Shown: one piece after another, positions 1 through 48,929 of the stretch | How the letters are laid out: each line of letters opens with the position of its first letter | How positions within the stretch are numbered: the stretch's first letter is position 1 | Origin: an uncultured Pseudomonadota bacterium | GTDB taxonomy: Bacteria; Myxococcota_A; UBA796; SXON01 | DNA: 48,929 bases | NCBI GenBank assembly: GCA_903921785.1 | Contig: CAIXRH010000063.1 | Span: forward strand, 1-48,929 | Direction of reading: 5' to 3' | Position numbers and translations under genes: made by a program | Notes under the pieces: generated by a model | What the model was told of the DNA's origin: nothing | Databases searched by the model: none | Seen by the model: the letters and a program-made list of their open reading frames with translations, nothing else

Positions 1-1209
1 GCCATGAAGGAGGGGGGGCGGGCGATGGTCCCCGCGATTCTCGCCTGGGCGTGGTTGGGGTGGGCCAACGCCTACTACGCGCTCTTCGGGGCGTTCATCC
101 TTCCGTTGGCGTGGTTTTCACAGCGAGATGTATCACTTGTGTCAGCGATGCGGCGGTACGTCGGGATCGCGCTCGGCGCCGCTGTGCTCACCTTGCCCGT
201 CTTGCTCGCGATCCGGACGAGCGTCGCCGCGCCGGACGCCCTGCTCCGTGAGGACAGTGCGCCGGGTTGGGACTGGGTATTTCTCCCAGCGAACGACCTC
301 GCGGGCTTCTTCGTAGGCGGCGATCACCTCTTCCCGGACTTCCGGTCAGGTGGGAACTTCGGCATCCGGCATGTCACGTATCTTGGGTGGGTCGCGATCC
401 TTTGCGCGCTTCCGGCGTGGCGACGCTGGTGGCGACCCGCGCTGCTGGCCGGGGTGCTCGCGCTCGGTCCGTCACTCCACTGGCGGGGCCAGCCGGTGCG
501 GGTGGCCGGGCAGGTGGTGCCGCTCCCCGCGGCGCTGCTCTACGTGCCCGGCTCGCCCTTCCGGGCGGTGCACCATCCGTATCGGCTCACCGTCTTGCCG
601 ATGCTGGTGCTCGCGGCCGCCGCCGCGGACTCGACGCGACGTCGCCCGAAGTTGGCGTTGGCGGCAGCGGCCTTCGTGCTGGCCGAGACCTTTGTGGTCT
701 CCCCGGGTCCATGGCCGATCGAGACCGCGTCCCTCTCGGGCGTAGCCCGCCTCTCGGGCGCTGGCGGGGTGTGGGACCTCCCGGTGGACTTCCGGCAGTC
801 GGACCGCCGGTGGATGGGTCTTCAGGCGGTGCACGGCCGGCCCATCCCGTACACCATCAACGTCTTCCTCCCGGCTTCGTGGCGTGAAAATGCCCTGTAT
901 CAGGCGACGATGGCGTGCTACGAGCATCCGGAGAAACACACCGTGGCTCGGGACGCACGTCCACCGTTGGCGGTGTGGTTGTTGCACGACTCTCCACAGA
1001 CGCTGTCGGAGGGAATCGAGCAGGTTCGGGGCTGGGGGATCGGCTTCGTGGTGCTCCACGGCGACGCGATGAAGCCGAAGGAGCTGCGGTGCCTGGCGCG
1101 GCTGATGGCGGAGACCGGCGCCGCCGAGGTGCCGCAGGCGGACCCGGAGCTGCGTGCGTTCGAGCTTCCCACGTCCATTTTGGGACAGGGGGGCTCCGCC
1201 CCCCCGTAA
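1..1209 (+). CDS. Polytopic membrane protein, 5'-truncated
   Basis: The frame is open from the first base of the window to a TAA stop, so the N-terminus is probably missing; an internal ATG lies at 4. The product has several long hydrophobic segments in its first half (around residues 10-35, 48-70, 128-155 and 195-230, counted from that ATG). A C-terminal part of about 150 residues is soluble and ends in a Gly/Pro-rich tail. The arrangement resembles GT-C-like membrane glycosyltransferases or YfhO-like proteins, in which a membrane domain precedes an extracytoplasmic region, but I see no diagnostic catalytic motif. It converges with the lipoprotein gene that follows. The assignment as an integral membrane protein is firm; the enzymatic role is a guess. 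Confidence 0.7.
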   Translation, partial: AMKEGGRAMVPAILAWAWLGWANAYYALFGAFILPLAWFSQRDVSLVSAMRRYVGIALGAAVLTLPVLLAIRTSVAAPDALLREDSAPGWDWVFLPANDLAGFFVGGDHLFPDFRSGGNFGIRHVTYLGWVAILCALPAWRRWWRPALLAGVLALGPSLHWRGQPVRVAGQVVPLPAALLYVPGSPFRAVHHPYRLTVLPMLVLAAAAADSTRRRPKLALAAAAFVLAETFVVSPGPWPIETASLSGVARLSGAGGVWDLPVDFRQSDRRWMGLQAVHGRPIPYTINVFLPASWRENALYQATMACYEHPEKHTVARDARPPLAVWLLHDSPQTLSEGIEQVRGWGIGFVVLHGDAMKPKELRCLARLMAETGAAEVPQADPELRAFELPTSILGQGGSAPP

Positions 1210-1256
1210 CGCCCCCCCGCGCGAGTGCCGTGCCGACGCCCTGCGCTCCACGGACG

Positions 1257-1907
1257 CTACGGCGTGACCACCATGCCGCTCGCCTGCAGCGCGGCCTCCA
1301 ATCCCTCGCGCTGCGCCAGCCAGGCGCCCGGTGCGGGTGCGTCGGCCGTGGCTGCGGCGTGGACCCAGTGCGCGTCGAGCGTCGCGTTGCTCCCCGAGAA
1401 GGTGTAGATCGAGAGCTTCGACCCGTCCACCACGCCGTCGAGGAGTTGGTACTTTCCGGTCACGTCGAGGGTGGAGGTGCCCTCGTCTTGCGGCGTCACG
1501 AGCAAGGTGAGCTGCTTCTTCCCCGGCCGGGCGGCCTTCACATCGGCGGGGGTTCGCGCGTAGCCCCAGTAGAGGCGGAGCCCCAGGTCGGAGAGGGACT
1601 TGCCCCCTGGGGGGGTGGTGTAGTCGTAGTAGAAGTCGAGCTTCCCCGCGTCGAGAACGATGCCCGCCTTGGCGACCTTCCCGCCGCCGGTGGTGATGTC
1701 CTCGACCTCCTTGCCGAGGTACTCCCGGATCGCGGTGACGCACGCGTCGACCGTCGGCGTCACCCCTTCCTTCTCGCCGCAGTCCACCGTGTTCGGCCAG
1801 GCGTTGTGCATGCGCTCGACCACATGCGCTTCGCCCGACTTCACGTCGAGCGTCAGGTGGGTGTCCGCGGCGTCGAAACAGCCGGACAGGAGCAGGAACG
1901 TCAGCAT
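1257..1907 (-). CDS. Putative lipoprotein, 216 aa
   Basis: The start chosen is the ATG at 1907, which follows a GGAGG ribosome-binding site and gives a very short lipoprotein signal, MLTFLLLSGC, with the lipobox cysteine at residue 10. An upstream in-frame start at 1943 would add twelve residues without improving the signal. The mature protein has two further cysteines (in TVDCGE and VDACVT) that could form a disulfide, and an alternating beta-rich pattern. I do not recognise the family. It was probably made as an envelope-anchored protein. A 99-bp gap separates it from the exported protein gene upstream on the same strand, so the two may be co-transcribed. Confidence 0.75.
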   Translation of the reverse strand: MLTFLLLSGCFDAADTHLTLDVKSGEAHVVERMHNAWPNTVDCGEKEGVTPTVDACVTAIREYLGKEVEDITTGGGKVAKAGIVLDAGKLDFYYDYTTPPGGKSLSDLGLRLYWGYARTPADVKAARPGKKQLTLLVTPQDEGTSTLDVTGKYQLLDGVVDGSKLSIYTFSGSNATLDAHWVHAAATADAPAPGAWLAQREGLEAALQASGMVVTP

Positions 1908-2006
1908 CAGACCTCCGAAGGTGCAGTATCCGCGCGGCGTCACGGATGTACGCCCGCGCCGTCTCCGAACGTCTCGAGTTTCGTGGCGCTGCGCGCGCGC
2001 CGCGCC

Positions 2007-2450
2007 CTACCCGCCCCAGCCCACCGAGATCGCCGCGTTTGGGCCGCCCGAGAGCCCGCCTTCGTCGGTGAACAAGGCGCCGCCGTACACCCGGAACAGG
2101 AACCCTGACGGGGCGGTGTACGCGTAGCCGGCGTAGGTGCCCACGTAGCCGCCGAGCGACTCCCCGTGCGTGGCCAACGTGAAGGGGTGGTTGGTGGGGT
2201 TCACCATCAGGTCCGCCGAGAGGAGCAGCGCGTGTTTCGGAGGGCGGTCGGTGGCCTGTCCGAGGAGCAGGCCGTCCACCTGCACGCCGACGCACGGGGA
2301 GAACAGCGTGAGGTCGGCCCGGAGCCCGACATCGAGCCGCGGCGTGGCCACCCAGCCGCCTTCGACGTGCACCAGCTCCGGCAGGCCGACGCCGCCGGTG
2401 ACGAAGCCGTGCATGGGGGCTGCGAGCGCGACGGGGAGCAGGATCAGCAT
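2007..2450 (-). CDS. Small exported protein, possible beta-barrel, 147 aa
   Basis: The protein begins with a short signal peptide (MLILLPVALA, likely cleaved before AP). The rest is rich in Gly, Leu, Tyr and Phe in alternating hydrophobic patterns and ends in a Gly-Trp-Gly-Gly tail, as in small outer-membrane beta-barrel or porin-like proteins. I do not recognise a named family. It lies divergent to the epimerase gene, with only 53 bp between the two start codons, so that gap must carry both promoters. It is followed on the same strand by a lipoprotein gene. Envelope localisation is likely; function is unknown. Confidence 0.6.
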   Translation of the reverse strand: MLILLPVALAAPMHGFVTGGVGLPELVHVEGGWVATPRLDVGLRADLTLFSPCVGVQVDGLLLGQATDRPPKHALLLSADLMVNPTNHPFTLATHGESLGGYVGTYAGYAYTAPSGFLFRVYGGALFTDEGGLSGGPNAAISVGWGG

Positions 2451-2480
2451 CCGGACCGGGTAACCGGAGCGCGCTCGCGA

Positions 2481-2486
2481 TACCTT
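2481..2486 (+). promoter_or_regulatory. Candidate -10 element for the epimerase gene
   Basis: TACCTT within GCGATACCTT lies 17 bp before the ATG at 2504, with the GGAGG ribosome-binding site between them. The same TACCTT or a close variant sits just upstream of several other starts in this window (7938, 32890, 24974). No convincing -35 hexamer is seen. Confidence 0.35.
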
Positions 2487-2503
2487 CCGTCGTCGGAGGG
2501 GCG

Positions 2504-3532
2504 ATGAACGTCCTTGTCGTCGGGGGCACGGGGTACATCGGCTCCCATGTGTGTCTGGACCTCGCCGGGCGGGGGCACCGGGTCACCTCCGTCGCCCGGC
2601 GCTCCGGGAGCACCGACCCCGCGCGGGCCGCGCAGCTCGAAGCCGCAGGGGTCGTCCTCCGCCACGCCGATCTCCTCCGTCGCGGCGCGCTCAACGAGCT
2701 CGACGGCGGCGAATTCGACGTGATCGTCCACGGGGTCTGCTCGTTCCTTGAGCCCGCTACGGGGGAGAGCCTCACCCTCCGCGCGGCCGAAGAGGTCGTG
2801 GCGTTGGCGAAACGCTGCCCGCGCCGGCCGCTGCTCGTCGACCTCTCCAGCAACCTGGTCTACACCCCGCCAGCCGAAGGGGTGCTACCAAACGAGGACC
2901 ACCCCTGCTCCCCGGAGACGGTGCACGGGCGCAACAAGCGGGCCGCGGAGGTGATGTTGCAGGAGTCCGGCCTGCCGTGGGTGCTCTTGCGGATCGGGCA
3001 GGTCTACGGCGGACCCGGCTCCAGCTTCGACTGGGTGATGGTCGATCCCATCCGCAAGCAGGAGTTCCCCGTGCCCTGCGCCGGGGAGAACCGCGTGGCC
3101 CTCGTGCACGTGGACGACGTGGCCCAAGCCGTGCGGCGGGTCATCGAGGGCCCCGTGCGAAACCGGGCGTTCAACATCGCGAGCGGCGACGTCGCGCTCA
3201 CCCTCGGGCAGGTCTTCGACGAGGTGGCCCGGGGGTTCAGGCTCCCGTCACCGCGGCGGCTCCCGCTGACGGGTGCCCTGGTCTTCGCCTGGTTCTCCGA
3301 GCACGGGGCCCGGCTCTTCGGTCGGGAGCCCAAGCTGGTCGTGGACATGATCCGGGTGCTCAGCGCCAACCGCTCGCTGGACATCGCGCGGGCGCGCGTC
3401 GAGCTCGGGTTCGAGCCGGCCTGGCCCGACACCCTGGCGGGGATCCGCGCGGCCTACGGGCCGGTCTTCACGGGGGAACGACCGGTTTTCAACCCTGGTG
3501 GGCGGCTCAGCGCGGCCATGGGGACGTCGTGA
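2504..3532 (+). CDS. NAD-dependent epimerase/dehydratase family protein (extended SDR)
   Basis: The N-terminus carries the Rossmann dinucleotide-binding motif GGTGYIG (residues 7-13), characteristic of extended short-chain dehydrogenases. Residues 115-145 contain the serine-rich strand DLSSNLVY, then HGRNKRAAE; the catalytic Tyr-x3-Lys is replaced here by an HGRNK-type sequence, so activity as a classical epimerase is uncertain. Later segments (VALVHVDDVAQA, RAFNIASGD) match the substrate-binding half of nucleotide-sugar epimerases and of chloroplast stem-loop-binding-type SDRs. The start has a strong GGAGG ribosome-binding site. The stop overlaps the GTG start of the next gene (GTGA), indicating translational coupling with the methyltransferase. 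The substrate is unknown. Confidence 0.85.
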   Translation: MNVLVVGGTGYIGSHVCLDLAGRGHRVTSVARRSGSTDPARAAQLEAAGVVLRHADLLRRGALNELDGGEFDVIVHGVCSFLEPATGESLTLRAAEEVVALAKRCPRRPLLVDLSSNLVYTPPAEGVLPNEDHPCSPETVHGRNKRAAEVMLQESGLPWVLLRIGQVYGGPGSSFDWVMVDPIRKQEFPVPCAGENRVALVHVDDVAQAVRRVIEGPVRNRAFNIASGDVALTLGQVFDEVARGFRLPSPRRLPLTGALVFAWFSEHGARLFGREPKLVVDMIRVLSANRSLDIARARVELGFEPAWPDTLAGIRAAYGPVFTGERPVFNPGGRLSAAMGTS

Positions 3533-4302
3533 GCGCCGAGTTCTGGCAGAGGTGGTCGGCATGGCGCCATGGGGAGCCGGGAAGCGGCACCTTCGCCGAC
3601 GTGATGCGGGTCTTGCGCGTGTACGAGAGCTTCGCCACGTTCGCCGCGGCGCAGGTGCCGGCGGAACGCTGGACGGTGCTCGACCTCGGCTGCGGCGCCG
3701 GGCAGATGGCCGGTCCGTTGGCCCGGGCGCTGACCGCGCGCGGCGGCTCGCTCGGGGAGTACATCGGCGTCGACTACGGGGACGCCGCCTTCCTCACCGC
3801 TCGTGTGGCTCGGGAGTTGGAGCGCGAGGGCGTGAACGGGCGATTCGTAGCCCATGATCTCGCGCGGGGTCTGCCAGCGATCAAGCTCGATGGTCCGTTG
3901 TTGGTCACCTCCTGCTGGGGCGTCACCTACCTCCCGTTGGGGAAGCTCGGGGGCGTCTTCGACGAGCTAGCGGCCGTCCGACCCGCCGCGGTGTGCGTGA
4001 ACCTCATCTCGGCGGGTAAATTCGACCGCCGCGTGCTCACCCGAAAGTTCCTCCTCGACGTCACGCCTCGGCAGGTCTGGGCGAGCGTTCGCGCCTTCGA
4101 CCCCGGACCCGTCCGCGACCTTTCGCTGGCGTTCAAGGCGCTGCCCCGCATGCGGGCGTTCGGGGATGAGCTGGCCGCGACGGTCCCGCTGATGCCGGTC
4201 GAGGACCTGTTGGGTCTCCTCGAACAAAGCGGACGCTCCCCTCACGCCATCGACCGTACTGCGCTCTGGGGCCAGACCGTCAACCTCGCGTTCTGTACGT
4301 GA
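3529..4302 (+). CDS. Class I SAM-dependent methyltransferase, 257 aa
   Basis: Near residue 48 the protein has VLDLGCGAGQMAGPLA, the glycine-rich motif I of class I methyltransferases, followed by the acidic strand YIGVDYGD (motif II) and a serine/tryptophan-containing strand LLVTSCWGVTYLP in the position of motif IV. The GTG at 3529 was chosen because it overlaps the previous stop in a GTGA junction; the frame remains open well upstream inside the epimerase gene, but that extension is a shadow. The pairing with an SDR protein suggests joint action on a small molecule such as a sugar or lipid precursor. Its substrate cannot be inferred. Confidence 0.85.
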   Translation: MSAEFWQRWSAWRHGEPGSGTFADVMRVLRVYESFATFAAAQVPAERWTVLDLGCGAGQMAGPLARALTARGGSLGEYIGVDYGDAAFLTARVARELEREGVNGRFVAHDLARGLPAIKLDGPLLVTSCWGVTYLPLGKLGGVFDELAAVRPAAVCVNLISAGKFDRRVLTRKFLLDVTPRQVWASVRAFDPGPVRDLSLAFKALPRMRAFGDELAATVPLMPVEDLLGLLEQSGRSPHAIDRTALWGQTVNLAFCT

Positions 4303-4514
4303 ATACGACACACGCTCGCGACCGCGCCCTGGCCGCGCAGACCGACCGAGACGTCGCCGAGACAAGGCGAAGTGCAAGCAGAACTTTCCGTGACGCAAGC
4401 CAACACGATGAGGCGAGCCGCCCGCGCGCGTTCGGCCTACATGTGGGGGCGTCGAGGCCGATGTCGGTCCTCGTCCGGCGCCGGTCCGACACCGGTACCC
4501 TGCTCGGAGTCCCC

Positions 4515-4820
4515 ATGATCCTTCGTACGCTCGTCCTCTCCGCCCTCTCCGCCTCCGTGGTGGGCGTTGCCCTCGCCGGCTCGCCGAGCACGCCCACGCC
4601 GCCGGCCAAGTCCGCGCCGCGCGTCGTCGCCGTCTCCCACGCCACGGGCGTGGTCAAGGCCTGGGACGCGGCCAACCACCAGCTGACGGTCACCGTCAAC
4701 GGCCACGACACATCCTACAACCTCGGCACCCTCAAGCTCGACCCCGCGGTGAAGGCCGGCTCCTCCGTCGACCTGACGTTCTCCGGTCCGACCGTCACCG
4801 GCGTCGCGATCCACCACTGA
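4515..4820 (+). CDS. Small secreted protein, 101 aa
   Basis: The start at 4515 gives a clear signal peptide (MILRTLVLSALSASVVGVALA followed by GSPS). The frame is open back to 4299, but the upstream part reads as Arg-rich non-signal sequence and is probably untranslated. The mature domain of about 70 residues (GVVKAWDAANHQLTVTVNG... VDLTFSGPTVTGVAI) looks like a small OB-fold-type domain of the DUF1344/DUF5666 kind found in periplasmic proteins. This match is by eye only. The 212 bp before it contain no other gene. It converges on the ferredoxin gene across a strong hairpin. Confidence 0.65.
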   Translation: MILRTLVLSALSASVVGVALAGSPSTPTPPAKSAPRVVAVSHATGVVKAWDAANHQLTVTVNGHDTSYNLGTLKLDPAVKAGSSVDLTFSGPTVTGVAIHH

Positions 4821-4834
4821 GGCAGCGCTCCCGT

Positions 4835-4888
4835 GTCGCCACGCCCGGGGCCCGGCCACCGATCAGGGCCGGGCTCCGGCGGGGCGAC
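4835..4888. terminator. Long GC-rich hairpin between convergent genes
   Basis: An inner stem pairs GCCCGGCC (4850-4857) with GGCCGGGC (4867-4874) around a 9-nt loop. An outer stem pairs GTCGCC (4835-4840) with GGCGAC (4883-4888), with nearly complementary bases between the stems. It lies between the stop at 4820 (+) and the ferredoxin stop at 4921 (-). There is no T-tract, so if it terminates, it does so by structure, or it protects the 3' ends of both transcripts. Confidence 0.5.
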
Positions 4889-4920
4889 AGGGCGGGGCGA
4901 GCGTCGCGGCCACGTCCGCC

Positions 4921-5142
4921 TCACTCTTCGCGGCCGACGGCCTCGACCGGGCAGCTCTCAAGGGCGAACTCGAAGAGCGACACATCGTCGACACGGTGCT
5001 CGCGGACAAATGCCTTGCGAGCGGCATCTCGCCCGAAGATCTCGGGTGATACATCCGTGCATGTATCGCAGCTGATGCAGCTGGTGTCCACGAACCACGG
5101 GCCGGGGACGTTCTGCGGGTGACGCTTCTGGGGGTCGGCCAT
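4921..5142 (-). CDS. Small [4Fe-4S] ferredoxin, 73 aa
   Basis: Residues 20-30 read DTSCISCDTCTD, a CxxCxxC set, and near residue 64 there is SCPVEA, the fourth Cys followed by Pro. This is the layout of a single-cluster [4Fe-4S] ferredoxin. The start at 5142 lies one base after the stop of the upstream radical SAM gene, so the two are almost certainly co-translated. Radical SAM enzymes need a one-electron donor to reduce their cluster, and a dedicated ferredoxin in the same operon fits that role. That partnership is inference from position. The protein is short, has no signal peptide, and is expected in the cytoplasm. Confidence 0.85.
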   Translation of the reverse strand: MADPQKRHPQNVPGPWFVDTSCISCDTCTDVSPEIFGRDAARKAFVREHRVDDVSLFEFALESCPVEAVGREE

Positions 5143-5143
5143 G

Positions 5144-6220
5144 TCAGCTCCGGGTGCCGTGTACCACGCGGGCGCTCTCGGGATGGGAGACGCTGCCGCC
5201 GCCCGGGGCGCGTTGGCCGTGGTCGTCGGGCTGTTCGTCGCTACGGAGCCCACGGCGGGCCAGGACCCGCTCGACCAGCTCGGGCTCCGGCTCACGGCGG
5301 AGCACCCGCCGCATCACGGCGACCGGGTCTCCGGCGACGGGTGCCAGCTCAGCCGGGTCATAGTGATAGTTCATGCTGTAGAGGCCGGCACACACCGGGT
5401 CGAGCGCGCAGGCGTCACATGCGGCGGCCTTGCCGTGAAGGAACTGCTTCTGGAGCACGAAGCCCTTGCGGTCCAGGAAGCGGATGCAGCGCTCCTCCTC
5501 CTTCACGATCTTCCGGGTCTCGGTTGAGCATTCGGCGAACTCGGACATGTAGCAGAGCGGGACGCGCTCCGCGCGGAACGTGCGTCCGGTGCTCGACAAG
5601 AACCGCATCGCCCGCCGCAGACTCAGCTCGAATTCGCCCAACCGCGGGATCACGTCGGGGTTGCGCTCGGCCCGGTTGAGGTTCGGGTCCATGTTGTTCC
5701 AGACGAAGTGACGCACATGCGGATGTTTCCGTACGATCCACTTCACCGTCTCGTCGAGGTGGTCGCTGTTGAAGGCGTTGATCACCGTGTTGATGTCCGC
5801 GGTGATGCCCAGCTCCGCGACGTGCCCGAGCGCGGCGTCGATGTGACCGTGGCTGCCGGGGGTCTGCGTGAGAAAATCGTGCACCACGGCGCGACTGGAG
5901 TGCAGGCTGAGATGTACGTGGGTGAGCCCCGCTTCGACCAGTTCGGCAAGGAACGTTCGCTCGGCGATCCGGTGGCCATTGGTGATCATCCGGATGAACA
6001 GCCCGCGCGCCTTCGCGTAGCGGACCGCCGGGAGGAGCAGGGGCGCGATGCTCGGCTCGCCGCCGGTGAGGATCACCCCGTCGTACCCGCGACCCACGAG
6101 GTCATCGACGAGCTCATGCATCTCGGCCTCGCCGAGGTCCACGCCGCTGGGCGGGTTGCTGCAGAACCGACAGGCCTGCTTACACTCGCGGGTGAGCTGG
6201 AGGTAGCCGAGGTTCGCCAT
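5144..6220 (-). CDS. Radical SAM protein with C-terminal Cys cluster, 358 aa (rSAM-B)
   Basis: C13-x3-C17-x2-C20 (CKQACRFC) binds the SAM-coordinating [4Fe-4S] cluster, and TGGEP at residues 52-56 is the GGE motif of the radical SAM barrel. The second half has Cys 223, 231 and 245 and the set C268-x2-C271-x5-C277, a SPASM-like auxiliary-cluster arrangement. The sequence LSLHSSRAVVHDFLTQTPGS is shared in form with four other radical SAM proteins in this window (LHG/S... D-x-LT... G). The ATG overlaps the stop of the upstream radical SAM gene (TGATG), and a ferredoxin follows one base after its stop. A peptide-modifying role is inferred from family type and context; the substrate is unknown. 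Confidence 0.88.
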   Translation of the reverse strand: MANLGYLQLTRECKQACRFCSNPPSGVDLGEAEMHELVDDLVGRGYDGVILTGGEPSIAPLLLPAVRYAKARGLFIRMITNGHRIAERTFLAELVEAGLTHVHLSLHSSRAVVHDFLTQTPGSHGHIDAALGHVAELGITADINTVINAFNSDHLDETVKWIVRKHPHVRHFVWNNMDPNLNRAERNPDVIPRLGEFELSLRRAMRFLSSTGRTFRAERVPLCYMSEFAECSTETRKIVKEEERCIRFLDRKGFVLQKQFLHGKAAACDACALDPVCAGLYSMNYHYDPAELAPVAGDPVAVMRRVLRREPEPELVERVLARRGLRSDEQPDDHGQRAPGGGSVSHPESARVVHGTRS

Positions 6221-7938
6221 CAGCTCCTCCGGCCCGCGTCGGTGTCGATGAACGGGACGGGGCCACCGGACGGGTTGGGGAACCGCGGCGGCGGGGGGAG
6301 GGGAGCCGCGCCGGATGCGAGGCGCTTGGCGGGGTCTCCTTCGGGCCAGGCTGCGAGCTGTGCCGAAGCATCGTCGGCCCAGGCGCCCGTCAGCGGTTGG
6401 AGCTGGGCGAACCCATGCGCGCGGAGCGATTGGAGGTGCTGCCCCTCACACACGTGGTCGACCTTGCAGCCGCGGCACCGGAGCGACTTCGCCCGGTAGT
6501 GTTCGGCGATGTACTCGTCCACGAACGCGTCGATCCGCCATCGGCCGTCCTCGTGGAACAGGGCGCTGTCCAGCCGAGCCGGCGCGGGTTCGAGACGCAT
6601 CCCCGGAGCGAGGCAGGCGGGGAGGTTCTCGACCCGGTGGCGCCCGCCGAGGGCCTCGAAGAACGCGCGCCAGTCGGGGTCGAGGCGCGCGGACTCGCTC
6701 GCCTTGGCGCGGGTGGGGGCGTGGAGCACGTGGCGGGCGGTCAGCACCTCGGGGTGGGCGAGGAGCCAGGTGCTGAGCTCCCGATCCAGGCGCACCTCGA
6801 TCTCCACGTCGGGGAGCGCCGCGGCGGCGACGAGTTCGTCTGGCGAGGAGACGACGACTCGGGAGCCGGCGGGAGGGGGGGAGCCGTCGAGCCCGGCCAC
6901 GGGGAGCCGCTGGGGACGGTCGAGGGGGAGTCGATGTTCCGTACCGATCCAGCGGACGCCGGGGGGCGCCGACGCGGCGAGGGCCGGCTGGTCCCCGACC
7001 GCGAACTCGTCGAAACCATTGGCTGACGCACGGGCGATGTGTCGGTCGAGCGCGGAGCAGAAGGGCTCGATGAAGCAGTGAGGACAGCGGTCCTTGTCGC
7101 GGCAGTCGATGGGCGTCCCCGCATCGAGGTATCGCCGGAACTGGACCCGGCGCCCGCCCACCTCGTCGAGCATCTTGTGCGGGTCCTGGATCAGCTCCTC
7201 CAGGCCCTCGAGGTGCTGCACGGGGAAGCGGTTGGTCCAGATGTGGAAGCCGGGGAGCCGGGCGAGGCGGAAGACGCGCCGCAGCGCCTCGGCGTGCTGG
7301 TCCACGTCGTAGAACAGCTCGGCGCGGTGGTCGAAGGCGACGCCCTGCGGGATGATGTGGAGCAGGTCGAATTCCCGCACGCCCACTCGCGAGCACAGCG
7401 CCACGATCGCCTCGAGGTGCTCCACGTTCTGGCGGTTGATGCACACGTCTACGTTCACGATCACCCGCCCGTCGCGGACCGCGCGCATCATCGCCCGCAT
7501 CAGGCTCTCGAAGCCCCGCTTCGTCCGGGTGAGCCGGTCGTGGAGCTCGGGGGTGTGGCCGTGAAGCGAGAAGGTGATCTCGTCGAGGCCCGCCTCGACC
7601 GCGGCGAGGAAGAAGTCTCGATCGGAGAGGCGTACGCCGTTGGTGACCGTCTGCACCCACCGGTAACCCTGCCCCTTCGCGTACCGGACCACGTCGTGGA
7701 ACCGGGGGTGGATGGTGGCCTCCCCTCCGCTGACGACCAGGCGCGTGGCGCCTTTCTCGTCGCGGCCGCGTCGCACTTCGGTGCAGATGTCTTCGAAGGC
7801 CATGAACCGGCCGTCCTGCGCCTCGGCGTCCAGGCAGAAGACACACTTGCTGTTGCACGCCGCGGTGAGGCGCACCCAGTGTTTCACCTCGTTGGCGACC
7901 TCTTCATGGTCGAGGGTGCGGGCGCGGGCGGAGTCCAT
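6220..7938 (-). CDS. Radical SAM protein with duplicated Cys-rich C-terminal half, 572 aa (rSAM-A)
   Basis: Residues 1-300 form a complete radical SAM/auxiliary-cluster enzyme: C28-x3-C32-x2-C35, SGGEA at 70-74, the paralog motif FSLHGHTPELHDRLT near 123-137, and Cys 279, 285, 288 and 294. Residues 300-572 have no CxxxCxxC but end in a second set (C442; C488-x2-C491-x5-C497) laid out exactly like the C-terminal cluster of the smaller paralogs. The second half therefore looks like a degenerate radical SAM unit fused behind a functional one. It is the first gene of a three-gene operon with rSAM-B and the ferredoxin. The start at 7938 is preceded closely by a TACCTT -10-like element and lacks a clear ribosome-binding site, so the mRNA may have a very short leader. 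Confidence 0.88.
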   Translation of the reverse strand: MDSARARTLDHEEVANEVKHWVRLTAACNSKCVFCLDAEAQDGRFMAFEDICTEVRRGRDEKGATRLVVSGGEATIHPRFHDVVRYAKGQGYRWVQTVTNGVRLSDRDFFLAAVEAGLDEITFSLHGHTPELHDRLTRTKRGFESLMRAMMRAVRDGRVIVNVDVCINRQNVEHLEAIVALCSRVGVREFDLLHIIPQGVAFDHRAELFYDVDQHAEALRRVFRLARLPGFHIWTNRFPVQHLEGLEELIQDPHKMLDEVGGRRVQFRRYLDAGTPIDCRDKDRCPHCFIEPFCSALDRHIARASANGFDEFAVGDQPALAASAPPGVRWIGTEHRLPLDRPQRLPVAGLDGSPPPAGSRVVVSSPDELVAAAALPDVEIEVRLDRELSTWLLAHPEVLTARHVLHAPTRAKASESARLDPDWRAFFEALGGRHRVENLPACLAPGMRLEPAPARLDSALFHEDGRWRIDAFVDEYIAEHYRAKSLRCRGCKVDHVCEGQHLQSLRAHGFAQLQPLTGAWADDASAQLAAWPEGDPAKRLASGAAPLPPPPRFPNPSGGPVPFIDTDAGRRS

Positions 7939-8154
7939 CGGCGCGAAGAAGGTAGCACGCGGCGTCCGCGCTGCGCCGGCCGCCCGGGGTTCCGGTGCGG
8001 CGGGTCACGAGCGGACCTTCGTTTCGATGGGGCTGCGCGTCCTCTCCGCAGTGGGTCCCGGTGCGGCTCTGCGCGGGATGGGCGCGTCGGCTCGGCTCAC
8101 GACGCGGCCGGCAGCTGCCGCCGGGCTACGCTATCGTCGCCCCGGAGCAACCCC
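7939..8154. promoter_or_regulatory. Divergent intergenic region (rSAM-A / BNR gene)
   Basis: This 216-bp gap separates divergently transcribed operons and must hold both promoters. On the minus strand, TACCTT (7949-7954) lies 10 bp before the rSAM-A ATG. On the plus strand, TACGCT lies about 22 bp before the ATG at 8155, with GGAG as ribosome-binding site. Neither has a convincing -35. Long frames across it belong to no recognisable protein. Confidence 0.4.
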
Positions 8155-9282
8155 ATGCCGCTGAGCCTCTATGTGGGCACCCGTAAGGGAGTGTGGACCG
8201 CCACGTCCGTGGATCGTCGCGCCTGGCGCGTCGGCGACCCGGGCTTCCTCGGGACGCAGTGCCACCACGTGGTTTTGGACCCCCGCGACCGGCGGACGCT
8301 CCTGTGCGCGTCGCGTCAGTGGCACCTGGGGCCCACCGTCTTTCGGAGTACGGATGGAGGCGCGACCTGGAAGGAGGCGGAGAGCCCGCCGCGGTTTCCC
8401 AAGGGGGACGCGCGCGGGCGGGCGGTCGATCACGTCTTCTGGCTCACGCCGAGCTCGGCGGCCGAGCCTGGCGTCTGGTACGCCGGCACCTCCCCCAAGG
8501 GCCTTTTCCGCTCGGAGGACGGCGGCCGGACCTGGGCGCCGATCACCGGGTTCAACGACCACCCCCAGCAGGCCCAGTGGGTCGGCAGCGACAAGGACGA
8601 GACGCCGGACGGCGGGAAGCTCCACTCCATCCTCGTGGACCCCCGCGATCCTCGGCATCTGTACCTCTCGATGTCGGGTGGCGGGACCTTCGAGTCCACC
8701 GACGCCGGAGCCGACTGGCGCCCGCTGAACTCCGGCGTGGCGATGGACTTCGCGCCTCCGAAGGAGGACGGCACCGAGTACCCGTTCGGCCACGACCCGC
8801 ACTGTGTCGTGCTTCACCCGCAGCGCCCCGACCGGCTGTGGCAGCAGAACCACTGCGGGGTCTACCGGATGGACCGCCCCGAGGGACGGTGGGTTCGGGT
8901 GGGGCGTAACCTCCCCCCCGAGGTCGGGGACATCGGGTTCCCGGTGGTCGTGCATCCCCGCGATCCGGACACCGCATGGGTGTTCCCGATGGACGGCGGC
9001 GGCAACTGGCCCCGCACGCCGCCGAGCGCGCGCCCCGCGTTGTTCCGGACCCGGGACGCGGGCGCCACTTGGGAGCGACAGGACCGGGGCTTCCCGACCA
9101 CACCGGCCTGGTGGACGGTGAAGCGGCAGGCGATGGTCGCGGACGATCACGATCCGGTCGGCCTCTACTTCGGGACGACGCAGGGGGAGGTCTGGGGGAG
9201 CGTCGACGAGGGCGCGAGCTTCTCGCTGCTGTTCCGCGACCTGCCACAGATCCACGCGATCTCCGTCGCCGAGCACGACTGA
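8155..9282 (+). CDS. BNR/Asp-box repeat beta-propeller protein, 375 aa
   Basis: Four Asp-box (BNR) repeats are visible: FRSTDGGATW near residue 63, FRSEDGGRTW near 119, FESTDAGADW near 180, and FRTRDAGATW near 300. These mark a sialidase/VPS10-type beta-propeller, although nothing shows a sialidase active site. The start at 8155 has GGAG eight bases upstream; the frame extends far upstream as a shadow. There is no signal peptide, so it is likely cytoplasmic. Its stop is one base from the GTG of a MoaD/ThiS-like gene. To my recollection such BNR-MoaD pairs recur in other bacteria. The role is unknown. Confidence 0.85.
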   Translation: MPLSLYVGTRKGVWTATSVDRRAWRVGDPGFLGTQCHHVVLDPRDRRTLLCASRQWHLGPTVFRSTDGGATWKEAESPPRFPKGDARGRAVDHVFWLTPSSAAEPGVWYAGTSPKGLFRSEDGGRTWAPITGFNDHPQQAQWVGSDKDETPDGGKLHSILVDPRDPRHLYLSMSGGGTFESTDAGADWRPLNSGVAMDFAPPKEDGTEYPFGHDPHCVVLHPQRPDRLWQQNHCGVYRMDRPEGRWVRVGRNLPPEVGDIGFPVVVHPRDPDTAWVFPMDGGGNWPRTPPSARPALFRTRDAGATWERQDRGFPTTPAWWTVKRQAMVADDHDPVGLYFGTTQGEVWGSVDEGASFSLLFRDLPQIHAISVAEHD

Positions 9283-9283
9283 G

Positions 9284-9544
9284 GTGCGGGTCACGGTGCC
9301 CACGCAGCTCCGCGACTACACCGCCGGGCGCGGCACAGTGGAGGCGGAGGGGACCACGCTCGCTGCGGTGCTCGACGACCTCGAACGGCAGTTCCCCGGG
9401 TTCCGCTTCCGGGTGATCGACGAGCAGGACCGGGTGCGCCGCCACATCATCCTGTTCGTCGGCGGCGAACGCCAGGACGACCTCGAAGCGGGCATTCCGC
9501 CCGGGGCCGAGCTGTTCATCGTCGGGGCGCTCAGCGGGGGCTAA
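9284..9544 (+). CDS. MoaD/ThiS-like sulfur-carrier (ubiquitin-fold) protein, 86 aa
   Basis: The length, the beta-grasp pattern (RVTVPTQLRDYT... TLAAVLDDLERQFPGF... HIILFVGGE... ELFIVGALSGG) and the C-terminal Gly-Gly identify a MoaD/ThiS-family protein. In this family the terminal glycine is adenylated and converted to a thiocarboxylate that donates sulfur. The GTG start lies one base after the stop of the BNR gene, and the next gene begins eight bases after its stop. No E1-like activating enzyme or molybdopterin/thiamine gene is present here, so it probably serves a pathway other than standard Moco or thiamine synthesis. This is inferred from context only. Confidence 0.88.
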   Translation: MRVTVPTQLRDYTAGRGTVEAEGTTLAAVLDDLERQFPGFRFRVIDEQDRVRRHIILFVGGERQDDLEAGIPPGAELFIVGALSGG

Positions 9545-9552
9545 GGAGGCGG

Positions 9553-10692
9553 ATGCTCCCTCCCGCCCCGTACACCTGGCCGGATCCGCCCAACGACAAC
9601 CTCGGCCCGTTCCGGGTGCGGCAGCTCCGGGCCTTGGCGCGGAAGCTCCTCGACTGGCCGGAGCCACTGCCGCCGTGGGCGGCCACCGCCTACCGGGGGC
9701 TCCGGGAGCCGCTCGGCGAGCTGCTGCGCCACGAGACCGGGCGGTTCCTCTCCGCCCTCGCGCTGCCGACGGTGGGCGCGCCGCTCGCGGTGGGCGATCT
9801 GCTCGGGGCCATGCCGCACCTGCTCCTGGAGCTCGCACGTCTGCGGCTCATCGGCGAACAAGGTTTGTTCTGGGGCGCGCCGGTCTCTCGGCTGGTCTCC
9901 CCGGCCTTGGGGGCGGACCGACGGTTCTCCCCGCCGCTGGTGGGAGTCCTCTTCCAGTCCGGCGTGGTGGCGCTCCGCCCGACGGAGGAGTGGGTCCTCG
10001 CGGCCGAGCCTTCCCCGCGCGCCTGGGCGATGGAGGAAGGAGGGTGGCTCCTCGGTGCCGACACCAACCCGCTCGCGATGGTGGAAGCGCACCCCGACAA
10101 GGCGGGCAACGCGCTCGATCTAGGCAACTCCAACGCCGAGACCTGGCTCGCGAGTATCGATGCGGCACGCAAGCGGGTGCGGAGGTACGCGCCCGATCTC
10201 GCGGCCGAACACGCCTCGATCCTCGTGGGCATCGTCCCCACGGGCACGCCGGGGGAGGTGAGCTACTCCGCTTCCTACAAGGAGGCGATCGGGCTGGTCT
10301 ACCTCTCCCTCAACGCCTCCTCGCTCACCATGACCGAGGCGATCGTCCACGAGGTGCAGCACAGCAAGCTCAACCTCTTGTCGTGGAGCGATCCGCTGCT
10401 GACCAACTCGGGAGAGCTCTACAAAAGCCCGGTGCGGCCGGATCCACGCCCGTTGTGGGGTGTGCTCCTGGCCGTTCATGCGTTCCTCCCCGTCGCACGC
10501 ATCCACCAGGCCCTGATCGCCGCCGGTGACCCCGCAGCGGATACACGCCGATACATGGATGTGTTGAGCGTGAATCACGAGGGGATGGAGGTGCTGCGCG
10601 CGCACGCTGCGCCCACCGACCTCGGGCGGCGGCTCCTCGACGGGATGGATGCACTGGAAGCAGCGCTCTGGGCGGAACGCGCCTCGGCGTGA
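9553..10692 (+). CDS. HExxH-motif protein, alpha-ketoglutarate-HExxH-type peptide beta-hydroxylase family, 379 aa
   Basis: HEVQH at residues 266-270 within EAIVHEVQHSKLNLLSW, followed by DPLLTNSGELYKSP, RPDPRPLWGVLLAVHAF and a predicted third metal ligand near His309, matches the 'mod_HExxH' domain (TIGR04267). Members of that family are now named alpha-ketoglutarate-HExxH-type peptide beta-hydroxylases and are linked to RiPP gene clusters. An AAGGAGG ribosome-binding site precedes the ATG, and the gene follows the MoaD-like gene by eight bases. It converges with hisD, leaving about 21 bp between stops. I infer a possible tailoring role for the nearby His-Gly-Ser peptide; no sequence evidence fixes the substrate. 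The first 200 residues are helical and unrecognised. Confidence 0.75.
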   Translation: MLPPAPYTWPDPPNDNLGPFRVRQLRALARKLLDWPEPLPPWAATAYRGLREPLGELLRHETGRFLSALALPTVGAPLAVGDLLGAMPHLLLELARLRLIGEQGLFWGAPVSRLVSPALGADRRFSPPLVGVLFQSGVVALRPTEEWVLAAEPSPRAWAMEEGGWLLGADTNPLAMVEAHPDKAGNALDLGNSNAETWLASIDAARKRVRRYAPDLAAEHASILVGIVPTGTPGEVSYSASYKEAIGLVYLSLNASSLTMTEAIVHEVQHSKLNLLSWSDPLLTNSGELYKSPVRPDPRPLWGVLLAVHAFLPVARIHQALIAAGDPAADTRRYMDVLSVNHEGMEVLRAHAAPTDLGRRLLDGMDALEAALWAERASA

Positions 10693-10713
10693 GGGCGAGC
10701 CGGAACCCCTGCG

Positions 10714-11982
10714 CTACCCTCCGAACAGCCGACGCCGATCTTCGGCGCTCCGGGCGTGTGCTTCCAGGCCCTCCAGCCGGGCCAGCGCGGCGGCGTCCTC
10801 CACGACGGCGGCGAGCGCCGGATCGGCGGCGTCGAGGCGGAGCCAGGTGCGCACGCGGCAGAAGTGCAGGACGTTGAGGCCCCCGGAAAAGCGGGCGGCG
10901 GTCCCGGTGGGGAGCACGTGGTTCGGACCCACGCCGTAGTCGCCGAAGACCTCGGCGGACGCGGCGCCGACGAAGAGCCCGCCGTAGTGGCGGAGGCGGC
11001 CCGCATGCGCCGCAGCCTGTGCCGTGAGCACCTCGAGGTGCTCGGGGGCGAGCCGGTCGCAGACCGCGAGGGCCTCCTCCGCGTCGGCGCAGACCACCGC
11101 GAAGCCATTTGCGACGGCCTCGCGGGCCACCGCGGCCGTGGGCAGCGTGGCGAGCTGGGCGGCGAGCGCGGCGTCGACGCGGGCGGGCAACGCCGGATCC
11201 CAGGTGACGAGGATGGGGCGCGCGTCGGGGTCGTGCTCCGCCTGGCCGAGCAGGTCCGCCGCGATGCGGGCGGGGTCGGCCGTCTCGTCGGCGAGCACCA
11301 CCAGTTCGCTCGGCCCGGCGAGCATGTCGATGCCCACCTGCCCCGCCACGAGCTGCTTCGCGGCGGTGACCCAGCGGTTTCCTGGGCCGACGATCACGTC
11401 TACCCGCGGCACCGGCCCCGCACCGTAGGCCAGCGCGCCCACCGCGTGCGCGCCGCCCACCGCCAGCACCGCGTCCGCGCCGGCCACCCAGGCCGCCGCG
11501 AGCGTGACCACCGCCGGCCGCGGACTCGCCACCCACACCTGCTCCACGCCGGCCGCCCGAGCGGTCACCGCCGTCATCAAGACGCTGCTCGGGAGCGGGT
11601 AGCGTCCCCCTGGCGCGTAGCACCCGGCCCGGTCCACCGGGGCGAGGGTGTGGCCGGCGCGCCCCGCCGGAACGGCCACGTCGAGGTTGGCGAAGGCTGC
11701 GCGTTGGGCGTCGGCGAACGCCCGGACCCGGGTGGCGGTGCGCTCGAGGAGCGCGAGCGCCGCGGGCGGGAGGTCACGGGCGGCGGCGGCGAGGTCGTCG
11801 CGGGTGATGACGAGCGGCGCGCCGATGGGGAGGTCGCCGAGTCGCTCGGCGTGGGCTCGGAGGGCGGGCTCGCCGCGATCGCGCACGTCGTCGAGGATGG
11901 CGCGGGCCGCGGCGAGCGTGGGGGCGTCCACGGGGGAGAGGTGGGCGGCTTCCACCGCCACGGGGGAGACGCGGCGCAGCAT
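10714..11982 (-). CDS. hisD: Histidinol dehydrogenase, 422 aa
   Basis: HisD oxidises L-histidinol to L-histidine with two NAD+ and is zinc dependent. The sequence shows the family's core blocks: CYAPGGRYPLPSSVLMT, VDVIVGPGNRWVTAAKQLVAGQVGIDMLAGPSEL, LLGQAEHDPDA (zinc ligands Gln and His), and APEHLEVLT with GPNHVLPTGTAARFSGGL. The ATG at 11982 lies two bases beyond the stop of the upstream fusion gene. A much longer in-frame extension to 12870 runs through that gene and is a shadow. This is the last gene of the his operon and converges with the HExxH gene. Length and motifs are normal for the family. Confidence 0.95.
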   Translation of the reverse strand: MLRRVSPVAVEAAHLSPVDAPTLAAARAILDDVRDRGEPALRAHAERLGDLPIGAPLVITRDDLAAAARDLPPAALALLERTATRVRAFADAQRAAFANLDVAVPAGRAGHTLAPVDRAGCYAPGGRYPLPSSVLMTAVTARAAGVEQVWVASPRPAVVTLAAAWVAGADAVLAVGGAHAVGALAYGAGPVPRVDVIVGPGNRWVTAAKQLVAGQVGIDMLAGPSELVVLADETADPARIAADLLGQAEHDPDARPILVTWDPALPARVDAALAAQLATLPTAAVAREAVANGFAVVCADAEEALAVCDRLAPEHLEVLTAQAAAHAGRLRHYGGLFVGAASAEVFGDYGVGPNHVLPTGTAARFSGGLNVLHFCRVRTWLRLDAADPALAAVVEDAAALARLEGLEAHARSAEDRRRLFGG

Positions 11983-11984
11983 GG

Positions 11985-13247
11985 TCAGGCTCCGGGCTTG
12001 GCGTTGCCGGGACGGCGGGAGAGGCGGAGGGCGCGGCGGTCGAGCACGGCCTCGACGTCGGTGAGGGGGCGGCCGGCGCGGGCGAGCGCCACCAGCGCGA
12101 AGTACAGGAGGTCGGCGGCTTCTTCCACGGCGTGATCCGGCGTGGCGGCGTCGGCGAGCTCGCCGGCTTCCTCCACGAGCTTCGCGCGGAGGAGCGCGGG
12201 ATCGTCGAGGAGGCGGCGGGTGTAGGAGCCGGCGGGGGCGTCTGCGAGCCGGGCGGCGAGGGTGACCGCGAGCGCGTCGACGCCCGTGGCCGGCCCCCAA
12301 CAGGTCGTGCAGCCGAGGTGACAGAACCCGGGGCCGTGCTGGCGCACGGTGAAGCGGAGGGCGTCGCGGTCGCAGTCGAGGTCGACCCGGAGCAAGTCCT
12401 GGATGGCGCCGCTCTCCTTGCCCTTCTCCCAGAGGCCGCGGCGGCGGGACCAGTACACGCCGGTGCCGGTCTCCAGCGCCCGGGCGAGGCTCTCTGCGTT
12501 GGACCACGCGAGCCCCAACGCCTGTCCGCGTTCGTCCACCACGACGGTGGCCCAGAGCCCGTCCGGCCGGTCGGAGACGAGGGGGGCGGCGAACGCCTCG
12601 GCGAGCCCGATGCGGCCCGTATAGAGCGCCATGCCTACCTGGGCGTCGGCGCCGAGTCGGTCGAGCGTGGCGATCTCCTCGGCGGTCGTCACGCCGCCGG
12701 CGATCGTCACGCGCGCGGCACCAGCCGCGGCCACGAGCGGCGCCACCCGGTCCATCGCGGTGCCGCCGAGCCGGCCTTCGCGCTCCACGAACGTCACGAG
12801 AAACCCGCCCACGAAGGGCCGGAGCTCGCGGATACGGTCCTCGACCCGTGCGCCCGTGCGCGTGGTCCACCCGTGCGTGACCACCTCCCCGTCGCGCGCG
12901 TCGAGTGCGGCGATCAGGCGTTCCTTGGGGAACTTCGCGAGGAGGGCCGGCTCCGCGGCGGTGCCGAGGATGATCTTCGCGGCGCCCTTGTCCAACCAGC
13001 GCCGGGCCGTCTCCTCGTCGCGGATGCCGCCGCCCACGCGGCAGGCATGGCTTGCGCAGAGGTCCTCGATCAACGCCGCGTTGCTCCCGCGGCCCAGGGC
13101 GGCGTCGAGGTCGATCGTGGCGATCTCCCCGACGCGGCCGAACCGGGCGGCGATGGGCCGCGGATCGCCGGCTTCGATGGCGAGCTTCTCGCCGCCGATG
13201 AGCTGGACGGTCTGGCCGCCCTGCAGGTCGATGGAGGGGACGATCAC
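11985..13247 (-). CDS. hisAIE: Trifunctional HisA-HisI-HisE fusion, 420 aa
   Basis: Three histidine enzymes are joined. Residues 1-225 are a HisA (beta/alpha)8 barrel (ProFAR isomerase) with the N-terminal catalytic Asp7 (PSIDLQGG), the phosphate site GGIRDEETARRW, and the second Asp in LDARDGE. Residues 230-320 are HisI (phosphoribosyl-AMP cyclohydrolase) with YWSRRRGLWEKG and the metal-binding block DCDRDALRF... CHLGCTTCW. Residues 333-420 are HisE (phosphoribosyl-ATP pyrophosphatase) with AKLVEEAGELADA and EEAADLLYFALV. HisI-HisE fusions are common; HisA ahead of them is unusual. The ATG overlaps the hisF stop in an ATGA junction. Three pathway steps (E, I, A) are thus on one chain. Confidence 0.93.
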   Translation of the reverse strand: MIVPSIDLQGGQTVQLIGGEKLAIEAGDPRPIAARFGRVGEIATIDLDAALGRGSNAALIEDLCASHACRVGGGIRDEETARRWLDKGAAKIILGTAAEPALLAKFPKERLIAALDARDGEVVTHGWTTRTGARVEDRIRELRPFVGGFLVTFVEREGRLGGTAMDRVAPLVAAAGAARVTIAGGVTTAEEIATLDRLGADAQVGMALYTGRIGLAEAFAAPLVSDRPDGLWATVVVDERGQALGLAWSNAESLARALETGTGVYWSRRRGLWEKGKESGAIQDLLRVDLDCDRDALRFTVRQHGPGFCHLGCTTCWGPATGVDALAVTLAARLADAPAGSYTRRLLDDPALLRAKLVEEAGELADAATPDHAVEEAADLLYFALVALARAGRPLTDVEAVLDRRALRLSRRPGNAKPGA

Positions 13248-14002
13248 GTTCGCACCTTCACGCCGGCGGCGGCCAGCGTGGTCTTGAGGGTGGCCGGGGT
13301 GGTCTCCCCGTCGTGGAAGATGCTGGCGGCGAGCAGCGCGTCCGCGCCGGCGTGGACGGCCTCGACGAGGTGCCCCGCGTGCGCCGCGCCGCCCGAGGCG
13401 ATGACGGGCACGGCGACGGTCGAGCGGATCGCTGCGATCAACGAGAGATCATAGCCGGCCCGCGTGCCGTCGCGGTCCCAACTGGTCAGCAGGATCTCCC
13501 CGGCGCCGCGCGCCGTGGCCTCCCGCGCCCAGTCGACGGCGTCCATTCCGGTGCGATGGCGGCCGGCGCGGGTCACGACTTCCCAGCCCGGGCCGTCGAG
13601 CCGGCGGGCGGCGTCGAGCGCGAGGATCGTACATTGGGCGCCGTAGCGGGTGGCGATGGCGGTCAGCAGCGCGGGTTCGTCCACCGCAGCGGTGTTCACG
13701 CCCACCTTGTCGGCGCCCGCGTCGAGGAGCCGGCCCGCGTCCTCCACCCTGCGCACGCCCCCGCCAACTGTAAGTGGAATACCCAGCACCCGGCGGACGG
13801 CCCGCGTCGTCTCCACGGCGTGCCCGCGGCCCTCGGTCGTGGCCGAGACGTCGAGGATCACGAGCTCGTCGCCGCCGCCGGCCTCGTAGGCGAGGGCGCG
13901 CTCCACGGGGTCGCCCGCGTCGCGGAGGCCCTGGAACTGGACGCCCTTCACCACGCGTCCGTCGCGCACATCGAGGCAGGGCACGATCCGGACGGTCAGC
14001 AT
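13244..14002 (-). CDS. hisF: Imidazole glycerol phosphate synthase, cyclase subunit
   Basis: HisF takes ammonia from HisH and converts PRFAR to imidazole glycerol phosphate and AICAR. The sequence shows the catalytic Asp11 in [17 protein letters not shown], the half-barrel motifs [40 protein letters not shown] with the second catalytic Asp, and [11 protein letters not shown]. It is 252 residues long, as expected. It overlaps hisH by seven bases upstream and the HisA-IE fusion by four downstream. HisF and HisH form a heterodimer, consistent with their coupled order here. Confidence 0.96.
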
Positions 14003-14592
14003 CGCCCCTCCACCCAGCGCTGCATCAGCGCGGCACCCCAGGGGCCGGAGAGCTCAGGGTGAAACTGGCACGCGAGCACGTCCCCGCGTTCGAGGGCGGC
14101 CACGAAGGGCCCGCCGTGGTCGGCGAGGGCGCCGCTCCAGCCGGCGGGGATCCGGTCGACCTTGAAGGTGTTGGCGAAGTAGGCGAAGCCCGGGGTGATC
14201 CAGCGTGAACCGGGCTCGGGCACGACCTCGTTCCAGCCCATCTGCGGCACCCGCACCGCGCCCGTGAACCGGGTGACCGGCCCCTCGATCACCCCGAGGC
14301 CCACGGCCCCGGGTGTCTCCTCGCTGGTGCGCGCAAGGAGCTGGAGGCCGAGGCAGATGGTGAACGTTGGGCGACCGGCCTGTACCCGTTCGCGCAGCGC
14401 GTCGACCAGCCCCAGGCGGACGAGCTCGTCCATCGCCGCGCCGAACGCGCCGACCCCAGGGAGGACGAGGCGATCCGCGTGGCGCACCTCCTCCTCTGCG
14501 GCGGTGAGCACCGCCTCCGCGCCGACCCGCCCGAGCCCGGCGAGCACGGACGCGAGGTTCGCCACCCCGGTGCGGACGACGTGCACCTTCAC
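13996..14592 (-). CDS. hisH: Imidazole glycerol phosphate synthase, glutamine amidotransferase subunit
   Basis: HisH hydrolyses glutamine and channels ammonia to HisF. The class I amidotransferase triad is visible: the nucleophilic Cys in FTICLGLQLL (near residue 80), and His and Glu in CQFHPELSGPWG near the C-terminus. The oxyanion region VLPGVGAFG is also present. At 198 residues it is typical. It overlaps hisB by an ATGA junction upstream and hisF by seven bases downstream. Confidence 0.95.
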   Translation of the reverse strand: MKVHVVRTGVANLASVLAGLGRVGAEAVLTAAEEEVRHADRLVLPGVGAFGAAMDELVRLGLVDALRERVQAGRPTFTICLGLQLLARTSEETPGAVGLGVIEGPVTRFTGAVRVPQMGWNEVVPEPGSRWITPGFAYFANTFKVDRIPAGWSGALADHGGPFVAALERGDVLACQFHPELSGPWGAALMQRWVEGRC

Positions 14593-15179
14593 GTGAGCAC
14601 ACCCTTGGTGCTCGGCACGTCGGCGTGGCCGTCGCGGGCCACGGCTTCGCGCAACGCCAGGGCCAACGCCTTGAACGCGGCCTCGGCGCGGTGGTGGTCG
14701 TTCTCGCCCTTGAGCACGTCCACGTGCAGCGTCATCCGGGCGGCCATCGCCAACGAGCGGAGGGCGTGGCCGAGGTTCTCACACGCCACCCCGCCGAGGC
14801 TCTCCCGGCGAAGCCCAAGGTTCACATCGGCGAACGGGCGACCCGAGAGGTCCACCACCACCCGCGCCAGGGCCTCATCCAGCGGGGCGTGGGCGGCGCC
14901 GAACCGGCGGAGGCCGCGACGGTCGCCGACGGCGGCAAGGAGGGCCTCCCCGAGCGCGAGCGCCACGTCCTCGACGGTGTGGTGATCGTCGACGTGCAGG
15001 TCGCCGGTGCAGGCGATCGTGAGGTCAAACCTCGCATGCTTGGCGAGCGCGCCAAGCATGTGGTCGTAGAACGGAAGGCCCGTGCGCACCTCGGCGCGGC
15101 CGGAGCCGTCGAGGGTGAGGGCCACGGAGACGTCGGTCTCGGCGGTCTTTCGGGCGATCGTGGCGGTGCGGGGGGTCAT
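14589..15179 (-). CDS. hisB: Imidazoleglycerol-phosphate dehydratase, monofunctional, 196 aa
   Basis: HisB dehydrates imidazole glycerol phosphate to imidazole acetol phosphate using manganese. The two duplicated metal-binding motifs are present: DDHHTVEDVALALGEA and ENDHHRAEAAFKALA, along with GLPFYDHML. The ATG at 15179 gives the usual length; a frame extending to 16259 is a shadow in the hisC gene. The phosphatase domain found in enterobacterial bifunctional HisB is absent. In this operon a HAD domain is attached to HisC instead. The start overlaps the hisC stop in an ATGA junction. Confidence 0.95.
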   Translation of the reverse strand: MTPRTATIARKTAETDVSVALTLDGSGRAEVRTGLPFYDHMLGALAKHARFDLTIACTGDLHVDDHHTVEDVALALGEALLAAVGDRRGLRRFGAAHAPLDEALARVVVDLSGRPFADVNLGLRRESLGGVACENLGHALRSLAMAARMTLHVDVLKGENDHHRAEAAFKALALALREAVARDGHADVPSTKGVLT

Positions 15180-16894
15180 GGGAGCAGGGCCTCCAGATCG
15201 GCGGCGGTGGCGACGAGGCGGGCGGCGCCCGCAGCGAGGAGGAGCGGGCCGGTGCGCGCGGGGTCTTCCCCGGGGGCGACCATGCCGAGGGGGACGACGC
15301 CGGCGGCCCGGGCGGCCCGGGCGTCGTCGACGGTGTCGCCGATCATCCACGCGGCCCGAACACCGAGGCGGGTGAGCGCGGCGTGGACGGGCGCAGGATC
15401 GGGCTTCGCGGCCGTCTCCCCCATGCACACGGCGGTGGAGAACAAGTCCATCCACCCTTCGCGTTCGAGCAGCTCCATCGCGTCGCGGCGGGGGCGGCCG
15501 GTGACGAGCGCGAGGGGCAGGCGGGCGCGCAGCCGCTCGAGCTCGGCGCGGGTGAAGCGGGGACGCTCGGTGAGCTTCAGACCGGGAGTGCCGCCGTGCC
15601 CCTGGTACAACCGTTCGAACTGCTCGGTGACCTCGGCGAGCGGCACGTCCACCCCGTGCGCGGCGAGGAGCGCGCGGGTGAGCACCCAGTCGTTGTTCGC
15701 GTTTCCCCTGGCCTTCGCGGCGGCGATCTCCTCCCCGGTGACCGTCACCCCGTAGGCGGCGGCCGTCTGTCGGATGGCCTCGCGGTAGCTCCCGGACACG
15801 TCGACGAGGACGCCGTCGACGTCGAAGAGGAGCGCCTCGGGCGCGAGCACCGCCCTCAGCCCGGCGTGAAGCCGGGTCGTCGCCGCGGCTTCGCCCGGGA
15901 CGTTGATCCGCACGGCGTCCCCCAATGCCGGGTGGCCGGGCCAGCCCCGAACACCGATCCCCAGCCCGGCGAGGCCGTCGCGCAGCCAGGCGGACCGGGG
16001 CGACCGCGCGAACACGAAGTTCGCCTGGGACCGTTGCGCGTCCAGTCCGAGGCCGCGCATCGCCTCCGTGAGCGCGTCGCGGTCCGCGCGCACCTGGGCG
16101 ATGAACGCCGCGGACGCCGCCTGGTCCTGGTCGAGCCGGCTCGCGGCGAGGTGCAGGCTCGGCCCGGACACCGAGTACGGGTTCCCCGCCACCCGGAGCG
16201 CCGCGATCGCCTCCGCGGGCCCCATCGCGTAGCCGACCCGCAGGCCCGCGAGCCCCCACGCCTTGCTCAACGTACGAAACGCCACCGCGTTGGGCAGCTC
16301 GGCCACCACCGGCGTGAGGTCCTCATCGGCGAATTCGACGTACGCGAGGTCCACCATCAGGAGCACGTCCGGGAGCGCCGCGGAGAGGCGTCGGAGCATG
16401 GCCGCCGTGGCCACCTGGCCCGTGGGGTTGTTGGGGCTCACCACGGCCACCACCGCCGTGTCGGGCGTGACGGCAGCGAGCACCGCCTCGATCGGCCAGT
16501 CACCGCCAGGCCAGGGCACTTCGCGGACCTCGGCGCCGGCCCACCGAGCGTATCGGGGGATCATCTCGAAGGTGGGCACCGGGAGGACGATGGATCGTCC
16601 GGGGGTGAGGTAGGCCCGGCAGGCCCGGTCCAGGGCGTCGTCCCCGCCGGCGGTCACGATCACGCGATCGACTGAAACACCGAGTTCCGCCGCAAGCCGG
16701 GCGGTGAGGGCGCGCGCGTCCGGGTACGCCCGCACGAGCGTGTCGGGGTCTGCGTCCGCAAGGCGGGAGAAGATGTCGGGCGGGGAGGGGAGGCCGCCGA
16801 TGCCGTCGAGCAGCAGGTCGAGCGGCGCGGGGTGGCGGGGCACGCTGTACGGCACGAGGCCGGAGATCGCGGGCGAAGGGCGCGGCAGCGGCAT
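15176..16894 (-). CDS. hisC: Histidinol-phosphate aminotransferase fused to HAD phosphatase, 572 aa
   Basis: Residues 1-350 are HisC, a fold-type I PLP enzyme, with SPNNPTG at 153-159, VDLAYVEF and the PLP lysine K211 in RTLSKAWGLAGLRVGY. Residues 353-572 are a HAD subfamily IA phosphatase: DVDGVLVD (nucleophile D358, acid/base D360), ALVTGRPRRD, AAKPDPAPVH and IGDTVDDARAA. Placed in a his operon without any other phosphatase, the HAD domain is the obvious candidate for histidinol-phosphate phosphatase, which would give two consecutive steps on one chain. That assignment is inference. The ATG at 16894 shares a base with the hisG stop (TGATG). Confidence 0.92.
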   Translation of the reverse strand: MPLPRPSPAISGLVPYSVPRHPAPLDLLLDGIGGLPSPPDIFSRLADADPDTLVRAYPDARALTARLAAELGVSVDRVIVTAGGDDALDRACRAYLTPGRSIVLPVPTFEMIPRYARWAGAEVREVPWPGGDWPIEAVLAAVTPDTAVVAVVSPNNPTGQVATAAMLRRLSAALPDVLLMVDLAYVEFADEDLTPVVAELPNAVAFRTLSKAWGLAGLRVGYAMGPAEAIAALRVAGNPYSVSGPSLHLAASRLDQDQAASAAFIAQVRADRDALTEAMRGLGLDAQRSQANFVFARSPRSAWLRDGLAGLGIGVRGWPGHPALGDAVRINVPGEAAATTRLHAGLRAVLAPEALLFDVDGVLVDVSGSYREAIRQTAAAYGVTVTGEEIAAAKARGNANNDWVLTRALLAAHGVDVPLAEVTEQFERLYQGHGGTPGLKLTERPRFTRAELERLRARLPLALVTGRPRRDAMELLEREGWMDLFSTAVCMGETAAKPDPAPVHAALTRLGVRAAWMIGDTVDDARAARAAGVVPLGMVAPGEDPARTGPLLLAAGAARLVATAADLEALLP

Positions 16895-17760
16895 CAGGCG
16901 ATGATCTGGGTGGGCTCGGTGACGAGGATGTCGGAGCCGCCCAGTCGCAGGATCACCGGGATCAGCTCGGGCAAAAGCTTTCGAGTAACAGCTACTTTGA
17001 CCGCATAGCCCTGCCCACCGTGCAGCGTGGACACGGTGGGATGTTTCATGCAGGGCAGGACCTGGATCACCCGGTCGAGGTCGGCGAGGCCCACGTTGAG
17101 CTCAAGCACCACGCGGGAGCGTGCGTCGATCACCGAGCGGAGGAGCATCGCGAGGTGCTCGATCCGCTCGCGCCGGGCGGGGTCTGCCCAGGCGGTGGGG
17201 TTCGCCCAGAGGCGAGTGCTCGACTCCATCACGGTCTCGAAGATCTCGAGCCCGTTCGCGGCGAGGGTGGAGCCGGTCGCGGTGTTGTCCACGATACAGT
17301 CGGCGTCCTCCGGGGGGAAAACCTCCGTCGCACCGTAGCTGCGGACAAACTCGGCATCCAAGCCACACCGAGCGATCCATGCCTGGGTCAGCCGCTCGTA
17401 CTCACTGGCGATGACCCACCGCCGACCCAGCGGGAGGCGCCCTTCGACGAGCAGTTCGCGGGGGGCGGCCGCGACGAGCCGTACCGGGTCGAGCCCGAGG
17501 TCGAGCACGTCCACCAGCTCGGCGCCCTTCTCGGCCACCCAGTCGGCGCCCGCGAACCCCACGTCGCGCGTCCCATGGTGGAGCATCTCCACGATGGTCT
17601 GTGGCTTGAGGATCTTGGTCTCGAAGCCCGCGAGGCTGAGGACGGGGCGGTACGCCCGCGCCCCCACCTTGAGGGACACCCCGGCATCGTGCATGAGCCG
17701 CACGACCTCCTCGTACATTCGACCTTTCGGAATTGCGAGATGAATGCGGGAGACGGTCAC
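16894..17760 (-). CDS. hisG: ATP phosphoribosyltransferase, long form, 288 aa
   Basis: HisG condenses ATP with PRPP, the committed and feedback-regulated step. Family motifs include LAIPKGRMYEE at the N-terminus, DVGFAGADWVAE, the PRPP loop region CIVDNTATGSTLAANGLEI, and a C-terminal ACT-like regulatory domain (MKHPTVSTLHGG... ILVTEPTQIIA). This marks the long HisG form, which does not need HisZ. The start lies only 27 bp beyond the stop of a radical SAM gene on the same strand, and I see no terminator or strong promoter in that gap. The his operon therefore appears continuous with the Hxs-type cluster upstream. Confidence 0.95.
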   Translation of the reverse strand: MTVSRIHLAIPKGRMYEEVVRLMHDAGVSLKVGARAYRPVLSLAGFETKILKPQTIVEMLHHGTRDVGFAGADWVAEKGAELVDVLDLGLDPVRLVAAAPRELLVEGRLPLGRRWVIASEYERLTQAWIARCGLDAEFVRSYGATEVFPPEDADCIVDNTATGSTLAANGLEIFETVMESSTRLWANPTAWADPARRERIEHLAMLLRSVIDARSRVVLELNVGLADLDRVIQVLPCMKHPTVSTLHGGQGYAVKVAVTRKLLPELIPVILRLGGSDILVTEPTQIIA

Positions 17761-17787
17761 GACGGAGGGCCCGGGGAGCCGGACGGC

Positions 17788-18894
17788 TTATCTCGGTTGG
17801 GCGCTCGCGTGGGGGGTGGGGTCGCCGGCCACCTCCAGCCCCAGCCGCTCGCACTCTCGCACCAACGCCCCCCGATCCGGATGGTCTCCCGGCCCGTCGA
17901 GCACCACCCGGGTCGCGCCGCGGGCCTGGCCCTGCACGAGACGCTGACGCAGCGTCCTAGAGCTGAAGGCGTCGCCGAGCTCCAGCCGCAGCGGGTCGGC
18001 GAAGGGCCGCGGGCCACCGGGGGGAGCGAGCTCATCGTCCCCCCATCGATCGAGGTAGGCCGGCTCCACGCCCCCGCAGGCGGAGCGCAGTGAACAACTG
18101 ACACATGTATCGGTGTGTCGCGGGGAACGGGGCGCCTCTTCTGCGCCGGCGAAGGCCCGCTCGGGGGAGGGCGCGTCCAGTCGGTCGGCGGCGACGGGGC
18201 GCAGCTCGGCGTTCATGCAGAGCGGGAGCCCCACCGTCTCCAGCTCGATGCCAAGGAGGCGGGCACGCTCCAGGGCCGCGGTGAGCGCCTCAGCGGCGAG
18301 GCTCAGCCGCGGGGCGAGCATCCGGGCTTCGGGCTTCGCCGCGCCCTCTTCGCGACACATCACGAAACGTATCGCCGTGGCACCGAGGCGGGCAGCGAGC
18401 TCCACCAGCGCCGCCGCTTGGGGCGTCGTCGTACGGGTAACCACGGCGTGAATCCGTACGGTGAGCCCTGCAACGCGCGCTTGCCGGACGGCCGTGGTCG
18501 CGCGGCGGAAGGCGCCGGGCGTGCCGGTGAGCCAGTCGTGTACGGCGGCCTCGGGCGAGTGGAGCGCCACGGCGAGATCGGTCAGCCCGAGCTTTCGGAG
18601 GTGCGCGGCGGCGCCGGCTGCGGCGAGGACGGATCCGTTGGTCTGTAGCGCGATCCGCCGGAAACCAGCGGCCTTCGCCAGCTCGACGAGCGCCGGCAGG
18701 TCCGGCCGGGTCGTGACCTCCCCGCCCGCGAGGATGACCCCCTCCCGGTGCGGGATGGCCGCGAGCGCGGCGCCTACCGCTGGGCCATCGGGCTCCGGGC
18801 TCCCCGTGTTTGCCGCGGCGACCTGCGGCGCGAGATCACAGAACCTACACGCCTGGTTGCACCGGTAGCCGACGCGGAGGTCCGTCCAGCGCAT
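17788..18894 (-). CDS. Radical SAM protein with C-terminal Cys cluster, 368 aa (rSAM-C)
   Basis: The ATG at 18894 was chosen because it lies two bases past the upstream stop and places C12-x3-C16-x2-C19 (CNQACRFC) at a typical N-terminal distance. AGGEV at 56-60 is the GGE motif, and VALHSPEAAVHDWLTGTPGAF is the motif shared with the other paralogs here. C226 and the set C264-x2-C267-x5-C273 form the candidate auxiliary-cluster site. About 95 further residues follow that cluster and look like a separate small domain. It is the last of the radical SAM genes before hisG. A peptide-modifying role is inferred from position. Confidence 0.87.
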   Translation of the reverse strand: MRWTDLRVGYRCNQACRFCDLAPQVAAANTGSPEPDGPAVGAALAAIPHREGVILAGGEVTTRPDLPALVELAKAAGFRRIALQTNGSVLAAAGAAAHLRKLGLTDLAVALHSPEAAVHDWLTGTPGAFRRATTAVRQARVAGLTVRIHAVVTRTTTPQAAALVELAARLGATAIRFVMCREEGAAKPEARMLAPRLSLAAEALTAALERARLLGIELETVGLPLCMNAELRPVAADRLDAPSPERAFAGAEEAPRSPRHTDTCVSCSLRSACGGVEPAYLDRWGDDELAPPGGPRPFADPLRLELGDAFSSRTLRQRLVQGQARGATRVVLDGPGDHPDRGALVRECERLGLEVAGDPTPHASAQPR

Positions 18895-18896
18895 GG

Positions 18897-19952
18897 TCAG
18901 CGGATCGCGTGGAGCTCGGCGTCGCCGTGCACCGGGAGGTAGTTCTTCCACACCCCTTCGCAGACCCCGGCGTAACGGCAGCCTTGGCACCGATGCTCGG
19001 GCTGGGCCTTCAGATCGTGCTTCTTCCGGTCCTGCCAGTTGAAACGAGCGCGGCCGTCCTCGATGGTGGCGATGCCGTCGGGGAAGCCGTCGGAGGTGAG
19101 CGTCTTGATGGAGCAGTCGGTGTCGAGGTCGCGGAACTCGCCGATGTACTTGCGGGCCAGCGCCTTGTTGCCCAGGAGCTCAGGCGGCAAGACACAGAGC
19201 GGGAAACTACCGAGGGTGAACGTCCGCTTGAAGTGGTACTCATTGAGGAGCACTGCCTTGAGCACGTAGGGCACCACGTCGGTGAGCTTGGGGATGAGCC
19301 GGTGCTCCGTCTCCGCGTAGCCCTCGGCGCGCACGAAGTTGGCGCGGACGTCGTCGACGCCGAGCTCGAAGAAGTACCGGAGCAGGTTGGGGAGGTACCG
19401 GTAGTTCGGAGCGCTGACCACGATGTTCACCGAGACGTTGTCGGCGAGCCGCCCCTCGGCGCGCTTCTGGAGCAGGTACTTCAGCCCGGAGGTCTTCTTC
19501 TCGAAGTTCCCCGGGACGCCGGTAAGGCCATCTTCCAGGGCGGGGTTGTGCCCGTGCATCGACATCGTGACCCGGGTGAGCCCGGCGTCGAGCAGCTTGT
19601 CGACGAAGTCGTGGCGGAAGAACTTGGTGCCGTTGGTGGCGAGGGTGATCCGGGTGTAGCCGAGGTCCCGGGCGAAGCGGATCGCGTCGAGGATCCACGG
19701 GTAGGTCGTCGGTTCGCCGCCGAGGAAGCCTACGGAGCGGGTGCCGCGGTCGTACCAGCGCTGGATCTCCGCCTGCATCTCCGGGTACGGCATGTACCGG
19801 CGCATCTCGGTGGCGGGCAGCCCGTCCAGGCAGAACACACACTTGTTGTTGCAGATCTTCCCGACGTTGATCTCGACGTTACGCCGGGTGTCGCGCCAGA
19901 GATCCGCTCCCGCGATCCCCGGTACGGACACGGCTGGCTGGGCAGCGCTCAT
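18897..19952 (-). CDS. Radical SAM protein with C-terminal Cys cluster, 351 aa (rSAM-D)
   Basis: The ATG at 19952 overlaps the previous stop (ATGA). C34-x3-C38-x2-C41 (CNNKCVFC) is the SAM-binding cluster site, LGGEP at 77-81 is the GGE motif, and MSMHGHNPALEDGLTGVPGNF is the shared paralog motif. C253, C280 and C322-x2-C325-x5-C331 are candidate auxiliary-cluster ligands. The C-terminus (HGDAELHAI) is nearly the same as that of the neighbouring rSAM-E (YGEAELHAL), supporting recent common ancestry. N-terminal residues 1-28 precede the barrel and may contact a peptide or partner. The substrate is unknown. Confidence 0.88.
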   Translation of the reverse strand: MSAAQPAVSVPGIAGADLWRDTRRNVEINVGKICNNKCVFCLDGLPATEMRRYMPYPEMQAEIQRWYDRGTRSVGFLGGEPTTYPWILDAIRFARDLGYTRITLATNGTKFFRHDFVDKLLDAGLTRVTMSMHGHNPALEDGLTGVPGNFEKKTSGLKYLLQKRAEGRLADNVSVNIVVSAPNYRYLPNLLRYFFELGVDDVRANFVRAEGYAETEHRLIPKLTDVVPYVLKAVLLNEYHFKRTFTLGSFPLCVLPPELLGNKALARKYIGEFRDLDTDCSIKTLTSDGFPDGIATIEDGRARFNWQDRKKHDLKAQPEHRCQGCRYAGVCEGVWKNYLPVHGDAELHAIR

Positions 19953-20902
19953 GTGGACTCCAAGGCGTGCAGCTCGGCCTCCCCGTACAGCTCGACATAC
20001 CGCGCGAAGACCCCGTGACACAAGCGATTCCAACTACAGGATCCGCAAGCCGTGACCTTCGCGCGCTTCCGGTCGGGTTGCCAGGAGTACAGCCCCTCCA
20101 GCGATACCCGGTCGGGGTGGCGGACCCACTCGAAGGTGACGCGTGGGTTCCAGTGGATGTCGTTCGCGTACATCCGGGCCTCGCCGAGCGCGCAGGCGGG
20201 CAGGCCGAAGAACCGGACGATCATCGGGCCGGCCTCGGCGAGCACCGCGGGCACGAGCCGCCGGACCTCATCCAGGCGCAACGTGAGGTGCGGATAGGCA
20301 TCCTCGCCCGCGCCTTCGGGCGTGACGTTGGAGACCACGAGCAGCTCGGCGCCGCGTTCACGTGCCAGCCGGGTCGTCTCCACCAGTCGCGCGGCGTTGT
20401 CACGCACCAGCACCGTGTTGACGAACCGCCGGAAGCCTGGGAACGCGGAAGCGTTCTCCATGGCCCGCGCGAGCCGGTCGAAGCTGCCGGGGCGGCCGGT
20501 GAGCGCGTCGTGCGTGGCGGCGTCGGGGCCGTGGAGGGAGAAGAGCGCCTCGTCGAGGAACGGGAGCGCGCGCGCGGCGAAGGCGGGGTCGGCGAGGCGG
20601 GTGCCGATGGTCCCGATGCTCGTGCGCATCCCCAGCTTCTTGGCGAGCTGGAGGATCTCCACGAACTGCGGATGGATGGTGGGCTCCCCCCCGGTGAAGT
20701 GCACCGACTCCACGCCCCGCTCGGCCTGCTCGCGGAGCACCCGCGCCACCCGCCCGAACGTCACCGGGAACGGGTTGTAGGCGGCCATCCGGTGCTCTTC
20801 GGAACAAAACGCGCACCGCTCGGGGCAGTGGTAGGTGATGTGGAATTCCAGGCGCCGCATCGGCTGGCCGGTCTCTGGGTGGAGCCAGGGCGTGGCGCTC
20901 AC
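19949..20902 (-). CDS. Radical SAM protein with C-terminal Cys cluster, 317 aa (rSAM-E)
   Basis: The GTG at 20902 overlaps the stop of the HxsC-like gene (GTGA), which supports it over an upstream ATG at 20956 lying inside that gene. C26-x3-C30-x2-C33 (CPERCAFC), TGGEP at 70-74 and FSLHGPDAATHDALTGRPGSF (the shared paralog motif) mark a functional radical SAM barrel. C237 and C286-x2-C289-x5-C295 are the candidate auxiliary-cluster ligands. It is the first of three consecutive paralogs downstream of the Hxs-like core genes, and is translationally coupled on both sides. No function beyond probable peptide modification can be assigned. Confidence 0.87.
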   Translation of the reverse strand: MSATPWLHPETGQPMRRLEFHITYHCPERCAFCSEEHRMAAYNPFPVTFGRVARVLREQAERGVESVHFTGGEPTIHPQFVEILQLAKKLGMRTSIGTIGTRLADPAFAARALPFLDEALFSLHGPDAATHDALTGRPGSFDRLARAMENASAFPGFRRFVNTVLVRDNAARLVETTRLARERGAELLVVSNVTPEGAGEDAYPHLTLRLDEVRRLVPAVLAEAGPMIVRFFGLPACALGEARMYANDIHWNPRVTFEWVRHPDRVSLEGLYSWQPDRKRAKVTACGSCSWNRLCHGVFARYVELYGEAELHALEST

Positions 20903-21906
20903 GCGGCCCCCCGGCGCGCCCGCATCGCGAAGAAGGCAGGGTAGAGCCGATCGCACAGGGTGGTGAGCTCGGCGTCGGCCGCGGCGGTGGCGTCGAGGAG
21001 GGTGCCGCCGAGGGCCTCGTGGAGGACGTCGGGCGTGCGTGCCGCGGCATCAGCGAGCTGTGCGTCTGTCGGCGGCGCGTCCAGGGTGCCGACGGCGAGC
21101 TCGCGGCGGAAGTGATCGAGCTTCCCGGCGAGCACCAGGTTGTTGGCGTAGATCCGCCGGTCGCTGTCGACCACGAACCCGGTGTTGTAGAACGGGGTGG
21201 GGGCGCGGACGAAGAGGTTGCGGAGGTAGAGCCGCTCGCCTCGCGTCCAGGCGGTCTCAAACTCTGTGGCGATCTCCGCGAAGGCCTCTCGGAGCGCGTG
21301 GAGCTGGCTTGGTGTCCACGGCAAGTAGTAGCCAGGGAGAAGGTTGAAGCGGGTGATCCCCAGAGAGCGGAGGTGACGGAAGTTCTCCGCGGCGCGGACT
21401 GCCGTACTCGGGGCGATCGTCTGGGTGACCACAAATCGCGGCAGGCTGAGCAACGCCGGCAGCTTCGCGACGATGGCGGCGTAGGTCGCGGCGCCGCGTC
21501 GAAGGCCGTCGTGGTCGCGGGCGGCCCCATCCAGGCTCAGGGTGAGCGTCACCGAGCGGTGGGCGCGCAGGTACTCCACCCATGCGGCGTCCAGGTGCGT
21601 GCCGTTGGTTGATACATATACGGATACCCCCGGGGGGGCGGCGTCGATCACCGCGCGCACCACATCTGGTGTGAGCAGAGGTTCGCCACCGAAGAGTTTG
21701 CAGTCACCGCCGCCGTGGCGTTCGACGAAGAGCGCCATCGCCCGTCGCGCGTCGTCGGCGGTGAGGTCGGGTTCGTCGTCCTTGACGGTGGGGCAGTACG
21801 CGCACCGGAGATCACACCGTCGCGTGACGACGAGGATCAGCGAATTTCGCCACCTGTCCTCGCGGACGCGCCGCTCACCACTGGCCGTGTGAGCCGTGGC
21901 TGCCAT
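20899..21906 (-). CDS. hxsC: HxsC-like radical SAM protein, 335 aa
   Basis: C31-x3-C35-x2-C38 (CDLRCAYC) and FGGEP (72-76) define the radical SAM core. Unlike its neighbours it has no C-terminal CxxC set, which fits HxsC, the second radical SAM protein of the His-Xaa-Ser system. The alternative, another small radical SAM family, is possible. The RWRNSLILVV strand before the cysteines needs an upstream start, and the nearest in-frame ATG is at 21906, inside the HGS-repeat region of the precursor gene; others lie at 21945-21978. No ribosome-binding site is visible, so translation is presumably coupled to the precursor. The stop overlaps the next GTG. Confidence 0.72.
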   Translation of the reverse strand: MAATAHTASGERRVREDRWRNSLILVVTRRCDLRCAYCPTVKDDEPDLTADDARRAMALFVERHGGGDCKLFGGEPLLTPDVVRAVIDAAPPGVSVYVSTNGTHLDAAWVEYLRAHRSVTLTLSLDGAARDHDGLRRGAATYAAIVAKLPALLSLPRFVVTQTIAPSTAVRAAENFRHLRSLGITRFNLLPGYYLPWTPSQLHALREAFAEIATEFETAWTRGERLYLRNLFVRAPTPFYNTGFVVDSDRRIYANNLVLAGKLDHFRRELAVGTLDAPPTDAQLADAAARTPDVLHEALGGTLLDATAAADAELTTLCDRLYPAFFAMRARRGAA

Positions 21907-22315
21907 GCGATCCGTGGCTGCCGTGCGAGCCGTGGCTGCCATGGCTGCCGTGCGAGCCGTGCGACCCGTGGCTGCCATGCGATCCGTGGCTGCCGTGCGA
22001 GCCGTGCGACCCGTGGCTGCCGTGCGACCCGTGCGAACAGTGCTGCGCGAGGAGCACCGCGGTGCTCTCCGGGGCGTTGCCCTTGCGGTCCAGGAACGCG
22101 GGGTCGAGCTCCATCTCTCCGGCGGTGGCCTGGAGCAGGAGCAGCGATTGCGCCACGGCGTCGCCCTCCTGGTTGGCGGCGACGACCTCCTTGGGCTGGA
22201 GGAGGTGGATGGCCTGGCGCTTGAGCACCGGGAACTCCGCCTCTTCGGCGGCCTGCTCCCAGTCTGCGCCGGCCTTCTGGCCAGGGAACGATCCGGGGTT
22301 CTGGTCCTTGCTCAT
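21875..22315 (-). CDS. hxsA: His-Gly-Ser repeat precursor peptide (HxsA-type), 146 aa
   Basis: Residues 1-91 form a charged, leader-like region without signal peptide and without Cys. Residue 92 onward reads HCS, then sixteen perfect HGS tripeptides, then HGQW and stop. This is a His-Xaa-Ser repeat protein, the signature product of the Hxs radical SAM system. The start has a GAGGTG ribosome-binding site and overlaps the hxsB stop (ATGA). The tail contains 18 histidines, 17 serines and one cysteine, and would be expected to bind transition metals even without modification. The nature of the modification (and whether the leader is removed) is unknown. Its 3' end overlaps the hxsC start. Confidence 0.9.
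   Translation of the reverse strand: MSKDQNPGSFPGQKAGADWEQAAEEAEFPVLKRQAIHLLQPKEVVAANQEGDAVAQSLLLLQATAGEMELDPAFLDRKGNAPESTAVLLAQHCSHGSHGSHGSHGSHGSHGSHGSHGSHGSHGSHGSHGSHGSHGSHGSHGSHGQW
21890..22042 (-). repeat. Tandem 9-bp repeat encoding HCS + (HGS)16
   Basis: Seventeen in-frame 9-bp units. Synonymous variation is mainly in the glycine codon third base and in serine codons (TCG/AGC types). A 40-bp segment at 21895-21934 is identical to 21967-22006, a shift of exactly 72 bp or eight units, pointing to recent block duplication. Any change in unit number keeps both the precursor frame and the overlapping hxsC start frame. Confidence 0.95.
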
Positions 22316-23832
22316 GCGGTCACCTCACTTGCGGGCGCGTACGGGGTGGTGCCCGGGCGCGACCGCTGGATGGTCCACCGGCGGAAGATCCGTTCGAGGC
22401 TCCCGTCGGTGTCGTTGGAGAGTAGCTGGTAGAGGTACTGCTGGACGCCGTAGAACTCCTGGCACTTGCGCGAGCGGGGGCGCTGGCCGAAGATGTCTCC
22501 GTCGAACATGTAGTTGTGGAGCGGCTGCACGCCGCACGTCGGTTTGTGCACGCAGCTGTGGCAGGCCGGCAGCGCATCCTGGATCGAGGCGACCTTCAGC
22601 GCCTTCACGGTGGGGTGGCGGAGGATCTCGTCGAAGCTCGAGGTGTCGACGTGGCCCAGCTTGAAGAAGTCGTTGCCCATGTGCGCGGCCATGCGGCCTT
22701 CGTCGTCGGTGTAGATCGACCCATCGAAGTTGTAGGCGAGCTGGGCGCTGCCCGAGCCACACGGCGACCGGCAGTCGCTGTAGTTCGGGTCGTCCGGGGT
22801 GAACATCTTGGTGAGGAAGACCGACGCGAGGCGTTCTTGCACGAACACGCCCTTGCGATTGAGCTCGATGATGTAGTCGAGGGTGGACCGGTAGAAGGCC
22901 AGGAACTCGTCCATCGTGTAGCCCACCTGCTGCCAGGTGTTCACCGCAAACCCGAACGGGTTGAGCGGGCGCAGGTGCAGGCTGCGGATCCCCCGGTTCA
23001 CGTACTCGTCCACGATGTCGCGCCCGCGGGAGAGCGAGGCGCGGGTGGTGGTCATCAGCGCGTCGACGTGGAACAGGTCGGGGTCGAACCCACGGCGGAC
23101 CCATTCGGCGTTGAACTTGTCCATCCAGCCGGTGACCGTGGCGTGGGAGCTCTGCTTCTCCATCCACCCGCGGTTCTTGTCGTGGAGGTCGGCGGGGCCG
23201 TCGAGCGAAGTGCAGATGCTCACGCCACGGTCGAGGAGGAAGTGCATCTTCTCCTCGTCCATCAGGGTGAGGTTCGTCACCGTCGAGAGGAGGAGCTCCT
23301 TGTTCTCGTACCGGTTCTTCTCCAGCGCATAGTCCACCACGAAGCGGATCACCGGGAAGTTGGCCGTGGGCTCGCCTCCCTGGAACTCGAAGCCGAGCAC
23401 CGGGGTGGGGGAGCGGAACGCGAAGTCGACGACCTTCCGGGCCGTCTCCAAGGACATGTCGGTGTCCGTCGCCGTCATGTCGGTGCGGCTGGCGTGGCAG
23501 TACCGGCAGGCGTGGTTGCAGCGGAGCGTGGTGACGATGGCGTGGAGGTGGGGCCCGTTCTGCAAGAAGGCCTTCTTGCGGCGGAGCTTGGTGGCGAATT
23601 GCTCCACGTCGAGGTCGCGCTTGAGGAAGTAGCGCTTGCGGAGGTTGGCGTAGAGCGGTTCGTCGGCCTGCACCTGCCCGGCGATGAACCGGCGGAACTC
23701 CTCAGGGGTGAGGAAGAGGTGTTCACCCACATCGTTGGTGAGCAGGACCTTGTCCCCGACCATCCCGTAGCGGAAGTAGCCGACGCTGCCCTCGTCGAAC
23801 GTGGTGGGGTCGACCTTGAGCGGGGTGAGCAT
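22312..23832 (-). CDS. hxsB: HxsB-like radical SAM maturase, 506 aa
   Basis: A 95-residue N-terminal domain (VGYFRYGMVGDKVLLTND, FLTPEEFRRFI) precedes the radical SAM core with C105-x3-C109-x2-C112 (CNHACRYC) and QGGEP at 151-155. The C-terminal SPASM-like part has C354, C358, then NFDGSIYTDDEGRM, and C424-x2-C427-x5-C433 and C457. This order, with the 'CGSGSAQLAYN' block and the CGVQPLHNY segment, is that of HxsB, the His-Xaa-Ser system maturase. The ATG at 23832 shares a base with the upstream stop (TGATG), with AAGGGG as ribosome-binding site. It lies directly upstream of its presumed substrate gene. Confidence 0.88.
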   Translation of the reverse strand: MLTPLKVDPTTFDEGSVGYFRYGMVGDKVLLTNDVGEHLFLTPEEFRRFIAGQVQADEPLYANLRKRYFLKRDLDVEQFATKLRRKKAFLQNGPHLHAIVTTLRCNHACRYCHASRTDMTATDTDMSLETARKVVDFAFRSPTPVLGFEFQGGEPTANFPVIRFVVDYALEKNRYENKELLLSTVTNLTLMDEEKMHFLLDRGVSICTSLDGPADLHDKNRGWMEKQSSHATVTGWMDKFNAEWVRRGFDPDLFHVDALMTTTRASLSRGRDIVDEYVNRGIRSLHLRPLNPFGFAVNTWQQVGYTMDEFLAFYRSTLDYIIELNRKGVFVQERLASVFLTKMFTPDDPNYSDCRSPCGSGSAQLAYNFDGSIYTDDEGRMAAHMGNDFFKLGHVDTSSFDEILRHPTVKALKVASIQDALPACHSCVHKPTCGVQPLHNYMFDGDIFGQRPRSRKCQEFYGVQQYLYQLLSNDTDGSLERIFRRWTIQRSRPGTTPYAPASEVTA

Positions 23833-24065
23833 CACGTGTTCATCCCCTTCCGCCCGAGGATCGTCTCGAAGAGCGCATGGTTGGAGAGCTCGTCGCCGAG
23901 GCGAGCCCGCACGCTCTCCCGGACGGGGACGATGGACACCAGCCAATCGGCCTCGGAGGCGCCCAACTCGTAGTTGCCGAGCGCGGCGAAGCGCTCCGCG
24001 GCGCGACGGACAGCGTCCTCGTCGTAAAGCGACTTGTGGAAGCGCAGGGCGATCGGCTCAGCCAC
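23832..24065 (-). CDS. Second, short HxsD-like protein, 77 aa
   Basis: Residues 5-48 (IALRFHKSLYDEDAVRRAAERF) align by eye with the core of the preceding HxsD (VRFSIDESVYDLDVVMGAAYLF), sharing the S-x-YD-x-D-x-V-x2-AA pattern. It lacks the longer C-terminal region. The GTG at 24065 overlaps the hxsD stop by eight bases and has a GGAG ribosome-binding site; the frame is open further upstream but in shadow of hxsD. It overlaps hxsB by one base. I infer that it is a paralog acting beside HxsD as a small partner of the radical SAM enzymes. No catalytic residues are evident. Confidence 0.75.
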   Translation of the reverse strand: MAEPIALRFHKSLYDEDAVRRAAERFAALGNYELGASEADWLVSIVPVRESVRARLGDELSNHALFETILGRKGMNT

Positions 24066-24483
24066 CGGAGGGCTTCTCCCAGGGCACGGGGATGTCGAGG
24101 TCGTCGGCGGCCATCTCCTCGGCGTCGAGCTCGGCGAGGAGCCGGTCGATCGTGGAGGGGCCATCGGCGGCGAAGAGCGCCTTGGCCATGATGAACTCGC
24201 GGAGCCGACCGTTGGCCTCGCCGACGCGCTTGCGCAGCGCCTGGTTGAGGAGCTCGTTCGCGAATTCCCCGGCGAGGGCGTGGAGCTCCGCTTCGGAGGC
24301 GGGCTTGCGGGTGCGCAGGGCCACCTGGATGCGGCGATCGCCCACACGATCGAGGAAGACGTAGCCCCGATCGAGGAACAGGTAGGCGGCGCCCATCACC
24401 ACGTCGAGGTCGTAGACGGACTCGTCGATCGAGAAGCGCACGCGGCGCTCGTCGACCTCGGTCTGAAGCTCGTTCTCGCTCAT
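24058..24483 (-). CDS. hxsD: HxsD-like protein, 141 aa
   Basis: Residues 15-40 (RFSIDESVYDLDVVMGAAYLF, then DRGYVFLDRVG) match the HxsD protein of the His-Xaa-Ser system, a small accessory protein always found beside the maturases and of unknown biochemical role. A C-terminal extension of about 50 residues is acidic and ends in IPVPWEKPSGG. The ATG at 24483 overlaps the upstream stop (ATGA). The region encodes no cysteines, so it does not bind a cluster. By analogy to small proteins near other radical SAM peptide maturases it may present the precursor, but that is inference. Confidence 0.8.
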   Translation of the reverse strand: MSENELQTEVDERRVRFSIDESVYDLDVVMGAAYLFLDRGYVFLDRVGDRRIQVALRTRKPASEAELHALAGEFANELLNQALRKRVGEANGRLREFIMAKALFAADGPSTIDRLLAELDAEEMAADDLDIPVPWEKPSGG

Positions 24484-24974
24484 GCCTGCGGCGCTCCGGG
24501 GGAGAGGCGGGTGGCGGCGGCCGCCAACGACTCGGGGTGGGCCCAGGCGCGGACGGCGTGGGAGGAGAGCTTGGCGATCCGGCCGTCGTCGGCGCCTTCG
24601 TTCTCGCGGACGGTGGCGGCGAGGCGGCGGAGGACCCGGCCCAGCGACTCGTCCATCGGCGAGGTGCCGTCGGCGCCGTCCATCACGATGAAGTCGATCT
24701 GCTCGGTGCTGGCGGGGCCCTTCGGCGCGCCGTCCCTCAAGCAGAGGTCGACCCGGGCCTGACGCCCGTCTTCGTTCACCAGGTTCAGGGTGATCGCCCC
24801 TTCGAACGGGGGAAATACCTTGGCCAGTCGCCACCCGAGGCCGAGCTCGGCGTCGGGACCCAACGGGTGGAGCAGGAAGCCGGGGTGCACCACCCCCGCC
24901 AGCGCTGCGCCCGGCACCGCGAGCACTGCGAGGCCGAAAAACGCGTTGCGGAGGAAATCCCGGCGACTGTTCAT
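24480..24974 (-). CDS. Tat-signal protein at head of the Hxs-like operon, 164 aa
   Basis: The N-terminus reads MNSRRDFLRNAFFGLAVLAV and then PGAALA, a twin-arginine signal (SRRDFLR) with hydrophobic stretch and cleavage site around residue 26. The GGGAG ribosome-binding site supports the ATG at 24974 over one at 25088. The mature part (about 138 residues) has LGWRLAKVFPPFEGAITLNLVNEDGRQARVDLCLRD and is otherwise unrecognised; it contains a single Cys. Tat export implies folding before export, often with a cofactor. It is the first gene of the array, overlapping hxsD. It could be an exported partner of the mature peptide, but this is inference. Confidence 0.78.
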   Translation of the reverse strand: MNSRRDFLRNAFFGLAVLAVPGAALAGVVHPGFLLHPLGPDAELGLGWRLAKVFPPFEGAITLNLVNEDGRQARVDLCLRDGAPKGPASTEQIDFIVMDGADGTSPMDESLGRVLRRLAATVRENEGADDGRIAKLSSHAVRAWAHPESLAAAATRLSPGAPQA

Positions 24975-25110
24975 GGGCAGGCTCCCGAAGGGCCGAGGAT
25001 ATCGCAGTCGTCGGGGCCCGGGGAGAAAAAAGCGCGGCGGCGCGGCGACCGTTACGCGACGGTGGCGACCCCGCGACGATCGGGGCATGCTCTATGGCAG
25101 GGAGCTCCCC
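24975..25110. promoter_or_regulatory. Divergent intergenic region with likely Hxs operon promoter
   Basis: This 136-bp gap separates the Tat gene (minus strand) and the MopE-type lipoprotein gene (plus strand). On the minus strand, TATCCT (25001-24996) within GCGATATCCT lies 21 bp before the ATG and is the best -10 candidate. A T6 run on the same strand lies about 20 bp further upstream. It must serve the entire minus-strand array unless internal promoters exist. Confidence 0.4.
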
Positions 25111-27345
25111 ATGCGCCGGTTCGTGATCGTCCTGTGCTTCGGCCTCGCGGCCTGCGCAACGCCGCCGTCCGATACGGGAGCGACGGACGCGGACGGCGAT
25201 GGCTCACCGGCCGGCCTGGATTGCGATGACGGCGACGGCGGGATCTACCCGGGCGCGACCGAACTGTGTGACGGGGTCGATCAGGACTGCGACGGGACGG
25301 CGGACAACGGGCTGGACCTCACGTGGTTCCAGGACGCCGACGGCGATGGCTACGGCGTCGGCGCCCAGGTCGTCCGCGCATGCGCTCAGCCGGCGGGCTT
25401 CGCGGACAACCAGGACGACTGTGACGACGGAAACGCGCAGGTGAACCCGGGCGCCGCCGAGCTCTGCAACCTGCTCGACGACAACTGCGACGGTCGGCCC
25501 GACGAGGCCGTCGCCACCTGGTTCACGGATGCGGACGGCGACGGGTACGGCGATCCCACCACGGAGGCCGAGACCTGCACCCCCGGCCAAGGTGCGGTGC
25601 AGCAGGGGGAGGACTGCGACGACACAGACGCTACCGTGAACCCCGGAGTCCCCGAGAACTGCGACGGGCTGGACACCAACTGCGATGGTCGTCCCGACGT
25701 CGGGGTGCTCGGCACCTGGTACAGCGACGTGGATGGGGATGGGTACGGCAACCCCTACGACTCCGAGGAGACGTGTGATCCGCCGGCGGGCTGGGTCGAG
25801 AATGGTGACGATTGCCGACCGTCCGAGGTCTCCGGCCACCCGGGTGCCCCCGAGCTGTGCAACAGCGTGGACGACGACTGCGACGGGGAGAAGGACGAAG
25901 ACTTCGACCTGGACGGCGACGGCCATTGGACCGAGGCCTGCGACGGCGATGACTGCGACGACGGGGATCCGCTGGTGAATCCTGGGGTGGAGGAGACCTG
26001 CGAGGACGGCGTCGACAACGACTGTGACGGTCGCGACGCCCACTGCGCCTTCGACGGCACCGTGGAAGCCAGCGTCGCGGAGTCGAAGCTCTACTCTCCG
26101 GGCGCGAGCGCCGACGCGGGGCGAATGCTCCTCTCCCGCGACGTGGACGGCGACGGCAACGACGACCTCATGGTCGCCGCGCAAATGGCGAACGGCTACC
26201 GTGGCGCTGCTTACGTCGCCCTGGGCCCCTTCACCACCGGCCGGGCGCTCGACGACGACTACACGCTCTCCCCGAGCAGCTCATCGTACGCCGGGCGCTC
26301 GATCGGCATCGGCGATGTCGACGGCGACGGCGAGCTCGACTTCGCGGTCGGCGCGCCCGACGGAACCGAGAAGGAGTGGGTGGCGTTCGGTCCGCTCACG
26401 GGGGACGTGGACCTCGACAACGCCGACATCCAGTGGAGCGGCACCTACGGCGCCGAGGTCGGGCATGGCTCGGAGATCGCGGACGTCAACGGGGACGGGG
26501 TGGATGATGTGGTGATCGGCGCGTACGAAGATCCGGTGGGCGCCTACGAAGGCGGCGCCATCTACCTGGAGTACGGGCCGCTCGTCGCCGGCGACTACTC
26601 GCTGGCCACCAGCTACGACGTGCGCATCCTCGCCTCGAGCACCTACGAGTACGCCGGCCGGTACCTTCGCGCCGGCGCGGACGTGGACGGCGACGGCATC
26701 GGGGACATCCTGGCCGTGGCGCCCTACTCGTCGATGAGCACGCCGTATGGCGGCGGCGGCTACCTGTTCTACGGGGGGCTGACCAGCGACGTCCACTTCA
26801 GCGATGCAGACGCGACCTTCCTTGGGGAGACCGCCAACGACTACGCCGGTGAGGAGCTCGCGATGGGCGACTACGACGGCGACGGGCGCGCCGACATCGC
26901 GCTTGGCTCCTACGGCAACGCCTCCGGCACCTACGTGGGGGCGACCTACATCACGCTCGCACCCCCGTCCGCCTCCGTGGATCTCGGGAGCACCGACTTC
27001 GTGGTCCGCGGCAGCGCGGCCAACGACCAGTTCGGGCTCGGGCTCACGATCGCCGACATCGACGAAGACGGCGCGGGCGACCTGCTGGTCGGCGCGATCG
27101 GCGCGAGTCACGGCGGCGTCGCGTCCGGCTCGGCGTATCTGTTCTTCGGCCCCCCGACCGGCAGCTTCGGCCCCTCCGACGCCGAGGCGGTCTTCACCGG
27201 CGAAGGCGCCGGCGACCAGTTCGGCGAGGCGTTCGCGGTGGGCGACTTCGACGGCGACGGTCACCGGGACGTCGCGATCGGCGCCGTCAGTGAGTCCACC
27301 GGGGGAACCGGCGGCGGCTCGGTCTATGTGTTCTCCGGGAACTAG
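25111..27345 (+). CDS. Lipoprotein with MopE-type metal-binding motifs and FG-GAP repeats, 744 aa
   Basis: A lipoprotein signal (MRRFVIVLCFGLAAC, Cys15) is followed by five MopE-type motifs of the form DCDD-x-D...PGA-x-E-x-C...D-x-DCDG (residues 35-310), and then by seven or so FG-GAP/integrin-like repeats (DVDGDG-x-DD..., VGA) to the C-terminus. The motifs bind divalent metal, typically calcium, and the FG-GAP part folds as a beta-propeller. The start at 25111 has a GGGAG ribosome-binding site; an in-frame ATG eight codons upstream would also be possible. It is likely anchored on the cell surface. Such proteins are numerous in Myxococcota. Confidence 0.9.
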   Translation: MRRFVIVLCFGLAACATPPSDTGATDADGDGSPAGLDCDDGDGGIYPGATELCDGVDQDCDGTADNGLDLTWFQDADGDGYGVGAQVVRACAQPAGFADNQDDCDDGNAQVNPGAAELCNLLDDNCDGRPDEAVATWFTDADGDGYGDPTTEAETCTPGQGAVQQGEDCDDTDATVNPGVPENCDGLDTNCDGRPDVGVLGTWYSDVDGDGYGNPYDSEETCDPPAGWVENGDDCRPSEVSGHPGAPELCNSVDDDCDGEKDEDFDLDGDGHWTEACDGDDCDDGDPLVNPGVEETCEDGVDNDCDGRDAHCAFDGTVEASVAESKLYSPGASADAGRMLLSRDVDGDGNDDLMVAAQMANGYRGAAYVALGPFTTGRALDDDYTLSPSSSSYAGRSIGIGDVDGDGELDFAVGAPDGTEKEWVAFGPLTGDVDLDNADIQWSGTYGAEVGHGSEIADVNGDGVDDVVIGAYEDPVGAYEGGAIYLEYGPLVAGDYSLATSYDVRILASSTYEYAGRYLRAGADVDGDGIGDILAVAPYSSMSTPYGGGGYLFYGGLTSDVHFSDADATFLGETANDYAGEELAMGDYDGDGRADIALGSYGNASGTYVGATYITLAPPSASVDLGSTDFVVRGSAANDQFGLGLTIADIDEDGAGDLLVGAIGASHGGVASGSAYLFFGPPTGSFGPSDAEAVFTGEGAGDQFGEAFAVGDFDGDGHRDVAIGAVSESTGGTGGGSVYVFSGN

Positions 27346-27418
27346 AAAAAAGCGGTGGAGCCCTGGGTCATTCCTGGGGTACCGTGACCCTTCCTCCGCT
27401 AAACCTGACTGAGGCTCC

Positions 27419-28525
27419 ATGCTCCGCTCCCCGCTCTTCTCGCTGACGCTCCTCCTCGCCGCGTGCGGTACCGCCACGCTGGACACCTCGGGCTCCGACA
27501 CGGCCGACACCTCGGGCTCCGACACGGCCGACACCGCGGAGACCGGCGACAGCACGGACACGCAGGACACCGCTGACTCGGGCGACACCGCGGACACGGC
27601 CGACACCGGCGACACCGGCCTCGACCCCGAGTGGGCACACTGTCCCGACGCATCGGCCTACGTCGGGGACGCTGGCTGGCTCGGACAGCTCCAGGTCACC
27701 CGTGACGCCGAATACTGCGCGTTGCCGAATGAAGCCCGTGATCTCGCGGGGGAGCTCGCGGCGAAGGCGCGGATGCGTGTGGTCGCCGGAACGTACCCGA
27801 TGCCCACCGAAGAGGGCACCTACCCCTTCGCCCTCCCGGTCTGCACCATCCGTGCGGACGCGACGGCGCAGCCGGCCATGAACGGCCAGGGCACCACCGC
27901 CACCGATCCGAAGACCTACGGCAGCTCGACCTACACCTACGAGATCGGCACCCAGCCGATGACCACCACCGGCGGCGTGCCCTGGACGCTCGGGCAGTCG
28001 ATCATCCTCGCCGGCCCCGCCGGTTCGGCGCCGAACCCGCTGGTGCTCGACGGTCGGGTACCGGACTCCACTACTGGCGCCTCGGCCACCTTCACCCTGT
28101 ACCCGAACGGCACCTCCGTCTACGACAGCTCGGTGATGACGTTTGGCCCCTGCGACGACCCGAGCTGGGTGGTCAACACCCACACGATCACCTTCGACGG
28201 CGGCGAGATCACCATCGTGGCCGACATCGGCACCGACATGATCATCACGGCCCCGAGCCAGATGAAGCGGGCCTACGGCACGATCGATGGGGTCAGCTTC
28301 GACGTGACCGACTACTTCCGGCTCCTCTACCGGCCCGGTCACCACCACTTCACCCGGGACTTCGCGGTGGTCCTCGACACGCCGGTGGGCGACGTCTGCG
28401 CGATCGAGGTGCTGGGCACGGACGGTCAGGCGAGCACCACGACCGCGACGTTGAGCACCGCTTCGTGTGACCTGACCGTGCTCGGCACGCGGTCGGTGAC
28501 CGCCGAGAGCCTCAGCACCAACTGA
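27419..28525 (+). CDS. Asp/Thr/Ser-rich lipoprotein, 368 aa
   Basis: A lipoprotein signal (MLRSPLFSLTLLLAAC) is followed by a low-complexity stretch to about residue 68 built from DTSGSDTAD- and DTADTGD-like units, typical of a flexible, acidic surface linker. The remaining 300 residues form a soluble region with cysteines in pairs (CALPNEA, VCTIRADA, GPCDDP, DVCAIEV, ASCDLTV) that could form disulfides. The region is rich in Thr, Val and Tyr, suggesting beta structure. I do not recognise its fold. It is the gene after the MopE-type lipoprotein, 73 bp downstream, and precedes nadB by 20 bp. Confidence 0.8.
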   Translation: MLRSPLFSLTLLLAACGTATLDTSGSDTADTSGSDTADTAETGDSTDTQDTADSGDTADTADTGDTGLDPEWAHCPDASAYVGDAGWLGQLQVTRDAEYCALPNEARDLAGELAAKARMRVVAGTYPMPTEEGTYPFALPVCTIRADATAQPAMNGQGTTATDPKTYGSSTYTYEIGTQPMTTTGGVPWTLGQSIILAGPAGSAPNPLVLDGRVPDSTTGASATFTLYPNGTSVYDSSVMTFGPCDDPSWVVNTHTITFDGGEITIVADIGTDMIITAPSQMKRAYGTIDGVSFDVTDYFRLLYRPGHHHFTRDFAVVLDTPVGDVCAIEVLGTDGQASTTTATLSTASCDLTVLGTRSVTAESLSTN

Positions 28526-28545
28526 GCGGGTTAGCCGCGGGCATC

Positions 28546-30138
28546 ATGGCCGACTTCCTCGTCCTCGGCACCGGCGTCGCCGGGCTCTTCTTTGCGCTGC
28601 GGGCGGCGCGGCACGGCACGGTGCGGCTCTGCACCAAGGTCAACCGCGAGGAGTCGAACACGGCGTATGCCCAGGGCGGCATCGCCGCCGTCTGGGCGCC
28701 CGACGACACCGCCGAGGCCCACGTGCAGGACACGCTCATCGCCGGGGCTGGCCTGTGCCGGCCCGACGCGGTGGAGCAGACGGTCCGCGATGCCCCTGAC
28801 CGCATCCGCGAGCTCATCGAGCTCGGGGTGAAGTTCTCCCAGCACGGTGGCGACTACAGCCTCCACCGTGAGGGCGGCCACAGCACGCGTCGGATCCTCC
28901 ACGCGGACGATCTCACGGGAGCGGAGCTCGTCCGCGCGCTGCTCGCGGCGGTGGCCGAGGAGCCAAACATCGAGCTGATGGAGGACCACATCGCCGTGGA
29001 CCTCATCACGGAGAACAGCATCGCCCGGCGCCGGGGCCGCCCGCCCACCGACCCCGATCGGGTGCTCGGCGCCTACATGCTCGACCCGAAGACCGGCCAG
29101 GTGTCGGTGGAGGCCGCACGGATCGTGGCGCTCTGCACGGGCGGCGCCGGAAAGGTGTACCTCTACACCTCGAACCCCGACATCGCGAGCGGCGATGGGA
29201 TTGCGATGGCGTGGCGGGCTGGGGCCCGGATCGCGAACATGGAGTTCGTCCAGTTCCATCCTACCATTCTCTTTCACCCGCACGCGAAGAGCTTCCTCAT
29301 CTCCGAGGCGCTGCGCGGCGAAGGCGGCGTGCTCCGCCTCCGTAGCGGGGAGGCCTTCATGACGCGGTACGACCCCCGCGCCGAGCTGGCTCCGCGCGAC
29401 ATCGTGGCCCGGGCGATCGACGCCGAGCTCAAGCGCCGCGGCGACGACTGCGTCTACCTCGACATGACTCACCTGGACCGGCCGACCCTCCAGGCGAAGT
29501 TCCCCAACATCTACAAACGCTGCCTGGAGCTGGGGATCGACATGGCCGTCGCCCCCATCCCGGTGGTGCCGGCCGCCCACTACTTCTGCGGGGGCGTGCA
29601 GACGGACCTCGAGGGGGAGTCGAGCGTGCACAACCTCTTCGCCATCGGCGAGGCGGCGTGTACGGGATTGCACGGGGCGAACCGGCTCGCGTCCAACTCG
29701 CTTTTGGAGGCGGTGGTCTACGCGGACCACGCCTCGCGCATCGCCGCCGAGCGGCTGAGGGAGCCCGCCCCTCCGGTGGACATCCCCGAGTGGGATCACG
29801 GTCGCGCCGTGGACAGCGACGAACAGGTGGTCATCACCCAGACCTGGGACGAGATCCGCCGCTTCATGTGGAACTACGTCGGCATCGTGCGCACCACCAA
29901 GCGGCTGTTGAGGGCCCGCGCCCGGGTGGAGCTGGTGAAGGACGAGATCCACGACTACTACTGGGACTTCCGCCTCACCGCCCCGTTGGTGGAGCTGCGC
30001 AACCTCGCGACGGTGGCCGAGCTGGTGATCGAGAGCGCGCTGCGGCGGAAGGAGAGCCGCGGGCTGCACTTCACGCTGGACTACCCGAACCAGGACCTTC
30101 GTGGGGTGCGGGACACGGTTTTGCAGCGGCGGTGGTAG
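28546..30138 (+). CDS. nadB: L-aspartate oxidase, 530 aa
   Basis: NadB oxidises L-aspartate to iminoaspartate, the first step of de novo NAD synthesis. The FAD-binding motif GTGVAGLFFALRAA lies at residues 8-21, the flavin-contacting block EESNTAYAQGGIAAV follows, and EGGHSTRRILHADD and the signature ANRLASNSLLEAVVYA near residue 385 are all characteristic. The C-terminal helical domain is complete. Length is normal. No nadA or nadC is seen nearby, so the other steps are elsewhere. It converges with the pilin-like gene, nine bases apart. Confidence 0.95.
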   Translation: MADFLVLGTGVAGLFFALRAARHGTVRLCTKVNREESNTAYAQGGIAAVWAPDDTAEAHVQDTLIAGAGLCRPDAVEQTVRDAPDRIRELIELGVKFSQHGGDYSLHREGGHSTRRILHADDLTGAELVRALLAAVAEEPNIELMEDHIAVDLITENSIARRRGRPPTDPDRVLGAYMLDPKTGQVSVEAARIVALCTGGAGKVYLYTSNPDIASGDGIAMAWRAGARIANMEFVQFHPTILFHPHAKSFLISEALRGEGGVLRLRSGEAFMTRYDPRAELAPRDIVARAIDAELKRRGDDCVYLDMTHLDRPTLQAKFPNIYKRCLELGIDMAVAPIPVVPAAHYFCGGVQTDLEGESSVHNLFAIGEAACTGLHGANRLASNSLLEAVVYADHASRIAAERLREPAPPVDIPEWDHGRAVDSDEQVVITQTWDEIRRFMWNYVGIVRTTKRLLRARARVELVKDEIHDYYWDFRLTAPLVELRNLATVAELVIESALRRKESRGLHFTLDYPNQDLRGVRDTVLQRRW

Positions 30139-30147
30139 GCCGCGGGG

Positions 30148-30657
30148 TCAGTACGCGTGCTCGTCCGTGACTCGCTCGGCGTTGCGGGTCAGGGATGCGC
30201 GATACTCGGCGACCTGCCCATCGCCGTCCACGTCGCTCACCCCGTAGACGGTGAACTCGTGATGGGCGGCGTCCACGGTGACCCAGTAGCTGCCACGGAC
30301 CTTGCCGTCGGGCTGCCAGCCGAGCTGCTCAAAGCACGGCGCGGCGGGGTCGTCGAACCAGTCGTGCTGGTTCTTGCCGACCATGGACTCGGCGTCGCCG
30401 CGGCTTCCGCAGGGGACGAAGCCGTCGAAGGCGGCGTCGTAGGCGAGCTCGGTGGTCTTGATCGCGTCCACGTTCGCGGGAACCTCGGCCCGCTTGGCCT
30501 TCATCTGCATCGCCATGAAGTTGGGGATGGCGATCGCGGCGACGATCCCGGTGATCGGGACGAGCATGAGGCAGCTCAGCGCGAGGAACGCGGCCACGAT
30601 CCCGAAGGCGACGGCGCCGGATCGGCGAGGGGGAGGCGGGGGGGCGGAGCCGGTCAT
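30148..30657 (-). CDS. Pilin-like membrane-anchored protein, 169 aa
   Basis: After a proline-rich N-terminus, a hydrophobic helix (IVAAIAIPNFMAMQMKAKRAE) and the following VPANVDAIKTTELAYDAAFDGFVP look like the N-terminal helix of type IV pilin or pseudopilin proteins and their alpha-beta loop. The prepilin peptidase site is not obvious because a second hydrophobic segment comes before it. The C-terminal half contains two cysteines (FVPCGSRG and PAPCFEQ) in the usual D-region disulfide position, and an SDVDGDGQV loop. It may be a stand-alone fimbrial-like protein, as found in Myxococcota. The start at 30657 gives the full hydrophobic N-terminus and lies ten bases beyond the stop of the next gene. 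Confidence 0.65.
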   Translation of the reverse strand: MTGSAPPPPPRRSGAVAFGIVAAFLALSCLMLVPITGIVAAIAIPNFMAMQMKAKRAEVPANVDAIKTTELAYDAAFDGFVPCGSRGDAESMVGKNQHDWFDDPAAPCFEQLGWQPDGKVRGSYWVTVDAAHHEFTVYGVSDVDGDGQVAEYRASLTRNAERVTDEHAY

Positions 30658-30667
30658 TCCGAGGAGG

Positions 30668-31810
30668 CTACCACGCTTCGCCGGCCAGCCTACGCGCTTC
30701 GAGCGTGGCCACCTGCGCGTCCAGCTCGGCGGCGACGCGGGCCTTGCTGGCGCTGGCGAGGTCGTCGACCAGGCGGAGCAGGTTGATGGAGGTCGTGACG
30801 CCGGCTGCCAGCTGGGCTTGCCCGAGGGCGACCGCTTCGTTTGCCAGCGCCTCGCGCGCGGCTTGGGCTTCGAGCACGGCCTGGGCGGCACGAGCACGCT
30901 CCACGGCGATCGAGAGCTCGGCGGCGAAATCGAGCTTCATCGCGTCGTACTGGGTCTCGGCGATGCGAACGGCCAGGGCGCTGCGGCGTTCGTGGAGGAA
31001 GGGGCCTGCGACGCCATCGAGCTTCCAGGTGGCCGAGAGCGTGACCGACCAGGCCATCGGGTCGAGGTCGCTCTTCGCCTCGAGGCCACCTTTGGGGAGC
31101 CAATCGGCGAGGGCCTCGGCGTGCTGCCAACGGGCGGTGCGCACCGTCTGTGCCGCTTCGTCGAGCCAAGGGGACGCGGCGGAGCCGGCCGCGGGGAGCC
31201 CGAGGGCCGCGGGGACCTCGAGGGTGCCGAGGTCGTCGAGCTCCAGGGCGCGGGCGAGGCGCAGTCGGGCGACGCGGCCCTCCGCCTCGGCGCGAAGGCG
31301 CTCCGCACGCGCGACGAGGACGGAGGCGTCGGCGCTGCGGGAGACGAGCTCGCTGTCGACGCCGGCGCGCACCCGCCCGGCGACGGCCGCAGCGGTGTCG
31401 GTGGCCGCCTTCTCGGAGACCTTCGCCGCCTCCACCGCGCGGTCGGCCTCGATCGCCGAGACGTAGAGCGTGGCGGCGGCGTACTGCGCGTCCAGCGCGG
31501 TGCCGGCGCGGGCGTGGCGAAGCGCGACGGCGGCGGAGGACGCGCCCGCGGCGTCGAGCCAGGCGGCGGCGTCCAGCGCGCCGATCGTGACCTTCACCCG
31601 GTCGTGCGTGGTCTGGGCGCCGCCGGCGAAGGTGCGGCTGAGGTCGAGCTCGGGGGTGGGCCCGAGCTTCACGTACCGCTCCGCGGCGTCGAGCTCGGCG
31701 CGCGAGACCTCGAGCCCGGCCACGATGGACTGGGGGTTCACCTCGGCCGCGCGGTCGACCGCCTCTGCCAAGGTGAGCGCGTACGCGCTGCTGAGGAGGG
31801 TCAGGAGCAT
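30668..31810 (-). CDS. TolC-like outer-membrane efflux family protein, 380 aa
   Basis: A signal-like start (MLLTLLSSAYALTLAEAVDRA) is followed by long amphipathic helices rich in Ala, Arg, Glu and Leu, with paired segments (residues 20-180 and 210-380) that are the duplicated coiled-coil architecture of TolC-family outer-membrane factors. Typical pieces are NPQSIVAGLEVSRAELDAAERYVKLGPTPELDLS, AEGRVARLRLARAL and the GVTTSINLLRLVDDLASASKARVAAELDAQ ending. It is on the short side for TolC (about 430). No adaptor or pump gene is adjacent, so a partner must lie elsewhere. The start at 31810 has a plausible GGAG upstream. Confidence 0.78.
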   Translation of the reverse strand: MLLTLLSSAYALTLAEAVDRAAEVNPQSIVAGLEVSRAELDAAERYVKLGPTPELDLSRTFAGGAQTTHDRVKVTIGALDAAAWLDAAGASSAAVALRHARAGTALDAQYAAATLYVSAIEADRAVEAAKVSEKAATDTAAAVAGRVRAGVDSELVSRSADASVLVARAERLRAEAEGRVARLRLARALELDDLGTLEVPAALGLPAAGSAASPWLDEAAQTVRTARWQHAEALADWLPKGGLEAKSDLDPMAWSVTLSATWKLDGVAGPFLHERRSALAVRIAETQYDAMKLDFAAELSIAVERARAAQAVLEAQAAREALANEAVALGQAQLAAGVTTSINLLRLVDDLASASKARVAAELDAQVATLEARRLAGEAW

Positions 31811-31826
31811 CGGATCAGGCCCACGT

Positions 31827-32351
31827 TCACTCTCCCCATCGTAGCTCTCCGCGGCCGCGACCGCTGGACAGCACCAGCCGATCCGGCTCGGCGCCGCCGC
31901 ACGCATCGGCCGGCCAGGTCACCTGGATCAACTTGTCCCAGTCGGTGAGGTGGGGGTAGAGCAGGTGGTCGGCGGCGTTCGGACGCTTGGTCACCACGAG
32001 GCTCGCGGGGGCCGCGCAGGCGGTTTCCCCGGCGTAGAGGGTGATCGTCCACGGGGTGGAGCCATCGGCCGAGAAGCGGAGCTCGTCCTTCCACTGCCCC
32101 CCGGCGGTGAGCACTACGACCGGCCCTTCGGGGGTGACCGGACCGGGGCTGGCGCCGTTGGTGGTCTCTGCGAGGCGGGCGGCCTGGGCGCGCCGCAAGG
32201 GGTCATCCACGCGGGTTCCGCGGAGGAGCAAGGCGGTGTACCAGCCATCGTAGATGCGGACCTCGCGGGTGGCCGCGGCCACGGCGCGCTCGTACGCGTG
32301 GCGCTCGGCGAGCTCCCCGGCGGAGGCCAGCGTGCAGAGCGCCAGGAACAT
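31827..32351 (-). CDS. Small exported protein, 174 aa
   Basis: A short signal peptide (MFLALCTLASA, cleaved before GEL) precedes a soluble region with two paired cysteines (ETACAAP and ADACGGA). The start ATG at 32351 overlaps the pyrE stop in a TGATG; a GTG one codon earlier is an alternative. I do not recognise the family; parts such as GGQWKDELRFSADGSTPWTITLY are beta-like. It lies between pyrE and the TolC-like gene, all on the minus strand with small gaps, so it probably belongs to the same transcript. Confidence 0.65.
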   Translation of the reverse strand: MFLALCTLASAGELAERHAYERAVAAATREVRIYDGWYTALLLRGTRVDDPLRRAQAARLAETTNGASPGPVTPEGPVVVLTAGGQWKDELRFSADGSTPWTITLYAGETACAAPASLVVTKRPNAADHLLYPHLTDWDKLIQVTWPADACGGAEPDRLVLSSGRGRGELRWGE

Positions 32352-32890
32352 CACGCGGACTCGAGCTCGGTGCGCCGCACCAAGGCCTCGAGCGTGAACC
32401 CGCGGGCGGCGAGGGCTTCGGCGGCGCCCTCTTCACGGTCCACCACGGTGAAGCACTGAACCACGCGCAGCCCGTCGGCCTCGGCGCGGTCCACCGCCTT
32501 GAGCAAGGAGCCCCCGGTGGTCGTGGTGTCCTCCACGATGGCCACCGGCGAGCCGACCGGGAGGTTCGCGCGGCCCTCGACCCAGGTCTGCGTTCCGTGG
32601 CCCTTCGGCTCTTTGCGTACGATGAACGCGTGCACCGGCCGGCCGGCCGGCCAGGAAACCGTGGCGACGGCGGAGGCGATGGGGTCGGCCCCCATGGTGA
32701 GGCCGCCGACGCCGACCACCTCGGGGGCGAGGCGGGCGTGGATCAGCGAGCCGATGATCCAGCTCCCCTCGGCGTGGAGGGTGGTCTGGCGCGCATCCAC
32801 GTAGAAGTCGGATTCACGGCCGGAGGCGAGCACCACCCGCATGCGCCGGTAGGACTTCTCACGCAGCAACTCGATGAGGCGGTTCCGCAT
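32351..32890 (-). CDS. pyrE: Orotate phosphoribosyltransferase
   Basis: PyrE converts orotate and PRPP to OMP in pyrimidine synthesis. The PRPP-binding loop VAIVEDTTTTGGSLLKAVDRA (near residues 115-135) is the type I phosphoribosyltransferase signature; SGRESDFYVDARQTTLHAEG and IVRKEPKGHGTQTWVEG are typical PyrE blocks, the latter the flexible catalytic loop. Length of 179 is a little short but complete. The start at 32890 is preceded by TACCTT only six bases away, which would give a leaderless transcript. Confidence 0.94.
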   Translation of the reverse strand: MRNRLIELLREKSYRRMRVVLASGRESDFYVDARQTTLHAEGSWIIGSLIHARLAPEVVGVGGLTMGADPIASAVATVSWPAGRPVHAFIVRKEPKGHGTQTWVEGRANLPVGSPVAIVEDTTTTGGSLLKAVDRAEADGLRVVQCFTVVDREEGAAEALAARGFTLEALVRRTELESA

Positions 32891-32915
32891 CGGACCAAGG
32901 TATCGCGTCGTGGGC

Positions 32916-33698
32916 TCAGCCGACCAACCAGGCTCCGATGTCCGCGATCACCTGCTCCTTGCCGATCTCGTTCACGAGCTCGTGGAGCATTCCCGGATAG
33001 TCGTGCACCGCCGCGCCGATCCGGCCGGCGACCCGCTTCGACGCCGCCGAGTCGGTGATCGGATCGGTGTCGGAGAGGAAGAAGGCCACCGGCATCGGCG
33101 GCTTCGCCATCTCGGCGACGCGCGCCTGCGCCGCGGTCATCTCGGTGAACCACCGGGCGGTGACCTTGTTGTAGACGTTCGGGTCTGCGAGGTAGGCCTT
33201 GCCGATCGCCGGATCGCGGCTGAGCGCCTCGGGGGCGACCTCATTGGTGAGCGCGAGGGTGGGCCAGGCCCGGCTCAGGGCGCGACCGACCGTCGTCTTC
33301 CACCCAGGCACCTTCACCTTGACCCCGCAGAGCGGGTTGGAGAGCGCGAGCTTCGAGGGGGCGAGGCCTTCGCGCACGGAGTCGAGCGCCACGAGGCCGC
33401 CCATGCTGTGGGCGAAGAAGCGCCACCCGGGGCGCAACGACGCGGCGACGACCTTCACGTCATCCCGGTACTCGGACCAGCTCAGCACGTGGCTGCGTCG
33501 ACCCCCGGAATTTCCGTGACCGCGGAGCTCCATCACCGTGACGGTGGCGCCGCGGGCGGCCCACTCGGGCGCGACGTGCGTGTACCGACCGGCGTGCTCG
33601 GCGAGTCCGCCGAGGACCAGGATGTCCACCGGGCCCGAGCCGTAGGAGACCGTGTGGACGCGGGTGCCGTCGGCAGCGTCGAAGAAGCGGGAGCTCAT
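32916..33698 (-). CDS. Alpha/beta hydrolase (lysophospholipase-like), 260 aa
   Basis: The nucleophile elbow AHSMGGLVAL (Ser near residue 95) sits in the usual position; ELRGHGNSGGRRSHVLSW before it and FLSDTDPITD with YPGMLHELVNE near the end give the oxyanion region, the acid (Asp) and the His. This is the layout of monoglyceride lipase or lysophospholipase. There is no signal peptide, so it is expected in the cytoplasm. It lies between the TatT-like gene and pyrE on the same strand, separated by 7 and 25 bp, and may be in one transcript with them. Confidence 0.85.
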   Translation of the reverse strand: MSSRFFDAADGTRVHTVSYGSGPVDILVLGGLAEHAGRYTHVAPEWAARGATVTVMELRGHGNSGGRRSHVLSWSEYRDDVKVVAASLRPGWRFFAHSMGGLVALDSVREGLAPSKLALSNPLCGVKVKVPGWKTTVGRALSRAWPTLALTNEVAPEALSRDPAIGKAYLADPNVYNKVTARWFTEMTAAQARVAEMAKPPMPVAFFLSDTDPITDSAASKRVAGRIGAAVHDYPGMLHELVNEIGKEQVIADIGAWLVG

Positions 33699-33705
33699 GG
33701 GTGCC

Positions 33706-34569
33706 TCACTTCCCGAACAGGTCGGCTTCGGAGTCGAGCAGGGCGCGGGCCTTACGCTGCTCGGCCTCCATCTCCGGCTTCACCTCGGGGAGGCGATCCA
33801 CCGGGGCTTGGAGCACCCAGTTGAGCTCCTTCTCAAAGGTCTCCTTGTCCTGCTTCTTCGTGGCCCATTCGCCACCGAGCAGCACGTGGGTGCCGAGGAA
33901 GTCCGGGTAGGTGGACAGCGCCTTGTCGAAGTACTCCTTGGACTTCCCGAGGTCCTGCCCCGCGAAGCTGGGGATCGCCGAGTAGTACGCACCCCAGTAG
34001 CGGTCCGGACCCGAGTAGTAGTAGGTAGGCTCCAGCTCGCCAACCCGGGTCATGTAGGCCTTCACCGTGGGGAGGTGCTTCAGCGTTACCGCGATGCCGG
34101 AGAGCTTCGCCCACTTGCCGAGCGCCGAGCTCGTCCAGTACAGGCAGGGCACGTCGGTGGACTGGAAGGCGCGCGCGGCGGTGGCCTCCGTCTCGTCGCC
34201 CTTCGCGAGGAGCGCGGTGAACTCGGTGTTGAGCGCGAGGCACTTCTTGCCCCACTCGATCGAGGTGTTCCAGGCGGCGAGCTTGGCGGCCTTGTCGGTC
34301 TCGTGGCCGTCGCCGAGGAAGTACCAGCCGCGGACGAGATGCAGCGCCACGTCGCGATCCTGGGGGTTGGTCGCGTACAGCGCCTCATAGCGCTGGAGCG
34401 CGACCTGGAGCTGGGCCTTGTCGCCGCGCTCGTTCCAGGCCGCTTCGGCCTCGGCGCGCAGGGTGCTGACGGTCTCGGAGGCCACCGGCTGGGCGGCGGC
34501 TGCGGCCACCTCGTAGGTGCCGCCGTGCTTCGCGCAGGCGAGGTCGAAAGCGAGGAGAAGCGGGATCAT
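33706..34569 (-). CDS. TatT-like (TRAP-associated TPR) lipoprotein, 287 aa
   Basis: The start at 34569 gives MIPLLLAFDLAC, a short lipoprotein signal with the Cys at residue 12. The mature protein is a chain of helical, TPR-like repeats: AWNERGDKAQLQVALQRYEAL, DVALHLVRGWYFLGDG, CLALNTEFTALLAKG, YYSGPDRYWGAYYSAIPSFAGQDLGKSKEYFDKAL. These are diagnostic of the TatT family, the periplasmic T component found near some TRAP transporters. No TRAP genes are nearby. It sits behind a good sigma-70-type promoter (34595-34623). Confidence 0.78.
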   Translation of the reverse strand: MIPLLLAFDLACAKHGGTYEVAAAAAQPVASETVSTLRAEAEAAWNERGDKAQLQVALQRYEALYATNPQDRDVALHLVRGWYFLGDGHETDKAAKLAAWNTSIEWGKKCLALNTEFTALLAKGDETEATAARAFQSTDVPCLYWTSSALGKWAKLSGIAVTLKHLPTVKAYMTRVGELEPTYYYSGPDRYWGAYYSAIPSFAGQDLGKSKEYFDKALSTYPDFLGTHVLLGGEWATKKQDKETFEKELNWVLQAPVDRLPEVKPEMEAEQRKARALLDSEADLFGK

Positions 34570-34594
34570 GGGCGCTCCGGGCGTGCGGTCGCCG

Positions 34595-34623
34595 GTTGTA
34601 CGCGGTCGCTGACGCGGTGTCAA
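34595..34623 (-). promoter_or_regulatory. Sigma-70-type promoter for the TatT-like gene
   Basis: On the minus strand TTGACA (34623-34618) is followed by exactly 17 bp and TACAAC (34600-34595), 25 bp before the ATG at 34569. The -35 is consensus and the -10 keeps TA at the first two positions. It is the best-formed promoter on this strand of the window. Confidence 0.7.
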
Positions 34624-34753
34624 CCGTGGCGCTTTTCCTCAACCCAGCGGGCCGAGGACCGATGCTGCGGCAAATGGACGCACAGAACCGCGAGGTGTTG
34701 CTCAAGATCGTCAGATTCGATCCGTTTGGGGTCGAGCACGACCAGGAGGGTCT

Positions 34754-36286
34754 ATGCAAGAGGCTTCCGCGCAACTCTCGGTGAATCCGGCGGACCTGCC
34801 GTCACCGCCCGCTGCCATCGCCCGGGTCGTGCGCCTGGCCTCGGATCCCGAGATCACCTCCGAGAAGCTCGGCGCGGTGATCGCGTCGGATCCGGCGTTC
34901 ACCGCGGAGCTGCTCCGTACGGTGAACTCACCGTTTTATGGGCTGAAGCAGCCGGTGACCGCCGCGGCGCGCGCGGTCACGGTGCTCGGCATCCGGGCGC
35001 TGCGGAACCTGGCGATCTGCTTTGCGGTGCGCGATTCGCTGCGAAACTCCGGCCTGCGCGCCCAGGACCTGGAGGTCTTCTGGGAGGACTGCCTCCGGCG
35101 CGCCGTCGCTGCCCGCACGGTCGCCCGGGTGTCCGGGGTCGTGCCGCCCGAGGAGGCGTTCACCATCGGCCTCCTCCAGGACTTCGGGATGTTGGCGATG
35201 ATCAAGGCCAACCGGAAGGACTTCACCCACTGGCCTCGATGGCGGGCGATGACGCCCGACGAACGCCGGGTCGAAGAGCGCGAGCGTTACGGCGTGGGCC
35301 ACGACGGGCTCGCGCGGGCGCTGGGTGAACGGTGGGGGCTCCCTCGGCAGCTCACGGACGCCCTGGCCGGGCACCACGATCCGGCCTCGATCGCAGTCGG
35401 GCCGGTCCGCGAGCTCGCGACGTTGGCGCAGTGCGCCGATCTGGTGTGTACGCTGCTCGCCGTACGGTCCAACGAGGCGCTGAGCGAGGTGCGCGCCATC
35501 CTCAAGCGAGCCTACAAGCTCAATGATGCTGCCTCCGACAAGGTGCTGGAGGCCATCCCCGCCGAGGTTGAGTCGGCCGCGAGCGCGCTCGGCATGCGCG
35601 TCTCCCGCCAGCCCAACTTCGCGGCGATCCTCGCCGAGGCCAACCGGACCCTGGTGGAGATGAACGTGAGCTACGAAGAGCTCACCCAGCGGCTGGAGCG
35701 GCTGTTGATGGAGAAGGAGATGCTCATGGAGCAGCTCGCGATGGCGAACGGAGAGCTCGCGCGCCTCGCCTTCTTCGACCCGCTCACCGGCCTCTGCAAC
35801 CGCCGTCACTTCGACAGCCTCTTCCGGGACCTGCTCACCCGCGCCTCCGTCGACGCCCGGCCAGTCTCGTTCGTGATGGTCGACCTCGATCGATTCAAGT
35901 CGGTGAACGACAACTACGGCCACGCCACCGGCGACGCGGTGCTCCGCGCTGCCGCGGCGGCGCTCGTCGGCGCGTCGCACGACGCCGACCTCAAGACGCG
36001 GCTCGGCGGCGAAGAGCTGGCCGTGGTCCTCCCGGACACCGACGCCCACCAGGCGCTCGCGGCGGCGGAGCGGTTCCGCGAGGCGATCGCCCGCGCCACC
36101 GTCACCACCCACCAGGGCCCCCTGCGGGTAACCGCCTCGTTCGGCGTCTCGACGTTCGTCGGTTCGGGCTCCAAGGTGGACCTGGACCGCCTCGCCACCG
36201 TGCTCAGCGAGGTCGCGGACAAGGCGCTCTACGAGAGCAAGAACAACGGGCGGAATCGGGTGACCATCGGCGGCGTGGTACGCTGA
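34754..36286 (+). CDS. HDOD-GGDEF protein, 510 aa
   Basis: Residues 10-290 are an HDOD domain (LPSPPAAIARVVRLASDP, SDPAFTAELLRTVNSPFYGL, VTVLGIRALRNLAICFAVRD), seen in signalling proteins. A coiled coil (305-335, TQRLERLLMEKEMLMEQLAM) leads to a diguanylate-cyclase domain (AFFDPLTGLCNRRHFD, VMVDLDRFKSVNDNYGH). The active-site motif is GGEEL, a variant whose last residue is Leu instead of Phe, and the I-site Arg is replaced by His (HDAD), so product inhibition is probably absent. It could make cyclic di-GMP or, in some GGDEF variants, cyclic GMP-AMP. A GGAGGG ribosome-binding site precedes the ATG. It converges with another GGDEF gene. Confidence 0.9.
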   Translation: MQEASAQLSVNPADLPSPPAAIARVVRLASDPEITSEKLGAVIASDPAFTAELLRTVNSPFYGLKQPVTAAARAVTVLGIRALRNLAICFAVRDSLRNSGLRAQDLEVFWEDCLRRAVAARTVARVSGVVPPEEAFTIGLLQDFGMLAMIKANRKDFTHWPRWRAMTPDERRVEERERYGVGHDGLARALGERWGLPRQLTDALAGHHDPASIAVGPVRELATLAQCADLVCTLLAVRSNEALSEVRAILKRAYKLNDAASDKVLEAIPAEVESAASALGMRVSRQPNFAAILAEANRTLVEMNVSYEELTQRLERLLMEKEMLMEQLAMANGELARLAFFDPLTGLCNRRHFDSLFRDLLTRASVDARPVSFVMVDLDRFKSVNDNYGHATGDAVLRAAAAALVGASHDADLKTRLGGEELAVVLPDTDAHQALAAAERFREAIARATVTTHQGPLRVTASFGVSTFVGSGSKVDLDRLATVLSEVADKALYESKNNGRNRVTIGGVVR

Positions 36287-36440
36287 GGCCGACCGCGCCC
36301 GGCGAGTCCGGGCGTACGATCGGGGGCGATGGAAGGGGAGGGCTGACGGTCGTTGCGCCTGGCGCCCTCGCCGTTCGGGCCTGCGGGTGTATGGCGCCCT
36401 CAATCCCCTGAAAGGCGCGGACCCTGCTCGCCACCCGGAG

Positions 36441-37721
36441 TCAGCTCTCCAAGGCGCCCCGCGGCGTCCGGACCGCCTCGCCCACGTCGACGGCGCCCAC
36501 GCCCGCGACGATGATGCGATCGCGACCCGCGCGTTTGGCTTCGTACAACGCCTTGTCGGCGAGGGAAGTGAGCGCGTCCAGGCCGTCGGCGGCGTTCGCG
36601 TCCACCACGCCGACGGACACGGTGAAGGGCGGCACGCCGGCACGCGCGATCGCCGTGATCAGCGCGGTGCGCATGCCTTCGAGCGCCCGCACCGCGTCCT
36701 CCGTGGTGCAATCGGGCAGAACCACCGCGAATTCTTCGCCCCCGAGCCGTCCGACCACGTCGTGGCCACGCAGAGAGGTCCGGAGGGTACGGGCGAACGT
36801 GCGTAGGGCTCGATCGCCAGCTTCGTGGCCGTAGGTGTCGTTGAGCCGCTTGAAGTTGTCGAGGTCCGCCATGGCGACCACGGTCGGACGGCCGGCGCGC
36901 AGCAGCGGCGTGGCGGCGGACTCGAAGGAGCGGCGGTTGAGCAAGCCCGTGAGCGGGTCGGTGGAGGCCTGGACCTGCATCGTCGCGGCCGCGCGCACGA
37001 TGCCGAGCCGCGTGCCCACCTGGTTGGCGATCGCTTCGAGCGGCACGGCGTGTTCGTCCAGCGGCGAGTCGCTGACGGGCCGGAACGCGTGGATCACGCC
37101 GACCACCCGACCCATGACGGACATCGGGACGCACAGCGCGGAGCAGGGTCCCATGTCGCGATCTCGGAGGTGAGAACAGGCGTCGAAGGCTTCGCTATCC
37201 GGGAAGCGGAGGGTCTGTCCGCGGCGAGCCGCGACGCAGCGCCTCGGGGACTCCACGGAGCAGCCGCGCTGGGCCTCGGGGGCCACGCGGATCGCGGCGC
37301 GAAGGTGGGCCTCGCTGGAGTCCGCGAGCAGCAGCTCCACGGGGGTGAGCGGCAGCACCTTCACCAGCGCCCGACGGGTCACGTCGAGGGCCTCCGACTC
37401 GGAGTCGACCAGCGACAACGCACGGCCAAGCTGGGCTTCGAACTGCTGACGCGCGCCGTCTTCGCGAAGGTTGGCTTCCCTGGCTTCGGCGACCGTGCGC
37501 TGCTCCTCGTGGCGGCGCCAGAGCGGCACCAGGATGAACCCCGCCAGCGGCGGCGTGACAATGGCGCAGACCAGCGCGGCATCGAGGAGCGCCAGCCACC
37601 CGTCGGTCATCCCCGGCGCGAGGTGAGGAAGCAGGTACATCGTGGTGACCTCGCCCATGAAGACGAGGCCGAGGATGGAGAGGCCGTGCACGACGAGCCG
37701 AGCTGGCACCAGGCGGTTCAT
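36441..37721 (-). CDS. Membrane-anchored GAF-GGDEF diguanylate cyclase, 426 aa
   Basis: Two transmembrane segments (about residues 8-30 and 42-64) precede a linker helix, a GAF domain (100-250) and a GGDEF domain (265-405). The active site is intact (GGEEF), with the I-site RGHD five residues before it, so product inhibition is expected. DPLTGLLNRRSFE and MADLDNFKRLNDTYGHEAGD are the usual motifs. The GAF domain has five cysteines (RGCSVESPRRC, DACSHL, GPCSALC) in a pattern seen in other GAF-GGDEF sensors, which could bind a metal or respond to redox state. It converges with the HDOD-GGDEF gene. Confidence 0.9.
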   Translation of the reverse strand: MNRLVPARLVVHGLSILGLVFMGEVTTMYLLPHLAPGMTDGWLALLDAALVCAIVTPPLAGFILVPLWRRHEEQRTVAEAREANLREDGARQQFEAQLGRALSLVDSESEALDVTRRALVKVLPLTPVELLLADSSEAHLRAAIRVAPEAQRGCSVESPRRCVAARRGQTLRFPDSEAFDACSHLRDRDMGPCSALCVPMSVMGRVVGVIHAFRPVSDSPLDEHAVPLEAIANQVGTRLGIVRAAATMQVQASTDPLTGLLNRRSFESAATPLLRAGRPTVVAMADLDNFKRLNDTYGHEAGDRALRTFARTLRTSLRGHDVVGRLGGEEFAVVLPDCTTEDAVRALEGMRTALITAIARAGVPPFTVSVGVVDANAADGLDALTSLADKALYEAKRAGRDRIIVAGVGAVDVGEAVRTPRGALES

Positions 37722-37890
37722 GGGGACCCGATCGGCTTTCTGCGGACGATGCTGAGAGAGAATCGTCGTTGGCGAGCGGCACGCGACGAGGGGGGCGCCA
37801 GACCAACGTTGGCGCTTCGGACGCCCGTCCCAGGCGCCGGCCGGCGGGGCCGGCCGTGAAACGTCACCGCCCGGGGGGAGGCCTCGGCGA

Positions 37891-39624
37891 CTACGGGGAA
37901 ACCGGGTGTAGCTCCAGGCGCCACCGGCGAAGGGCCGGTTCGCCGTCCACATCCGTGGCCAGGCACGCGCGAGTCGGCGCCAGTCCAGTCTGGACGGGCC
38001 CTTCTTCGGCAGCGGAAGCCAGAGGCGCGGCTCCGCGGTATTCCCAGTCTACCCGGGCGGCGGGGTCCGCCGTCCAGCGGACGCCGCCGGCGGTGGAGAG
38101 CACCTCGGCCGCAGCGTCCCCGTGCGGGCGGCCGGGGTCGAGCCGCACGACGCTCCCCGAGGGGAGCCGCTCGGACAGCTCGATGAAGAACCGCCACTCC
38201 TCTCGATGAAGCCACGTCGGCCCCCGGAGGCTCGGGCCGGTCGCCACCCCGACCAGCAGCAGCACCGCAGCGGCCCAGCTCGCGCGGCTGAACGCCAGGC
38301 CCAGCAGCAGCACCAGCCCGCCCTGGGCGAACGCCTGCAATCGCAGGGCGTCCGGCGCTGGTTCAACCTTCAGGAGGAACGGCAGCCCCGCGACCGCGGC
38401 CCAGGCGACGGCGAACAGGACCGGTCGTCGCGGCGCGAGGAGGATCGCGGCCACCGCAAGCGCCCACCAGACGGGGGGGGTGAGCGAGGCGTGGAGGGAA
38501 GCGAGGTAGCCCCCGGAGGGCGCGAGCGGCCCGAAGTGGGGGAGGAGGGCGGAAAACAGGCGTGTCGCGGTGACCGATGAGCCGGGGACCAGGGCGCCGC
38601 TCTCCGTGTGCAACCACGGCAGCGACAGCGCGCCCGCCACCGTCGCGATCCCCGCTCCCCGAAGCCGCACCCGCGGTGTCGGCCCGAAGACACCCGCCGC
38701 GGCGATCACCGGCAGCACCACGCCCAGGTCGCCGCGGGTCGCGGTCGCGGCCACCGCGGCCATCCCGGCCACCCCGGCGCCGATCGCGGCCTGCGCGCCG
38801 GTCTCGGCGCACGCCACGATCGCGCCAAACACCGCGAGCGTCCCCCAGGTCACCGCGGAGACGTGCATCGCCTCACTCCGCGCCATGGTGTTGTGGAGCG
38901 GGAGCAGCGCGGCGGCCGCGGCGGCGCCCCAGCCCACGCGGCGGCCGCCGATGCGCTCGCCGATCGCGCCGATGAACGCCGGCCACAGCGCCGCGAAGAC
39001 CAGGTTGGTGCTGAACACGGCGACGGGCCTGGCGCCCAGGAGTGCCACCGCCGGGCGCATCCACAACGCGTAGCCGGGACCCCAGCCGGCGTCGCGGGCC
39101 AAGCCGAGGCCCACGCGGAGCTTCTCCCAGCCGGCGCCGCCGCCGTCGAACAGCGCGGCGGGGGTCGTCGTGAGCGGGACCAGCAGGCCGAGGAGGATCT
39201 GGGCGAACGCCGTGCCTGCGCGCCGCCGCAGGAGCCACCCCGCGCCACCGAGCGACAGCAGACCCGCGACGGCCAGCGCGATCGGGAGCAACGGCAGTGG
39301 GGTGGCGGTGGGGGTGGCCTGGAGGCGCGCGCAGAGGGGCTCGAGCGGGATCCGCCCCACTGCGCCCTCCACCAGCTCCGGTCGGGGGAACAGGGTGTGG
39401 CCGCCGCCTTCACACTGCCCTTCGTGAACCCCGTCCGACGGGACGATCTCCGCCACCATGGCGCCATCTTCGGCCGTCAACCAGCAGCGCTCGAACTCGG
39501 GGTGCACCTCGACGCGGCTCACCGAGGCGCCCCCGAGGCGCTCACCCCGGCTGCACCAGGTGCCCGCTTCGACCTCGCGGACGTCGCCCGCGAACGCCGC
39601 GACGACGAGGAGGATCGCGGTCAT
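37891..39624 (-). CDS. Large polytopic membrane protein, GT-C-like, 577 aa
   Basis: An N-terminal signal-like segment and a 100-residue soluble region with paired cysteines (TWCSRGE, ERCWLT, GQCEGG, PLCARL) come before roughly ten hydrophobic segments between residues 110 and 470. Loops such as GWGPGYALWMRP and RSEAMHVSAVTWG and a C-terminal soluble part after 475 (FFIELSERLPSGSVVRLDPGR) recall GT-C membrane glycosyltransferases of the dolichyl-phosphate-mannose type. The expected DD or DE motif in the first loop is not evident, so the activity is uncertain. It diverges from the Ig-like lipoprotein gene. Confidence 0.72.
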   Translation of the reverse strand: MTAILLVVAAFAGDVREVEAGTWCSRGERLGGASVSRVEVHPEFERCWLTAEDGAMVAEIVPSDGVHEGQCEGGGHTLFPRPELVEGAVGRIPLEPLCARLQATPTATPLPLLPIALAVAGLLSLGGAGWLLRRRAGTAFAQILLGLLVPLTTTPAALFDGGGAGWEKLRVGLGLARDAGWGPGYALWMRPAVALLGARPVAVFSTNLVFAALWPAFIGAIGERIGGRRVGWGAAAAAALLPLHNTMARSEAMHVSAVTWGTLAVFGAIVACAETGAQAAIGAGVAGMAAVAATATRGDLGVVLPVIAAAGVFGPTPRVRLRGAGIATVAGALSLPWLHTESGALVPGSSVTATRLFSALLPHFGPLAPSGGYLASLHASLTPPVWWALAVAAILLAPRRPVLFAVAWAAVAGLPFLLKVEPAPDALRLQAFAQGGLVLLLGLAFSRASWAAAVLLLVGVATGPSLRGPTWLHREEWRFFIELSERLPSGSVVRLDPGRPHGDAAAEVLSTAGGVRWTADPAARVDWEYRGAAPLASAAEEGPVQTGLAPTRACLATDVDGEPALRRWRLELHPVSP

Positions 39625-39649
39625 GTGGCGCGGCAGAGCGGGATGGAGG

Positions 39650-39678
39650 TTGAGGGCATCGCCCGACTGCCGTATACT
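39650..39678 (+). promoter_or_regulatory. Sigma-70-type promoter for the Ig-like lipoprotein gene
   Basis: TTGAGG (39650-39655), a 17-bp spacer and TATACT (39673-39678) form a good match to the consensus. The GGAGG ribosome-binding site at 39688-39692 starts about ten bases after the -10, so the leader is very short. The promoter overlaps the 5' flank of the divergent membrane-protein gene. Confidence 0.7.
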
Positions 39679-39722
39679 GCGGCCTTCGGAGGTGTCTCAT
39701 CCGACCCGCCCTCCTGCTCACG

Positions 39723-42284
39723 ATGGGCGTGGTTTTCCTTGCGGCCTGCCAGGACGACCACACCGTCACCAAGTTCACCAAGCCGCCCGTCGTGGCGATC
39801 GAGACCCCTGCGGACGGTTCGTCCGTCGACGAGGGCGTCGCGGTGAACATGCGCGGCCGCGTCGTGGACGAGGTCTTCGAGGACACCCTCACCAGCCTCT
39901 CGGCCACGTGGTCCGTCGATGGCGGCGCCATCTGCGAGTCGGCGGTGTTCGACATCAACGGCCTCTCCAACTGCAGCACCGTCTTCTCTCGCGGTACGTC
40001 GACCGTGAGCCTCACGGCGGTGAACCCCGACGGCGAGACCGCTGTGGCCACCGTCACGATCACGGTGAACAAGAACGAAGCCCCGACGGCCGAGATCGAG
40101 GAGCCGGTCGCCGGTGGCGAGTACTTCTCCAATCAGCTCACCTTGTTCCAGGGGCTCGTCAGCGATGGGGAAGACCTCCCCGAAGCGATGACGGTGCAGT
40201 GGGAGTCGTCGATCGACGGCATCCTCCCGCTCTCAAGCGCCCCGTCCAGCGACGGGAAGGCCACGGGCACCTTCCAGCTCTCCGAAGGCGAACACCAGAT
40301 CACGCTCACGGTCACCGACTCGACCGGGCGCACCGGGTCCGACACCGAGATCGTCGACGTCTCCAAGAGCAGCCGCCCCGACCTCACGCTCCTGACCCCG
40401 GTCTCCGGCGATCGGGTGAACCTGGGCGACTCCGTGCTCTTCTCCGCGACGGTGTCGGATCGTGAAGACGCCCCGGAGGACCTCACCTTCGCGTGGGAGT
40501 CCGACCTCGACGGGGTCTTCTCCACCCAGGGCGCCGGCAGCGACGGCTCGGTGGACTTCAACTACGGCAGCCTCTCCCACGGCGTGCACACCATCACCGT
40601 GTCGGCCACCGACACGGACGGGGTCACCGCCACCGACAGCGCCACGCTCTACATCAACGAGGCCCCCGAGGCCCCGACGATCCACATCGATCCGGACCCC
40701 GCGGGCTCGGGCGATGCGCTCAACGTGGTGATCGACGCCGACGCCTACGACTCCGACGGCGACACGATCACCTACCACTACTACTGGTACCTCAACGGGA
40801 TCGACTCGGGGTACACCTCCAACCCGCTCCCGGCGAGCGCCACCACCCGTGGCGACGTGTGGACGGTCTACGTCATCCCCGACGACGGCGCCTCGGAAGG
40901 CCCCGCGGGCGTCGACAGCGTCACCATCGGCAACGGACCGCCGTCGCTCGGCAGTGTGTCCATCACCCCGGGGACCGCGTACACCGACACCACGCTCACC
41001 GCGGTGCCGGCCAGCTACTCCGACCCCGACGGCGACGGCGAGAGCGAGACCTACCAGTGGTACGTCAACGGCGTGGCGGTGGTCGGGGCGACCGACGTCA
41101 CCTTCGACGGTACGTACTTCTCCAAGGGCGACAGCGTCACGGTCGAGGCCACTCCGTTCGACGGCTACGACGCCGGCGCCAGCGTGGTCTCCGGGGCGCG
41201 CGTGATCCAGAATTCCGCGCCAAGCGCTCCGTCGATCGACGTCACGCCGAACTACCCGGAAGACGACGATGATCTGCTGTGCTCGGTCACCGGGCCGGCG
41301 ACGGACGCCGACGGCGACCTCGTCACCTACACCTACGCGTGGACCGACAACGCCGTCCTCAGTGCGATCACCGCCGACACCGTGGGCTCCGGCTACACGA
41401 CGGACGGGGAGACCTGGGTCTGCACGGTCACCGCGTCGGACGGCACGGCTACCTCGGGCTCGGCGAGCGACTCGGTCGTCGTCGGCGACTACAGCGCGCC
41501 CGACGCGCCGGTGCTCAACAGCCTCGACCCGTACCGCAACGAGACCTCGGTCACCGTGTCGGGGAGCACCGAGGCGTTCGCTACGGTCACCCTGTACATC
41601 GACTGCACCTCGGGCTCGTCCACGGACACCGGCACCGCCAACGGAGCGGGCACGTTCAGCTTCAGCGAGAGCGTCGCTGCGGGCGATGAGTGCAGCTACT
41701 ACGCCACGTCTACCGACTCCTCGGGCAACACCAGCGGCGTGTCCAACGTCGTCGGCACCGAGGTCTGCGACCCGGGCGACGACTACGAAGACACCTCGGC
41801 GTACGGCGACACCTGCGGCGACCCGGTCGTGGACTGGTCCACCCTGGCCGACGACGGCACCACCACCATCGAGTTCGACGGCAACATCCTCGATGGGTCC
41901 GACGACGACTGGTACTTCATCCAGACCTCCGACGTGGTGAGCGGCAGCTACAACCCCTACCGGTTCCACGTCGAGCTCACCTCGGGGAGCAGCGACTACG
42001 CCTTCGCAGTGTACGAGGGCGGATGCACCGAGGCCCAGCTCGAGTGCGGCAGCGGCTCGTCGACCGATCCCGAAGGCAGTGGGTACACCGAGTACGAGGT
42101 CTTCCAAGAGGACATCGGGGAGGGGGTGCACACCATCCCGTCCGATACGCGGACCTGCGGAACGGGCACCTGGTACAACGACTGCGATGACCTGAGCTCC
42201 GACTACTACATCCACGTCTTCCGCACGACGTCGACGTACAGCTGCCAGGGCTACTCGATCAAGATCACCAACGGCGTCTGGTAG
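39723..42284 (+). CDS. Multi-domain Ig/PKD-like lipoprotein, 853 aa (possible ATC start at 39699)
   Basis: From the ATG the protein starts MGVVFLAAC, an unusually short signal. In frame, 24 bases upstream, an ATC codon at 39699 lies six bases after GGAGG and would give (I/M)RPALLLTMGVVFLAAC, a textbook lipoprotein signal, so translation may start there. The mature protein contains four to six repeated Ig- or PKD-like domains (VAIETPADGSSVDEG, PTAEIEEPVAGGEYF, LTPVSGDRVNLGDSV, TYQWYVNGVAVVGA) and a C-terminal region with paired cysteines (VCDPGDDYEDTSAYGDTCGDP) resembling a pre-peptidase-like domain. It is a surface protein, probably adhesive or structural. Confidence 0.82.
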   Translation: MGVVFLAACQDDHTVTKFTKPPVVAIETPADGSSVDEGVAVNMRGRVVDEVFEDTLTSLSATWSVDGGAICESAVFDINGLSNCSTVFSRGTSTVSLTAVNPDGETAVATVTITVNKNEAPTAEIEEPVAGGEYFSNQLTLFQGLVSDGEDLPEAMTVQWESSIDGILPLSSAPSSDGKATGTFQLSEGEHQITLTVTDSTGRTGSDTEIVDVSKSSRPDLTLLTPVSGDRVNLGDSVLFSATVSDREDAPEDLTFAWESDLDGVFSTQGAGSDGSVDFNYGSLSHGVHTITVSATDTDGVTATDSATLYINEAPEAPTIHIDPDPAGSGDALNVVIDADAYDSDGDTITYHYYWYLNGIDSGYTSNPLPASATTRGDVWTVYVIPDDGASEGPAGVDSVTIGNGPPSLGSVSITPGTAYTDTTLTAVPASYSDPDGDGESETYQWYVNGVAVVGATDVTFDGTYFSKGDSVTVEATPFDGYDAGASVVSGARVIQNSAPSAPSIDVTPNYPEDDDDLLCSVTGPATDADGDLVTYTYAWTDNAVLSAITADTVGSGYTTDGETWVCTVTASDGTATSGSASDSVVVGDYSAPDAPVLNSLDPYRNETSVTVSGSTEAFATVTLYIDCTSGSSTDTGTANGAGTFSFSESVAAGDECSYYATSTDSSGNTSGVSNVVGTEVCDPGDDYEDTSAYGDTCGDPVVDWSTLADDGTTTIEFDGNILDGSDDDWYFIQTSDVVSGSYNPYRFHVELTSGSSDYAFAVYEGGCTEAQLECGSGSSTDPEGSGYTEYEVFQEDIGEGVHTIPSDTRTCGTGTWYNDCDDLSSDYYIHVFRTTSTYSCQGYSIKITNGVW

Positions 42285-42348
42285 CGACCTCGCGTAGATC
42301 CGGTGCAGGCGGCTCGCGAGCGCGGCCTGCGCCGGCTATCGTCGGCCG

Positions 42349-45255
42349 GTGATCTCCGCGTTGCTGTTCCTGGCTGCCTGTGCGCCGTCGATCGAGGTCG
42401 AGGGGAGGGGGCTCCTGGTCGACCCGAAGTCGGCGGACGCCGACGGGGACGGCTACGCGGACGACGTCGACTGTGACGACGCCGACATCGCCGTGAACCC
42501 GGGCGCGTCCGAAGCTTGCAACGCCGCGGACGACGATTGCGACGCCGACGTGGACGAGGGCGCTTGCGGGTGCACCTGGGCGACGGACGGGCGGCACACC
42601 TTCCAGCTCTGCACCACGTCGTCCACCTGGGCGGCGGCCGAGGCGACCTGCGCCGGCTGGGGCTACCACCTCGCCGACGTGGACGACGCCGCGGAGGACG
42701 CGTGGTTGTGGAGCGAGGTCGGCAGCGTGGCCGCCGCAAATTGGTGGTTCGGCTTCAATGATCGTGGGGCCGAGGGCACCTTCTCGTGGGACGGCGGCAG
42801 CGACAGCCCGTACACCAATTGGCGGGCCGGCGAGCCCAACGACTTCGGCGGAAGCGAAGATTGCACCTGGTACGCGACGACCGGCGGCGGCCAGTGGAAC
42901 GACAAGGACTGCGCCGCCACCGCGTACTTCGCCTGCGAGGCCGGCTGCGCCACGAGCACCCGCTACGTGGACGCGGACGGGGACGGCTACGGCGATCCCG
43001 CGCTGAGCGAGCGGGCCTGCACCGACGAGCCCGGCCTCGTCGACGACGCCACCGACTGCGACGACGCCGACCCCGCCCTTCACCCCGGCGCCGGAGAGAC
43101 GTGCGACGCCGTCGGGGTGGACGAGGACTGCGACGGCCTCGTCGACGACGCGGACCCCGACGTCGATCCCGCGGGGTTCGGAACGTTCTATGCGGATGGT
43201 GACGGAGACGGTCATGCGGGGACTACCGCCGCAGTCCGCGCGTGCGCTGCCCCGGCCGGCTACGCGTCCAGCGCCGACGACTGCGATGATGGCGATGCCG
43301 CGAGCTACCCCGGTGCGGCGGAGACCCCCGCCGACGGGGTGGACCAGGACTGCGACGGCGCCGACACGTGCACGTGGTACGCCGATGCGGACGGGGACGG
43401 CTGGGGGGATGCCAGCGCGCCCATCGAGGACTGCGCCGGTGTTCCTCCAGGGTTCGTGGCGTTCAGTGGGGATTGTGACGACACCGCGGCGACCACCTTC
43501 CCGGGCGCGCCCGACGTACCGTACGACGGCGTGGACGCCGACTGTGCCGGCGACAACGACGACGACGCGGACCACGACGGGGTGGAGGCGAGCGCGGCCG
43601 GCGGCGGCGACTGCGACGACGGCGACGCGGGCGTCTTCCCTGGCGCGAACGAAATCTGCGACGGCGTGGACGAAGACTGCGACGGCGAGCTCGACGGAGG
43701 TGCCGCCGACTGTCCGGTCGCGGCGCAGAGCTACGACGGTCACAGCTACCTTTTCCAGACCAGCCGCCTGAGCTGGGCGGACGCGCAGGCCGCCTGCGCC
43801 GCGTACGGGTACCACCTCGCGGACGTGCACGATGCGGCGGAGGAGGCGTGGATCTGGGGCGTGGCGGAGCCGCTCGACAGCGCGGCGCACTGGTGGCACG
43901 GCTTCAACGACGAGGCCGCGGAAGGCACGTTCGCCTGGGATGGGGGGAGCACCTCCACCTTCACCGACTGGCGGGCCGGCGAGCCCAACGACTACGCTGG
44001 CAACGAAGACTGTGGGGCCTTCGCGGACGACGGTGGCGGCGCCTGGAACGACCGGGACTGCGCCCAGACCGCGCCCTACGTCTGCGAGGCCGGGTGCGAG
44101 CTCCTCTCGCTCTTTGCGGACGCCGACGGCGACGGCTTCGGCGATCCAGCGTCGCCTGGCGCATCGTGCACGATCGACGTCGGCTTCGTCGTTGATGGGA
44201 CCGACTGCGACGACAGCGACCCGCGCACCAACCCGGGCGCGGCCGAGGTCTGCGACGACGACGGCCGCGACGAAGACTGTGACGGCAAGGTCGATGACCT
44301 CGACCCCTCACTTGACCCCACCAGCCGGGGGACGTTCTACGGGGACAAGGACCACGACGGTCACGGGGTGCCCGACGACACCTGGCTCGGTTGCCACCCC
44401 CCGGAGGGCTTCGCCGTCGTCGCCGACGACTGCGACGACGACGACCCGATGATCCACCCGGGGACGCCCGACCCGGATGACGGCGTGGACGAAGACTGCG
44501 ACGGCGCCGCCGAGAGCTACGACAGCGACCGGGACGGTGTCCCCGACACCACCGAGCGACCGCTGGGCCTTGATCCCGACGATTCGGACTCCGACGCCGA
44601 CGGTCGCCCCGACGGGGTGGAGCTGGGCGACCCCGCCGCGCCCACCGACACCGACGGGGATGGCACCCTCGACGCCCTGGACGAGGACGACGACGGCGAC
44701 ACCCTCCCTACTGCCGACGAGCTCGGGGACCCTGCCGCCCCGAACGACACCGACGGCGACGGCACGATCGACGCCTTGGACCTCGACAGCGACGCCGATG
44801 GCACGCCCGACGCTGTGGAGGCGGGCCGGGACAGCGACCACGACGGCGTCCCCAACGCCCGTGAGGCCGACGATGATGGGGACGGGCGGTTGAGCGCGGC
44901 GGAGGACGCCACGAACCCCGACGCGGACGGCGACCAGGTCCCCAATTCGCTCGACGCTGACAGCGACGGCGACGGCTGCCCCGACGTCGCCGAGAGCGAC
45001 GACGCGTGGCTGGATGCGGCGGACGCCTCCGCCTGCCCCGTGGACAGCGGAACGCCGGCGCCCGATCCGGGTCGGCGGGACGACGCCTCGGAGGGCTGTG
45101 GCTGTGCGACCGGGGCGTCCGGCCCCGGGGGTACCGCGATCGCGGCGTTGGCCGGACTGGCCTTCCTCACCCGTCGTCGCGGCGCTCGCGCGGAAGCCGC
45201 GGCGGCGCTACACCCCATGCGCTCGCGGAGACCCCCTGGCCCCCTGGACCCCTGA
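42349..45255 (+). CDS. MopE-motif protein with two C-type lectin domains and MYXO-CTERM-like tail, 968 aa
   Basis: A GTG start gives MISALLFLAAC, a lipobox-bearing signal. Seven MopE-type DCDD...DCDG motifs flank two C-type lectin-like domains (about residues 75-205 and 465-580), each with the NWRAGEPND/DWRAGEPND carbohydrate-binding EPN motif and GQWND/GAWND. A calcium-binding thrombospondin-3-like run (DSDRDGVPDTTE, DTDGDGTLDALDED) follows. The C-terminus has GCGCATG, a hydrophobic stretch and TRRRG, the layout of MYXO-CTERM sorting signals. Having both lipobox and sorting-type tail is unusual. About twenty residues follow the RRR. Likely a surface sugar-binding protein. Confidence 0.88.
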   Translation: MISALLFLAACAPSIEVEGRGLLVDPKSADADGDGYADDVDCDDADIAVNPGASEACNAADDDCDADVDEGACGCTWATDGRHTFQLCTTSSTWAAAEATCAGWGYHLADVDDAAEDAWLWSEVGSVAAANWWFGFNDRGAEGTFSWDGGSDSPYTNWRAGEPNDFGGSEDCTWYATTGGGQWNDKDCAATAYFACEAGCATSTRYVDADGDGYGDPALSERACTDEPGLVDDATDCDDADPALHPGAGETCDAVGVDEDCDGLVDDADPDVDPAGFGTFYADGDGDGHAGTTAAVRACAAPAGYASSADDCDDGDAASYPGAAETPADGVDQDCDGADTCTWYADADGDGWGDASAPIEDCAGVPPGFVAFSGDCDDTAATTFPGAPDVPYDGVDADCAGDNDDDADHDGVEASAAGGGDCDDGDAGVFPGANEICDGVDEDCDGELDGGAADCPVAAQSYDGHSYLFQTSRLSWADAQAACAAYGYHLADVHDAAEEAWIWGVAEPLDSAAHWWHGFNDEAAEGTFAWDGGSTSTFTDWRAGEPNDYAGNEDCGAFADDGGGAWNDRDCAQTAPYVCEAGCELLSLFADADGDGFGDPASPGASCTIDVGFVVDGTDCDDSDPRTNPGAAEVCDDDGRDEDCDGKVDDLDPSLDPTSRGTFYGDKDHDGHGVPDDTWLGCHPPEGFAVVADDCDDDDPMIHPGTPDPDDGVDEDCDGAAESYDSDRDGVPDTTERPLGLDPDDSDSDADGRPDGVELGDPAAPTDTDGDGTLDALDEDDDGDTLPTADELGDPAAPNDTDGDGTIDALDLDSDADGTPDAVEAGRDSDHDGVPNAREADDDGDGRLSAAEDATNPDADGDQVPNSLDADSDGDGCPDVAESDDAWLDAADASACPVDSGTPAPDPGRRDDASEGCGCATGASGPGGTAIAALAGLAFLTRRRGARAEAAAALHPMRSRRPPGPLDP

Positions 45256-46570
45256 TTCCTGGCGCGAACGACCCGCCGACCAGCAGGTCGAGTACCCCGA
45301 TCCTGAGGCGTTGTCGGCTGCGCTCACCGAGCTCCGCGGCCTGCCCCCGCTCGTGACCAGCTGGGAGGTGGAGCGCCTCAAGGCGCAGATCGCGGCGGCC
45401 GGCCGCGGGGAGCGGTTCATCCTCCAGGGCGGCGACTGCAACGAGCGGTTCGTCGACTGCAACTCCAAGGTCATCGACGCGAAGCTCAAGATCCTCCTGA
45501 TGATGAGCGCTGTGCTCACCTACGGTGGCGGGCGCCCGGTGGTGCGGATCGGGCGTATCGCCGGCCAGTATGCGAAGCCGCGGAGTGAGCCGGACGAGAC
45601 GCGCGACGGGGTCACCCTCCCCGCCTACCGCGGCGACCTGGTGAACCGGATCGCGTTCACCCCCGAGGCCCGTCGCCCCGACCCGCAGAACCTGATCCGC
45701 GCGTACCACCGCTCGGCGCTGACCCTCAACTTCATTCGCGGCCTCCTCGCCGGAGGGTTTGGCGACGCCCACCACCCCGAGGTCTGGGACCTCCGATGGG
45801 CGGGCCAGTCCGCGAAGGCCGCCGAGTACCGTGCCTTCCTCGAACAGATGCGCGCTTCGGTTCGCTTCCTCGATGCGTCGCTGGGGCGCCCGCTCGCGGA
45901 GTTGGCCGCCGTCGACTTCTACTCCAGCCACGAGGGGCTTCACCTCGAGTACGAGCGGGCCGTGAGCGAGCTGCCGCCGTTCCGGGATGGCTGGTACGAC
46001 TTGTCCACCCACATGCCGTGGATCGGGGAGCGCACCCGCCGACTCGATGGGGCCCACGTGGAGTTCTTCCGGGGCATCCGCAACCCCATCGGGGTGAAGA
46101 TCGGCCCGTCGATGGAGCCCGCGGACCTCCTCGCGCTCCTCGCCACCCTCAATCCGGCCGACGAGCCGGGTCGGCTGACGCTCATCGTGCGCATGGGGGC
46201 GAAGAAGGTCCACGATCGCCTGCCGCGGCTCGTGGATGCCGTTCGTGCCGCCGGGCGGGTGGTCACCTGGGTGTGTGACCCGATGCATGGCAACACCTTC
46301 AAGACCGCCGACGGGATCAAGACCCGGCACTTCGACGACATCCTCGCGGAGCTCGACGCCAACTTTGCCGTGCACGCCGCCACAGGCACGGTCCTCGGTG
46401 GCGTACACTTCGAGCTCACCGGCCGCGATGTCACCGAGGTGCTTGGCGGGACGTGCGGCCTCACCGAAGCCGACCTCACCCGCGACTACGAGAGCGACGT
46501 CGATCCGCGGCTCAACTACGGCCAGGCGCTGGAGATGGCGTTCTTGATGGCGGAGCGGCTGCGGCGGTGA
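45236..46570 (+). CDS. aroF: Class II DAHP synthase, 444 aa
   Basis: The enzyme condenses PEP and erythrose 4-phosphate, the first step of the shikimate pathway. It is the plant/mycobacterial class II type: WTPDSWRERPADQQVEYPD at the N-terminus, GGDCNERF (metal ligand Cys), VDFYSSHEGLHLEYERA, VTWVCDPMHGNT (His), HFELTGRDVTEVLGG (Glu) and DPRLNYGQALEMAFLMAE (Asp). The start chosen is CTG at 45236, five bases after GGAG, because it gives the standard class II N-terminus. The nearest in-frame GTGs (45098 and 45104) lie deep in the previous gene. No ATG in frame is available. It overlaps the lectin gene by twenty bases. Confidence 0.9.
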   Translation: MAPWTPDSWRERPADQQVEYPDPEALSAALTELRGLPPLVTSWEVERLKAQIAAAGRGERFILQGGDCNERFVDCNSKVIDAKLKILLMMSAVLTYGGGRPVVRIGRIAGQYAKPRSEPDETRDGVTLPAYRGDLVNRIAFTPEARRPDPQNLIRAYHRSALTLNFIRGLLAGGFGDAHHPEVWDLRWAGQSAKAAEYRAFLEQMRASVRFLDASLGRPLAELAAVDFYSSHEGLHLEYERAVSELPPFRDGWYDLSTHMPWIGERTRRLDGAHVEFFRGIRNPIGVKIGPSMEPADLLALLATLNPADEPGRLTLIVRMGAKKVHDRLPRLVDAVRAAGRVVTWVCDPMHGNTFKTADGIKTRHFDDILAELDANFAVHAATGTVLGGVHFELTGRDVTEVLGGTCGLTEADLTRDYESDVDPRLNYGQALEMAFLMAERLRR

Positions 46571-47548
46571 GCGGGTGCCGCGGCATGGCCGGGTGAGCTG
46601 CGGGCTGCGGCCGAATGGGACAAGCGGGGCCGCGCAAGCCGTGGCGTCTCTGCGGCGTTTCGCCCCGCGCCTGCCTTGGGCGTTCACGCGGTTGGCCTCA
46701 CTCGGAGGTGGGCAGGACCGCGATCGGGTGCCTGTGATACGGTCTGACCCTGATGAAGATCGTTCGCTCGTCGCGGCGGAGCTTAGCGAGCCCTCGAAGC
46801 AAGCATCGGCGGGCTTCCCGGCGTAGCGCGAAAACCTTGTCCTCGTTCGCCGACGGTTCAGGGTGAGGTGACGGGCCCGGAAGTGGGCCATGCGTGTGAC
46901 GTCACGGGCGAACCGGCCGCGCGCGGCGAGGGCCGGGCGCGCGTGGCGGCAGGACCCATCGCCATCCCTCACGTTCGCGGAGGTAACCGTGACGAAACTC
47001 GCGACGTCGGGAATCCCGCCCCCCGGGGTGCCGCGTCTTCGCCGGGCGTGCGGAAATCAGGGGCAGACCGTATGAAGCGGCGGTCCAGGTGGGACGACTG
47101 TCGTGCAAAGGCGATGGGGTAGGACAGCCACCGGCGCGGAGTGCTTGTCGGGGGTGCGGGTCCTGGGACTCGTCTCCGTTGCGCGTCTCGGGTGACCACG
47201 TGGAAACGCCGAGAACCGGGGCGCCGTTCAAGACGTGGAATGCGGTGCGATTTTACGGCCGGCCAGGAGCGACCGCGCCGTCCGCACCCGCGCCGTGACG
47301 CGGCGGTGGCCGAACCGCAGCGCCTCCGGCGGAGGCAGATGCCGCCCCATCCCGTTGCCGGGGTGGGGGGGAATCTCAACGATCATCTCCCAGGTAAACA
47401 GCATCTCGGTCTCTTCGGATGCAGTCGGGGACGAAATGGCTCCCCGTCGCGGACGGCAGAAAGAACGTGGCGGGTGGAGGCCGGCGTGCCCAGGAAAGAT
47501 GGGCGGAAGGCTGATAGTGGACCGAATCAAACACCCAGTGAACGGGTC
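46571..47548. other. Gene-poor stretch, about 980 bp
   Basis: No ORF here looks like a real protein: the frames are Arg/Pro-rich and unlike known families. A 10-bp perfect palindrome GTGACGTCAC lies at 46896-46905. A 38-codon strongly basic ORF runs from an ATG at 46752. Base composition drops from the window average near 47380-47560. I see no tRNA or rRNA. Confidence 0.6.
46896..46905. promoter_or_regulatory. Perfect palindrome GTGACGTCAC
   Basis: A ten-base dyad in a gene-poor region. This could be an operator for a dimeric regulator, but no adjacent gene needs one, and chance occurrence at this length is possible. Confidence 0.25.
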
Positions 47549-47695
47549 GTGAGAGGGGCTCGGGCGGCCGAGTGGCAACGATTGTTAACGGAGGGTGTAC
47601 ACAAGTCGAAGGCGGACCTCGCGAGGGCCATGGGGGTGTCGCGGGCGGCGGTGACGCAGGCGCTCCGCGCCCTCCGGAAAGTGACGGAGACGTAG
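47549..47695 (+). CDS. Small helix-turn-helix ORF, 48 aa or longer
   Basis: From the GTG at 47549 the product reads VRGARAAEWQRLLTEGVH, then KSKADLARAMGVSRAAVTQAL, an obvious helix-turn-helix of the kind found in small regulators and at the N-terminus of phage or element recombinases and ParB-like proteins. The frame is open back to 47141, but that part is Arg/Pro-rich and probably not translated, so the true start is uncertain. No partner gene follows in the next 750 bp. It may be a remnant of a mobile element. Confidence 0.45.
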   Translation: MRGARAAEWQRLLTEGVHKSKADLARAMGVSRAAVTQALRALRKVTET

Positions 47696-48215
47696 GGGTG
47701 ATCGGCCGGCCCGACAGCTCGGCGCCGTCAGGAGCGGTGGATGGGTGAGGGGCGAAGGAGACCGGCGCGGCGCGCGTACGCGACCCGGAGTCCCGCAAAG
47801 GGGGGCAGCGGGGCCCAGAAACGGGGGAGTGGGGAGGAGAGCCGAGCACGCCACCCGGCCTGGAGCCCTGCCGCGGCGGGCTCCGGGCGCAGCGCGGTCC
47901 CACAACGCTCCGCGCGACATGACCAGGACGGCACGCGCTCTCCGGTGGCGGGCGGAGGTGGCGCTGAGCAGGCCGCTCGACGCTCGGGAGCCGTCACCGA
48001 TCCCTGCGGAGGTGGCGAGGCGCCTGCAGGCGGAACTGGTGGCCTCGCGGATGCGGCGTCGGCCCGTCGGCGGGGAGAGAGGGCGGGCGCTGCGGTAGCG
48101 GCTCTCCAGATTCGACACCAGCCGTAGTCGCGGAGGGGAATGCCGAGCGCTGTGCGTGACGACGGGCAGCCGGCATCGAGGCAGCGACGGTGTGCGGTCT
48201 TGACACACTCTTGGC

Positions 48216-48251
48216 AAAGGGCGCGAGATGTTGACCCTTCTGGCGCCCTTT
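48216..48251. repeat. Inverted repeat, 9-bp arms, 18-bp spacer
   Basis: AAAGGGCGC (48216-48224) is the exact reverse complement of GCGCCCTTT (48243-48251), with an 18-bp spacer. A TTGACA hexamer lies just upstream at 48200-48205. It could be a hairpin or a pair of half-sites. Confidence 0.55.
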
Positions 48252-48364
48252 ACGATCATGCGCTCCTGCTCCTCGCCTCCGTCCCGCGCGGTGTGGCCCC
48301 GCCCGCGAGGCACCACCATCCGGCACGCGCGCAGGGCATGGTGTTTCCAATCGGAAATGGCGAA

Positions 48365-48402
48365 CGCCTCCCGCCATCGCAACGTAGAGATAGCGGGAGG
48401 CG
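48365..48402. repeat. Inverted repeat, 10-bp arms, 18-bp spacer
   Basis: CGCCTCCCGC (48365-48374) pairs exactly with GCGGGAGGCG (48393-48402) around an 18-bp spacer. The spacer length equals that of the repeat 150 bp upstream, although the arms differ. It lies 46 bp before the ATG at 48449. Confidence 0.55.
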
Positions 48403-48448
48403 ATCGGGCGATCCCGTCCAGGACGGCCTCAACAGCTGCTCCGCGCGA

Positions 48449-48929
48449 TGGCTAAACGGCCACCCGATACGACGTCGGGCACCTCCGCGACGCTTCTGGG
48501 CATCGCCGCGGAGGAGATCGAGAGCGCGGTAGCGGAGATCAACCGGCTCCACCATCGGACGCGGTTCGACGCTGCGGTGGCGGTGGGCCGGTTCCTGCTC
48601 GTACGCTGGTTCGGCGGGAGCCGACAACGATTCAAGCTCAACCAGCGCAAGGAGGCCTCGTTCCGGGCCCTCGCCAAGCATCCCCAGCTGGCGGCATCAC
48701 CGAGCTACCTCAACACCGCCGTCCGCATCCTGGATCATGTTGACGTCTTCCCGCCTGACGTGCTGGCCCGAATCCCGCTCTCCTGGCACCGCGCGGTGCT
48801 CCCGATCGCGGGCGTCGGCGAGCGCCTGGCCATCATCGAGGCGGTGATCGCGAGCGGAGGCAGCTACGCGGACCTGAGCCAGCGCGTCCGTGACCACCAG
48901 GTCGTCGGGACCCGCAAACCCGGGCGACC
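48449..48929 (+). CDS. Unknown protein, 3'-truncated at window end
   Basis: The ATG at 48449 opens a frame that runs off the window after 160 codons. It begins MAKRPPDTTSGTSATLLGIA. The segment AAEEIESAVAEINRLHHRTRF, then VGRFLLVRWFGG, FRALAKHPQLAASPSYLNTAVRILDHVDVFPP and RIPLSWHRAVLPIAG, is helical and balanced in composition, unlike the shadow frames nearby, so it is probably real. The arrangement is faintly like DUF1016/DUF3102-type element-borne proteins with a Ser-x-x-Leu-x-x-Ala-x-x-Ile segment, but I cannot assign a family. There is no clear ribosome-binding site. It may belong to a mobile element continuing beyond the window. Confidence 0.6.

Follow-up and report, generated by a model that had tools for sequence, protein, structure and literature searches.

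Reported activities of the alpha-KG-HExxH family include beta-hydroxylation of His, Asp, Phe, Gln and Pro; two members, PflC and PosC, cleave the peptide backbone as well (PMC12636437; PMC13060819). As summarised in PMC12636437, the family member ChlH hydroxylates His and Asp after a cyclophane has been installed by its radical SAM partner. The product and the chemistry of the His-Xaa-Ser (Hxs) systems appear uncharacterised in the literature searched. The window (the whole stretch of DNA analysed here, 48,929 nucleotides) carries a His-Xaa-Ser cluster together with a gene of the alpha-KG-HExxH family, referred to below as the HExxH gene (Table 1).

Table 1. Genes of the Hxs cluster, the adjoining trio and the his operon in the window
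Feature	Position	Strand	Basis of identification and remarks
rSAM_A, radical SAM	5144-6220	-	Pfam Radical_SAM 8.6e-19; conserved beside rSAM_B
rSAM_B, radical SAM	6220-7938	-	Pfam Radical_SAM 4.3e-19; in relatives, normally directly beside the HExxH gene
BNR/Asp-box beta-propeller, 375 aa	8155-9282	+	Pfam BNR; 516 bits to 3b7f
ThiS/MoaD/CysO-like beta-grasp protein, 86 aa, GTG start, C-terminal GG	9284-9544	+	Pfam ThiS at cutoff; 4n6e_B, 3dwg_C
Predicted alpha-KG-HExxH-type peptide beta-hydroxylase, 379 aa	9553-10692	+	TIGR04267; 43 homologues; ChlH profile match
his operon, hisD to hisG	10714-17760	-	Named from sequence; outside the peptide system
rSAM_F, radical SAM	17788-18894	-	Best NCBIfam match HxsC4, 91.4 bits, under cutoff
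rSAM_E, HxsC4-like radical SAM	18897-19952	-	HxsC4 153.6 bits (cutoff 500)
rSAM_D, radical SAM	19949-20902	-	HxsC4 88.7 bits, under cutoff
rSAM_C, PapB-like radical SAM (start codon uncertain)	20899-21876	-	PapB 94.2 bits, under cutoff
HxsA4 precursor, proposed substrate	21875-22315	-	NF038313 106.9 bits (cutoff 55)
HxsB radical SAM/SPASM maturase	22312-23832	-	TIGR03978 504.6 bits (cutoff 370)
HxsD-related protein	23832-24065	-	NF038315 56 bits (cutoff 41)
HxsD-like protein	24058-24483	-	TIGR03976 34.1 bits (cutoff 50), over the C-terminal 99 aa

Two components expected of an Hxs system, an HxsB maturase (TIGR03978) and an HXS-repeat precursor (NF038313), are present, and the precursor ends in the tail C(SHG)17QW. 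The six additional radical SAM proteins (rSAM_A to rSAM_F) all score under the HxsC and HxsC4 cutoffs, the best HxsC score (TIGR03977) being 81.5 for rSAM_A against 267.9; the system is therefore filed as an Hxs variant rather than as a classic HxsA-D system. Large proteins packed with Asp-rich DxDGDG repeats are encoded at 24790-27345 and 42349-45255, and these resemble secreted repeat proteins that bind metal. The HExxH gene is the last of three open reading frames on one strand, separated by exactly the 1- and 8-bp gaps that the first-pass annotation of this DNA had reported. As that annotation also stated, the trio is flanked by radical SAM groups on either side (5144-7938 and 17788-23832, on the opposite strand); the his operon additionally intervenes between the trio and the second group.

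The assignment of the third gene to the alpha-KG-HExxH family, made in the first-pass annotation along with a proposal to search TIGR04267, is borne out: the mod_HExxH score of the protein is 105.9 bits, where the cutoff is 40. A profile of 26 HExxH homologues (A1) picks out two sequences of solved structure: ChlH, 8s5f (E = 1.4e-15), and 22nu (E = 6.6e-18), which is a radical SAM core domain-containing protein. The motif itself reads HEVQH (residues 266-270), and H266, E267, H270, R295, D297, R299 and H309 are kept in all 43 aligned homologues. An AlphaFold2 model of the protein from three sequences is too poor to use (mean pLDDT 39.8). The zincin motif is likewise HExxH, and the related PflC is hydrolytic on a leaderless peptide (PMC12636437), both of which would suit a zinc metalloprotease that cuts the leader off HxsA4. 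This reading is nevertheless very unlikely, given the TIGR04267 score over cutoff, the absence of any peptidase match in the Pfam search, and an invariant SPxRPDxRP block (residues 292-300) that aligns with SPWREDLRP of ChlH in the profile alignment to 8s5f.

In relatives of the window genome, the HxsA4-type His-Xaa-Ser cluster includes the HExxH gene as a conserved component. Homologues occur in 31 of 58 relatives, including all 11 genomes of the genus, and the window proteins were mapped onto 40 relative loci, the genomes compared being drafts; a scan of genome contigs with one protein gives two loci only, both on G003 and G004 contigs. Within the genus and family the gene order is HxsD1-HxsD2-HxsB-HxsA4-rSAM_C-D-E-F, followed by HExxH on the opposite strand and then rSAM_B-rSAM_A. 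HExxH and rSAM_B are divergent and 20-240 bp apart in the 11 family loci that show both, usually with nothing between them, and the distance from rSAM_F to HExxH is 14-254 bp in three genomes (G001, G012 and G015). Six other families (f3, f4, f7, f14, f18 and f42) likewise have HExxH and rSAM_B in the vicinity of HxsA4/HxsB, with rSAM_B also adjoining HExxH in f18 and f42 genomes. The pairing extends to families more distantly related: in G180, G196, G204 and G212, HExxH is at most 0.5 kb from rSAM_B and the contig also carries HxsA4, 4-20 kb off; in G060, G152 and G024 the genes lie within 1.6-5.6 kb. The physical HExxH-Hxs link recurs across several families.

Co-occurrence points the same way. 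Among 188 genomes sampled from the phylum, HxsA4 is over cutoff in 60, HExxH in 50 and both in 41 (odds ratio 28.5, p = 3e-18, Fisher test on counts that ignore shared ancestry). Fifteen HExxH genomes in which the HExxH gene or its contig was without a full cluster (e.g., G013, G047, G100, G104, G133) were checked for HxsB, which is over cutoff in 14, the exception being G107. In five genomes (G013, G047, G100, G104 and G178) the HExxH gene adjoins no radical SAM gene, and the physical link is thus not universal. The tie that the first-pass annotation proposed between the HExxH enzyme and the HGS-repeat peptide is upheld by this synteny in many genomes and by the co-occurrence with HxsA4.

Many HxsA4 precursors with a similar tail are found in genomes without HExxH, so that hydroxylation cannot be obligatory for HXS peptides generally. 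These precursors also bear on whether the enzyme, instead of hydroxylating many repeats, oxidatively cleaves or trims the peptide, with C-terminal amidation. Two enzymes of this family, PflC and PosC, combine hydroxylation with cleavage (PMC12636437), and the invariant tail end, GQW or GSW, is a possible recognition site; however, identical tail ends occur in genomes without HExxH, and we consider trimming unlikely. Differences between tails from genomes with and without HExxH were also considered as a pointer to the target residue, and none was singled out. The choice between GQW and GSW tracks the radical SAM set rather than HExxH: GQW-ending tails belong to clusters with rSAM_C and rSAM_D, and GSW-ending tails to clusters without them, a split that may hint at a residue modified by rSAM_C or rSAM_D. 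Many further HxsA4-like precursors (L188-L196, L198-L202 and L205-L215) end in C(SHG)nSW and are without homologues of the window-type maturases within about 10 kb; some of them have leaders like FLLMAGTSGHALA.

The other two genes of the trio have a different history. The beta-propeller protein matches Pfam BNR (7.5e-08) and Sortilin-Vps10 (2.4e-09), contains three S-x-D-x-G-x-x-W boxes and is closely related to the solved structure 3b7f. Its small neighbour scores marginally with Pfam ThiS (22.8, cutoff 22.5) and under cutoff with NCBIfam SAMP1 (35.6, cutoff 60); the beta-grasp match and the C-terminal GG (...ALSGG) make it a candidate ThiS/MoaD sulfur carrier, on that marginal Pfam score. 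Its PDB matches are 4n6e_B and 3dwg_C, the latter being the sulfur carrier CysO. The BNR and ThiS genes are paired in many relatives, in either order, and their loci have almost no neighbours in common (the exception is L055 and L061, with three genes common). A sulfur carrier of this type would be expected to have an activating E1-like enzyme or a CysM/Mec partner close by; gene calls beside the pair in nine relatives disclosed no generally conserved neighbour. An annotated MoaD/ThiS and exo-alpha-sialidase pair is also found on the Pseudomonas aeruginosa plasmid pZYPA1927, surrounded by unrelated genes, and no paper on a MoaD/BNR pair was found in the literature searched. In the BNR tree the window copy falls among copies from different genera and families and apart from L056, the copy of the genus, the inner support being partly weak. 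Several BNR copies of relatives (L055, L057-L061 and L066) are frame-split, truncated or interrupted by stop codons, and look as if the pair were often lost.

The first-pass annotation read the three genes as a working operon, in which the ThiS-like protein might deliver sulfur to the HGS peptide or tag it, with the propeller as a scaffold. The shared strand, the short gaps, the overlap of the ThiS stop codon with the ribosome-binding site of the HExxH gene (TAAGGAGGCGGATG), and the retained C-terminal GG with its CysO match would all fit such a unit. Against it, the trio occurs in no genome examined except that of the window: the pair adjoins HExxH in 0 of 21 other family genomes, and every relative examined has the HExxH gene without BNR-ThiS alongside. 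BNR shows no association with HxsA4 in the 188 phylum genomes (odds ratio 1.55, p = 0.26) and a weak one with HExxH (odds ratio 2.9, p = 0.005), the two being close on one contig in the window only. BNR is moreover present in six genomes (G020, G021, G046, G039, G171 and G084) in which HxsB and HxsA4 are both absent over cutoff. Occurrence in genomes lacking any RiPP locus, which the first-pass annotation had itself named as evidence against its proposal, was checked for the Hxs locus, and it is seen for the BNR-ThiS pair and not for the HExxH gene. A three-gene operon is accordingly barely credible, and sulfur transfer, tagging and scaffolding are unsupported. BNR-ThiS is an independent two-gene module and a passenger at the Hxs locus, the trio is a chance neighbourhood in one genome and no functional unit, and of the three genes one alone bears out the RiPP idea.

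The junctions suggest how this neighbourhood arose. Directly upstream of rSAM_B, at 7939-7960 (near 7947), the sequence GAAGGTAGCA is conserved in four relative loci (L072, L074, L075 and L077), with A/C variation at its first bases, and it survives at the left border of the BNR-ThiS insert; in the window, ThiS takes the place of the sequence found ahead of HExxH in relatives. From the kept GAAGGTAGCA and the replaced HExxH-upstream sequence, BNR-ThiS was probably inserted into the divergent promoter region between rSAM_B and HExxH, and the HExxH gene may now depend on the BNR promoter by read-through. The reverse complement of GAAGGTAGCA, TGCTACCTTC, resembles a -10 element, and it lies so near the rSAM_B start codon that the rSAM_B transcript may be leaderless. 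The draft genome is in 362 contigs, of which the window is one, and relatives differ from the window on both flanks of HExxH, both of which would be expected if the position of BNR-ThiS were an assembly artefact. That explanation is highly improbable, since the motif upstream of rSAM_B is retained, the overlapping ribosome-binding site at the ThiS-HExxH junction is a natural one, and the junction genes are intact.

On its other flank, HExxH adjoins a slot whose content, unrelated genes, changes from lineage to lineage; the slot is empty in G001 and contains the his operon in the window. A histidine operon inside a His-rich peptide cluster is seen in this genome only; it is absent from the Hxs clusters of relatives, and G004, G005 and G011 have hisD, at 83-84% identity, on contigs other than those of the cluster. 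A functional partnership through histidine supply was ruled out because the content of the slot varies and hisD lies elsewhere in relatives. To judge from sequence, two genes of the window operon are apparently fusions, hisC with a HAD-like domain and hisA with a part resembling hisI/hisE.

Taken together, the locus very probably represents a conserved Hxs RiPP pathway in which the HExxH enzyme, with rSAM_B, hydroxylates the HxsA4 tail, and into which BNR-ThiS came as an unrelated insert. HxsB and the other radical SAM enzymes would act on the precursor at its C(SHG)17QW tail, and the HExxH protein, as a putative Fe(II)/alpha-ketoglutarate dioxygenase acting alongside rSAM_B, would beta-hydroxylate tail residues. 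By analogy with ChlH, which acts after the radical SAM cyclophane and whose fusion to its partner the adjacency of rSAM_B and HExxH resembles, we infer hydroxylation of the HGS tail, with His most likely the target. The BNR-ThiS module would have entered the interval from rSAM_B to HExxH in the lineage of this genome, read-through transcription being its only likely link to the pathway. A tentative extension, to which we give rather less than even credence, is that the HExxH enzyme acts repetitively on C(SHG)n with rSAM_B and the other radical SAM enzymes, yielding a densely beta-hydroxylated, cross-linked poly-His peptide that is perhaps metal-binding; if true, such repetitive hydroxylation and cross-linking would be chemistry undescribed for HXS systems. 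The analysis establishes a putative alpha-KG-HExxH hydroxylase gene as a conserved part of the HxsA4 type, usually beside one particular radical SAM gene, defines a minimal set for reconstitution (HxsA4, HxsB, rSAM_B and HExxH), and removes the tempting false lead of a sulfur carrier with a propeller.

Among known systems, ChlH and the fused radical SAM-alpha-KG-HExxH proteins (Morishita 2024, as reported in PMC12636437; 8s5f) share with the window enzyme an SPxRxDxRP block and the HExxH domain. In the account of ChlH in PMC12636437, the enzyme acts with a radical SAM partner on His and Asp of a RiPP precursor; the partnership with rSAM_B is here one of synteny. In contrast to such fusions as described there, the window has separate genes for a predicted enzyme and its presumed partner, an HxsA4 HGS-repeat precursor and, HxsB included, six radical SAM genes in addition to rSAM_B. 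Stand-alone alpha-KG-HExxH enzymes in RiPP clusters, like that of the window, include PflC and PosC (PMC12636437), PesO (PMC13060819) and BpmH/BipH (PMC12707348), whose clusters contain MNIO or other enzymes, whereas the window cluster contains radical SAM enzymes. PosC works along a run of repeated residues, in its case a Gln run (PMC12636437), and PesO targets Pro (PMC13060819), whereas the window precursor has HXS repeats. Carriers of the CysO/ThiS/MoaD type (3dwg, 4n6e) with an exo-alpha-sialidase-like BNR partner are encoded by adjacent genes on pZYPA1927 as in the window, where the pair differs in preceding an unrelated, putative hydroxylase gene. Of the His-Xaa-Ser system HxsA-D, as presented by Haft and Basu (in PMC9062424), the window retains HxsB, HxsA4 and HxsD-related proteins over cutoff; in place of an HxsC over cutoff it has several HxsC4-like or PapB-like radical SAM proteins, together with the alpha-KG-HExxH enzyme.

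Follow-up and report, generated by a model that had tools for sequence, protein, structure and literature searches.

The 48,929-nucleotide stretch of DNA analysed here (the window) probably carries the HGQW subtype of an HxsA4-type RiPP pathway that occurs throughout the phylum. The genes of this pathway cluster only in part, and it would act iteratively, crosslinking and oxidising each H-G-S unit of a repeat precursor. We put the probability of this reading at roughly 60%. The pathway exceeds the nine genes at 17788-24974 that the initial annotation took for the whole locus. Three further genes at 5144-10692, missed at that stage, encode R5, R6 and an HExxH hydroxylase; they belong to the pathway too, and the radical SAM enzymes are seven in total. 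The system, carried by a myxobacterium-like genome, is a fuller version of a known peptide-modification system whose genes have curated names.

Gene content of the two loci

As originally described, reading the frames of the window gives nine genes on the minus strand between 17788 and 24974, an operon with stop and start codons that mostly overlap. They encode the Tat-like protein, HxsD, a second and shorter protein resembling HxsD, HxsB, the precursor, and then four further radical SAM enzymes. The features of this block and of the second locus are the following.

24480-24974, minus strand: Tat-signal-like protein of HGQW-type systems, 164 aa (SRRDFL motif; TIGR01409, 14.9 bits; 31-sequence alignment)
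24058-24483, minus strand: HxsD, 141 aa (TIGR03976, 59.6 bits, cut-off 50)
23832-24065, minus strand: D2, short HxsD-like protein, 77 aa (NF038315, HxsD_rel, 56 bits, cut-off 41)
22312-23832, minus strand: HxsB radical SAM/SPASM maturase, 506 aa (TIGR03978, 504.7 bits, cut-off 370)
21875-22315, minus strand: HxsA4 precursor, 146 aa, leader of about 91 residues plus repeat core (NF038313, 106.9 bits, cut-off 55)
21878-22042, minus strand: core HCS-(HGS)16-HGQW (sequence; relatives keep HCS at the start and HGQW at the end)
20899-21906, minus strand: R1, radical SAM without auxiliary cysteines, HGQW-specific (alignment; 3 conserved Cys only)
19949-20902, minus strand: R2, radical SAM with auxiliary CxxCx5C motif, start inferred (models, tree, conserved motifs)
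18897-19952, minus strand: R3, radical SAM, nearest model HxsC4 (NF038332, 153.5 bits, cut-off 500)
17788-18894, minus strand: R4, radical SAM, one of the R4-R5-R6 set found throughout the phylum, lacking the motif in some lineages (models, synteny, tree, motifs)
6220-7938, minus strand: R5, radical SAM, two auxiliary CxxCx5C motifs, 572 aa (models, synteny, motifs)
5144-6220, minus strand: R6, radical SAM, best family HxsC, 81.5 bits, cut-off 267.9 (models, synteny, motifs)
9553-10692, plus strand: alpha-ketoglutarate HExxH-type peptide beta-hydroxylase (TIGR04267, 105.9 bits, cut-off 40)

The R1 start codon appears to lie inside the precursor gene. No tRNAs or RNA families are found in the window (Rfam search included).

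The family models uphold an Hxs-type system in which an HGS-repeat precursor comes with extra radical SAM enzymes. HxsD, D2 and HxsB all pass their cut-offs, so the first outcome named beforehand as a refutation, a score under the cut-off for HxsB or HxsD, did not arise. Five of the nine proteins of the block exceed the Pfam gathering score for the radical SAM domain, the same number of enzymes as first counted. Of the HxsA/B/C/D core first proposed, HxsB and HxsD stand, while HxsA and HxsC do not. The precursor (146 aa) has the HCS-(HGS)16-HGQW end read earlier; its identity by model score is NCBIfam HxsA4 (NF038313) and not HxsA (TIGR03979, 19.4 bits against 121.65). R2-R4 are distant relatives of HxsC/HxsC4, and the window has no true HxsC. 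The HxsC model (TIGR03977, cut-off 267.9) is passed by none of R2 (55.1 bits), R3 (68.2), R4 (65.8), R5 (73.2) and R6 (81.5). For HxsC4 the best score in the window is that of R3 (153.5 bits, cut-off 500); relative L153 passes that model with 630.6 bits.

R1, which had been called HxsC-like, is unrelated to HxsC: its best model is PapB (93.8 bits, cut-off 340), and HxsC is not among its best 25 models. Conservation analysis of R1 finds three conserved Cys and no auxiliary cysteines. R1 is present in 43 of 379 phylum genomes. The idea that three extra enzymes and the Tat-like protein are additions holds for R2, R3 and the Tat-like protein and fails for R4, and R1 has to be added; what the window truly adds is R1, R2, R3 and the Tat-like protein. 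R4 as a genus-specific extra is rejected, since the tree groups R4 of all lineages together (SH-aLRT 88, unsure owing to long branches). In several lineages R4 has lost the CX3CX2C motif and is therefore possibly non-catalytic.

HxsB keeps CX3CX2C and its auxiliary cysteines across 70 sequences. HxsD is predicted to adopt a ferredoxin-like alpha/beta fold (E-E-H-E-E-H) that includes a long helix, rather than a winged helix. Its best solved matches in a fold search are only ferredoxin-like or Rpb11-like arrangements with Z under 8, which makes a winged-helix RiPP recognition element in HxsD less likely. The Tat assignment is suggested by the SRRDFL motif and not by the twin-arginine signal model TIGR01409, where the score lies just below the cut-off of 16.7. 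The RR motif is seen in most of the aligned relatives. The core of the AlphaFold model of this protein has pLDDT >90; searches with Foldseek and VIA against PDB structures give no significant or convincing match, a null result that does not amount to a new fold. In the hydroxylase family HExxH is kept in 24/24 homologues, and the nearest solved protein is ChlH (8s5f).

The precursor and its repeat

Among 1204 repeat units in 78 HGS arrays there are 1091 synonymous departures and 25 amino-acid departures. The repeat is thus under strong amino-acid constraint, i.e., purifying selection. This excess, together with synteny of the nine-gene block that holds across one class (HxsB in 37 of 71 class genomes), shows that the block is not a product of chance. 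Of the features expected of a RiPP, the leader, the repeat core and the enzymes are present and co-conserved. Repeat number varies from 3 to 45 and length is not fixed. Two core endings exist: HGSW, which is phylum-wide, and HGQW, the ending in the window, which is accompanied by R1, R2 and the Tat-like protein. The two subtypes have a leader motif in common, its pattern fitted afterwards; 64 of 75 leaders contain it, compared with 1% of shuffles.

The HGS protein might instead be an unmodified structural or metal-binding protein (e.g., collagen-like), with the radical SAM enzymes acting on other targets. Gly stands at every third residue, the repeat scores 37.3 with Pfam Collagen, where the gathering score is 27.2, and many HGSW genes lie far from radical SAM genes. 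However, the protein has no proline, for which reason collagen is dropped despite its score, it fits a curated His-Xaa-Ser precursor family, and in the window its gene sits inside a maturase operon. With HxsB also present in nearly all HxsA4 genomes (see below), an unmodified protein is improbable.

It is hardly credible that the His-rich frame is a histidine sensor, resembling an attenuator peptide, for the adjoining his operon. This operon does follow directly on the same strand (hisG, 16894-17760). Yet four genes separate the precursor from hisG, the repeat is part of a protein family that is under constraint and has its own dedicated enzymes, Rfam gives no match, and hisG adjoins no other locus examined. 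Because of this last point a functional link to the his operon is rejected.

Distribution and dispersed partners

The precursor, with its leader and invariant repeat core, is accompanied phylum-wide by HxsB, R4-R5-R6 and usually the hydroxylase, linked or not. Note that the genome sample consists mostly of draft MAGs. In the 379 phylum genomes, HxsA4, HxsB, R5 and R6 are all present in 104, three or more in 122, and none in 246. Pairwise Fisher p values are 3e-67 to 1e-84, by statistics that ignore shared ancestry. At the class level 39/40 genera are concordant for co-occurrence, though presence varies inside five families. The genes are often scattered over the chromosome.

Homologues of the HGS protein occurring without any radical SAM gene had been named as evidence against the RiPP reading. 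Within 9 kb this is the case for many HGS genes of the phylum; genome-wide, HxsB is present elsewhere in 117 of 120 HxsA4 genomes (two of the three exceptions are only 58-68% complete). Since HxsB accompanies the precursor even where unlinked, the enzymes are taken to act in trans, which leaves the RiPP reading standing.

Alternatively, the nine-gene locus could be the entire system, with R5, R6 and the HExxH gene as unrelated neighbours from another pathway. In the window these three genes lie about 7 to 12 kb off, past an inserted, intact his operon and partly on a different strand. Against this, R5 and R6 are found alongside HxsB and HxsA4 in 116-117 of 126 HxsB genomes, unlinked cases included. 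R5-R6 also directly adjoin the Tat-HxsD-HxsB block or HxsB in other families, and lie a few kb from R4 in the window's own family. A system confined to nine genes is therefore very improbable, and the R4-R5-R6 set is phylum-wide by synteny and tree. The hydroxylase is found in 12 of 16 HxsB-positive and 0 of 17 HxsB-negative genomes (p 5e-6); two of the four HxsB-positive genomes in which it was not found belong to one family (f17). In relatives the orthologous gene is divergent from R5.

The HGQW ending goes with R1, R2 and the Tat-like protein: these are carried by HGQW loci and by none of 36 HGSW loci. This link is also seen where genome matches include both ending types. One HGQW locus (L063) has neither R1 nor R2 within 9 kb.

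Proposed modifications and known systems

Guided by the leader and aided by HxsD and D2, HxsB may move along the repeat and modify each H-G-S unit. By analogy with three-residue cyclophanes, its product is most plausibly an i to i+2 His-to-Ser carbon-carbon crosslink. It is reported that HaaB and YhhB make C2(His)-Cbeta crosslinks and that MscB makes a Cbeta(Ser) crosslink (PMC11002830). R4-R6 and the hydroxylase would then oxidise the repeats (e.g., His beta-hydroxylation); known HExxH enzymes place hydroxyl groups on His and Asp, or on several residues in a row (PMC12636437). R1 and R2 would work in the HGQW subtype, where the Tat-like protein may take the finished peptide over the membrane. 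HGSW systems do not have this protein, so export would differ there. What results is likely to be a polymer located outside the cytoplasm, long and rigid, rich in His and probably able to bind metal.

A small bioactive peptide (antibiotic or signal) cleaved from the core, rather than such a polymer, is a possible though not a favoured product. Radical SAM and HExxH RiPP enzymes are known to yield bioactive peptides; the terminal QW or SW follows a Gly, and backbone cleavage by PosC/PflC takes place at a small residue close to the C-terminus (PMC12636437). On the other hand, 3 to 45 repeats give no fixed length, and in the syntenic block neither an immunity gene nor a dedicated peptidase nor an ABC exporter was recognised. 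The polymer reading in its strongest form is that seven radical SAM enzymes, dispersed but widespread in one phylum, together with a non-heme iron hydroxylase turn a genetically encoded HGS polymer of 3-45 units into a fully crosslinked, hydroxylated and exported one, with the HGQW or HGSW end matching the enzyme set. This is rather doubtful as a whole; if true, it would represent a new class of ribosomal biopolymer and not a small RiPP natural product. Should every unit be a target of the enzymes, they would yield a modified polymer that can be programmed genetically. Such a perfectly regular substrate should reveal modification as a mass ladder. The system also offers two natural core endings linked to different enzyme sets, and the hydroxylase and R4-R5-R6 are new parts as trans-acting partners.

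No paper on HxsA4 or HxsC4 by name was found in the literature search, and none describing Hxs chemistry, though the genes have curated names. HxsABCD (TIGR03976-TIGR03979), found for example on an Aeromonas plasmid in the order hxsD-hxsB-hxsC-hxsA, has in common with the window HxsB, HxsD and a His-x-Ser repeat protein that is presumed to be the substrate. Unlike it, the window has no HxsA or HxsC model match, has seven radical SAM enzymes where HxsABCD has two, adds D2, the Tat-like protein and the HExxH hydroxylase, and is split over two loci. In the HxsA4/HxsC4 systems (NF038313, NF038332), which have the same precursor type, a true HxsC4 adjoins the precursor in HGSW-type relatives (630.6 bits, cut-off 500), whereas the window lacks HxsC4 and has the HGQW ending, R1, R2, R3 and Tat.

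H-G-S has the aromatic-x-x layout of the substrates of triceptide, or three-residue cyclophane, enzymes (XyeB, GrrM/OscB, YhhB, HaaB). HxsB falls far outside every cyclophane-synthase model, with 38-47 bits against cut-offs of 310-450 (YhhB 47.1/445, XyeB 46.4/450, GrrM/OscB 37.9/310). Among the alphaKG-HExxH hydroxylases (ChlH, PflC/PosC, BpmH), the enzyme of the window passes TIGR04267 and differs in being a stand-alone enzyme that accompanies an Hxs pathway. In the TVG poly-cyclopropylglycine pathway (TvgAB) a radical SAM enzyme modifies each unit of its repeat precursor, as is proposed here (PMC11002830, PMC9062424), but with another repeat, other enzymes and a single radical SAM enzyme.

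An Hxs-type locus of the HxsA4 kind

The window does hold an Hxs-type locus, one of a more elaborate design. Reading of the sequence confirmed tightly packed minus-strand genes at 17788-24974, and the single coupled series described in the initial annotation is real and comprises nine genes. These are listed below with two further radical SAM genes.

Genes of the block and the radical SAM genes beyond it
24480-24974, minus: Tat-signal-like protein, first gene of the series (from its position in the gene order)
second gene, minus: HxsD (59.6 bits, cut-off 50)
23832-24065, minus: third gene, D2, a short HxsD-like protein of 77 residues (56 bits, cut-off 41)
fourth gene, minus: HxsB (504.7 bits, cut-off 370)
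fifth gene, minus: precursor of 146 residues with C-terminal HCS-(HGS)16-HGQW (HxsA4, 106.9 bits, cut-off 55)
sixth to ninth genes, minus: R1 to R4, four more radical SAM proteins (radical SAM domain)
6220-7938, minus: R5, radical SAM gene past the his operon
5144-6220, minus: R6, radical SAM gene past the his operon

In the profile search HxsB and HxsD exceeded their cut-offs, as had been proposed. The proposed HxsABCD core did not hold up: the locus falls outside the definition of the classical system, since no protein reaches the HxsA or HxsC cut-off, and the precursor matches HxsA4. The locus belongs to the HxsA4 kind, of which it is the HGQW variant, equipped with a hydroxylase and a Tat-like partner besides its seven radical SAM enzymes.

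R1, which follows the precursor and had been called HxsC-like, is ruled out as such. Its top curated model is PapB (93.8 bits, cut-off 340), and the three cluster cysteines are the sole conserved cysteines among 32 relatives. The auxiliary-cluster cysteines ascribed to R2, R3, and R4 were borne out; one cysteine followed by CxxCx5C is common to these proteins and the two plasmid HxsC proteins examined. R2, R3, and R4 score 55-154 bits against HxsC or HxsC4 models, far under the cut-offs; HxsC is the top family for R6 (81.5 bits, cut-off 267.9). A tree built on the radical SAM domains gathers all R4-like genes together (SH-aLRT 88; long branches) and gives R2, R3, R5, R6, and HxsC4 a well-supported group each. 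The CX3CX2C motif, which the window's R4 retains, has been lost from some R4 members. Because operon position is kept where the motif is lost, the sequences suggest a non-catalytic role for R4 in those lineages. Motif-less copies occur in L205, L213, L218, L223, L225, and L226 (relative loci) and among the R4d genes of the class.

Genes beyond the nine-gene block

The pathway reaches past the reported block and takes in R5 and R6. In the window's family these genes come after R4 at about 1 to 10 kb; in some other families R4-like, R5, and R6 genes lie immediately upstream of the Tat gene, and elsewhere R4-R5-R6-HxsD-HxsB is a single run with the precursor at another site.

The HExxH hydroxylase also belongs to the pathway. 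The frame at 9553-10692 (plus) matches the alphaKG-HExxH peptide beta-hydroxylase model (105.9 bits, cut-off 40), HExxH is kept in all 24 homologues collected, and ChlH is the sole solved relative by sequence. Orthologues with 51-73% identity are divergent from R5 across the window's family and lie close to Hxs genes in other families too. Among 33 chosen genomes, homologues were found in 12 of 16 HxsB-positive and 0 of 17 HxsB-negative ones (Fisher p 5e-6), frequently unlinked. We place the probability that the parts belong to the pathway at about 0.9.

The his operon between R4 and R5-R6 (10714-17760, minus) is found there in the window only. It is compact, with a hisA-hisIE-like fusion at 11985-13247 (by eye) and, at 15176-16894 (minus), a hisC domain (197.9 bits) joined to a HAD phosphatase domain (TIGR01548, 123.3 bits). 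A BNR/sortilin-like beta-propeller frame at 8149-9282 (plus) comes between R5 and the hydroxylase in the window alone and has no homologue in the other loci compared. The R5-hydroxylase-R6 runs of two HGQW loci carry an extra HxsD-like gene between hydroxylase and R6 (L157:2469-2870 and L193:15963-16355; TIGR03976 35.1 bits, under the cut-off of 50). A large protein that looks secreted, and that has MopE-like and FG-GAP-type repeats, is encoded divergently from the Tat gene at 24790-27345 (plus); relatives L045, L053, L054, L056, and L057 likewise have MopE-like frames upstream of their Tat gene. L-aspartate oxidase NadB (28546-30138, plus; 745.2 bits) is an ordinary neighbour.

The repeat core and its possible product

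The repeat is constrained at the protein level. Codon analysis covered 78 distinct arrays and 1204 units counted after the first unit, of which 25 are other than HGS. Deviations from the array majority codon were synonymous in 1091 cases and non-synonymous in 25, yet the repeat offers three times as many non-synonymous as synonymous opportunities. Both TCN and AGY serine codons are present. HCS opens 71 of the 78 arrays; 39 arrays end in HGQW, with HGQW arrays having 3 to 45 units, and 39 in HGSW. Both subtypes share a leader motif, present in 64 of 75 leaders; its pattern was fitted after the fact.

The gene set, how it is conserved and co-occurs, and the constraint on the core are established computationally; the way the system works is inferred. 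HxsB with HxsD and D2 would use the leader and modify every repeat unit. In three-residue cyclophanes, radical SAM enzymes bond His C2 to the Cbeta of the residue two positions further along, and MscB forms a Phe-to-Ser bond (PMC11002830); the H-G-S unit has the same spacing. ChlH, an HExxH enzyme, beta-hydroxylates His and Asp, and the HExxH enzymes PosC and PflC act likewise on a run of Gln residues (PMC12636437). Given this spacing and these precedents, a crosslinked, hydroxylated His-rich polymer is a reasonable guess for the product, the crosslink chemistry itself being doubtful. Metal binding would be a natural property of such a polymer, though it too is doubtful; noursin, a His-crosslinked lanthipeptide, binds copper (PMC10206099).

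Distribution and the two core types

In the window's class the Tat-HxsD-D2-HxsB-precursor-R1-R2 block is largely syntenic, and HxsB is over its cut-off in 37 of 71 genomes. Presence and absence alternate within five families (f1, f2, f3, f5, and f9), and 39 of 40 genera are concordant for HxsA4, HxsB, R5, and R6 (uncorrected for kinship). Across a phylum sample of 379 genomes (HxsA4 cut-off near 1e-11), HxsA4 was found in 120, HxsB in 126, both in 117, R5 in 121, and R6 in 123; all four occur in 104, at least three in 122, and none in 246, counts uncorrected for kinship.

HGQW loci have the Tat protein, and R1 and R2 where the contig reaches, with the single exception of L063. R1, R2, R3, and the Tat protein were found in none of 36 HGSW loci. 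Some HGSW precursors adjoin HxsC4 (630.6 bits, cut-off 500), and others stand alone. The expectation that HGS homologues do not occur without a radical SAM gene thus held in part: these lone precursors have none within 9 kb, and 117 of the 120 HxsA4 genomes hold HxsB. Outside the class, the genomes G163, G190, G221, and G272 each combine an HGQW locus that contains R1 with other HGS genes at separate sites; the HGSW ending was read directly in G221. In one genus (L037, L050) the Tat gene and precursor were duplicated together in a single event, which suggests that the two proteins work as a pair.

The window's own genome has a second, diverged HxsB (L073, contig C334, 468.6 bits). Similar genes occur in L046, L058, L074, and L075 with an R4-like radical SAM gene close by, and no His-x-Ser repeat frame was found in these loci.

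A scan for R1, covering one genome per species, gave 45 loci. Their records bear the titles Deltaproteobacteria, Proteobacteria, or Myxococcota, apart from a few with implausible MAG titles. The lineage we infer is Myxococcota, class UBA796 in GTDB. The MAG records L078, L083, L091, and L118 are titled Klebsiella pneumoniae, Rhodobacterales, and Halorhodospira; since they carry the Hxs locus, these titles are probably wrong.
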